Shown here: one piece after another, positions 1 through 37,431 of the stretch | Layout: each line of letters opens with the position of its first letter | Numbering within the stretch: position 1 is the first letter of the stretch | Virus record (IMG/VR): IMGVR_UViG_3300030107_004043 | Location: 1 to 37,431 of that record | Source of the DNA: a virus | Reading direction: 5' to 3' (one strand) | Length of the DNA stretch: 37,431 nt | Translations under genes and position numbers: made by a program | Notes under the pieces: model-generated | Told to the model about the DNA's origin: nothing | What the model saw: the letters and a program-made list of their open reading frames with translations, nothing else | Databases searched by the model: none

Positions 1-1
1 G

Positions 2-91
2 ATGGTAATATTTCATGCAAGTCAAACACACTGGTGTAATCCATCAAAAGTAAATGGAAGATGTTGTTTGGTAGGGAATATACGGTATTAA
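2..91 (+). CDS. C-terminal fragment, probable 2OG-Fe(II) oxygenase (5' cut by window edge)
   Basis: The window opens inside a reading frame that runs without a stop from its first bases to TAA at 89-91, giving about 29 residues. The visible tail contains FHASQTHWCNP followed, nine residues on, by an arginine in GRCCLVGNIRY. A distal iron-binding His in an H-x-x-x-P context, with a following Arg near the 2-oxoglutarate carboxylate, is the usual ending of 2OG-Fe(II) dioxygenases, and such genes are common in T4-like cyanophages. The catalytic HxD and the rest of the fold lie outside the window, so the family call is inference from a short tail. An ATG occurs at 2-4, but the real start is presumably upstream. 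Confidence 0.45.
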   Translation: MVIFHASQTHWCNPSKVNGRCCLVGNIRY

Positions 92-100
92 TAAAAAAGA

Positions 101-129
101 TTGACATATAGATATAATTACTCTATAAT
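101..129 (+). promoter_or_regulatory. Perfect sigma70-type promoter
   Basis: TTGACA (101-106), a 17-base spacer and TATAAT (124-129) match the bacterial housekeeping consensus at all twelve positions with the optimal spacing. It sits between the stop of the upstream frame at 91 and the ATG at 153. It should be read by unmodified host RNA polymerase, so the gene at 153 is probably transcribed early even though it lies beside late structural genes. Confidence 0.85.
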
Positions 130-152
130 TGAAGTGAAGGTACTAAACTATT

Positions 153-974
153 ATGGCAAAAGGATTTACTGTTAAAGCCAATGCTCCTAAACCCAAGAAA
201 AAAGATGAATGGGACATTGACGCAATTAAGAAAAGAATGAAAGGAAAGACAATTGTATTTTGTCTTCCAGGACGTGGATGCTCATACATCTTTCTGAAAA
301 ACTTTGTGCAGTTATGCTTTGATATGGTTCAGAATGGTATGTCTATCCAGATATCCCAGGACTATTCATCAATGGTTAACTTTGCAAGATGTAAGTGTCT
401 AGGTGCAAATGTTCTGCGAGGACCAGATCAAATTCCTTGGGATGGAAAGTTAAAGTATGATTATCAACTTTGGATTGACTCGGATATTGTCTTTGATACT
501 AACAAGTTCTGGCAGTTATGTGATGTTGCAGTTCCAGCAGAAGCAGCTACCACTGATGAAGCAGGTAATATCGTAAGTTGGGATGAGGAACTTCTTAATG
601 GTCGTTCTATTACTGCTGGTTGGTATGCTACTGAAGATGGTGCAACTACCTCTGTCGCACATTGGTTAGAGGAAGAAGACTTCCGCAAGAATGGTGGAGT
701 GATGAATCACGAAACCGTCGAAAGCATCTCGAAAAGAAAGAAACCATTTACTGTTGATTATACTGGTTTCGGTTGGGTTCTTATTAAGAAGGGCGTTTTT
801 GAGAAACTTGAATATCCTTGGTTTGCTCCTAAGATGCAACAGTTTGAATCTGGGGCAGTACAGGATATGTGTGGAGAAGACGTTTCGTTCTGTCTCGATG
901 CAATCGAGGAAGGATGGGACATCTGGTGCGATCCTCGTATAAGGGTCGGTCACGAAAAAACTCGAATCATTTAA
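153..974 (+). CDS. GT-A-like glycosyltransferase family protein
   Basis: A 273-residue protein predicted to be a nucleotide-sugar-dependent glycosyltransferase-like enzyme of GT-A fold. After a lysine-rich N-terminus (1-35), a beta strand, TIVFCLPG, begins the Rossmann-like half. WIDSDIVF at 107-114 holds a DxD-type metal and nucleotide-sugar motif (D109, D111). CGEDVSFC at about 240-247 supplies acidic residues where these enzymes place the catalytic base, and H267 in VGHEK fits the late metal ligand. The substrate cannot be read from the sequence. A perfect sigma70 promoter lies just upstream and an intrinsic terminator lies after the next small gene, so the two form a short unit likely expressed early. 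No strong Shine-Dalgarno is seen; GAAGG is about 14 bases from the ATG. The fold assignment is reasonable, the function uncertain. Confidence 0.65.
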   Translation: MAKGFTVKANAPKPKKKDEWDIDAIKKRMKGKTIVFCLPGRGCSYIFLKNFVQLCFDMVQNGMSIQISQDYSSMVNFARCKCLGANVLRGPDQIPWDGKLKYDYQLWIDSDIVFDTNKFWQLCDVAVPAEAATTDEAGNIVSWDEELLNGRSITAGWYATEDGATTSVAHWLEEEDFRKNGGVMNHETVESISKRKKPFTVDYTGFGWVLIKKGVFEKLEYPWFAPKMQQFESGAVQDMCGEDVSFCLDAIEEGWDIWCDPRIRVGHEKTRII

Positions 975-997
975 AAACGGCGTTTCTCGATTAAATT

Positions 998-1150
998 ATG
1001 GCAGTAAAAACTAAGCAAGGGGCATGGGGTTCAATGGATTTCGTTGAAACCACCCCGAAGAAAACTCGACAAGGACGTGGTAAACATACTAAGTTTGCCG
1101 CTACCTCTCGAAATAGAGCGAAAAAAAAGTACCGAGGACAAGGAAAATAA
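998..1150 (+). CDS. Very basic 50-residue protein, unknown function
   Basis: ATG at 998 opens a 50-codon frame ending with TAA at 1148-1150. The protein begins MAVKTKQGAWGSMDFVE and ends AKKKYRGQGK. Roughly 15 of its 50 residues are Lys or Arg, with Gly, Thr and Ser between them and no hydrophobic core, so it is probably unstructured alone and could bind nucleic acid or an acidic partner. From memory, similar tiny proteins occur in other cyanomyoviruses, but I could not check this. It lies 23 bases after the glycosyltransferase-like gene and immediately before an intrinsic terminator, so it is the last gene of that unit. Its stop codon is inside a late promoter. No clear ribosome binding site is visible. 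The coding call rests on the intact frame, biased composition and terminator position. Confidence 0.65.
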   Translation: MAVKTKQGAWGSMDFVETTPKKTRQGRGKHTKFAATSRNRAKKKYRGQGK

Positions 1151-1153
1151 ATA
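1146..1153 (+). promoter_or_regulatory. T4-type late promoter (AATAAATA)
   Basis: AATAAATA matches the NATAAATA late consensus reported for T4-like cyanophages (T4 itself uses TATAAATA). It contains the TAA stop of the gene ending at 1150. With usual late spacing, transcription would start near 1158-1160, inside the 5' arm of the terminator hairpin, and would serve the small gene at 1196. Confidence 0.55.
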
Positions 1154-1155
1154 AT

Positions 1156-1178
1156 AAGACCCGAAAGGGTCTTTTTTT
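1156..1178 (+). terminator. Intrinsic terminator with GAAA tetraloop
   Basis: AAGACCC (1156-1162), loop GAAA (1163-1166) and GGGTCTT (1167-1173) form a perfect 7-bp stem followed by five more T residues (1174-1178). It lies six bases after the stop at 1150 and should end transcripts coming from the sigma70 promoter at 101-129. It is the only textbook intrinsic terminator I see in the window. Confidence 0.9.
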
Positions 1179-1195
1179 AATACTAAGGTAGTAAA

Positions 1196-1369
1196 ATGAC
1201 TGAATCTAATGATTTTTTAGATAATTTAGCGAACCATCAACACCAAAAGATGCTTCGTGAGATTGCAAATGACAAAATAACACCTAAAAAAAGGGATACA
1301 AAGGTGCAAAATGACCTTTATGATGAGGATGGACTTGATTATGACGACCAAACCATGATTATTACCTAA
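1196..1369 (+). CDS. Small acidic protein, unknown function
   Basis: ATG at 1196 opens a 57-codon frame ending with TAA at 1367-1369. The protein starts MTESNDFLDNLANHQHQKML and ends DDQTMIIT. Its second half is rich in Asp (DLYDEDGLDYDD), its middle carries a KKR cluster, and a short amphipathic helix is likely over residues 5-28. I recognise no family. It lies between the terminator at 1156-1178 and gp25 and would be transcribed from the late promoter at 1146-1153, so it is probably a late gene, perhaps a small virion or assembly factor; that role is inference. No good Shine-Dalgarno is visible. The alternative is a non-coding leader, but an intact frame filling the gap argues for a gene. 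Confidence 0.55.
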   Translation: MTESNDFLDNLANHQHQKMLREIANDKITPKKRDTKVQNDLYDEDGLDYDDQTMIIT

Positions 1370-1377
1370 CAATCCTT

Positions 1378-1385
1378 AATAAATA
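1378..1385 (+). promoter_or_regulatory. T4-type late promoter for gp25-gp6-gp7
   Basis: AATAAATA, a match to NATAAATA, lies 31 bases before the gp25 ATG and nine bases after the preceding stop. It is the natural late start for the tightly packed gp25, gp6 and gp7 genes, which have no other candidate promoter between them. Confidence 0.65.
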
Positions 1386-1415
1386 AAATATAATAACTTT
1401 ATACTATTGTAATAA

Positions 1416-1817
1416 ATGCCGTTACAACGAGTTAGTCAAGGTTTTAAAGATCTTAGTATGACATTTAAGCGTAATCCGCTTAATAGAGACCTTATTGTCC
1501 TTAAAAATGAAAATGCTATTGCTCGTTCTATAAGAAATATTGTATTTACATTACCTGGTGAAAAGTTCTTTAATGAAAATTTTGGATCAAGAGTTTCAAA
1601 ATTACTTTTTGAAAATATAGATGTAATAACTGCTTCTCAAATTGAAGATGAAATAACACAATCTATCGTTAATTATGAACCTAGAGTTAGGTTAGTTAAA
1701 TTAACTGTAACTCCTAATTATGACGCAGGTGAATTTGATACTGTTATCGTATATGAAATCGTAGGAATCGATGCTCCCGCACAACAACTCTCATTCGCTT
1801 TGCAGCCAACTAGATAA
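1416..1817 (+). CDS. 25: Baseplate wedge subunit gp25
   Basis: At 133 residues this is almost the same length as T4 gp25 (132). gp25 is the lysozyme-like wedge protein that nucleates the tail sheath and joins the gp6/gp7 core of each wedge. The conserved EPR motif is present in NYEPRVRLVKLTVTP at about residues 88-102. The stretch before it, ITASQIEDEITQSI, is the usual helix of the family, and FTLPGEKFFNENFGSRVSK at about 43-61 is also typical. It is the first gene of the wedge operon: a late promoter lies 31 bases upstream and the gp6 ATG directly follows its stop codon, implying translational coupling. In T4 gene 25 is far from gene 6, whereas the 25-6 adjacency here is, from memory, common in cyanophages. 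Confidence 0.92.
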   Translation: MPLQRVSQGFKDLSMTFKRNPLNRDLIVLKNENAIARSIRNIVFTLPGEKFFNENFGSRVSKLLFENIDVITASQIEDEITQSIVNYEPRVRLVKLTVTPNYDAGEFDTVIVYEIVGIDAPAQQLSFALQPTR

Positions 1818-3758
1818 ATGCCATTAGTTAACTTCTCTAATCTTAATTTTGATCAAATTAAGACATCTCTAACTGATTATCTTAGATCAAATTCTAATTT
1901 TACTGGTTATGACTTTGAAGGGTCTAATTTATCGACCTTAATTGATTTAATGGCATACAATACTTACATTTCATCATACAATGCAAATATGGTGACTAAT
2001 GAAGTATTCATTGACAGTGCCACTTTAAGAGAAAATGTAGTTTCTCTAGCAAGAAATATAGGATACCTTCCAAGGTCTCGTAAAGCGTCCACAGCAACTA
2101 TTAGTTTCTTTGTTGATGTAACTAACGTAACACCTGCTCCCGCCACTCTGACGCTCAGTAAAGGTCCTGTGGCGGCTACTGCGGGAACCTTTGGTAATAG
2201 TGCTTATATCTTTTCTATTCTAGAAGACATTACTGTACCCGTTATTACAGATGCAGCAGGAAATTCCTTTGCTAATTTTAACAATATTAAGGTTTATGAA
2301 GGAACTCTTTTAAATACTGACTTTACATACAGTTCATTAAATCCAAATCAGCAATTTATTTTACCTAATGCTGGAATTGACACTGATTTAATGGTTGTAA
2401 CAGTAAAAAATAACAGTTCTTCCACTGGAGGAACAAAATATAGTTCAAAAAATGATCTTTTTAATATTAAAAGTGATTCTAAGGTCTATTTTTTACAAGA
2501 AATTGAAGATGAACAGTATGAAATCTTTTTTGGAGACGATATTTTTGGAAAAAAAATAGAAGAAGGTAATTATATCGTTGTAGATTATATAATTTCTAGT
2601 GGAGATGCAGCAAATGGTATAAATTCCTTTACTTTTGGTGGAAAATTAAGTTATATTAGAAATTCTATAAGTTATTCCGTAACTTCTGGTATTTCTTTAA
2701 TCACTACACTCTCTCAATCGTCTGGTGGAGAGAATATTGAGTCAGTAGATTCGGTTAAAAAGTTTGCCCCTCGTGTTTATGCCTCTCAAAACCGTGCAGT
2801 GAGTTCAAATGACTATGAAACTTTAATTCCTGCTAAAATTTATCCCGAAACAGAGTCAATTTCTGTTTTTGGTGGTGAAGAATTGGTTCCACCTCAATAC
2901 GGAAAGGTTTTTATTAGTATAAAACCACGAACAGGTGATTTTTTACCCAATTTACTTAAAGAAAGTATTAAAACTAAGCTTAAAAAGTATGCAGTAGCAG
3001 GAATTGTCCCCGAAATTCTTGATTTAAAGTATCTTTACCTTGAAGTTGACTCAAAAATCTATTATAACACAAATCTTGCACCTTCAGGAGAGTATGTTTC
3101 TACTTTAGTACAACAAAATGCTACTACATATGCAGAATCTACTGAATTAAATAGATATGGTGCTCGATTTAAGTATAGTAAATTCTTAAAAGTGATTGAT
3201 GAGAGTGATCAAGCAGTTACTTCTAATATTACGACAGTTGAAATGCGTCGTGATATGAGATGTGCTTTAAATTCTGTTGCGGAGTACCAAATTGGATTTG
3301 GAAATGAGTTTCATATTAAGAGTATGGGGGGATATAACATAAAATCCACTGCATTTAGAATTCAAGGAGTATCCCAAGAAATTTATCTATCGGATATACC
3401 TAATACTAATGGTGAAAATGGATCTATTTTCTTTTTTACAGTTCCCAGTCTCAATTCTACTTCTCCTTCCATTATACGAAGAAATGTAGGAACTATTAAT
3501 TATAAGAGTGGAATTGTTACTTTAAATCCCGTTAATATTCTTTCGGGTAAATTAAAAGATGGTCAAACAATTATTGAAATATCTGCTTGTCCCAAATCTA
3601 ATGATGTTGTTGGATTGCAGGATCTTTATTTGCAACTAGATATTAGTAGCAGTAATTTTGAAATGGTGGTAGACGATATTTCATCAGGACTTGATCCGGC
3701 TGCGTCATCATATACAGTAACCTCAAGTTATCAAAACGGGACATTAGTAAGATCATAA
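1818..3758 (+). CDS. 6: Baseplate wedge subunit gp6
   Basis: A 646-residue protein close in length to T4 gp6 (660), the dimeric wedge protein that forms the inner baseplate ring. The N-terminal block around residues 30-95 (YDFEGSNLSTLIDLMAYNTY, then NEVFIDSATLRENVVSLARN and GYLPR) is the hallmark of the gp6/J-like baseplate family. A second conserved block (VKKFAPRVYASQNRAVSSND, then YETLIPAKIYP) lies at about 312-345 and begins the domain shared with other contractile-tail wedge proteins. The ATG abuts the gp25 stop with no gap, so translation is probably coupled. gp7 starts one base after the stop. A region near 490-620 is more variable and may carry a small inserted domain. Confidence 0.93.
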   Translation: MPLVNFSNLNFDQIKTSLTDYLRSNSNFTGYDFEGSNLSTLIDLMAYNTYISSYNANMVTNEVFIDSATLRENVVSLARNIGYLPRSRKASTATISFFVDVTNVTPAPATLTLSKGPVAATAGTFGNSAYIFSILEDITVPVITDAAGNSFANFNNIKVYEGTLLNTDFTYSSLNPNQQFILPNAGIDTDLMVVTVKNNSSSTGGTKYSSKNDLFNIKSDSKVYFLQEIEDEQYEIFFGDDIFGKKIEEGNYIVVDYIISSGDAANGINSFTFGGKLSYIRNSISYSVTSGISLITTLSQSSGGENIESVDSVKKFAPRVYASQNRAVSSNDYETLIPAKIYPETESISVFGGEELVPPQYGKVFISIKPRTGDFLPNLLKESIKTKLKKYAVAGIVPEILDLKYLYLEVDSKIYYNTNLAPSGEYVSTLVQQNATTYAESTELNRYGARFKYSKFLKVIDESDQAVTSNITTVEMRRDMRCALNSVAEYQIGFGNEFHIKSMGGYNIKSTAFRIQGVSQEIYLSDIPNTNGENGSIFFFTVPSLNSTSPSIIRRNVGTINYKSGIVTLNPVNILSGKLKDGQTIIEISACPKSNDVVGLQDLYLQLDISSSNFEMVVDDISSGLDPAASSYTVTSSYQNGTLVRS

Positions 3759-3759
3759 A

Positions 3760-6700
3760 ATGTCAGAAAATAGAGTTAAGTTTAGTAACATAGTTCAGAA
3801 TCAACTTCCTGCTTATGTGCAGGAAGAGTTTCCTTTAGTTGCGGAATTTTTTAAATCTTATTATCAAGGACAAGAATATAAAAGTGGTCCTTTGGATCTA
3901 CTTCAAAATATTGATGAATATATTAAGGTTCAAGAGCAGACGAATCTTCAAACTTCAGTTATTTTAGATGATGCTCTTACATCATATGGTAAAACAATAA
4001 ATGTTGATTTACAAGAATCTCCTACAGGAACTAAAGGATTTCCTGAAACTTATGGTTTAATTCAAATTGATGATGAGGTTATTACATATACAGGAAAAAC
4101 AAATTCTTCTTTTACGGGATGTATAAGAGGTTTTAGTGGAGTTACTTCTTATCATAAAAATGCATCTCCAGATCAATTAGTTTTTAAGGATACCCCTAGC
4201 GGTTCTCATAAATCTGGTTCTACAATCACTAATTTAAGTGTTTTATTTTTACAACAATTTTTATTAAAGACAAAACGCCAATTTGCTCCAGGATTTGATG
4301 ATAGAGATCTTCATGCTGATCTAGATCAGAATATTTTTATTAAACAAGCAAAAGATTTTTACTTAAGCAAAGGTAGTGATAAATCTTATGAAATTTTATT
4401 CAAAGCATTATATAATGAAGATGTAAGAATTGTTAGACCTAAAGACTTCCTCTTTACCCCATCAAATGCCAATTATAGAATTACTAACGATCTGGTAGTA
4501 GAGCCAATTAGTGGAAATCCCTTAAATCTTAAGCATTCTACACTATTTCAACAGCCTTTTGAAAGTGATATTAATAAAGCATATGCTCCTATTACCTCAG
4601 TAGAACCTATCGAGGTTGGATTTGGTCAAACTTATTATAAATTAAGTATTGATGCAGGATATAATAGAGATATTAGGGTTGATGGTGCAATTTATGGCGA
4701 ATTTAACGTTTCACCAAAGACTCGTCTTATAGGTGAAGTTGGATCTGGGGTTACATCCCTTATTGTTGACTCTACTGTTGGTTTTGGAGCAACTGGAGAC
4801 CTTCATATTGAGTATAAGGATGGTACAACAGGGATTGCTTCTTATAAATCTAAGTCTTTAAACCAATTTTTTGAGTTAGACAATATTACAGGTACTATTG
4901 CCAATGCTGCATCGATTGGAATCAATACTTTCGCTTATGGAGAGTCTTTTGCTGATCCAGATGAGACAATTCGAGTTAGAATTAACGCTGTCTTAGGTAA
5001 ATATGAAATTGTAGACAATACTTATTATTATTCAAAGGGAGATACTGCTAAAATAAGAACTTTAGGTGTTGAAGACACTAAATTTAAATATAAAAATTGG
5101 TTTTATAATGTTGCTCCTAGTTATAAGGTAAAAAGTGTTAAATTAATCGATGCATCAGATTTAACTTATGAAATTGGACTTAATGTAGATCATTATTTTA
5201 AATTAGGGGATGCTGCCACTCTTATCGACGCTAATAATACTCAAAAACCCACAACAATCATTAGTGTACCTTCTTCTAAGTCGATTACAGTTAGAGGACA
5301 GGGAAATATAGATCTTAATCAAACTTGGGATATTAGACGTAATATTTTAACTGCTAATTCTAGTAGTTTTCCCACTTCTTCTCTTTATACTACGAATATT
5401 CAAAATGTTTATAAAGATAAGACCAAATTATTAGTTGCTTCTCCTTCTCTGCCTTCATATAACAATCAACCCCTTGATGTTGACTCTCAGACTGTTACTT
5501 TTACAGGAACTTATATTGGAGAAGAGTGGAATATAAGTCCATTTGGTGATCATGGATTCTATACCGGAGATGCAGTTTATTATATACCTGAAAAAGTTAA
5601 TTATGAATATTTCACTTCTACTGGAGTTAAAAAAACGGGTATAAAGGTTAATTCTTCTTTATTTGCAGGGGATGTTGGATACATCGTTACAGGATTGGTC
5701 GGATCTACATTTGTTGAAAATAGAATTCCTCCAAATGAAAAAGTTTACTTTGCATATCGTGTAGATGCAAATAATATCAAATTATCCGTAAATAGAACCA
5801 ATATTACTACTGGTACTTTTATTTCTCTTGATAATAATACCAATGCAATAAATTGTCAGATTTTACCATTTAAATTTAGATATAAAACTCTTCAAGCACA
5901 AAATCTTTTAAGAGAATTTACTACACCGGACGATGATGGCACTGTAATAGAAACTGCACCTGGATTTACAGGTATGTTGATAAATGGTGTTGAAATTTGT
6001 AATTATAAGTCTAGAAATTCTATCAACTATGGAAAACTCAATAAAATTGATGTTGTTAGTCCTGGTTCTGATTATGATATCATAAATCCACCTGTTTTAA
6101 GTATTAGTGATAATACAGGGATAGGTGCTACCGGATATGTTGCAGTTAGGGGAAATTTAAAGGATATTCGTATTTTAGATTCAGGATTTGATTATCAAGG
6201 AACTCCTGTTGTAACAATCACTGGTGGTAATGGATATGGGGCAGTTGCTTCCGTTAATATGAAGGAAGCTACCCATTCTGTTTCTTTTAATTCTCAAGGA
6301 GGAGGAATTTATCCTGAAGTTAATCTAAATTTAGATACTATTGGATTTGGGACTTATCATAAGTTTAGTTCTGGTGAAAGAGTAGTTTATGATACCAAAA
6401 ATCAAGATCCTATCGGTGGAATTACTACATCCGCTAATTATTACGTTTCCTTAGTAGGATTAACCAGTGTTAAACTACACGCTAATCAGGGAGATGCTCT
6501 TATTGGTATTAATACAATTTCTTTGACTTCTCATGGAATTGGAAAGCAATATATTAAATCTTATGATAAAAAGAGGATTGTAGAAGGCATTAATGTAATT
6601 AACTCAGGTTCTGGTTATGAGAACAAGAAGAGAACTGTTAAAAGTGCAACAGGAATTAATACCGCATTAAATCAAATTACGATTAGTAATCATGATTATA

Positions 6701-9700
6701 AATCTGGTGAAGTTATCAATTATGTAGAGACTACTGATACTGAAATTGGAGGTCTTTCTGCAAGTACAGAATATTATGTAACTAGTATTGATAGTGATAC
6801 ATTTAAATTATCATCTGTCGGTGTAGGAACAACTAATAAAGATTTTTATTATGGATCAAAACAGTATATCGATTTTACTTCAGTTGGTGTAGGAACACAA
6901 ACATTTAATTATCCTGAGATTTCCGTAGATGTAGTTGGAAATGTGGGTATAGCATCTACTGGTACCGAAACATTTGAATGTGATATTCAACCAATATTCC
7001 GAGGTGAAATAACTTCTGTCCATCTAATGAGTAATGGTATAGGATATGGATCTTCTGAGATTATTAATTTTAATAGAGAACCTGATATTAGGTTAGGATC
7101 GGGAGATGATGCTCAATTGGCTCCAATTATAGCGAATGGAGTCATTACTGAAGTAGTAATTTTAAAAGAAGGAGAAAGATATAATTGTGCTCCTACTCTG
7201 ACTATCACAGGAGAGGGAATAGGTGCGGTTATTACACCAGTTATGGTGGATAATAAGATTTCTGCTGTTAACGTAATTCATGGTGGTAATGGATATTCTC
7301 CATCCACCACTAGTATTGAAGTAGAATTCCCTGGAAGCGGGGTTCAGTTTGATCCGTATGTTCAAAGTTGGACCATTAATTTATTTGAAAGACATCTTGC
7401 CAACTTTACTGCTGATGATGGATATATTCCTGAAGAATTTGCTGTTGATAGGGGATTACAATATTCTGCTTTATATGCACCTAGAAAACTTAGAGAATCG
7501 GTTTATGCTACTGATCAAGGTGGGATAACTTTATATGGAGATAAGGATTTAAAAATTGTAGGTGGAAAGGAAATAGAATCAGACCAACATTCTCCTATCA
7601 TTGGATGGGCATATGATGGTAATCCCCTATACGGTCCTTATGGATATGTGAAGAGAGCCGGGGGTGTAGTTGCTCAAATGAAGAGTGGTTATAGTATTGA
7701 TCCACCTGATCAGCGTCCTCCTACTTCATTATTCCCACGAGGATTCTTTGTTGAAGATTATGTATATAAAGATGTAGAAGATCCAACGGTTCTTGATGAA
7801 AATAATGGAAGATTTTGTATAACTCCTGAATTCCCAGAAGGAACTTACGCATACTTTACTACTATTAATGATGGATCAGCGGATTCTGGTGGAGTATTTA
7901 ATGGATATAAGAGACCTACTTTCCCATATTTGATAGGTGCTAATTATGGATCACTTCCTCAAGAATTTAACTTAAAGCACACATCCAATCAAAGTAGTAT
8001 CAATTTAGATAATTCACAGTGGAGCAGAAATACAGCACCTTATAATTTAATAGAAGGTGATTTGGAATATGAATATTGCTTTATTCCCGATAAGTTATCT
8101 CAAACTATTGATGTTAAATCAGTAACTCCTGGTTTAGTTGAGAAGGTAGGAATTCTAACTGGGGGAACTCTTTATCAGGTAGGAGATGCTGCTGTATTTG
8201 ATAATACAGATACTCAAGGATATGGAGCTGCTGCCAAGGTTTCTGTTATTGGTGGTAAAGATGTTAATAGCATTAGTGTTGCATCTAGTACCGTTAGTAA
8301 TGTTCAAATTTATCCTGGTAATAAGAGTGGAGAGTATATTTTAAGATCGGAGAATCCTCATAACTTTAAGAATGTAGATACTGTTACGGTTAGTGGACTT
8401 TCTACTACTTCTTCTAATATTGGTGGAGTTTATAATATAGGAGTTGCTACAAATAAATTTGTTGTAACGGGTATCGGGACTGATGATAGTACAGGAATTG
8501 CTGCAACCGCTATAACAGGATTTGTCACTTTCTTTAATGTTACAGGTGATTTTTCTTATCCTGCTATTGAACCTAATGATATTTTAAAGATTGGTGCTGA
8601 GAGAGTAAAGGTTCTTGATGTACAATCAGAATTTGATAGGATTAGAGTTTTAAGAGCAGTTGATGGTACAATAGGTGCTGCTCATACTGTTACTTCTGTA
8701 TTATATCAAGATCCACGTCGTTTAACTATTAATGCTGGATTTAATACCACTTATAATGTTAATAGAAATAGGCAGATTTATTTTGTTCCTTCTGAAACAG
8801 TTGGATTAGGTACAACCGCTGCTGTTGGTATTGGAACCACTATTTCTCTTTCTAATCCCGGAACTGGTATTAGTGAGATCTTTGTTCCTACAAAAACTCT
8901 TTATATTCCTGGTCATAATTTACAAAGTAACGATAAATTAACATATTCTCCTAATGGTGGAAGTGGATTAGTAGTTCTGCGTCAAGAGGCTAGTTATCCT
9001 ACTGGTATATCTACATTATCTGATGGAGATACACTTTATGTTGCTAAAATCAATGATACTTTAATCGGATTATCGAGTGTTACAGTAGGTGTGGGTACAA
9101 CAGGTACATGGGTTGGAATTGCTACTACTGCTTCAAGCACATTCTTCTTCACAGGTCTCGGAACGGGCGTATATCATAGTCTTAAAACAAATTATGACCC
9201 AATTACTGCGGAGGTTTCAAGGAACCTTGTAACCGTTTCTGGGGGATCTACACACGGTTTAACAAACAATGATCTGGTAGACATTAAGGTAAATCCAGGC
9301 ATTACAACTGATATTACTCTTAAGTATAATGATTTTAGTAGAAGACTATTAGTTAATCCCAAGGCATTTAATGCATCAGGAGTTAACACTTCTACCAATA
9401 CATTTACATTAACAAATCATGGATTTGTAACAGGACAAAAAGTTCTTTATACTGCGGATACTTCCATTATTGAAGGTTTACAAGATAATGGAGTATATTA
9501 TATTGTAAGAGATGATGAAAATAACTTTAAATTATCCGATACTCATTATAATTCTACATTAGCTAAACCATCTATTGTTGGAGTTGCAAGTACAGCAAGC
9601 GGAAATATTAACCCCATAAATCCACAACTTAAATTCTATAAGGATTCGACAGCTTCTTTCGATTTATCGGATTCTTCATTATCTTATAGTATTCAAGGTA

Positions 9701-12700
9701 CCACCTATCCTGCATTTGAACTTAATTTTTATAGTGATGAAAACTTTACTAATTTGTGGTATAAATCTTCCGCAGATCCTAACTTTGCAATTGATAGAGT
9801 AGGAACAGTAGGATCGGCTGGTGCTAAGGTTAATTTAACAATTAATAAGTATACTCCGACTTTATATTATAAGTTGGATTATATTTACGAAAGTGATCTT
9901 CCTAATGTTAAGAAAGAAATAGTAGTAGATGAAGATGTAAGTGCAGCAAGTGAGATTATAACTGAATCTTCACTTTATAATGGAGAACAAGTTATTACAA
10001 CTTCATCTACTACCGATTTTACATATACTCTTGCTACCTTACCTGAACAACCTTCTTATGCATCTACTGTTTCCAATGTAGTATATGACACTACTTCTAC
10101 AAGTGCTTTGGGAGCGATTAAGAAGTTTAATATAATTGATAAAGGAAGAAATTATTATGCTATTCCTGGAATTTCTACTGTTACCTCTGTTGTAGGAACT
10201 ACTGCAGTTATTGAACCTTCTAGTACTTCGGTTGGTTCTATTAAGAGAACTGAAATTAATAATATTGGATATAATTTCCCATCTGACACTACTTTACAAC
10301 CTAGTATATTACTTCCTCAAATTATTGATATAGATCATCTGGCTGCTTTTGAATCTATTGGAATAACTTCTCAGGGAAGAGGATATCAGGCCCCTCCTAA
10401 ACTTCTTGTTTTTGATGGCAAAACTAAGAAACAAGTTTCTAATGCAGATATTCGTTATAAACTAGGAGATCAGCAAGTCACTATTTACAGAAATCCAACG
10501 GGATTGAGTAGGGCATATTCTCCGACCATTATTCCTGTAGAAAATAGTAATGGTGTTGGTATTAGTACGGTTGGATTTAATACTATTACCAGAGATGCCT
10601 TTGTTGAATTATCTGTTGGTTTTAGTACAGCTAATATCTTCCCGTTAGAAGTAAATGACAAATTCCTTTTAGAAGGTATTAGTGTTGGCGTAGGATCCAC
10701 TGGAAAGAACTTTAACTCAGCAGATTATAATCATACTCTTTTTACAGTTACCTCAATGGATAAAAACATTGGAGGTGTTGGGGCTACCATCACTTATAGT
10801 ATGGCATCCTTAATTGATGAAGGAGTAGATATTGGTAAATTTGATGCTGCTAATTCTTCTGCTCGAATTGTTCCTGAAAAATATTTCCCTGTATTTGATA
10901 TTTCATTAACTACTCAAGAATACTTAGAAGGAGAAACTGTTACTTCTAATTCTGCTTCTGGGACAGTAGAACAATGGGACTTTAATAATGAAATATTAAA
11001 AATATCATCTTCTGATGATTTTAAAGTTGGCGAAGTTATTCGTGGGGAATCCTCTAATACTCAGGGAACCGCTACTTCTATAAGATCCTTTGTTTCTACT
11101 ATGACTTTGGATGCGTCATCTAAGGTTCTTCATGGATGGGAAAGTGATTCAGGAGTTCTTAACGCTAATATGCAAAGAATTCAAGATAATTACTACTATC
11201 AGAACTTCTCTTATGCATTAAGATCAAGGGTTGCAGAAGAAAAATGGGATGATGTAGTAAGTTCTATAAACCATACTGCTGGATTTAAGAAGTTTTCTGA
11301 TTATCAGTTAGAAACGAGTAATACAGAGAGTTCTATGGTTGTCGGATTAAGTACTGCTACCACCTCTTTTGAAATAGTAACAGATATGATTGGATATGGT
11401 GATTTAAACTGTGTTCAAGACTTTGATTTAGTTACTGAGAATTCATTAAATCTTCCGACTATTGTTTCCGACGAAATAATATTCTCTAATAGAATTTTAA
11501 TGGATTATCAAGAATCTGTGGGTAACAGAGCTCTTTCCATTGATGACATGAGTGGGACTTTTAATAGCAGTCCTAGAGCAACTAAGTACAGCGTAGTAGA
11601 TACATTTAAACTTGCAGATGTAAGAGCACAGAAATATATTACTTATGTGGTAGACCAGAGATATACTCAACAACGTCAGTTAATGATCGTTGATCTTCTG
11701 CATGATGGGGCATTTGGATATATTAACCAATATGGAAGAGTAGAAACTCAATATGATCAAGGATCCTTTGATTTTGCTATTAGTGGGGATTTAGGTCAAT
11801 TACAATGGTATCCTACTCAGTTTAGTGTAAATGATTATGATATTACATGTCTTTCATATAATCTAAACGATAACTTCTTAGGAATAGGAACTACTGCTCT
11901 TAGTGATGTTGCATTAATTCAATCTTCTAGTACTAAGGTTCCCTCTGCTACTCAAACTACTATTGTAGGTATTGCAAGTACTTATCGGTCTGCCAAGATC
12001 TTAGTTGAAATCACACCAGATGCCAGTGGTGTAGGAGATATTAATAGTAGTGAATGGGAATTTGATGAACTTAATATTCTTCATGATGGTTCTAATGTTG
12101 ATCTTTTGGAATATGGTCAATTATTGACAACACCTGGTGGTTATACTGGTGGAAGTTTCGGTACTTACTATCCTTATATTGATGGAACTGATTTAAAGGT
12201 TGATTTTATTCCTAATGCAGGTATTGGTACAACTTGTGTTGTTAATACCATTTACGTAGCGATTGCTCAGACCTCTTCTGGTATTGGTACTATTCAAATG
12301 AACCATGCCTTAATTGAGGCAAGAGCAACTGATATTGCTGCTTCTGGAACTCCTATAGCCGTACCTGTTGCTTCATATGGTAACGATTATGATGGAGCAC
12401 ATTTCTTAGTTCAAGTAACTGATACTACTAATAATCATTATCAAACATCAGAAATTGTCGTCGTTGACAATTATATTGAGGATCCTTCTGTTAGTGTTCA
12501 AACTTTTGATACTGAATATGCAACTGTTAACAGTCATTCTGATTTAGGTTATTGGTCTACTGGAATTAGTGGTCTTGGAACGGTTTCTTTATACTTCCAA
12601 CCTAATGCGAGTATTGCAGTAGAAGTTAAGACGTATATGAATGCATTAAAGAATGTTCTTGCATCTAAGGATGAAATAGACTTTACTAATGCAACTATTG

Positions 12701-15700
12701 AGAGTGGATTTGAAACTTATACTGGTACTGAAAGAGACATTAAGAGATCGTTTAATTTAACTCATAGGAACTATAATATCTTTGAAAGATATTTCTTAGC
12801 GAATGAGACTAATATTGTAGATACGGACAATAATACTGTTACTGTACCTAATCATTTCTGGGTTACTGGTGAAAAGATTACTTACAACCATGTAGGAACT
12901 TCTAATTCTGGTATTGGAATAGCATCTACTGATGGCTTCGTTGGGGTAGGTACTACTACTTTCTTACCATCTGAGGTATTCGTTGTTAAAGTGAATGATG
13001 ATACTCTTAAGTTTGCTGAAACCGCCGAAAAAGCACTAAAAGTTGTACCTGAAACTGTAGATATTACTAGTGTTGGTATTGGAACTTCTCATAGATTTAT
13101 TTCTCAGAAACAGAACCAAAAAGCATTGATGGCACTGGATAATATTATTCAGTCACCTGTTGTTTCTACTGCTGTTACAACTACTCTTTCTAATGAACTT
13201 TTAGGAGTTCAGAATATTGCAGAATTCAGTGGAATAACTTCATTCTTTGGTGCTGATCTTATTAAGATTAATGATGAGATCATGAAGATTGAAGGAGTTG
13301 GCATTGGTAGTACTAACTTCATAAGACTGCGTAGAGAGTGGTTAGGAACGACTCTGGCAGGTCATGGAACCGATTCCTTGGTAACTAAGGTTATTGGTAA
13401 TTATAACATCGTTAATAACCTTTTAACCTTTACTGAAGCACCTTATGGAAATGTTCCAATTAGTAGTACCACTAATCCACCTGATGATAGAGATTGGGTT
13501 GGAATATCAACTGGATCTCATTTCCAAGGAAGAACGTTCATGCGTTCTGGAGAAACCAATGGTACCGCTGAATCTTATTCAGAGAATTTAATTTTTGATA
13601 GTCTGTCTAGTCAATTTAATGGTATTGATGATACATTCACTTTAAAATCAGATGGAGCAAATGTATCAGGTATACAGACTGATTCTATTATTTTGGTTAA
13701 TGATATTTTCCAAGCAAATGGAAGCACTTATCAATATACGATTGCAGAAAATTCTGGAATTTCTTCTATAACCTTTACTGGAACGGCAACTTCTATTGCT
13801 TCTGATCCAGGTGGTTCTAACCTCCCAATGGGTGGAGTTATTGTTAGTGTTGGATCTAGTGAAGGATTTGGTTATCAACCCCTCGTCGCAGCAGGTGGAA
13901 CTGCCATTGTTTCTACTGCTGGTACTGTAAGTTCTATTAGTCTTGGATATACTGGTTCTGGATATAGATCTGGTATTCAAACTGTTAATGTTGCAATTAA
14001 GACTGAAAGTTTAACAGGTACTAATTTGGTTTCAATTGGTACTGCTTCTATAGTTGATGGTTATATTACGGGTGTTGCTGTAACTAATCCTCATATATTT
14101 GGTAAAGCAAAGAGTATTGCACATGTAGGTTATAGTACTTCTCAGGGACTTACAACTGTTACTACCCATCTTCCTCATGAATTATCATTGGGTGATGAAA
14201 TAGATCTTTCAGGTATTGCATTTACATGTAACTATGCCCCACGACTAGGTATTACTAATGTAGGATATGATACGGTAACGGGTATTATGACAGTTACTAC
14301 TGCTAGTGCTCATAATTATAATACCACAGGTAAGACTAATAGAGTTATCTTTACTGGACTTGCATTTACTTGTGGTTTAGATAATGGAGAGTCTACTCAT
14401 TATTATCCACGAGGTCAAGACTTAGCATATGATACAGCTGTTGAAGTTATAAAGAATGGAACTCTTAAGACTGTTACCAATGCTGCATATAATCCTGTAA
14501 CAGGGATCATGACTGTTACTGTTCCTTCTCATGGATTGAGTAATGGGGATAAGGTTCTCCTAGAAAATAATTCTATTCAATTCATTTGCCAGAAGGATGG
14601 TGGAAAGACTGCTCATAGTTATCCTAGACCAAGTGATCCTATTGCTGGACAGTGGGTAACAATTTCTAATAAAACCACTAATACTTTTAGAATTCAAGTT
14701 CTAAGTGTAGCTCCTTCTACTAATGTAGGAATTCATACGTTCGTTGGATCAACTACTAATGGCATTACTCTACATGACGATAAGATTAGTGTTAATGTAG
14801 GATATGGTGGTCCTGCTGATCAATTTGCCCATACTTTCGTGGGTATAGGAACTAGTGCTGTTATAACTGGTGGAGATTATACACATCAATTTGTAAGTGC
14901 AGCGAGTAGTGCTGTAGTTACCGGGGGTAATTACACCCATACTTTTGTAAGTGCTGTTGGGGGTGGAGTTACGGTAACAGGAATAGGTACTACGACCCCT
15001 ACTGCTGCTTCCTATGATGCTTCAACTGGTGATTTAGTATTAACAGTAGGATCGGGTCATACGTACACTACAAGCGATACTGTAGGGTTCTCAACGAATG
15101 CTATAGTCTTTACATGCTCCTTAGATGGAAACACTAGTGCTCATGCGTATCCACGTTCTAGTGATCCTATTACTGGAATGGGAGTTACGGCAATTACTGG
15201 TGTAGGAGATACCACTATTACTGTTAATGTTGGATCATCACCATTATCCTACTATAATGTTTCGGATGCTAGTTACACTGCATCTAGTGGAGACCTTACT
15301 CTAACGGTTGGTAGCCATAGTCTTACAGGACCAAGTACCCATACGGTTACTGCTGCTCAGTATAATCCTGTCTCAGGTATTATGACTGTCTTTGTGGGAA
15401 CCGCCAATTCATTCTCCAGTGGAGATAAGGTGCGTTTTGATAATGATTCATTAACCTTTACTTGTGCATTAGACGGACATACTGCTAATAAGACATATCC
15501 ACGAGCTGGTTCAGGAGGTACTGCCGATCCATTTAATGGACAATGGAGATCTATCGCTGGTGTAGGTAGTACTTCATTTGAAGTTCAAGTTTTGGATAAC
15601 ATTCCATCTACTTATACTGGGGTTCATACCTTTGTATCTGCTTCTGCTGGTGGACTTCATAAGATGGGCGAATCTGTTAAGATTGAGCAGGATAGTTTAA

Positions 15701-18129
15701 CATTTAGATGCTCAATGGATGATTATGCTACTCTGCATACTTATCCCAGATATAGTGATCCAGGATTCAGTACTTGCTTAGGAATTACTACTGTAAGTTC
15801 TAATACAATTACTTTAAACGTTGGTGTTTCTACTATAGTCAAATATGACGTAACCGCAGCAGATTACTTCCCTGCCACTGGTATTATGACAATGACCATT
15901 GGCGATCACACTTTACGTAAGGGAAGTAGTATTAAGATTGCTACAGAATCTCTCAAATTTACTTGTGCTAAGGATGGTGGAATTACTACTCACAGATATC
16001 CTAGAAAACCAGATCCAACTTATAGTGGAGTAGATGTTACTGCAGTTAATAGCACCACTGAATTTGAAGTTAATGTTGGTCCATCAACTGTACCTACTTT
16101 CTATGTTGGTTTAGGATCTGTACAGGGAGCAATTATGGCTCCAAGAGACAATAATAATTCTGCAAGTAAGACTGATCCTGCTTCTGGTGGAACTACTGTT
16201 CTAAGAGTCTTAGATAATAAGACATTTGAGGTTAATACTGGTGTATCAACTCTCTCTCACTTCTATGCAAGAGGTGGATCTTTACAAAGATCTCTGGAAG
16301 TAGTATTTGATGATCCAACGTCTTATTCTAATATGGCATTAGATTATGCTTCGGGTTATTCGGGAATGGGAACTGCGGCAACTATTGATGTTGTTGTGGG
16401 GCAAGGATCTAGTATTATTAATTTCAGAATTGATGAAACCGGATATGGTTATGGAAATGGGGAATTCTTAACTGTTCCTATTGGAGGAACCGTCGGTATT
16501 CCAACTACATCTGGTTATAAAGAATTTTTAATTGAAATAAATGAAACATTTAATGATGAATTTACTGGATGGTCTATCGGACTACTTCAAGTACTTGATA
16601 ATTGGGATGATGATTTTGATGGAAGTACAACTACCTTCCAATTAACTGAGAATGGTGGAGATCTAATTTCTATTCGTTCACGTAAGGGATCTCAGATCAA
16701 TGTTGAAGATGTACTTCTTATTTGGATTAATGATATTCTTCAAGTTCCTGGTAAAGGATATTCATTTAATGGTGGTAGTATTGTTACCTTCTCCGAAGCA
16801 CCTAAGAAAGATGATACATCTAAGGTAATCTTCTATAAGGGAAGTGGTGCTGCTGACGTAGTTGATAGAGAAATTATTGAAACAGTTAAGGAGGGTGATA
16901 CCTTAAAGATAGGACGTTTACCTGATCAATTTGAGTATTTGGTCGAAGATCCAAGAACTGTTATGCGCGTTGATTCTACTGATCTTGTTACTACTAATCC
17001 ATATTATGGTCCTGGGAATAGTGCAGATGAATCCCTTGAAAGACCTGTTAAATGGTGCCGACAGACCGAAGATAAGATTATTAATGAAATACCTATTGGT
17101 AAGGATAGAGAACATTATGAACCTCAAATTCATCCATTTGCCTATATTACTAAAACAGTTGGTATTGGATCCACTACAATATATGTTGATTCTCTAAGAC
17201 CATTATTTGACACTTATAATGAAAAAGAAGATAAGACTCAATTATCCTTCCAAGATAAAGTGAAATTTATTAAACAAGAAACTCTCACAGGTGCTGCTGC
17301 AACTGCCATTGTTTCTGCTGCTGGAACCATCTCTTCTATTGATATTACGGATGGTGGAGTAGGTTATACCACAGCAGTTGTAAGTATTGCTTCCACGGTA
17401 GGTGTTGGTACAACTACTCAGGCAATGGGAAGTGTAACCATTAGTGGGGTGGGAACCGTAACAGGTGTTGCTATTACCAATCCTGGTGTGGGATATACTT
17501 GGACTAATGTTCCTTCTGTTCTTATTAGTCATCCTGTGTTAACTGATGAAGCAAACCCAGTGGGTACATATGCAGGAGATCAAGGAAATATTGTTGGTTT
17601 TGGAACGACAACAATTGCTTCTGGAACTCAATTAATATTTGATCTCTTTATTCCATTCGATTCCTTTATGAGGGATGGTAACCTTACAGGAACAGCAGTT
17701 ACTGTAAGTGGAATAGGAACTGATGATTACTTTGTGGTAAGTAACTCCAATATGGGTACAGGATCTACTTCTATTACTTCACTGGATGTTGCAGGATCCA
17801 CTGTTGGAATAGGAACATCATTTGTAGATAATGTTTATCAAGTAAATAGTACTGAGGAAGTTGATAGAGTAATTGGTGGTGGAACAACTACTATTAGACG
17901 AGTCTTTGTAAAAGTGGATGGTAATGGTCCTCATGGATTAAGTACTACATCGGGAATATCAACTTCTGATTATATGGGAACATATAGTTGGGGAAGAATT
18001 GATCTTACTTCAAGAGCCGGATTAAATTCTTATACTGCATATACATCAAGTGGAATTACTGGTATTACTACATCTCTAATGGTAGAAAGGTTTAATCCTC
18101 TCAGATATAAGGGATATCAGGAACATTAG
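3760..18129 (+). CDS. 7: Giant gp7-like baseplate wedge protein (4789 residues)
   Basis: It occupies the T4 gene 7 position between gp6 and gp8. Residues 1-60 (LPAYVQEEFPLVAEFFKSYY) and 197-226 (AKDFYLSKGSDKSYEILFKA then LYNEDVRIVRP) resemble, from memory, the C-terminal region of T4 gp7 (DFYSTKG, LFKVLYNEEV), so the wedge-core part appears to sit at the N-terminus here. The protein is over four times longer than T4 gp7 (1032). Modules visible: RG-H loops at about 103-135, 1604-1650 and 3162-3211; G-x-G-Y repeats at 760-833, 1084-1194, 3388-3413 and 4522-4590; a YHYH-type domain at 1275-1395; repeats ending in YYV/FKLS at 968-1027 and 1876-1935; a GE repeat at 2387-2441; and a YPR array at 3486-4086. 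Gly-Ile/Val-Gly-Thr strings are frequent. Mass is near half a megadalton. The role of the expansion is unknown; surface decoration or sugar binding is inference. Confidence 0.8.
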   Translation: MSENRVKFSNIVQNQLPAYVQEEFPLVAEFFKSYYQGQEYKSGPLDLLQNIDEYIKVQEQTNLQTSVILDDALTSYGKTINVDLQESPTGTKGFPETYGLIQIDDEVITYTGKTNSSFTGCIRGFSGVTSYHKNASPDQLVFKDTPSGSHKSGSTITNLSVLFLQQFLLKTKRQFAPGFDDRDLHADLDQNIFIKQAKDFYLSKGSDKSYEILFKALYNEDVRIVRPKDFLFTPSNANYRITNDLVVEPISGNPLNLKHSTLFQQPFESDINKAYAPITSVEPIEVGFGQTYYKLSIDAGYNRDIRVDGAIYGEFNVSPKTRLIGEVGSGVTSLIVDSTVGFGATGDLHIEYKDGTTGIASYKSKSLNQFFELDNITGTIANAASIGINTFAYGESFADPDETIRVRINAVLGKYEIVDNTYYYSKGDTAKIRTLGVEDTKFKYKNWFYNVAPSYKVKSVKLIDASDLTYEIGLNVDHYFKLGDAATLIDANNTQKPTTIISVPSSKSITVRGQGNIDLNQTWDIRRNILTANSSSFPTSSLYTTNIQNVYKDKTKLLVASPSLPSYNNQPLDVDSQTVTFTGTYIGEEWNISPFGDHGFYTGDAVYYIPEKVNYEYFTSTGVKKTGIKVNSSLFAGDVGYIVTGLVGSTFVENRIPPNEKVYFAYRVDANNIKLSVNRTNITTGTFISLDNNTNAINCQILPFKFRYKTLQAQNLLREFTTPDDDGTVIETAPGFTGMLINGVEICNYKSRNSINYGKLNKIDVVSPGSDYDIINPPVLSISDNTGIGATGYVAVRGNLKDIRILDSGFDYQGTPVVTITGGNGYGAVASVNMKEATHSVSFNSQGGGIYPEVNLNLDTIGFGTYHKFSSGERVVYDTKNQDPIGGITTSANYYVSLVGLTSVKLHANQGDALIGINTISLTSHGIGKQYIKSYDKKRIVEGINVINSGSGYENKKRTVKSATGINTALNQITISNHDYKSGEVINYVETTDTEIGGLSASTEYYVTSIDSDTFKLSSVGVGTTNKDFYYGSKQYIDFTSVGVGTQTFNYPEISVDVVGNVGIASTGTETFECDIQPIFRGEITSVHLMSNGIGYGSSEIINFNREPDIRLGSGDDAQLAPIIANGVITEVVILKEGERYNCAPTLTITGEGIGAVITPVMVDNKISAVNVIHGGNGYSPSTTSIEVEFPGSGVQFDPYVQSWTINLFERHLANFTADDGYIPEEFAVDRGLQYSALYAPRKLRESVYATDQGGITLYGDKDLKIVGGKEIESDQHSPIIGWAYDGNPLYGPYGYVKRAGGVVAQMKSGYSIDPPDQRPPTSLFPRGFFVEDYVYKDVEDPTVLDENNGRFCITPEFPEGTYAYFTTINDGSADSGGVFNGYKRPTFPYLIGANYGSLPQEFNLKHTSNQSSINLDNSQWSRNTAPYNLIEGDLEYEYCFIPDKLSQTIDVKSVTPGLVEKVGILTGGTLYQVGDAAVFDNTDTQGYGAAAKVSVIGGKDVNSISVASSTVSNVQIYPGNKSGEYILRSENPHNFKNVDTVTVSGLSTTSSNIGGVYNIGVATNKFVVTGIGTDDSTGIAATAITGFVTFFNVTGDFSYPAIEPNDILKIGAERVKVLDVQSEFDRIRVLRAVDGTIGAAHTVTSVLYQDPRRLTINAGFNTTYNVNRNRQIYFVPSETVGLGTTAAVGIGTTISLSNPGTGISEIFVPTKTLYIPGHNLQSNDKLTYSPNGGSGLVVLRQEASYPTGISTLSDGDTLYVAKINDTLIGLSSVTVGVGTTGTWVGIATTASSTFFFTGLGTGVYHSLKTNYDPITAEVSRNLVTVSGGSTHGLTNNDLVDIKVNPGITTDITLKYNDFSRRLLVNPKAFNASGVNTSTNTFTLTNHGFVTGQKVLYTADTSIIEGLQDNGVYYIVRDDENNFKLSDTHYNSTLAKPSIVGVASTASGNINPINPQLKFYKDSTASFDLSDSSLSYSIQGTTYPAFELNFYSDENFTNLWYKSSADPNFAIDRVGTVGSAGAKVNLTINKYTPTLYYKLDYIYESDLPNVKKEIVVDEDVSAASEIITESSLYNGEQVITTSSTTDFTYTLATLPEQPSYASTVSNVVYDTTSTSALGAIKKFNIIDKGRNYYAIPGISTVTSVVGTTAVIEPSSTSVGSIKRTEINNIGYNFPSDTTLQPSILLPQIIDIDHLAAFESIGITSQGRGYQAPPKLLVFDGKTKKQVSNADIRYKLGDQQVTIYRNPTGLSRAYSPTIIPVENSNGVGISTVGFNTITRDAFVELSVGFSTANIFPLEVNDKFLLEGISVGVGSTGKNFNSADYNHTLFTVTSMDKNIGGVGATITYSMASLIDEGVDIGKFDAANSSARIVPEKYFPVFDISLTTQEYLEGETVTSNSASGTVEQWDFNNEILKISSSDDFKVGEVIRGESSNTQGTATSIRSFVSTMTLDASSKVLHGWESDSGVLNANMQRIQDNYYYQNFSYALRSRVAEEKWDDVVSSINHTAGFKKFSDYQLETSNTESSMVVGLSTATTSFEIVTDMIGYGDLNCVQDFDLVTENSLNLPTIVSDEIIFSNRILMDYQESVGNRALSIDDMSGTFNSSPRATKYSVVDTFKLADVRAQKYITYVVDQRYTQQRQLMIVDLLHDGAFGYINQYGRVETQYDQGSFDFAISGDLGQLQWYPTQFSVNDYDITCLSYNLNDNFLGIGTTALSDVALIQSSSTKVPSATQTTIVGIASTYRSAKILVEITPDASGVGDINSSEWEFDELNILHDGSNVDLLEYGQLLTTPGGYTGGSFGTYYPYIDGTDLKVDFIPNAGIGTTCVVNTIYVAIAQTSSGIGTIQMNHALIEARATDIAASGTPIAVPVASYGNDYDGAHFLVQVTDTTNNHYQTSEIVVVDNYIEDPSVSVQTFDTEYATVNSHSDLGYWSTGISGLGTVSLYFQPNASIAVEVKTYMNALKNVLASKDEIDFTNATIESGFETYTGTERDIKRSFNLTHRNYNIFERYFLANETNIVDTDNNTVTVPNHFWVTGEKITYNHVGTSNSGIGIASTDGFVGVGTTTFLPSEVFVVKVNDDTLKFAETAEKALKVVPETVDITSVGIGTSHRFISQKQNQKALMALDNIIQSPVVSTAVTTTLSNELLGVQNIAEFSGITSFFGADLIKINDEIMKIEGVGIGSTNFIRLRREWLGTTLAGHGTDSLVTKVIGNYNIVNNLLTFTEAPYGNVPISSTTNPPDDRDWVGISTGSHFQGRTFMRSGETNGTAESYSENLIFDSLSSQFNGIDDTFTLKSDGANVSGIQTDSIILVNDIFQANGSTYQYTIAENSGISSITFTGTATSIASDPGGSNLPMGGVIVSVGSSEGFGYQPLVAAGGTAIVSTAGTVSSISLGYTGSGYRSGIQTVNVAIKTESLTGTNLVSIGTASIVDGYITGVAVTNPHIFGKAKSIAHVGYSTSQGLTTVTTHLPHELSLGDEIDLSGIAFTCNYAPRLGITNVGYDTVTGIMTVTTASAHNYNTTGKTNRVIFTGLAFTCGLDNGESTHYYPRGQDLAYDTAVEVIKNGTLKTVTNAAYNPVTGIMTVTVPSHGLSNGDKVLLENNSIQFICQKDGGKTAHSYPRPSDPIAGQWVTISNKTTNTFRIQVLSVAPSTNVGIHTFVGSTTNGITLHDDKISVNVGYGGPADQFAHTFVGIGTSAVITGGDYTHQFVSAASSAVVTGGNYTHTFVSAVGGGVTVTGIGTTTPTAASYDASTGDLVLTVGSGHTYTTSDTVGFSTNAIVFTCSLDGNTSAHAYPRSSDPITGMGVTAITGVGDTTITVNVGSSPLSYYNVSDASYTASSGDLTLTVGSHSLTGPSTHTVTAAQYNPVSGIMTVFVGTANSFSSGDKVRFDNDSLTFTCALDGHTANKTYPRAGSGGTADPFNGQWRSIAGVGSTSFEVQVLDNIPSTYTGVHTFVSASAGGLHKMGESVKIEQDSLTFRCSMDDYATLHTYPRYSDPGFSTCLGITTVSSNTITLNVGVSTIVKYDVTAADYFPATGIMTMTIGDHTLRKGSSIKIATESLKFTCAKDGGITTHRYPRKPDPTYSGVDVTAVNSTTEFEVNVGPSTVPTFYVGLGSVQGAIMAPRDNNNSASKTDPASGGTTVLRVLDNKTFEVNTGVSTLSHFYARGGSLQRSLEVVFDDPTSYSNMALDYASGYSGMGTAATIDVVVGQGSSIINFRIDETGYGYGNGEFLTVPIGGTVGIPTTSGYKEFLIEINETFNDEFTGWSIGLLQVLDNWDDDFDGSTTTFQLTENGGDLISIRSRKGSQINVEDVLLIWINDILQVPGKGYSFNGGSIVTFSEAPKKDDTSKVIFYKGSGAADVVDREIIETVKEGDTLKIGRLPDQFEYLVEDPRTVMRVDSTDLVTTNPYYGPGNSADESLERPVKWCRQTEDKIINEIPIGKDREHYEPQIHPFAYITKTVGIGSTTIYVDSLRPLFDTYNEKEDKTQLSFQDKVKFIKQETLTGAAATAIVSAAGTISSIDITDGGVGYTTAVVSIASTVGVGTTTQAMGSVTISGVGTVTGVAITNPGVGYTWTNVPSVLISHPVLTDEANPVGTYAGDQGNIVGFGTTTIASGTQLIFDLFIPFDSFMRDGNLTGTAVTVSGIGTDDYFVVSNSNMGTGSTSITSLDVAGSTVGIGTSFVDNVYQVNSTEEVDRVIGGGTTTIRRVFVKVDGNGPHGLSTTSGISTSDYMGTYSWGRIDLTSRAGLNSYTAYTSSGITGITTSLMVERFNPLRYKGYQEH
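6037..7341 (+). repeat. G-x-G-Y beta modules in gp7 (two clusters)
   Basis: Short units of the form 'xxIxVxxxGxGYxxxPxVxIxG' recur. Examples are SPGSDYDIINPPVLSI and DSGFDYQGTPVVTITGGNG (6037-6258), then SNGIGYGSS, KEGERYNCAPTLTITG and HGGNGYSPS (7009-7341). The same unit recurs elsewhere in this protein and in gp8, the DUF4815 protein and gp14. Confidence 0.7.
7591..7944 (+). other. YHYH-type domain inside the giant gp7
   Basis: Residues about 1278-1395 read SPIIGWAYDGNPLYGPYGYV, later LDENNGRFCITPEFPEGTYA and then YFTT. The string G-x-A-x-D-G-x-P-x-Y-G-P-Y-G-Y followed by D-x-N-N-G and a closing Y-A-Y is the signature of the YHYH domain family, with the canonical final YHYH replaced by YAYF. 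The function of the family is not established in phage tails. Boundaries are approximate. Confidence 0.7.
10918..11082 (+). repeat. GE-type beta repeat in gp7
   Basis: EYLEGETVTSNSASGTVEQW and DFKVGEVIRGESSNTQGTAT form the same two-strand unit found in gp14 and the DUF4815 protein. Confidence 0.65.
13243..13392 (+). repeat. RG-H beta module in gp7
   Basis: FFGADLIKINDEIMKIEGVG then IRLRREWLGTTLAGHGTDSL is the clearest gp7 copy of the module. Others are at about 4066-4164 (DDEVITYTG, CIRGFSGVTSYH) and 8569-8705 (IGAERVKVLD, LRAVDGTIGAAH). Confidence 0.65.
14215..16017 (+). repeat. YPR repeat array in gp7
   Basis: A core unit of about 22 residues, L-x-F-T-C-x-x-D-G-x(4)-H-x-Y-P-R-x-x-D-P, occurs at 14362-14424 (HYYPRGQD), 14575-14640 (HSYPRPSDP), 15103-15168 (HAYPRSSDP), 15451-15531 (KTYPRAG, with a GSGGTA insertion), 15697-15762 (HTYPRYSDP) and 15952-16017 (HRYPRKPDP). 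A degenerate copy, FTCNYAPR, lies at 14215-14250. Between cores, NPVTGIMTVT and THTFVSA-like strands alternate, so the full period is roughly 70-175 residues. All six full copies keep the Cys and all end in YPR. Confidence 0.85.
17323..17529 (+). repeat. G-x-G-Y beta modules near the gp7 C-terminus
   Basis: Two units in tandem: GTISSIDITDGGVGYTTAVV and GTVTGVAITNPGVGYTWTNV. The DNA just before them (17302-17324) is nearly identical to 13900-13922, which precedes a third unit ending TGSGYRSG, indicating intragenic duplication. Confidence 0.7.
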
Positions 18130-18141
18130 TATCTTTTTCTT

Positions 18142-18149
18142 AATAAATA
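18142..18149 (+). promoter_or_regulatory. T4-type late promoter for gp8 and downstream
   Basis: AATAAATA lies 12 bases after the gp7 stop and 22 bases before the gp8 ATG, in a 42-base gap. It gives gp8 and the DUF4815 gene a late start independent of the 14-kb gp7 transcript. Confidence 0.65.
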
Positions 18150-18171
18150 ACTAAAAAATAATGCTATCAAG

Positions 18172-19725
18172 ATGGCTGCCATTATAACCGATCAGATTAG
18201 AATATTAAATGCAAAGAATTTTGTTGCTGGTGTAACAACTACTGATAATGCATATTATTCTTTCATTGGGTTACCTAATCCAACCGATTACGAATCTGAT
18301 TGGGATACTGATCCCCCTTCTCCTAAGGACAATTTCGAGCAAGAAGATTCTTATTGGGATAATATGATTGCCATGAAGAAGATTACTTCTTCTGATGTAA
18401 GACAAGTAGTTCCTAGAAGAGTGTGGACATCAGGAACCACTTATGACATGTATCGTAATGATTATAGTAGAACAAATACTGCCAAAGTATCTGGAGCCAC
18501 TAATCTATATTCTGCTAATTATTTTGTTATAAACAGTGATTATAGAGTTTATGAATGTCTTCAAAATGGTATAGATCCTGATAATCCAAATGGAAAACCA
18601 TCGTTAGATGAACCTACATTTACTGATTTAGAACCTCGGAATGCAGGTACTAGTGGAGATGGTTATATTTGGAAATATCTTTATACTATTAAACCTAGTG
18701 ATATTGTAAAATTTGAATCAACGGACTATATTCCTGTTCCTGCTGATTGGACTACTAGTAGCGATAATGCTTCTGTGCGTGATAATGCCGTAGATGGTTC
18801 TATCAAAATTGTTACAGTTACTGATGCAGGTGTAGGGTTGGGTACAGCAAATGCTACTTATACCAAAGTTCCTATTAAAGGAAATGGTTCTGGTGCTGAA
18901 TGCACAGTTACTATGGATGCTGCCTCGCAGGTAAAAAGTGTTACTGTTTCTAGTCAAGGATCGGGATATACCTATGGTAGTCTAGATCTTCTTGCTGGAG
19001 GTGTTCCGACTGGAACTACTCGTCCCGAATTCAATGTGATTGTTTCACCACCCGGTGGACATGGATCAAATATATATCGGGAATTGGGTGCATATAATGT
19101 ACTTCTTTATTCTCGAATTGAAAATGATAGTGAGAATCCTGATTTTATTACTGACAATCAAATTGCAAGAGTGGGCGTAGTATGCAACCCTCAAGCATTT
19201 GATAGTACATCTTTATTAACTTTAGATAAAGCTGCTGCAACAGGAGCACTGAGATTAGCAGGTGCTGGTTACAGTAGTGCTACTTTCGTTGCTGATTCTT
19301 ATTTCACACAAACCATTGCAACTGGCAGTACCGCTGTTGCAAGAGTGGTTAATTATAATCAAACCACTGGTGTTCTTAAGTATTGGCAAGATAGAGATAT
19401 GGCTGGATTTACAACAGCCGGTGTAGGTGTTACTGAACCCCAATATGGATTTAAACTTAATGCATTTACTGGAGATCCTGCTAGTGGTGGAAATCTAACG
19501 ATTACTCCTTCAACTGGATCTAATTTAGGTATTGATACTGCATTTAGTGGTGTCTCTACCGTAATAAATAATAAAACATACTACTTGGGTCAAGAATTTA
19601 CTGACGGTATTGGAAATCCTGAAGTCAAAAAATATTCAGGGAATATAATTTATGTTGATAATAGACCATCTATTACTCGTTCATCTACCCAAAAAGAAGA
19701 TATCAAAGTTATCTTGCAATTCTAA
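18172..19725 (+). CDS. 8: Baseplate wedge subunit gp8
   Basis: A 517-residue protein; T4 gp8 has 334. The family pattern is clear: QVVPRRVW at about 82-89 (T4 has VIPRRDW), YRVYECL near 123-129, GDGYIWKYLYTI near 162-173 and the C-terminal IIYVDNRPSITRSSTQKED near the end (T4 ends MENRPPI...EEINILF). gp8 is the dimeric wedge protein that bridges gp7 and gp10 in T4. The extra length is largely explained by G-x-G-Y beta modules at about residues 211-277 and by a region near 370-470 rich in Gly, Thr and Ser. Its ATG lies 42 bases after gp7, with a late promoter in the gap. The next gene starts six bases after its stop. Confidence 0.92.
   Translation: MAAIITDQIRILNAKNFVAGVTTTDNAYYSFIGLPNPTDYESDWDTDPPSPKDNFEQEDSYWDNMIAMKKITSSDVRQVVPRRVWTSGTTYDMYRNDYSRTNTAKVSGATNLYSANYFVINSDYRVYECLQNGIDPDNPNGKPSLDEPTFTDLEPRNAGTSGDGYIWKYLYTIKPSDIVKFESTDYIPVPADWTTSSDNASVRDNAVDGSIKIVTVTDAGVGLGTANATYTKVPIKGNGSGAECTVTMDAASQVKSVTVSSQGSGYTYGSLDLLAGGVPTGTTRPEFNVIVSPPGGHGSNIYRELGAYNVLLYSRIENDSENPDFITDNQIARVGVVCNPQAFDSTSLLTLDKAAATGALRLAGAGYSSATFVADSYFTQTIATGSTAVARVVNYNQTTGVLKYWQDRDMAGFTTAGVGVTEPQYGFKLNAFTGDPASGGNLTITPSTGSNLGIDTAFSGVSTVINNKTYYLGQEFTDGIGNPEVKKYSGNIIYVDNRPSITRSSTQKEDIKVILQF
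18802..19002 (+). repeat. G-x-G-Y beta modules inserted in gp8
   Basis: Two units (TVTDAGVGLGTANATY and SVTVSSQGSGYTYGSLDLL) lie between the conserved N-terminal and C-terminal parts of gp8, matching the module family seen in gp7 and gp14. Confidence 0.6.
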
Positions 19726-19731
19726 AAAATT

Positions 19732-22700
19732 ATGTCGCAGCTAACAAATCTAAACGTATCGCCATATTTTGACGACTTTGATGCAGATAACGATTACTAT
19801 CGGGTATTATTTAAACCTGGATATCCCGTACAGGCACGAGAATTAACTGGTTTGCAGTCTATGTTGCAAAACCAGATTGAAAAGTTTGGTCAGCACTTTT
19901 TTAAAGAAGGAACTAAGGTAATACCCGGAAATACATCATACACTAACGAATATAAATGCATTCAATTAAACAATAATTTTCAAGGAGTACCTGTATCTGC
20001 TTATGCCGATCAATTAATTGGTGCAACTATTACTGGACAAACATCTGGAGTTACAGCAACAGTTAATAAAGTTTTGCTTCCAGAAGATTCTGAAAATGGA
20101 AATCTTACTCTTTATATTAATTACTTAGGGTCTAGTACTACTAATAATTCTACTGAAGTTTTTGCAGATGCTGAATCTTTAACTGCTAGTGTTACAATTA
20201 CATCGGGATTGCTCGGAAATACTTCAATATCTATTGGAAGTCCCTTTGCTGCTACTTTATCACAAGATGCCGCTGCAACAGGATCTGCATTTCATATTGA
20301 GGCTGGTGTATATTTTGTAAGAGGTAATTTTTGTTCGATAGATTCAGAAACTCTAATTTTAGATCAATATAGTAATACATCTTCTTATAGAGTTGGTTTT
20401 AATATTTTAGAAGAAATAATTACACCAGATTTGGATGAGACTTTAAATGATAATTCACAGGGATTTAATAATTATGCGGCTCCAGGAGCCGATAGATTAA
20501 AAATTACTCTTTCTTTATTTAAGAAAGAATTAGATGATTTTAATGATGAAAGTTTTGTTGAATTAGCAACTGTTAATACGGGGGAATTAAGAAGTAAAAG
20601 GAATACAACTGAGTATAGTATTATAGCAGATGAGTTAGCGCGTCGTACTTATGCGGAGTCGGGGGATTATTATGTAAAGCCTTTTGATGTTAGATTTGTC
20701 GATTCTTTGAATAATAATCTTGGAAATCAAGGAATTTTTCAAGAGGGTCAATTTACATATGGAGGAGTTACTCCATCTGAGGATTTAGGTCTTTATCTTG
20801 TATCTCCTGGAAAAGCGTTTGTTAAAGGGTATGAAATTGAAACTATTGCTCCCGAATATCTTGATGCAGATAAACCCCGAACAACTAAAACTTTACAAGA
20901 TCAAGCACTTGAATATAATACTGGTCCCACATTAAGATTAAATTCTGTTTATGGTCATCCTACCATTGGAATTGGAAATACTTATGTTTTAAGTTTAAGA
21001 GATCAAAGACTAGGTGTTACTTCTACTAGTATAGCAGGAAAAGAAATAGGTCAAGCAAGAGTTTATGATGTAACTCTAGAGTCTGGTACTTATGAAAAAT
21101 CATCTAATGATGCATTAAATCAATGGGATATTTCTCTTTATGATGTTCAAACAGTAACTGATCTTGCCATTAATGAAGCTCCCACTACACTTGATACTTG
21201 GAGTGCTGGAACTTTTGTTAAAGGAAAGAATAGTGGGGCAACTGGATTTTTAAGATATGGGGTTTCTGCGGGAACGGCATTAACAGTTACTCAAACTACA
21301 GGGAATTTTGTTAAAAATGAATCTCTAAGTTTTAATGGAATTCTGAATGGAAGAGTTGCGATAGCAGTGACAGAATATGGGATTTCTAATGTTAAGTCTG
21401 TATATGCAACCAATAATGGTATAAGTGGAATTAATACTTTTACTGCTAATACTCTACAATCTACTTCCTTTAATATTGGAATAGCTACTATTAGTCCCGG
21501 TGAAGGTGCAAATTATATTAGTACTGTTAGAAGTCCTAATACATTATTCCCCGGTACTGGTGATGTTATTAGAATAAATGATTTGGTAGAATATGGGGAT
21601 ATGAGTGTAAACCTCCTAGGTGACCCTGTTATGGGAAGGGTTGTTAGTGTAGGAACTAGTGAAATTACTATAACAGGTGTTACAACTGTCACTAATATTG
21701 TTGATGGTAAATTACCTCTTTCACCATTTACTGCAAATGATTTTAGAGTGGTAAGAACCAATTTACAGGATTCTCTGGATAATACTCTTTATACAGCTCT
21801 TCCTAGGCAAAATATTTCTAATGTTGATCTTACCGATGCTTCTCTTAGTATAAGAAATGTTTATTCTGATGAAACAATTGCTGCTAATAGAGTAGCAAAT
21901 CAATTAGCATCTGGGGAGAATAAAACTTTCTTACCATTTGATGAAGAAAGATATGCAGTTATTAGATCAGATGGAATTACGGAGGAGATAAACTCTACTA
22001 ATTTTGTATTTGGTAATGGAATGACTACTTTGGATATTATTGGTCTTCCTACTGAAACAGATAGTGGGAATGTACAAATAGTTACTACTTTAAAGAAATT
22101 AAAGCCTACTTCTAAAACTAAGATTAAAGATCGGGTCAATTCTATTGTTGTCGATAAGTCCAATCTGGTGGGATCGGGTATTGGAACTACTACTACTCAA
22201 AATGGTTTAGAGTATGGTGATTTTCCATATGGAACCAGAGTTGAAGATGAGACTATTTCATTACGTACTCCGGATATCATTAATCTTCATGGTATTTTTG
22301 AAACTACTGAAACTGAGGGAACGCCTTCTGCACCCACAATGGATCTTTCTTCTATTAATAGTGCAACCACAACTACTAGTGAATATATTGTAGGGGAACA
22401 AATTATTGGTCAGACCAGTAATAGTATTGCCATAGTTGCAGAAAAATCCGATGCAGATACTCTTACTTTCATTTATAAGAATGCTAATGAATTCAAAGAA
22501 GGTGAAACTATTATATCGCAGGAATCAAATATTCAAGCTGTAATTACTACATTGAATAGTAGTAGTTTTAATATAACTGGAAATTATACATTTGATAATG
22601 GTCAAGAACGTACAATTTACAATTATGGATCTATTATTAGAAATAATAATGCAGAATCTCCCTCTAAGAAAATAAAGATTTATTTTGAAAGTGCTCATTA

Positions 22701-25700
22701 TGATTCGACGGATACCGGAGATATCACTACTGTAGATTCATATAATACCTTTAATTATGGAACACAGATTCCATCGGTAAATGGAGTTAGAAATAGCGAT
22801 ATAATTGATATCAGACCGAGAGTATCTAATTACACGGTAACAGAAGGAGGCAATTCACCTCTTACTTTTGCTGGAAGATCTTTTGATGGAGATGGTAATT
22901 CCGCAGCTAATATGTTAGCTTCTGATGAATCTATTGTTGTTGATTTTACATTCTACTTAGGAAGAATTGATAGAATATTCTTAACTAAGGACGGGAATTT
23001 CCAAGTCATTTATGGAACACCAGCAGAAAAACCTGAAAGACCTCTGCCTGTTGATGATGCCATAGAGGTGGCTACTGCCCAACTTCCTCCATATCTTTAT
23101 AATGTTAGTGATGCCATAATTAATTTCTTTGAATATAAGAGATATCGCATGAAGGATATCCAAAGATTAGAGACTAGAATTCAGAACCTCGAATATTATA
23201 CTGCTTTATCTTTACTTGAAGTTAGTACTTCTAGTTTCTTTGTTCCTGATTCGGATGGATTGGATAGATTTAAATCGGGATTCTTTGTTGATAATTTTGA
23301 ATCTTTCCAGGCTCAAGATACTGATATCCCCGTTAAGAATAGTATTGATAGAAATAATAAAGAACTTAGACCAGAGCATTATACCAATTCCGTTGATTTG
23401 CAATTTGGTCCTGTAGTTAATGTAGATAGCACGGAAGATACTCAATTTAGTACTATTGAGGGTATTAATGTACGTAAGCATCCTTCACAGATGATTACAT
23501 TAGATTATTCTGAGACTGAATATGTGAAACAAGTATTTGGATCTAGAACAGAATCTATAACACCTTTTATTGTTGCTTATTGGAATGGTATTGTTGAATT
23601 AACTCCTGAATCGGATACTTGGATTAATACTAGAAGGTTAGAAGCTCGGACTCTTATTGAAGAAGGAAACTTTGCTTCTACATTTGCTAATCTGGTCAGA
23701 AATCAAGGATGGAGTCAAAATGGATTTGGTCCTAATGTATGGGGTTCATGGAATACCTTCTGGACTGGAACTGAAAGGAATTGGATTGGTGGAGTAAGAA
23801 GTCGTAGTACTAGCAGAAGTAATACAAGACAGGAAGGAAATTTCGCTGTAACTAGGACTACCACTACTACCCATCGCTCTCGGAGACAGGAAATTTTCCA
23901 AACTGGAAGAGATGAAAGGAGTGGTACAAGACAACAGATTGTTCAAGATTTTTCTCAAAGACGTTCTGAAGGAGACCGATTAGTTAGTAGGGAAGTAATC
24001 CCCTTTATGAGAAGTCGTAACGTTGAGTTTGTTTCTCAACAGAATAAGCCAATAACCAGATTATATCCATTTTTTGAGGGTGTGGATGTAGAAGAGTATT
24101 GTGTACCTAAGCTTTTAGAAATTGAAATGACATCTGGTACTTTCCAGGTGGGAGAAACTGTTGTGGGTGTTATACAAGGAACAGGATTAGGACCTAATAA
24201 TACAACAACTCCGAATATAAGATTCAGAGTTGCACAATCTAATCATAAAGAAGGTGCATATAATATTCCCACAAAAACTTTTGGTGCTAATCCATACGCC
24301 GCAGGTCAATTAGTTCAATCTCAATATTCTTCTACTTCGACATTATTAAATGTAGATACCTTCTCCCTTGCACAGCAAGCACAAGGACAATATTATGGAT
24401 GGGTTGCCAATGGTATGGTTCTTACAGGAAGATCAAGTGGGGCTCAGGCAAAAATAGTTAATATGAGATTGGTTGCTGATTTGAGTGGTTTCTTAGGTGG
24501 ATCTTTCTTTATACCGGATCCTAATAATCCAAATCATCCTTCCTTTACCGTGGGTGAAAAGGTATTCCGATTTAGCAGCGATCCTCAAAATGGACCTAAT
24601 GCAACTTCTTCTTCCGAAGATGATTTTGCATCCATAGGATACTTAGAAACTATTCAAGAGACTATTATTGCTACCCGAAATGCAAGAATTTTAACTCATA
24701 ATATTTCTGAATCACGCTCAAACAGAAGGCAGATAGGCACTGAATGGAGGAGTCTCGGATCTTCAAGTCGTACTACTACTTCAAGACAACAAAATCAGTG
24801 GGATGATTGTGATCCTTTAGCACAATCATTTAAGGTTAATGAAGAAACTGGTGTATTCTTAACTAAATGTGATATATTCTTCTCTAGTAAATCAGTGGAT
24901 GAACTTCCTGTTGTGTTCTCTATCAGAACTATGCTTGCTGGTGTACCAACTACAAATATTGTTCCTTTGAGTGAAGTAGCATTAGATCCATCCCAAGTTA
25001 ATGTTTCTACTGATGGTTCAGTAGCTACTACTTTTGAATTTGAAGCACCAATCTATTTGGAAGGTAATCAGGAATATGCGATAGTAATGTTATCCAATTC
25101 TGCTCAATATGCTGCTTATATTTCTAGAGTAGGTGAGACTGATTTATTAACAGGTAATTATATTGCTAATCAGCCTCTTTTGGGATCTATGTTTAAATCT
25201 CAAAATGCTTCTACATGGGAACCAAGTCAATGGGAAGATCTTAAATATACTCTTTATAGGGCAGAATTTGTTGAATCTGGAACTTTTGAGGTATATAGTC
25301 CCGAATTAACAGAAGGAAATGATCAAATTCCTCAACTTCCCCCACAACCATTAGAATTATATTCAAGGCAGATCAGAGTAGGTTTAGGAACTACTATCGC
25401 TGATAATGGATATGTAATGGGGAATACTTTCTATCAAGAAGGAACTAATGCAACTGGTAATCTTGCTGGAGTTGCTGGTGCCGCATACACTAGTTTGAAT
25501 ATTATTAATGCAGGTATTGGTTATACTCCATTGGATGGACAATTCCAATTTAATGGTGTAGTTCTTGATACGGTTAGTGGGAATGGTAGAGGAGCGACTG
25601 CTGATCTTTATATTTCTAATGGAGTTGCAATTGCTGCAACCGTATCTATTGGAGGTACAGGATATAAAGTAGGTGATGTTCTTGGTATTACAACTGTGGG

Positions 25701-27288
25701 ACTTGCTTCTGTGGGAAGAAATGCTAGATTCTCTCTTACTTCTATTGGTAGTACAAATGAACTTCTTTTAGAGAATGTTCAAGGTAACTTTATAGTTGGT
25801 ACTGCAAATACTCTCTTCTATTATAAGAATAGTGCAGCAGTAGGTGTAGCAACTGAATTAAATTACTCTGCTGGTGGAGATGTTCAAATTGTCCAAACTA
25901 ATACAGTTAGTGATGGTTTACATATTAAGGTAAATCAGAAGAATCATGGAATGTATTTCACTAAGAATAATGTAGAAATTTCTGATGTAGAATCTGATAT
26001 TTTGCCCACTAAATTATCCACTGCATATAATGTAGGAGATACGGGCAGTGTATCTGTTGCAGATGCTTCTAAATTCTCTACTTTTGAGAATGTAAGTGTG
26101 GGTACTACTAACTATGGATACATGAGAATTGGTGAAGAGATTATCTCTTATAGTTCTGTCAATGGAAATACAATTGGTGTAAGTACTAGAGGTATTTCAA
26201 ATTCTGTTAAGAAAACTTATCCAGTTGGAACTCCTGTTTACAAATATGAATTAGGTGGAGTCAACTTATTGAGAGTTAATACAACTCATGGATTATCTAC
26301 AACATCATCTGCCTATTCTAATGCTACTAACATAGAAACATCTGGTGCTATTACATTTGATTCTTATAATATTAAGTTGGATATGTCTAAGAATGGTACT
26401 GCGAGAAATACTGATGTAGGTTGGCCTGCTCTTTATATTAATCAATCCAAGTCTAGCGGTGGATATAAGGTAAGAGCAACTCAGAATATGCCATATGAAC
26501 TTATTACTCCAATGGTTCAGAACATAACTGTTCCGGCTACATCATTAACTGCTACTGGTCGAATGATTGATGCTAAGAGTATTAGTGGAAATGAAATTCC
26601 TTATATACAAACTGATTCCGAATCTTTAATTTTGAATCAAACTAATTATTTGGATAGTCCTAGAATTATTGCTTCTAAACTTAATGAAGATACATTCTTA
26701 GCTGATATAAAAGGAAGTAAATCGTTGCAAATGACTATCGCCCTTAATACTGCTGATAATCATGTAAGTCCTGTGGTTGACGGGCAGAGAATGAATGCGA
26801 TTCTTACTTCAAATAGAGTTAATGATGTTATTGTAAATTATGCAACAGATGATAGGGTAAGTACAGTAGAGACTGATCCTACTTCTTGTCAGTATGTCTC
26901 CAAGGAAATGTTATTGGAAAATCATGCAACATCCTTAAAGGTAATCTTAGCTGCTCATCTTCATGAAAATGCAGATATTAGATTGTTCTATGCAGTTCAT
27001 AATAAAGAAGCAGTGGAACCGATCTTTGTTCCTTTCCCTGGATATCAAAACCTTAATAATAGAGGGCAAGTGATTGCACAGGAGAATAATAATGGTCTTC
27101 CTGATAAATTTGTTCCTAAATCTAATTCTTCTGGATTCGATGGAGAGAATTTAGAATTTAGAGATTATACATTTACTGTTGATCAATTACCTTCATTCCG
27201 AGCATATAGAATTAAGATTTTGATGACTTCGGAAAGTCAAGTGTATGTACCAAGAGTGAAGGATCTCCGCGTAATCGCCTTAGCTTAA
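19732..27288 (+). CDS. Giant DUF4815-type virion structural protein (2518 residues)
   Basis: The N-terminus (NVSPYFDDFDADNDYYRVLF then KPGYPVQARELTGLQSMLQN, residues 8-47) is the signature of the DUF4815 family found next to gp8 in T4-like cyanophages. About 500 residues look like this family. GE-type beta repeats follow at about 492-548 and 884-941. Residues about 1353-1410 are rich in Arg, Ser and Thr (RSRSTSRSNTRQ, TRTTTTTHRSRRQ). A conserved block from about 1690 (DCDPLAQSFKVNEETGVFLT) is probably a jelly-roll-like domain. G-x-G-Y units occur at about 1919-1989, an RG loop at about 2109-2176 and a conserved C-terminal domain at about 2385-2518. It stands where T4 has genes 9-12 and wac, so it is probably the outer baseplate or tail-fibre connector; that role is inference from position. 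Confidence 0.75.
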   Translation: MSQLTNLNVSPYFDDFDADNDYYRVLFKPGYPVQARELTGLQSMLQNQIEKFGQHFFKEGTKVIPGNTSYTNEYKCIQLNNNFQGVPVSAYADQLIGATITGQTSGVTATVNKVLLPEDSENGNLTLYINYLGSSTTNNSTEVFADAESLTASVTITSGLLGNTSISIGSPFAATLSQDAAATGSAFHIEAGVYFVRGNFCSIDSETLILDQYSNTSSYRVGFNILEEIITPDLDETLNDNSQGFNNYAAPGADRLKITLSLFKKELDDFNDESFVELATVNTGELRSKRNTTEYSIIADELARRTYAESGDYYVKPFDVRFVDSLNNNLGNQGIFQEGQFTYGGVTPSEDLGLYLVSPGKAFVKGYEIETIAPEYLDADKPRTTKTLQDQALEYNTGPTLRLNSVYGHPTIGIGNTYVLSLRDQRLGVTSTSIAGKEIGQARVYDVTLESGTYEKSSNDALNQWDISLYDVQTVTDLAINEAPTTLDTWSAGTFVKGKNSGATGFLRYGVSAGTALTVTQTTGNFVKNESLSFNGILNGRVAIAVTEYGISNVKSVYATNNGISGINTFTANTLQSTSFNIGIATISPGEGANYISTVRSPNTLFPGTGDVIRINDLVEYGDMSVNLLGDPVMGRVVSVGTSEITITGVTTVTNIVDGKLPLSPFTANDFRVVRTNLQDSLDNTLYTALPRQNISNVDLTDASLSIRNVYSDETIAANRVANQLASGENKTFLPFDEERYAVIRSDGITEEINSTNFVFGNGMTTLDIIGLPTETDSGNVQIVTTLKKLKPTSKTKIKDRVNSIVVDKSNLVGSGIGTTTTQNGLEYGDFPYGTRVEDETISLRTPDIINLHGIFETTETEGTPSAPTMDLSSINSATTTTSEYIVGEQIIGQTSNSIAIVAEKSDADTLTFIYKNANEFKEGETIISQESNIQAVITTLNSSSFNITGNYTFDNGQERTIYNYGSIIRNNNAESPSKKIKIYFESAHYDSTDTGDITTVDSYNTFNYGTQIPSVNGVRNSDIIDIRPRVSNYTVTEGGNSPLTFAGRSFDGDGNSAANMLASDESIVVDFTFYLGRIDRIFLTKDGNFQVIYGTPAEKPERPLPVDDAIEVATAQLPPYLYNVSDAIINFFEYKRYRMKDIQRLETRIQNLEYYTALSLLEVSTSSFFVPDSDGLDRFKSGFFVDNFESFQAQDTDIPVKNSIDRNNKELRPEHYTNSVDLQFGPVVNVDSTEDTQFSTIEGINVRKHPSQMITLDYSETEYVKQVFGSRTESITPFIVAYWNGIVELTPESDTWINTRRLEARTLIEEGNFASTFANLVRNQGWSQNGFGPNVWGSWNTFWTGTERNWIGGVRSRSTSRSNTRQEGNFAVTRTTTTTHRSRRQEIFQTGRDERSGTRQQIVQDFSQRRSEGDRLVSREVIPFMRSRNVEFVSQQNKPITRLYPFFEGVDVEEYCVPKLLEIEMTSGTFQVGETVVGVIQGTGLGPNNTTTPNIRFRVAQSNHKEGAYNIPTKTFGANPYAAGQLVQSQYSSTSTLLNVDTFSLAQQAQGQYYGWVANGMVLTGRSSGAQAKIVNMRLVADLSGFLGGSFFIPDPNNPNHPSFTVGEKVFRFSSDPQNGPNATSSSEDDFASIGYLETIQETIIATRNARILTHNISESRSNRRQIGTEWRSLGSSSRTTTSRQQNQWDDCDPLAQSFKVNEETGVFLTKCDIFFSSKSVDELPVVFSIRTMLAGVPTTNIVPLSEVALDPSQVNVSTDGSVATTFEFEAPIYLEGNQEYAIVMLSNSAQYAAYISRVGETDLLTGNYIANQPLLGSMFKSQNASTWEPSQWEDLKYTLYRAEFVESGTFEVYSPELTEGNDQIPQLPPQPLELYSRQIRVGLGTTIADNGYVMGNTFYQEGTNATGNLAGVAGAAYTSLNIINAGIGYTPLDGQFQFNGVVLDTVSGNGRGATADLYISNGVAIAATVSIGGTGYKVGDVLGITTVGLASVGRNARFSLTSIGSTNELLLENVQGNFIVGTANTLFYYKNSAAVGVATELNYSAGGDVQIVQTNTVSDGLHIKVNQKNHGMYFTKNNVEISDVESDILPTKLSTAYNVGDTGSVSVADASKFSTFENVSVGTTNYGYMRIGEEIISYSSVNGNTIGVSTRGISNSVKKTYPVGTPVYKYELGGVNLLRVNTTHGLSTTSSAYSNATNIETSGAITFDSYNIKLDMSKNGTARNTDVGWPALYINQSKSSGGYKVRATQNMPYELITPMVQNITVPATSLTATGRMIDAKSISGNEIPYIQTDSESLILNQTNYLDSPRIIASKLNEDTFLADIKGSKSLQMTIALNTADNHVSPVVDGQRMNAILTSNRVNDVIVNYATDDRVSTVETDPTSCQYVSKEMLLENHATSLKVILAAHLHENADIRLFYAVHNKEAVEPIFVPFPGYQNLNNRGQVIAQENNNGLPDKFVPKSNSSGFDGENLEFRDYTFTVDQLPSFRAYRIKILMTSESQVYVPRVKDLRVIALA
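21205..21375 (+). repeat. GE-type beta repeat in DUF4815 protein (first copy)
   Basis: The pattern 'F-x-x-G/N-x-x-x-x-G-x-x-S-G-A-x-x-x-x-x' repeats twice here (AGTFVKGKNSGATGFLRYG, then GNFVKNESLSFNGILNGRVA). It is a divergent copy of the unit seen at 10918-11082, 22381-22554 and 30203-30364. Confidence 0.5.
22381..22554 (+). repeat. GE-type beta repeat in DUF4815 protein (second copy)
   Basis: EYIVGEQIIGQTSNSIAIVA is followed after about 20 residues by EFKEGETIISQESNIQAVIT. This two-strand GE unit is shared with gp7 (10918-11082) and gp14 (30203-30364). Confidence 0.65.
25486..25698 (+). repeat. G-x-G-Y beta modules in DUF4815 protein
   Basis: SLNIINAGIGYTPLDGQFQF and AATVSIGGTGYKVGDVLGI form two units of the family also present in gp7, gp8 and gp14. 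Confidence 0.65.
26056..26259 (+). repeat. RG-type beta module in DUF4815 protein
   Basis: VADASKFSTFENVSVG, YMRIGEEIISYSSVNGNT, GVSTRGISNSVKKTYPVGTP: same order of strands and turn residues as the gp7 and gp15 modules, with the His replaced. Confidence 0.6.
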
Positions 27289-27289
27289 T

Positions 27290-27517
27290 ATGGAATATTA
27301 CGGAGTAAAAGGACATGTGGATTTGCTCAGAAATTCTGAGACAGGGGCGATTGTGAATACCAATGATTTAGATTATGAGAAGTATGTTTCACGACGTGAT
27401 GCTAAAAAAGCACAGGTTCAACAATCTCAAACTATGGAACAAGACCTTGCCACTTTAAAAAATGAAATGAATGAGATCAAATCTTTACTTAAGGAGTTAG
27501 TTTCAAATGTCAACTAA
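27290..27517 (+). CDS. Small coiled-coil virion-associated protein
   Basis: A 75-residue protein starting one base after the DUF4815 gene. The N-terminal half (YGVKGHVDLLRNSETGAIVN) is a compact motif that, from memory, recurs in other cyanophage virion genes. The C-terminal half, residues about 46-72 (QTMEQDLATLKNEMNEIKSL), has a clear heptad pattern and should form a coiled coil, so it probably oligomerises. It overlaps the next gene by 11 bases, implying coupled translation. Position between the DUF4815 protein and gp13 suggests a baseplate or tail-tip accessory protein, perhaps an adaptor or chaperone for its neighbours; the exact role is unknown. Confidence 0.7.
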   Translation: MEYYGVKGHVDLLRNSETGAIVNTNDLDYEKYVSRRDAKKAQVQQSQTMEQDLATLKNEMNEIKSLLKELVSNVN

Positions 27518-28154
27518 AAGCTTTACATTTGATCCCGAAGCAGGAGTACCCTCAGCGGCTGATTTAGCTCTTTATGGTGGTGCTAATTTTAGGAATATTT
27601 TTAATGTAACTACTACTTCAAATACCAAGTATGATCTAACAGGGTGGACTGGTTCTGCTCAGATGAGAAAAAGTACCAGTGTTGGTTCAACGACAGTTGC
27701 TTCTGCTACTTTTACCGTAGGATTTACAAGTGCTTATGATGGACAATTTACTATTTCATTAGGTACAACAGCAACAAGAAGTCTTGCAGAAGGAAGATAT
27801 GAATATAATATATTAATGACTCCTGAAGTTGAAACTAAATCAGTTCTTGATACTGCTATTGCAGTGGGATCAACAGTAGGAGTAGGAAGTACTGCCTTTA
27901 CTGTCAATTCAATTACAAATGTTGCAGTAGGTGATTCTATAACGGTAGGATCTGCTTTAACCAGTGTTTATGTTAATGCTGTTGAATCGTCGGGGGGATT
28001 ATCTACATCTTATATTGGAAGTGCTTCTACTTCACCGTTAGAAGTATTACCAGGTACCGCAGTTACTTTTAATAGAGCAGGAAGTGCAACTACTGTTTAT
28101 AATATGGTAAATGGTAATATCCTCGTTTATGCGGGTATTGCTTCTGCGCCCTAA
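27507..28154 (+). CDS. Beta-rich structural protein, unknown function
   Basis: A 215-residue protein with no signal peptide or membrane segment. Residues about 5-105 (FDPEAGVPSAADLALYGGAN, later YDLTGWTGSAQMRKS and EGRYEYNILMTP) resemble the small beta-sandwich proteins often found beside phage tail fibres and baseplates, where 'DLTGW-x-x-x-A-Q-x-R' is a recurring string. Residues about 110-190 are Ser, Thr, Val and Gly rich with GVGST strings like those in gp7. It starts inside the preceding gene (11-base overlap) and its stop codon is contained in the late promoter that precedes gp13. A minor baseplate or fibre-attachment protein is the best guess, by position and composition only. Confidence 0.65.
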   Translation: MSTKSFTFDPEAGVPSAADLALYGGANFRNIFNVTTTSNTKYDLTGWTGSAQMRKSTSVGSTTVASATFTVGFTSAYDGQFTISLGTTATRSLAEGRYEYNILMTPEVETKSVLDTAIAVGSTVGVGSTAFTVNSITNVAVGDSITVGSALTSVYVNAVESSGGLSTSYIGSASTSPLEVLPGTAVTFNRAGSATTVYNMVNGNILVYAGIASAP

Positions 28155-28157
28155 ATA
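28150..28157 (+). promoter_or_regulatory. Late promoter variant (CCTAAATA) for gp13-gp14
   Basis: CCTAAATA differs from NATAAATA by C for A at one position. Its TAA (28152-28154) is the stop codon of the preceding gene. The gp13 ATG follows at 28180 with GAGGA at 28164-28168 as a ribosome binding site. Confidence 0.5.
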
Positions 28158-28179
28158 TTACAAGAGGATTAGTGTCTAA

Positions 28180-29025
28180 ATGTCCAAACCAGCTTCCAGA
28201 TCCCAATTTATAGATTACTGTAAAAGACAGTTAGGTGCTCCTGTACTGGAAATTAATGTTGCCGATGAGCAAATAGAGGATATTGTAGATGATGCTCTTC
28301 AATATTTTCAGGAAAGACATTTTGATGGAGTAGCACAGACATATTTAAAGTATAAAGTAACCGATGATGATATTGATAGAGGAAAAGGTCCTGGACAAAC
28401 TGGAGTAACAGGAATAACTACCACCAGTGCTAGTGCTACGATTAATGGAACAGAGATACAATTTGATTATGAGGAGAATAGTAATTATCTAGAAATTCCT
28501 CCGGCTATTATTGGATGTACAAAAGTTTTCCATTTTGATGGAGCCAATACTATTACCAATAATATGTTTAGTGTTAAATATCAATTATTCTTAAATGATA
28601 TTTACTTTTTTGGTGCTTTGGAAATGTTGACTTATGCGATGACTAAAACCTATTTGTCTGATATTGAGTTCCTCTTAACTACTCAGAAACAAATAAGATT
28701 TAATCAAAGACAAGATCGTTTATATCTCGATATTGATTGGAGTAGTCTTAGAGCAGGTGATTATTTGATTATTGATTGTTGGAGAGCAATGGATCCAACG
28801 GATTATACAAGAGTATGGAATGATTCTTTCTTGAAACCATATACTGTTGCTTTGATTAAAAAGCAGTGGGGACAAAATTTATTAAAATTTAATGGAGTTA
28901 AATTGCCAGGTGGAATAGAAATGAATGGAAGACAAATATATGATGATGCTGAAAAAGAGTTGGACAGAATTAGAGAGATCATGTCTAATACTTATGAACT
29001 TCCACCATTAGACATGATAGGATGA
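28180..29025 (+). CDS. 13: Neck protein gp13
   Basis: A 281-residue protein; T4 gp13 has 309. gp13 and gp14 form the collar that closes the filled head and receives the tail. The N-terminal helix SRSQFIDYCKRQLGAPVLEI followed by NVADEQIEDIVDDALQYFQE (residues 6-45) is diagnostic of the family, as are FHFDGANTITNNMFSVKYQ near 124 and DYLIIDCWRAMDP near 193. The start is supported by GAGGA 11 bases upstream. gp14 begins one base after its stop, so the pair is coupled as in T4. A short segment near residues 70-90 (GVTGITTTSASATINGTE) is Thr and Gly rich and may be a small loop insertion. Confidence 0.92.
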   Translation: MSKPASRSQFIDYCKRQLGAPVLEINVADEQIEDIVDDALQYFQERHFDGVAQTYLKYKVTDDDIDRGKGPGQTGVTGITTTSASATINGTEIQFDYEENSNYLEIPPAIIGCTKVFHFDGANTITNNMFSVKYQLFLNDIYFFGALEMLTYAMTKTYLSDIEFLLTTQKQIRFNQRQDRLYLDIDWSSLRAGDYLIIDCWRAMDPTDYTRVWNDSFLKPYTVALIKKQWGQNLLKFNGVKLPGGIEMNGRQIYDDAEKELDRIREIMSNTYELPPLDMIG

Positions 29026-29026
29026 T

Positions 29027-30478
29027 ATGGCACTTAACCCGTATTTTCAACAAGGTTCTAGATCTGAACAAAATTTAGTACAAGATTTAATCAACGAACA
29101 GTTGAGGATGTATGGTGTTGAGGTGCATTATTTACCTCGTAAATATGTCTCAGAAGCAACAGTAATAAGAGAAGTAGTTAGATCAAAATTTGATGATGCT
29201 TATCCATTAGAAGCATATTTGGATACTTATGATGGTTATGGTGAGAACCCAGTCATTCTCTCTAAATTTGGTATTGAGCAAAAGAATGAAGTAACTCTGA
29301 CTATTTCAAGAGATAGATGGGAGACTTATATTGAACCTTTAATGGAAAACGAGGCAGACGTAAAACTCACTACTCGACCTAAGGAAGGGGATTTAATTTA
29401 TTTTCCATTAGGTGATCGATTATTTGAGATTAAGTTTGTAGAACATGAAAAACCTTTCTACCAGCTTAAAAAAACTTATGTTTATACTTTAAAATGTGAA
29501 CTCTTCGTATACGAGGATGAGGTTATTGATACTGGGGTTGAGGAGATTGATGATTCTCTAATTGGAGATGATTATGATGGTACAGCAGGTGACGGTCTTT
29601 CAACAATTATTGGACCCACTCAGACTCTTACTTTAGTTGGTGTTGGTGTAACAGCAACTGCCGTCACAGGTATTGTTACAGGTGGTATCAGATATATTGA
29701 ACTGTCTAATAGAGGTGGAGGATATCTAGGTGGTCCTACCGTTGCCATTTCTTCTGCACCATCAGGTGGAGTAACTGGTATAGCAACCGTAAGATTTATT
29801 GCAGGAATGGTTGTATGTAATAAAGGAGTTAATCCCGCCACGAGATCTATTCAAAATGTTGACTTACAAAATGCAGGTGTAGGTTATGCAATAACTCAAC
29901 CTCCTACAATTAGTATCTTTGGTAATGGTGGAAGTGGTGCGGCAGGAACTGCTGTAGTAAGCAATGATGGTATTGGTATTGTAACTGTTACATCTGGTGG
30001 TAGTGGATATACTACTAGCCCAACTATTACCTTTACAAGTGAAATATTTAAGACTGGTGTTAGTACTGCTGGTGCTGCTGCTACCGCTGTATTAGATTCT
30101 AGTGGAAGTATCACTGCTATCAATATAACTAATGCTGGTATGGGATATAGTACTACACCAACATTGAATATTACTGGTGCAGGAGTAACATATAGTGGTA
30201 ACTTCGACTTTAATGAGGAAGTTATTGGATCTATCAGTAGTACTACTGCTAGGGTAAGGACTTGGAATGCTGAAACAAATGTAATAGAATTGGCTTCTGT
30301 AAGTGGATCATGGACATTAGGAGAGAAATTGGTGGGTCAGAAATCGGGTGCTGTCCATGCGATAAGGCAGATTGATTTAGATCCATTAGAAGATGGATTT
30401 GCTGATAACTTGAAGATAGAAGAAGCAGCAGATGATATCTTAGACTTTACAGAACAGAACCCATTCGGGACACCATAA
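29027..30478 (+). CDS. 14: Neck protein gp14 with inserted beta-repeat domains
   Basis: At 483 residues it is nearly twice T4 gp14 (256). Residues 1-175 are a good gp14: LNPYFQQGSRSEQNLVQDLI, MYGVEVHYLPRKYVSEATV, YLDTYDGYGEN, KEGDLIYFPLGDRLFEIKF and PFYQLKK all have T4 counterparts. Residues about 221-386 are instead four G-x-G-Y units (GGGYLGGPTVAI, GVGYAITQPPTI, GSGYTTSPTITF, GMGYSTTPTLNI), followed by a GE-type repeat at 393-446. The last 35 residues (DPLEDGFADNLKIEEAADDI then LDFTEQNPFGTP) return to an acidic gp14-like tail. The insert should project from the neck, which is exposed, so it could act like a collar whisker or surface-binding domain; that is inference. The stop codon is embedded in a late promoter. 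Confidence 0.9.
   Translation: MALNPYFQQGSRSEQNLVQDLINEQLRMYGVEVHYLPRKYVSEATVIREVVRSKFDDAYPLEAYLDTYDGYGENPVILSKFGIEQKNEVTLTISRDRWETYIEPLMENEADVKLTTRPKEGDLIYFPLGDRLFEIKFVEHEKPFYQLKKTYVYTLKCELFVYEDEVIDTGVEEIDDSLIGDDYDGTAGDGLSTIIGPTQTLTLVGVGVTATAVTGIVTGGIRYIELSNRGGGYLGGPTVAISSAPSGGVTGIATVRFIAGMVVCNKGVNPATRSIQNVDLQNAGVGYAITQPPTISIFGNGGSGAAGTAVVSNDGIGIVTVTSGGSGYTTSPTITFTSEIFKTGVSTAGAAATAVLDSSGSITAINITNAGMGYSTTPTLNITGAGVTYSGNFDFNEEVIGSISSTTARVRTWNAETNVIELASVSGSWTLGEKLVGQKSGAVHAIRQIDLDPLEDGFADNLKIEEAADDILDFTEQNPFGTP
29687..30184 (+). repeat. Four G-x-G-Y beta modules in gp14
   Basis: Units IELSNRGGGYLGGPTVAI, DLQNAGVGYAITQPPTISI, VTVTSGGSGYTTSPTITF and INITNAGMGYSTTPTLNI are spaced about 30-60 residues apart. 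This is the cleanest array of this module in the window. Confidence 0.8.
30203..30364 (+). repeat. GE-type beta repeat in gp14
   Basis: FDFNEEVIGSISSTTARVRT and SWTLGEKLVGQKSGAVHAI, about 20 residues apart, match the two-strand unit in gp7 (10918-11082) and the DUF4815 protein (22381-22554). Confidence 0.65.
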
Positions 30479-30495
30479 ATATTTTGTGCTATAAT
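30467..30495 (+). promoter_or_regulatory. Extended -10 sigma70-like promoter for the DUF2997/Ycf35 cassette
   Basis: TGCTATAAT (30487-30495) is a perfect extended -10 element (TGnTATAAT). Seventeen bases upstream of the TATAAT, GGGACA (30467-30472) matches four of six -35 positions. It lies at the gp14 stop and 24 bases before the ATG at 30519, and it overlaps a late promoter at 30474-30481. Confidence 0.65.
30474..30481 (+). promoter_or_regulatory. T4-type late promoter (CATAAATA) at the gp14 stop
   Basis: CATAAATA fits NATAAATA and contains the gp14 TAA stop (30476-30478). It sits inside the spacer of the sigma70-like promoter, so the cassette could be served both early and late. Confidence 0.5.
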
Positions 30496-30518
30496 ATAGG
30501 ATAATTCTCCATTCTCCT

Positions 30519-30692
30519 ATGAATAAAGATCTGGAACGCATTGCCGACAGTCTTGAAAGAATCGCTAAGGTTCTTGAAGGTGGTCCTCTGCATATAAATA
30601 TTGATCATGGTCATATCGAACATATTGATCATTTAGATCATGTCGATAATATTGATCAAGGCGATTTACAAGTCCACAATCACGCTTTCTAA
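30519..30692 (+). CDS. His-rich miniprotein with helix and period-3 repeat
   Basis: ATG at 30519 opens a 57-codon frame ending at 30692, two bases before the next ATG. Residues 3-20 (KDLERIADSLERIAKVLE) are an ideal amphipathic helix with a repeated LERIA, likely an oligomerising coiled coil. Residues 24-55 then change to a three-residue periodicity with a hydrophobic residue every third position: I33-E-H, I36-D-H, L39-D-H, V42-D-N, I45-D-Q. The protein has eight His and many Asp, ending HNHAF, so metal binding is plausible. I recognise no family. It is the first gene of a three-gene unit with DUF2997 and Ycf35, directly under the promoter at 30467-30495. The frame, the non-random repeat and the spacing support a real gene; its function is unknown. 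Confidence 0.65.
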   Translation: MNKDLERIADSLERIAKVLEGGPLHINIDHGHIEHIDHLDHVDNIDQGDLQVHNHAF

Positions 30693-30694
30693 TC

Positions 30695-30919
30695 ATGCCA
30701 ACACAACAAACTCTTAAGTTCAATATTCGACAAGATGGGACGGTAACCGAAGAGGTTATAGGTGCAGTTGGGAACGAATGTGAACAACTTACTTTAACCA
30801 TTGAAGAAAACTTGGGTATCGTATCTCAAAAAGAACATAAACCCGAATATTTTCAACAATTAATGGGTCAGGTAGAAGTAGAAGTAGAAGAATGGTCCCA
30901 CGATTCGGAGTGCGCGTAA
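30695..30919 (+). CDS. DUF2997 family protein
   Basis: A 74-residue protein. LKFNIRQDGTVTEEVIGAVG followed by NECEQLTLTIEENLGIV (residues about 7-44) fits the short beta-beta-alpha pattern of DUF2997: a strand, D-G-x-V-x-E-x-V-x-G, a conserved Cys (C29), a helix and L-G. A later KPEYFQQ is also typical. DUF2997 proteins are small cyanobacterial proteins of unknown role, usually encoded beside DUF1257/Ycf35 and often near a ferredoxin. Here the DUF1257 gene follows with a one-base overlap (TAATG), so the cyanobacterial pairing is kept. The acidic C-terminus (EVEVEEWSHDSE) is longer than expected. It is probably an auxiliary gene from a cyanobacterial host, not a virion part; that is inference. 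Confidence 0.75.
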   Translation: MPTQQTLKFNIRQDGTVTEEVIGAVGNECEQLTLTIEENLGIVSQKEHKPEYFQQLMGQVEVEVEEWSHDSECA

Positions 30920-31311
30920 TGTCACATTTCAGTACTATAAAGACAAAAATCAAAGAAAAACCTATTTTACTTGAAGCACTTCAATTATTAGGACATGACA
31001 TTAAAGAGGATCAAGAGTTGGTCGTAGGTAATGTATATCATGCCAAAGATCACCCCGTGGTAGAAGCTGATGTTTGTATAGGAACGGATATTGGTTTTCG
31101 TTGGAATGAAGAAGATAAAATTTATGAATTAGTAACCGATTTGCAAACTTGGAGTCAACCAGTACCACCAGAAAGATTCATTGAAAAAGTAACTCAGCAG
31201 TATGCAAGAATGAGTATTCATAATACTGTAAAGGACCTGGGATTCCAAGTTGCTGAAGAATGGGAAATGGATGATAACTCCATAGAATTGACGGTAACCC
31301 GGTGGGTATAA
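30919..31311 (+). CDS. ycf35: DUF1257 protein, Ycf35 family
   Basis: A 130-residue protein, close to the usual length of Ycf35 (about 125-130). The start MSHFSTIKTKIKEKPILLEA is the diagnostic N-terminus of the family. DIGFRWNEEDKIYELVTDLQTW, PERFIEKVTQQYA and GFQVAEEWEMDDNSIELTVT follow in the order seen in cyanobacterial and red-algal plastid Ycf35. An in-frame ATG 27 bases upstream exists, but the family begins at MSHFS and the TAATG junction with DUF2997 supports the later start. The biochemical role of Ycf35 is not established. It is oddly placed between neck gene 14 and tail gene 15. Its TAA stop is embedded in a perfect late promoter that drives gp15. Confidence 0.85.
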   Translation: MSHFSTIKTKIKEKPILLEALQLLGHDIKEDQELVVGNVYHAKDHPVVEADVCIGTDIGFRWNEEDKIYELVTDLQTWSQPVPPERFIEKVTQQYARMSIHNTVKDLGFQVAEEWEMDDNSIELTVTRWV

Positions 31312-31314
31312 ATA
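31307..31314 (+). promoter_or_regulatory. Perfect T4 late promoter (TATAAATA) for gp15-gp16
   Basis: TATAAATA is identical to the T4 late consensus. It contains the TAA stop of ycf35 (31309-31311) and lies 21 bases before the gp15 ATG. Confidence 0.8.
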
Positions 31315-31335
31315 TAATATACCAGGACTATAACA

Positions 31336-32346
31336 ATGTTTGAATATTTTTATAACGAAATTTTGAGGAGGACCATCATTGCGTTTGGTACTCTTTTTAA
31401 TGGTATTACGATTAAACAAGAAGGTTCGGACATCCGAGTTCCTTTGGCATATGGTCCTACTCAGAAATTTTTAGCACGTTTAACACAGACACCAGATTTA
31501 AATAGGGCAACGGCAATTACGTTACCACGTATGTCTTTTGAATTCACTGGTTTAACTTATGATCCATCAAGAAAGGTTACTACCACTCAGCAGTTTACAG
31601 TAAAAGATCCGACGGATGGAAGTGAATCTAAAAAGGCATATATGCCCGTTCCATATAATATGCAATTTGAACTTGCACTCATGTGTAAATTAAACGATGA
31701 TGCATTACAGATCGTAGAACAGATATTACCTTATTTTCAACCAGCATATAGTGTTACTGTAAATTTGGTGGGGAGTATTAATGAGAAGAGAGATATTCCT
31801 ATTATATTAGAAAATATTACTATGCAGGATGATTATGAAGGAGACTTTGAAACTAGAAGAGTTCTTCTTTATACTTTAAGATTTACTGCAAAGACTTATA
31901 TGTTTGGTCCTGTTTCTTCTGCTACCGACGATATTGTCAAGAAGGTTCGGGTCAGCTACCTTACAGGTACAGATACTACAAATACTTCAAGAGATCTCAC
32001 ATATACGGTCACACCAAGAGCAGTTAAGAGTTACGATGGTCCTGTCGTCACTACTCTTAATGAGGATGTTAACTTGACAGAGGTAGAGATTGCTCTAACT
32101 GATGCAACTAATATTGCTGTGGATCAGTATATCTACATTGATAGTGAAGAAATGCTTGTCACCACGGTGAATAATAATTCAATAGTTGTTGAAAGAGCAC
32201 AAGACAATACCACTGCTGCTTCTCATGTTAAGGGAACCTCAGTAAGAGTTGTTAATCCTACTGTAGCCGATAACACGGTTGCTCAGGACGATAATGCTCT
32301 TATTGAAGAGGGGGATGACTTTGGGTTTGATGGTGTTATATCATGA
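31336..32346 (+). CDS. 15: Tail completion and sheath stabiliser protein gp15
   Basis: A 336-residue protein; T4 gp15 has 272. MFEYFYNEILRRTIIAFGTL, IRVPLAYGPTQKFLARL, LPRMSFEF and ALQIVEQILPYFQPAYSVTV all align by eye with T4 gp15 (MFGYFYN, IRVPITYAS, QIVEQILPYFQP). gp15 forms the hexameric ring that caps the tail tube and sheath and joins the neck. The extra length is C-terminal: residues about 249-306 form an RG-H-type module (IYIDSEEMLVTTVNNNSIVV, ERAQDNTTAASHVKG) also found in gp7 and the DUF4815 protein. An acidic tail follows. It is driven by a perfect late promoter and overlaps gp16 by four bases (ATGA). Confidence 0.93.
   Translation: MFEYFYNEILRRTIIAFGTLFNGITIKQEGSDIRVPLAYGPTQKFLARLTQTPDLNRATAITLPRMSFEFTGLTYDPSRKVTTTQQFTVKDPTDGSESKKAYMPVPYNMQFELALMCKLNDDALQIVEQILPYFQPAYSVTVNLVGSINEKRDIPIILENITMQDDYEGDFETRRVLLYTLRFTAKTYMFGPVSSATDDIVKKVRVSYLTGTDTTNTSRDLTYTVTPRAVKSYDGPVVTTLNEDVNLTEVEIALTDATNIAVDQYIYIDSEEMLVTTVNNNSIVVERAQDNTTAASHVKGTSVRVVNPTVADNTVAQDDNALIEEGDDFGFDGVIS
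32080..32253 (+). repeat. RG-H beta module in gp15
   Basis: The pattern 'I-D-x-E-x-M-x-V-(x)n-V-x-R-(x)n-T-x-A-x-x-H-x-x-G-x-x-V' seen here is shared with gp7 at 13243-13392 (KINDEIMKIEG, LRREWLGTTLAGHGTDSLV) and 8569-8705, and with 26056-26259 in the DUF4815 protein (IGEEIISYS, STRGIS). Confidence 0.65.
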
Positions 32347-32756
32347 GTAATCAATTAGATAAAGCTTTTAATATAACTCCGGAAGTAGTAGATGAAGAGA
32401 AATCTCCCGTTGGTATACAAAAACCTGATAGGTTAAGTAAGGATGATATTACCAAAGATTATGAGTATACCAGAGGTAATCTTTATTCTATAATAGAAAA
32501 AGGTCAAGAAGCAATTAATGGTATTTTAGAAATTGCTCAGGAAAGTGAAATGCCAAGAGCATATGAAGTTGCTGGTCAGTTAATTAAGAGTGTTTCTGAT
32601 GCAACTGATAAATTGTTAGATCTCCAGAAGAAAATTAAAGAGGTAAATGAAGAGGAGAAGAAAGGTCCTACTAGTGTGACGAATAATGCTCTATTTGTGG
32701 GATCTACTGCTGATCTGGCAAAATTGATTAAAGGAGAAACCTCCAAAAAGCAGTAA
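32343..32756 (+). CDS. 16: Small terminase subunit gp16
   Basis: A 137-residue protein; T4 gp16 has 164. It is the DNA-recognition and regulatory partner of the packaging motor. The central helical hairpin, residues about 36-101 (DITKDYEYTRGNLYSIIEKG, MPRAYEVAGQLIKSVSDAT, KLLDLQKKIKEVNEE), corresponds to the T4 gp16 core (DYGVVRRN, SPRHMEVFATLMGQM). The late NNALFVGSTADLAKLI matches T4 NATVFMGSPTELMDEI. It starts within the gp15 stop (ATGA), indicating coupled translation. Unlike in T4, gp17 does not follow directly: three genes and about 3.7 kb lie between them. Confidence 0.9.
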   Translation: MSNQLDKAFNITPEVVDEEKSPVGIQKPDRLSKDDITKDYEYTRGNLYSIIEKGQEAINGILEIAQESEMPRAYEVAGQLIKSVSDATDKLLDLQKKIKEVNEEEKKGPTSVTNNALFVGSTADLAKLIKGETSKKQ

Positions 32757-32764
32757 AATAAATA
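32757..32764 (+). promoter_or_regulatory. T4-type late promoter after gp16
   Basis: AATAAATA starts immediately after the gp16 stop (32754-32756) and 32 bases before the GTG start of the coiled-coil protein. It would drive the three genes inserted between gp16 and gp17. Confidence 0.65.
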
Positions 32765-32788
32765 TAATTGTAGATGGAGTAATTTTAG

Positions 32789-35083
32789 GTGCCACTCAAG
32801 AAACCGTCAGAATTTTATATTAAGAACCCTAACAGTTCTCTGGATGAGATTAGGGAAAATGCTACACCTGAAAAGGTAGAGACAATTTCGGAAGCTTTTA
32901 ATTCTTTTAAAACAAATTTTGATCATATTCAAGCACTTAATGATTTTACTAAGACTTTTGATACCTTTAAGTCTAATGTTCAAAAGGTAGATACTTTATC
33001 AGGAAGTGTTGACGAGATTAAAGAAAGTATTCAAGATCTCATTAAGAAAGAAGATCTTGATGATGCAATGACTGCACAACTTCTCTTTGTGGAAGAGTCT
33101 ATAAGAAATGTTCAAGATAAAGTAAAGACTTTAAATTCCAAAAGTATTCTAGATATAAAAAATGAATTTGATGGATTAACTAAAACAGTAAAAGGTTTTA
33201 TAGGAGAAGAAGTACCTGCTTATAAGAAATTAATCGTTGATTCTGAAACCAGAGTTGATAGTAGGTTTGTTACTTTCAAAGAGGATGTAAAGGATTCGAT
33301 TGGAAGTCTAGTAACTACCCTTAATGATGATCTTGCTCAGATTGGTTCTGAGATTGAAGCAATTAATGAAGAGAGTCTTTCTTCGGTAAAGACTGAAGTT
33401 AAAGGAATTAAAGGACAGGTTGAATCTCTTTTAGAAAAGGTATTACCAAAATATAAGAAGTTTTTTGCTGAGACTGAGGTAAGAACGGAAGAAAAGATTT
33501 CTGCTAATGAAAAATTAGTTAAAGAGACTGTCAAGGAGATAGAAGAAAAATATGAATCTCAGATTAAAGGCATCACAGAAGATTTTGATGAATTTATTAA
33601 TGAGGAAATTCCTAAGTATAAAAAGCTTCTAGTAGATTCTAAATTAAAGACAGAAGAAGAAGTTAAAGATATATCTAAGAATCTAGATGAGCAAGTTTCT
33701 AAAATTAATAAAAATGTCGTTAATTTGCAGAAAAGAGTTAATAATAAAGATATTGAAATCAATGAAGTTCTTCTAGAAAAAACTGCTACTATTGAAAAGT
33801 TAATCAATAAGTCAAAAGATTTATCTAGAACATATGATGATCTTTCTAGGGATTTCAAAGCAAAGGAAGTCCAGTATGAAAGTTCTTTGGCAAATTTTGA
33901 AACCAAGATCAATACAATGGAAGAAAGTCTCACAGATAATATTTGTGAGTTACAGGAGAATTTAGATACCAGTACTTCTAAGTATTATACAGAAATGAAG
34001 AATACGGTAGTTCCTGCCGTGGTTAATTTTGAAAAGAATTTATCTTCTCAACTAAAAGAGATGAAGATAGATTTCACTGTAAATGAAAAACATATTGATT
34101 CCTTACAAGACGAATTTAAGGATCTTCTCAATAAATTAAAAGTAGATAATTTAGTAAAGGAAGTTACCGAGACTAATAATGAAAATCTCTTTAAGGTAAA
34201 GAAGGAATTAGTTGAGAAAGTTAATCGTTTAGAACTCCTAATAGAAAGGTATGAGGAAAAGGTTTCTCCCACTATAAAGGTTGGAGATACTGTTATTAAT
34301 GAAGGTCTTTTAAATATTCCTCCTGATGTAAAGAATTCTGATCCTTTAACACCATTAGATCAGAAATATGCTACTCTTGAAGATTTAGCATCTCATTATC
34401 GTTTATTTGTTAATAGAGTTCAGCAGCAGTTATCTGTTTTAGGTGGTGGTGGTGCTGTTTGGTTAGATGATCTTGATGATGTTGGGATTAAGACTCAATA
34501 TAATGCTGGTGAATTAGATGATGGAATGGTGCTTAAATATGATGGCACCAAAAAGATCTGGTATGGTGGAGAAGGTGGTGGAGTTGGTGCTGCTGGTACA
34601 TGGGCAGTTGATGCTGTTGGTGTTAGTACTAGTAAAGTAGTTGGTATTGCTACTACTGCAAGAGCAGAATACTCATTATATGTTGGAAAAGGACCAACTG
34701 CTGGATCAGGTACAACAACGGTTGTTGCATATTTTGATGGGGATATATCTGTTGCAGGAACCATTTTCAAAGAGAATGTAGTTAATTTAGACTCTATTGG
34801 TTTTGTTACTGCTCGAAGTGGAATTAATGTTGGATATGATTATGATGATGGTACGGGTGTAGGTGCTACTATATTACCTAGTGGTAATGCAGTATTTGCG
34901 GGGGTAGTTACTGCTTCTACAATGTTCTATCCACCAGTAATTACTACTGTAGTAAGGGATGCTACTACTGTTAATACGGGTGCTCTGATCTTTAATACTA
35001 CTACTGGGCAATTAGAAATCTATAATGGAACTACATGGGTTGGTGTTGGTGCTCTTAATAACCTCACTATTACTAACTTGTAA
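32789..35083 (+). CDS. Long coiled-coil, fibre-like structural protein
   Basis: A 764-residue protein with a GTG start at 32789, supported by GGAG about 10 bases upstream and a late promoter before it. Residues about 25-500 are almost continuous charged helix with coiled-coil character. A segment around V/I-P-x-Y-K-K-x-x-x-[DE]-[ST] repeats three times near residues 142, 218 and 274 (VPAYKKLIVDSE, LPKYKKFFAETE, IPKYKKLLVDSK). A Gly-rich hinge follows at about 550, then a beta domain (WLDDLDDVGIKTQYNAGELD then DGMVLKYDGTKKIWY) like the 'L-x-D-V... D-G-x-V-L-x-Y' module of many phage tail fibres. The C-terminus (STMFYPPV, NTTTGQLEIYNGTTWVGVG) also resembles fibre tips. It is probably a trimeric fibre or whisker, possibly replacing the T4 wac fibritin; the exact attachment site is unknown. 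Confidence 0.7.
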   Translation: MPLKKPSEFYIKNPNSSLDEIRENATPEKVETISEAFNSFKTNFDHIQALNDFTKTFDTFKSNVQKVDTLSGSVDEIKESIQDLIKKEDLDDAMTAQLLFVEESIRNVQDKVKTLNSKSILDIKNEFDGLTKTVKGFIGEEVPAYKKLIVDSETRVDSRFVTFKEDVKDSIGSLVTTLNDDLAQIGSEIEAINEESLSSVKTEVKGIKGQVESLLEKVLPKYKKFFAETEVRTEEKISANEKLVKETVKEIEEKYESQIKGITEDFDEFINEEIPKYKKLLVDSKLKTEEEVKDISKNLDEQVSKINKNVVNLQKRVNNKDIEINEVLLEKTATIEKLINKSKDLSRTYDDLSRDFKAKEVQYESSLANFETKINTMEESLTDNICELQENLDTSTSKYYTEMKNTVVPAVVNFEKNLSSQLKEMKIDFTVNEKHIDSLQDEFKDLLNKLKVDNLVKEVTETNNENLFKVKKELVEKVNRLELLIERYEEKVSPTIKVGDTVINEGLLNIPPDVKNSDPLTPLDQKYATLEDLASHYRLFVNRVQQQLSVLGGGGAVWLDDLDDVGIKTQYNAGELDDGMVLKYDGTKKIWYGGEGGGVGAAGTWAVDAVGVSTSKVVGIATTARAEYSLYVGKGPTAGSGTTTVVAYFDGDISVAGTIFKENVVNLDSIGFVTARSGINVGYDYDDGTGVGATILPSGNAVFAGVVTASTMFYPPVITTVVRDATTVNTGALIFNTTTGQLEIYNGTTWVGVGALNNLTITNL

Positions 35084-35084
35084 T

Positions 35085-35480
35085 ATGAAATCCTTTAAAG
35101 AGTTTCTTAAAGAACAACCCACTAACTGGACTCGTTCCAATGTTAATGTTCCAGGATTCAGTGCGGATGCAGAAGATCCTGTTGCTGGATTTGATGTGAA
35201 ACTTTTTCCTGATTCATTAAAATTGCATAATAGAAGTATTGGGGATATGGATTTATTATCTCAGGATTTTCAGACTCCCGAAGAAATTAATAAACCAATT
35301 TATGCAAATTGGGGTGGGGTATATCCTGTTTTACACCTTACCTTAGATTCTGCAGTAGGAGATGGTGAGTCTATTGATACTATGGTAAAAGCATCCAATG
35401 ATTATATGGATTTTATATCCAGAAATACTCAGAACGCCGTAAGGAAACAAAATTTAAAGGGATTCCTAAATAAAAAATAG
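35085..35480 (+). CDS. Small protein with T4-type capsid-targeting N-terminus
   Basis: The frame extends upstream to 35025, but the upstream part overlaps the previous gene in another frame. ATG at 35085, one base after that gene's stop, is the natural start and gives 131 residues. The first eleven residues, MKSFKEFLKEQ, closely resemble the capsid-targeting sequence of T4 internal proteins (MKTYQEFIAEA, recalled). LKE at 8-10 fits the [IL]-x-E site of the T4 gp21 prohead protease, at the same position. The remainder (DPVAGFDVKLFPDSLKLHNR, YPVLHLTLDS, then a C-terminal helix) has no family I recognise. If the reading is right, this is a protein packed in the prohead, trimmed to 121 residues and possibly injected with the DNA. 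The targeting motif is seen; its function is inference. Confidence 0.7.
   Translation: MKSFKEFLKEQPTNWTRSNVNVPGFSADAEDPVAGFDVKLFPDSLKLHNRSIGDMDLLSQDFQTPEEINKPIYANWGGVYPVLHLTLDSAVGDGESIDTMVKASNDYMDFISRNTQNAVRKQNLKGFLNKK
35465..35472 (+). promoter_or_regulatory. Late promoter variant (CCTAAATA)
   Basis: CCTAAATA, identical to the variant at 28150-28157, lies in the last codons of the preceding gene and 26 bases before the ATG at 35498. It would serve the DUF192 gene and gp17. Confidence 0.4.
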
Positions 35481-35497
35481 GGTATAGGTTTTTTTCC

Positions 35498-36412
35498 ATG
35501 AAGGAGTGTAAACAAGGTTATTATTTCTGCACGAAAGAAAAGAAGTGTATGCCTATTCCTAGTGGAATGAGGATAGGATATGGTGGATGGTTAGAACCTA
35601 AGAAAAAAAATGGAAAGAATGGTAAAAATGGTAATGGCAACGGTAATGGGTCCCATAACGGGAATGGAAATGGTAATGGCAATGGTGGCAATGGTAATGG
35701 TGGGAACGGTAACGGTGGTGGTGGCAATGGCGGTGGAGGAATGGGAGAATCAGTAAGACTCCCTCTTAAATTAGAAGTCCCTCAGAATTCCACTGAATTT
35801 CGTTTAGGTTTAATGTTTAGAGAGAGTTTGGAATATGATAGGGGAATGCTTTTTGTTTTTGAAGAAGTAGGACAAAAATCTTTCCATATGAAGGATACTC
35901 GTATTCCACTTGATATTGCATTTATCAAGGAAGATGGAACTATTGAAAGTATTAAACCTTTGAATCCATTTACACTTTTACCCGTCTCTTCTGATGGAGA
36001 AGTTGCTTCTGCATTAGAAGTAAATAGAGGATGGTTCGCTGAAAATAATGTGGAAGAAGGAGATTCGTTACAAATTGGTAATGCAACAGGTGGTCTTGCT
36101 TTTGAAGTTATAGACCTTATTAAACCAGAACCTCTTGTACCAACTCAACAAACGGTTGAATGGGAAGATCCAGCAGAATTAACTGAAATACGTAGAGTTC
36201 CCAACTATAATAAACCAGGAAATATAGTACAAATATATTTGGCATGGAGAGGAAGAACAATGGGTATTCAAATGTTCTTTCCATCTGCTAAGAAACCATC
36301 TCGTAAACAGGTATTAGATCAATTACAAAAGGTATATCCTACTGCTAAACTGCATAGTTTTGAAGTAACCGATTATGATCCACAAGCACCTCTTCTTCAA
36401 ACAGGAGATTAA
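35498..36412 (+). CDS. Cys motif, Gly/Asn linker and DUF192 domain fusion protein
   Basis: A 304-residue protein in four parts. Residues 1-37 (C4, C11, C17 in KECKQGYYFCTKEKKCMPIP, then SGM) form a small Cys motif that, from memory, recurs at the start of other cyanophage virion-associated proteins. Residues 38-81 are an almost pure Gly/Asn linker. Residues about 95-195 are a DUF192 domain: EFRLGLMFRESLEYDRGMLF, VFEEVGQKSFHMKDTRIPLD, IAFIKEDGTI and VNRGWFAENNVEEGD all match the family's R-x-x-G-L-M-x-R, G-M-L-F-x-F and F-x-M-x-x-T-x-x-P-L-D blocks. The C-terminal 80 residues (IYLAWRGRTMGIQMFFPSAK) are a separate domain of unknown role. DUF192 has no settled function. ATG at 35498 lies in a late-gene context between the capsid-targeted protein and gp17. 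Confidence 0.75.
   Translation: MKECKQGYYFCTKEKKCMPIPSGMRIGYGGWLEPKKKNGKNGKNGNGNGNGSHNGNGNGNGNGGNGNGGNGNGGGGNGGGGMGESVRLPLKLEVPQNSTEFRLGLMFRESLEYDRGMLFVFEEVGQKSFHMKDTRIPLDIAFIKEDGTIESIKPLNPFTLLPVSSDGEVASALEVNRGWFAENNVEEGDSLQIGNATGGLAFEVIDLIKPEPLVPTQQTVEWEDPAELTEIRRVPNYNKPGNIVQIYLAWRGRTMGIQMFFPSAKKPSRKQVLDQLQKVYPTAKLHSFEVTDYDPQAPLLQTGD
35609..35740 (+). repeat. Gly/Asn low-complexity linker repeat
   Basis: Repeats of GGT/GGC/GGA with AAT/AAC codons encode residues 38-81. Codons alternate among synonyms, so the repeat is kept at protein level more than as exact DNA repeats. It separates the Cys motif from the DUF192 domain. Confidence 0.85.
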
Positions 36413-36426
36413 TTAGGAGTTTTATA

Positions 36427-37431
36427 ATGGCATTAGATGAGGTTTATCTAGGTAATCCCCTTTTAAAAAAAGCAAATGTTAAACAAGAATTTACAAAAGA
36501 TCAAATTCTTGAATTTATGGCATGTAAATCAGATCCTGTTTATTTCGCTAAACAACATGTAAAGATTGTTTCCTTGGATGAGGGTCTTGTTCCTTTTGAA
36601 CCTTATGACTTTCAAGAAGGTTTAATTAGAAAATTTCACGATAATAGATTTAATATATGTAAGATGCCGCGTCAGACAGGTAAGTCTACTACGTCTGTTG
36701 CATATTTGTTGCATTATGCAGTATTTAATGATAATGTTAACATTGGTATTCTTGCTAACAAAGCTGCAACTGCGAGAGATTTGTTAGGTAGATTACAAAC
36801 TGCATATGAAAATCTCCCTAAATGGATGCAGCAGGGTATTATATCTTGGAATAAGGGTTCACTAGAATTAGAAAATGGATCTAAAATATTGGCTGCTAGT
36901 ACTTCTGCCAGTGCCGTTAGGGGTATGTCTTTTAATATCTTATTTTTGGACGAATTTGCGTTTGTTCCAAATCACATTGCTGAGTCATTCTTTGCTTCTG
37001 TTTATCCTACTATTACTTCTGGTAAATCAACCAAAGTTATAATGGTTTCAACCCCTCACGGGATGAATCATTTTTATAGGTATTGGCATGATGCGGAAAG
37101 AGGAAAGAATGAATATGTACCCACTGATGTTCATTGGTCTGAGGTTCCAGGAAGAGATGAAGTTTGGAAAGAGCAAACTATTGCCAATACTTCGGAACAG
37201 CAGTTCAAGATTGAGTTTGAGTGTGAATTCCTAGGATCGGTTGATACCCTTATTGCTCCTAGTAAATTAAGGACGATGGTTTATCAAACACCAGAAACTA
37301 CAAGTGCTGGTTTAGATGTTTATGTAGCTCCTCAACCAGCTCATGATTATGCTATTGCAGTGGATGTGGCCAGAGGAGTATCAAAGGATTACTCTGCATT
37401 TGTAGTGGTTGATATAACTGAATTCCCTCAT
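36427..37431 (+). CDS. 17: Large terminase subunit gp17 (3' cut by window edge)
   Basis: ATG at 36427 follows AGGAG at 36415-36419 with good spacing; 335 codons run to the window end without a stop (T4 gp17 has 610 residues). This is the ATPase and nuclease of the packaging motor. Walker A is MPRQTGKST at residues 80-88, with K86 and S87 contacting phosphate. Walker B with the catalytic Glu is ILFLDEFAF at 171-179 (D175, E176). The coupling motif is MVSTPHGMNHFY at 206-217. The nuclease domain begins with IAVDVARGVSKDYSAF, where D313 corresponds to the first catalytic Asp of the RNase H-like fold. The rest of the nuclease lies outside the window. It is preceded by the DUF192 gene rather than gp16 as in T4. 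Confidence 0.96.
   Translation, partial: MALDEVYLGNPLLKKANVKQEFTKDQILEFMACKSDPVYFAKQHVKIVSLDEGLVPFEPYDFQEGLIRKFHDNRFNICKMPRQTGKSTTSVAYLLHYAVFNDNVNIGILANKAATARDLLGRLQTAYENLPKWMQQGIISWNKGSLELENGSKILAASTSASAVRGMSFNILFLDEFAFVPNHIAESFFASVYPTITSGKSTKVIMVSTPHGMNHFYRYWHDAERGKNEYVPTDVHWSEVPGRDEVWKEQTIANTSEQQFKIEFECEFLGSVDTLIAPSKLRTMVYQTPETTSAGLDVYVAPQPAHDYAIAVDVARGVSKDYSAFVVVDITEFPH

Follow-up and report, generated by a model that had tools for sequence, protein, structure and literature searches.

Two small proteins of cyanobacterial type, DUF2997 and Ycf35 (DUF1257), are encoded between the structural genes gp14 and gp15 in a virus record of 37.4 kb, IMG/VR IMGVR_UViG_3300030107_004043 (all 37,431 nt, hereafter the window). 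Neither protein is known to have a biochemical role, which makes a phage that keeps both informative. The gp14-to-gp15 interval consists of three small + strand ORFs, encoding a His-rich miniprotein, DUF2997 and Ycf35. All sequence features that the preliminary description had listed for this three-gene set were found; they are given here with their flanks.

29027–30478, + strand: gp14 neck protein, left flank (PF11649, 2.9e-31; phrog_460)
30475–30481, + strand: late-promoter-like ATAAATA, overlapping the gp14 stop, 5′ of the cassette (present at 5 of 8 distinct cassette starts at the gp14|gp15 site)
30487–30495, + strand: promoter-like extended -10, TGCTATAAT (TGnTATAAT enriched across loci; 7 of 8 starts at the gp14|gp15 site)
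30519–30692, + strand: His-rich miniprotein, 57 aa (phrog_35332, 1.2e-6; family alignment)
30695–30919, + strand: DUF2997 protein, 74 aa (PF11211, 3.7e-17; conservation)
30919–31311, + strand: Ycf35 (DUF1257) protein, 130 aa (PF06868, 6e-23; tree; AlphaFold2 pLDDT 86.9)
31307–31314, + strand: predicted late promoter TATAAATA for gp15, overlapping the ycf35 stop (also at other occupied sites)
31336–32346, + strand: gp15 tail sheath stabiliser, right flank (PF16724, 4e-86)

Both family assignments were confirmed by Pfam profile matches well above the curated cut-offs. The Ycf35 ORF matched PF06868 over profile positions 1-103 of 103 (81.5 bits; cut-off 22.2), and the DUF2997 ORF matched PF11211 over positions 1-47 of 47 (62.3 bits; cut-off 24.1). 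Conservation analysis identified Gly15, Cys29, Thr33 and Gly41 as invariant residues of DUF2997. The DUF2997 stop and the Ycf35 start overlap by 1 nt in a TAATG junction. This junction is present as had been described, but it was not inherited from Prochlorococcus, where the two genes usually overlap by 14 nt.

The pair is not a novelty of this locus. Copies without functional annotation, entered only as hypothetical proteins, are already present in the Prochlorococcus T4-like phages P-SSM2, P-SSM5 and P-SSM7. PSSM2_178/PSSM2_179 (T4-GC 174/175) of P-SSM2 and PSSM7_222/223 of P-SSM7 are the same DUF2997-Ycf35 pair, with Ycf35 proteins 60% and 48% identical to that of the window, respectively. 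Unlike the window pair, that of P-SSM2 lies between nol and gp43, and that of P-SSM7 near psbA. A search of INPHARED found Ycf35 only in these three phages and in single-cell marine viruses; it was found in no Synechococcus phage record, though 377 of these have a gp15 match. In the open-access literature, as far as its text was accessible, no description of a phage DUF2997-Ycf35 cassette was found, and the locus tags of the P-SSM2 pair returned no mention in the open-access literature.

A scan of viral contigs revealed 344 stretches encoding a Ycf35 relative. Eighty loci were fetched, and the analysis comprised 86 Ycf35 phage records (the window and 85 others). After ORFs were called and clustered and neighbours were named by family, the records, many of them fragments, were assigned by rule to the following sites of the pair.

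gp14|gp15: 9 records (the window and eight fetched contigs)
Between the gp16/fibre region and terminase gp17: 22 records
Before DNA polymerase gp43: 17 records, including P-SSM2
Near psbA: 3 records, including P-SSM7
Near nrdA/B: 8 records
Before gp25-gp6: 4 records
Near GDP-mannose dehydratase or its neighbour c20: 7 records
Elsewhere or unclassified: 16 records

The gp14|gp15 location is incidental, one of at least seven recognisable sites. Among the nine records in which the cassette follows gp14, gp15 comes next in eight; in the other (L012) the DNA examined ends there. In S-SM2 and Bellamy (gp15 proteins 69% and 66% identical to the window copy), gp15 follows gp14 directly, with about 40 bp between them. 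The site is thus occupied in some relatives and empty in others. The survey of the gp14-gp15 interval that had been suggested thus recovered the cassette in nine records, but not as a fixed resident of this interval. One explanation for the location is that the products are structural or assembly proteins of the virion neck, as the neighbouring neck and tail genes would suggest. However, such genes would keep a fixed place in the structural module, whereas other phages carry this pair in the neighbourhood of DNA polymerase, psbA or nrdA/B, relatives lack it at the gp14|gp15 site, and its homologues are found in cells. Because the pair also occupies replication and metabolic neighbourhoods, we agree with the preliminary description that it is not structural, and consider the virion explanation extremely unlikely.

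The two genes remain together at all these sites. DUF2997 is present in 84/86 Ycf35 records; the two without it (L045 and L076) start about 60 bp before ycf35. DUF2997 adjoins Ycf35 wherever this was testable, and the stop-to-start gap was ≤2 nt in 81/81 measured pairs. Among the gp14|gp15 records, the cassette has diverged much further than its flanks: one fetched contig (L065) has gp14 and gp15 proteins 94% and 95% identical to those of the window, but its Ycf35 and DUF2997 are only 64% and 60% identical. From these identities, cassette alleles appear to have been swapped between fixed flanks.

In a DUF1257 tree (75 proteins, 132 columns, many forks unresolved), all 27 phage Ycf35 rows grouped as a single clade (SH-aLRT 99) within the marine picocyanobacteria, with Prochlorococcus alongside. 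The host derivation proposed earlier for the pair is therefore upheld by the tree. A single phage clade is also compatible with several transfers between phages. The median dN/dS was 0.19 for phage Ycf35, over 2100 pairs that are not independent, and 0.32 for phage DUF2997, likewise from non-independent pairs; judged by these ratios, the pair is under purifying selection. Nesting within host lineages and purifying selection in several phages are the marks of a host-derived auxiliary gene. Auxiliary metabolic genes of cyanophages, for example psbA, hli, talC and nrd, are host-derived, are expressed from phage-specific positions and are under selection. The DUF2997-Ycf35 pair is likewise host-derived and selected, but differs from them as a coupled pair that moves among many sites. 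The cassette is a host-derived cyanophage auxiliary module, apparently undescribed in the open-access literature. A neutral passenger left by chance host capture would accord with the absence of the cassette from most isolated cyanomyoviruses; against this stand purifying selection, the 344 related viral contig stretches, the intact pair through relocation and the recurrent promoters, and we regard a passenger as very unlikely.

Promoter motifs were examined because an early, host-type promoter had been proposed for the cassette. Sigma-70 matches in the window did not exceed those in shuffled sequence (11 found vs 10.2 expected), and early transcription as a claim from the window alone was rejected. 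The promoter claim therefore rests on a comparison across loci, in which 68 distinct cassette starts were set against 634 other ORFs of the same loci, within 75 nt. TGnTATAAT preceded 23/68 cassette starts and 21/634 other ORFs (odds ratio 15; the sequences are related and the p-value is a guide only), and its position at cassette starts was always -26 to -32. This enrichment bears out the extended -10 promoter. The late motif ATAAATA preceded 25/68 cassette starts vs 60/634 other ORFs, again counted among related sequences. At the gp14|gp15 site, the -10 motif was found in 7/8 starts, with the late motif in tandem in 5; at the gp17 site the late motif was found in 9/15 starts; and at the gp43 site the -10 motif was found in 9/16 and the late motif in one. 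Promoter type thus tends to follow neighbourhood. By eye, several gp43-site copies have a hairpin and T-run just 5′ of the -10 motif.

The window has the tandem arrangement 5′ of the cassette, ATAAATA at 30475–30481 and then TGCTATAAT at 30487–30495, which the preliminary description had not recorded. ATAAATA was scarcer than expected in the window (8 found vs 24 expected) and lay on the + strand in 8/8 cases. Four copies are 28–37 nt before an ORF start, and the spacing of the 30475–30481 copy is 44 nt. On the gp15 side, TATAAATA at 31307–31314 is 28 nt before gp15. The late motif proposed for gp15 was recovered in the seven loci inspected on that side, TATAAATA also preceding gp15 in L013, L015, L065, L072 and L083, and CATAAATA in L007; the empty sites in S-SM2 and Bellamy lack it. 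Of the suggested early expression within a late operon, the host-type promoter motif supports the early part; however, a late motif also lies upstream of the cassette, so expression is not purely early. From these motifs, the cassette is probably expressed both early and late.

In cyanobacteria, DUF2997 lies just upstream of Ycf35 in 107/110 loci, and Fed7, a 4Fe-4S ferredoxin, lies just downstream of Ycf35 in 108/108 testable loci. The two families thus do travel together in cyanobacteria, as had been stated, but not free of context, since they are locked to Fed7. The phage pair has the same two families in the same order, and the host genes also usually overlap or abut; the phage version lacks fed7, often adds the His-rich gene and has its own promoter. 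In a sample of 194 host-phylum genomes compared by eye, the DUF1257 family was present in 85/86 genomes with Photo_RC genes and in 13/108 without, most of these 13 with weaker matches; Ycf35 thus tracks oxygenic photosynthesis almost perfectly among the cyanobacteria sampled, and it persists in red-lineage plastids. The duf2997-ycf35-fed7 order agrees with cluster g of PMC4284462. According to that paper, low iron and high light induce Fed7, cells that have lost it tolerate oxidative, metal and iron stress less well, and its interaction partners include ferredoxin-thioredoxin reductase and a DnaJ-like protein. Two other papers describe SigD dependence of ycf35, ssl1263 and fed7 (PMC8875361) and an increase of Ycf35 protein on copper or iron reduction (PMC8141849).

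Fed7 was found in 0/86 Ycf35 phage records, in the DNA examined around the locus, and in none of the 18 longer Ycf35 records searched whole; in the window it is not immediately downstream of Ycf35. INPHARED held no credible Fed7. In IMG/VR, a Fed7-like ferredoxin (57–76% identity) is encoded on 15 other marine phage contigs; in several of them the gene immediately precedes uvsW, and in one its neighbour encodes a NifU-domain protein. The start codons of these phage Fed7 ORFs are ambiguous. Ycf35 was found on none of the 15 contigs, most of which are fragments. Taken with the pair-bearing contigs, these contigs mean that marine phages carry each of the three host-operon genes, divided between two separate modules.

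We propose that DUF2997-Ycf35 is a mobile auxiliary module of two translationally coupled genes with a promoter of its own. Its source would be a Prochlorococcus-lineage duf2997-ycf35-fed7 operon, from which marine T4-like cyanophages took the pair without fed7, probably on a single occasion. The host-type promoter would supply extra DUF2997 and Ycf35 early in infection, joined by late synthesis where the cassette lies in a late region. The two proteins may then act jointly on the host Fed7-linked redox/iron-stress system and so keep phage replication supplied with photosynthetic reductant and Fe-S capacity, with a benefit expected under light or iron stress. We put the probability of this whole explanation, a mobile phage module from the Prochlorococcus-lineage operon acting on the host Fed7-linked system, at about 0.48. 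Its origin-and-module part is highly probable. The observed part comprises homology, the grouping of the phage copies in one clade, obligate pairing, the variety of sites, selection, and a promoter motif of the cassette's own at many sites. The Fed7-linked mechanism is tentative, somewhat short of an even chance; in the open-access literature we found no interaction of either protein with Fed7 that had been tested. A more specific version is rather doubtful: the pair would be the minimal transferable effector of the Fed7 redox/iron-sulphur system of oxygenic phototrophs, and cyanophages would have split the host operon into two mobile modules, one with the pair and one with Fed7, so that photosynthetic electron or Fe-S traffic is retuned during infection; the His-rich protein would be an accessory that binds metal.

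The most serious rival to Fed7-linked action comes from the paralogues. In cyanobacteria, diverged DUF1257 paralogues have DUF2997 and AAA ATPases as neighbours; one, on a plasmid of Pseudanabaena, lies beside GrpE and Hsp70. Because these paralogues are found with AAA ATPases or Hsp70 and not with Fed7, the ancestral activity may be protein remodelling. Ycf35 and DUF2997 could accordingly be adaptors of a remodelling machine (AAA ATPase or Hsp70/DnaJ), supplied by the phage to direct host chaperones or protein turnover (that of photosynthetic proteins, for example) during infection. However, in the tree the phage copies fall in the class of Ycf35 proper, which is linked to Fed7, apart from the AAA-linked paralogue groups. 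We therefore consider the adaptor explanation unlikely.

A second rival, which we judge distinctly improbable, is that the phage pair is a decoy that displaces host Ycf35 and DUF2997, blocks the host pathway and diverts iron or electrons. Two of the three operon members were taken, and the centre of phage Ycf35 (about residues 31–50 and 61–70) varies much more than both ends, as expected for a changed contact surface. On the other hand, the family-wide invariant residues are retained in phage copies, and the presence of Fed7 itself in other phages suggests boosting. The predicted structures, built without rows from annotated phage records, did not discriminate between the mechanisms: Ycf35 was modelled confidently (AlphaFold2 pLDDT 86.9; beta-alpha-beta4-alpha-beta2) with no clear relative, and Foldseek of this model against the PDB gave no match below E 0.09, while the DUF2997 model was poor (pLDDT 69) and gave no useful matches in structure searches. 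The best PDB match of the Ycf35 fold, the KA1 domain of Chk1, was rejected, as Z 6.0 over 75 residues at 3.5 Å is in the range of a common arrangement. Foldseek returned one viral match, the unnamed protein A0A7S5REL3 (2.7e-7). A match to a copper-ATPase metal-domain profile (E 0.08) was judged to be due to chance.

Phages that keep only DUF2997 and Ycf35 indicate that the pair is separable from Fed7 and probably useful in infection, and they provide a small testable unit. As the same pair lies at many genome positions in related phages, phages offer a route to Ycf35 function. Phage-borne Fed7 and the NifU-domain protein suggest that marine phages, in oceans poor in iron, maintain iron-sulphur and redox functions as a strategy.

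Metal binding or buffering by the His-rich miniprotein may serve the same supply of reductant and Fe-S capacity, the weakest step of the Fed7-linked proposal. In its family, an N-terminal RIAxALERIAxxLE segment is combined with HID/HIE triplets, which vary in number, and with a conserved tail; the window copy begins with a helix-like LERIAxxLERIA, followed by HID/HIE triplets and the conserved tail. Residues 1–39 matched positions 2–39 of 50 of phrog_35332 (E 1.2e-6). PhoU (E 0.063) and amphi-Trp (E 0.05) matches fell below cut-offs and were rejected. Of 80 His-rich loci, counted in related sequences, 32 have the gene adjacent to the pair, 3 have it apart from the pair in the same locus, and in 45 the flank examined contains no cassette. 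These counts led us to reject an obligatory partner, and the gene is not specific to the cassette. The gene is an enriched but loose companion of the pair, frequent and not obligatory. All INPHARED viruses with the His-rich family also encode Ycf35, two single-cell viruses doing so on a different contig. The P-SSM2 copy of the His-rich gene (PSSM2_256) stands alone beside GDP-mannose dehydratase, 45 kb from the pair, close to the location of the whole cassette in L004 and L017.

Fed7 is the 4Fe-4S ferredoxin encoded downstream of DUF2997-Ycf35 in the cyanobacterial operon. Fed7-like ORFs with putative start codons were present on 15 marine phage contigs (IMG/VR, L304-L318), and their products showed 57-76% identity to Prochlorococcus Fed7. 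uvsW lies directly 3′ of the Fed7-like gene in several of these contigs. On L314, the following gene lies directly 5′ of phage Fed7:
2735-2971, NifU-domain protein (PF01106, 2.6e-23)

The tail HDSE(G)C(A), conserved at the C terminus of a subset of phage DUF2997 proteins, was found in the window protein (30695-30919) and at 13 related loci, and places a Cys close to the C terminus. The window Ycf35 (30919-31311) and that of phage locus L015 had near-identical ends and a replaced centre (about residues 33-66); Ycf35 looks like a mosaic in this comparison.

In P-SSM2 (L226, L002), the cassette is in two parts: DUF2997-Ycf35 is placed 5′ of gp43, and the separate His-rich gene, PSSM2_256, adjoins GDP-mannose dehydratase.

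The late-promoter-like motif ATAAATA was depleted in the window (8 copies observed, 24 expected). Every copy has the + orientation. The distance to a downstream ORF start is 28-37 nt for four of them and 44 nt for one.

DUF1257 paralogues, some plasmid-borne, occur in cyanobacterial loci L208, L209, L210, L212, L219 and L220. Most adjoin AAA ATPases, and the L209 paralogue also adjoins GrpE and Hsp70. An unnamed viral protein (BFVD A0A7S5REL3) shares the predicted Ycf35 fold in a Foldseek match (E 2.7e-7, 22% identity).

Other ORFs of the window are:
3760-18129, giant ORF, 4789 aa
19732-27288, giant ORF, 2518 aa
35498-36412, ORF with Asn-Gly repeat

The position of the 2518-aa ORF is occupied in S-SM2 by a VrlC-annotated protein. 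In other phages, relatives of the second half of the Asn-Gly ORF have DUF192 matches (PF02643, 4.3e-30 for the L059 protein); such DUF192-type relatives are found at the terminase site, a cassette location in other phages.
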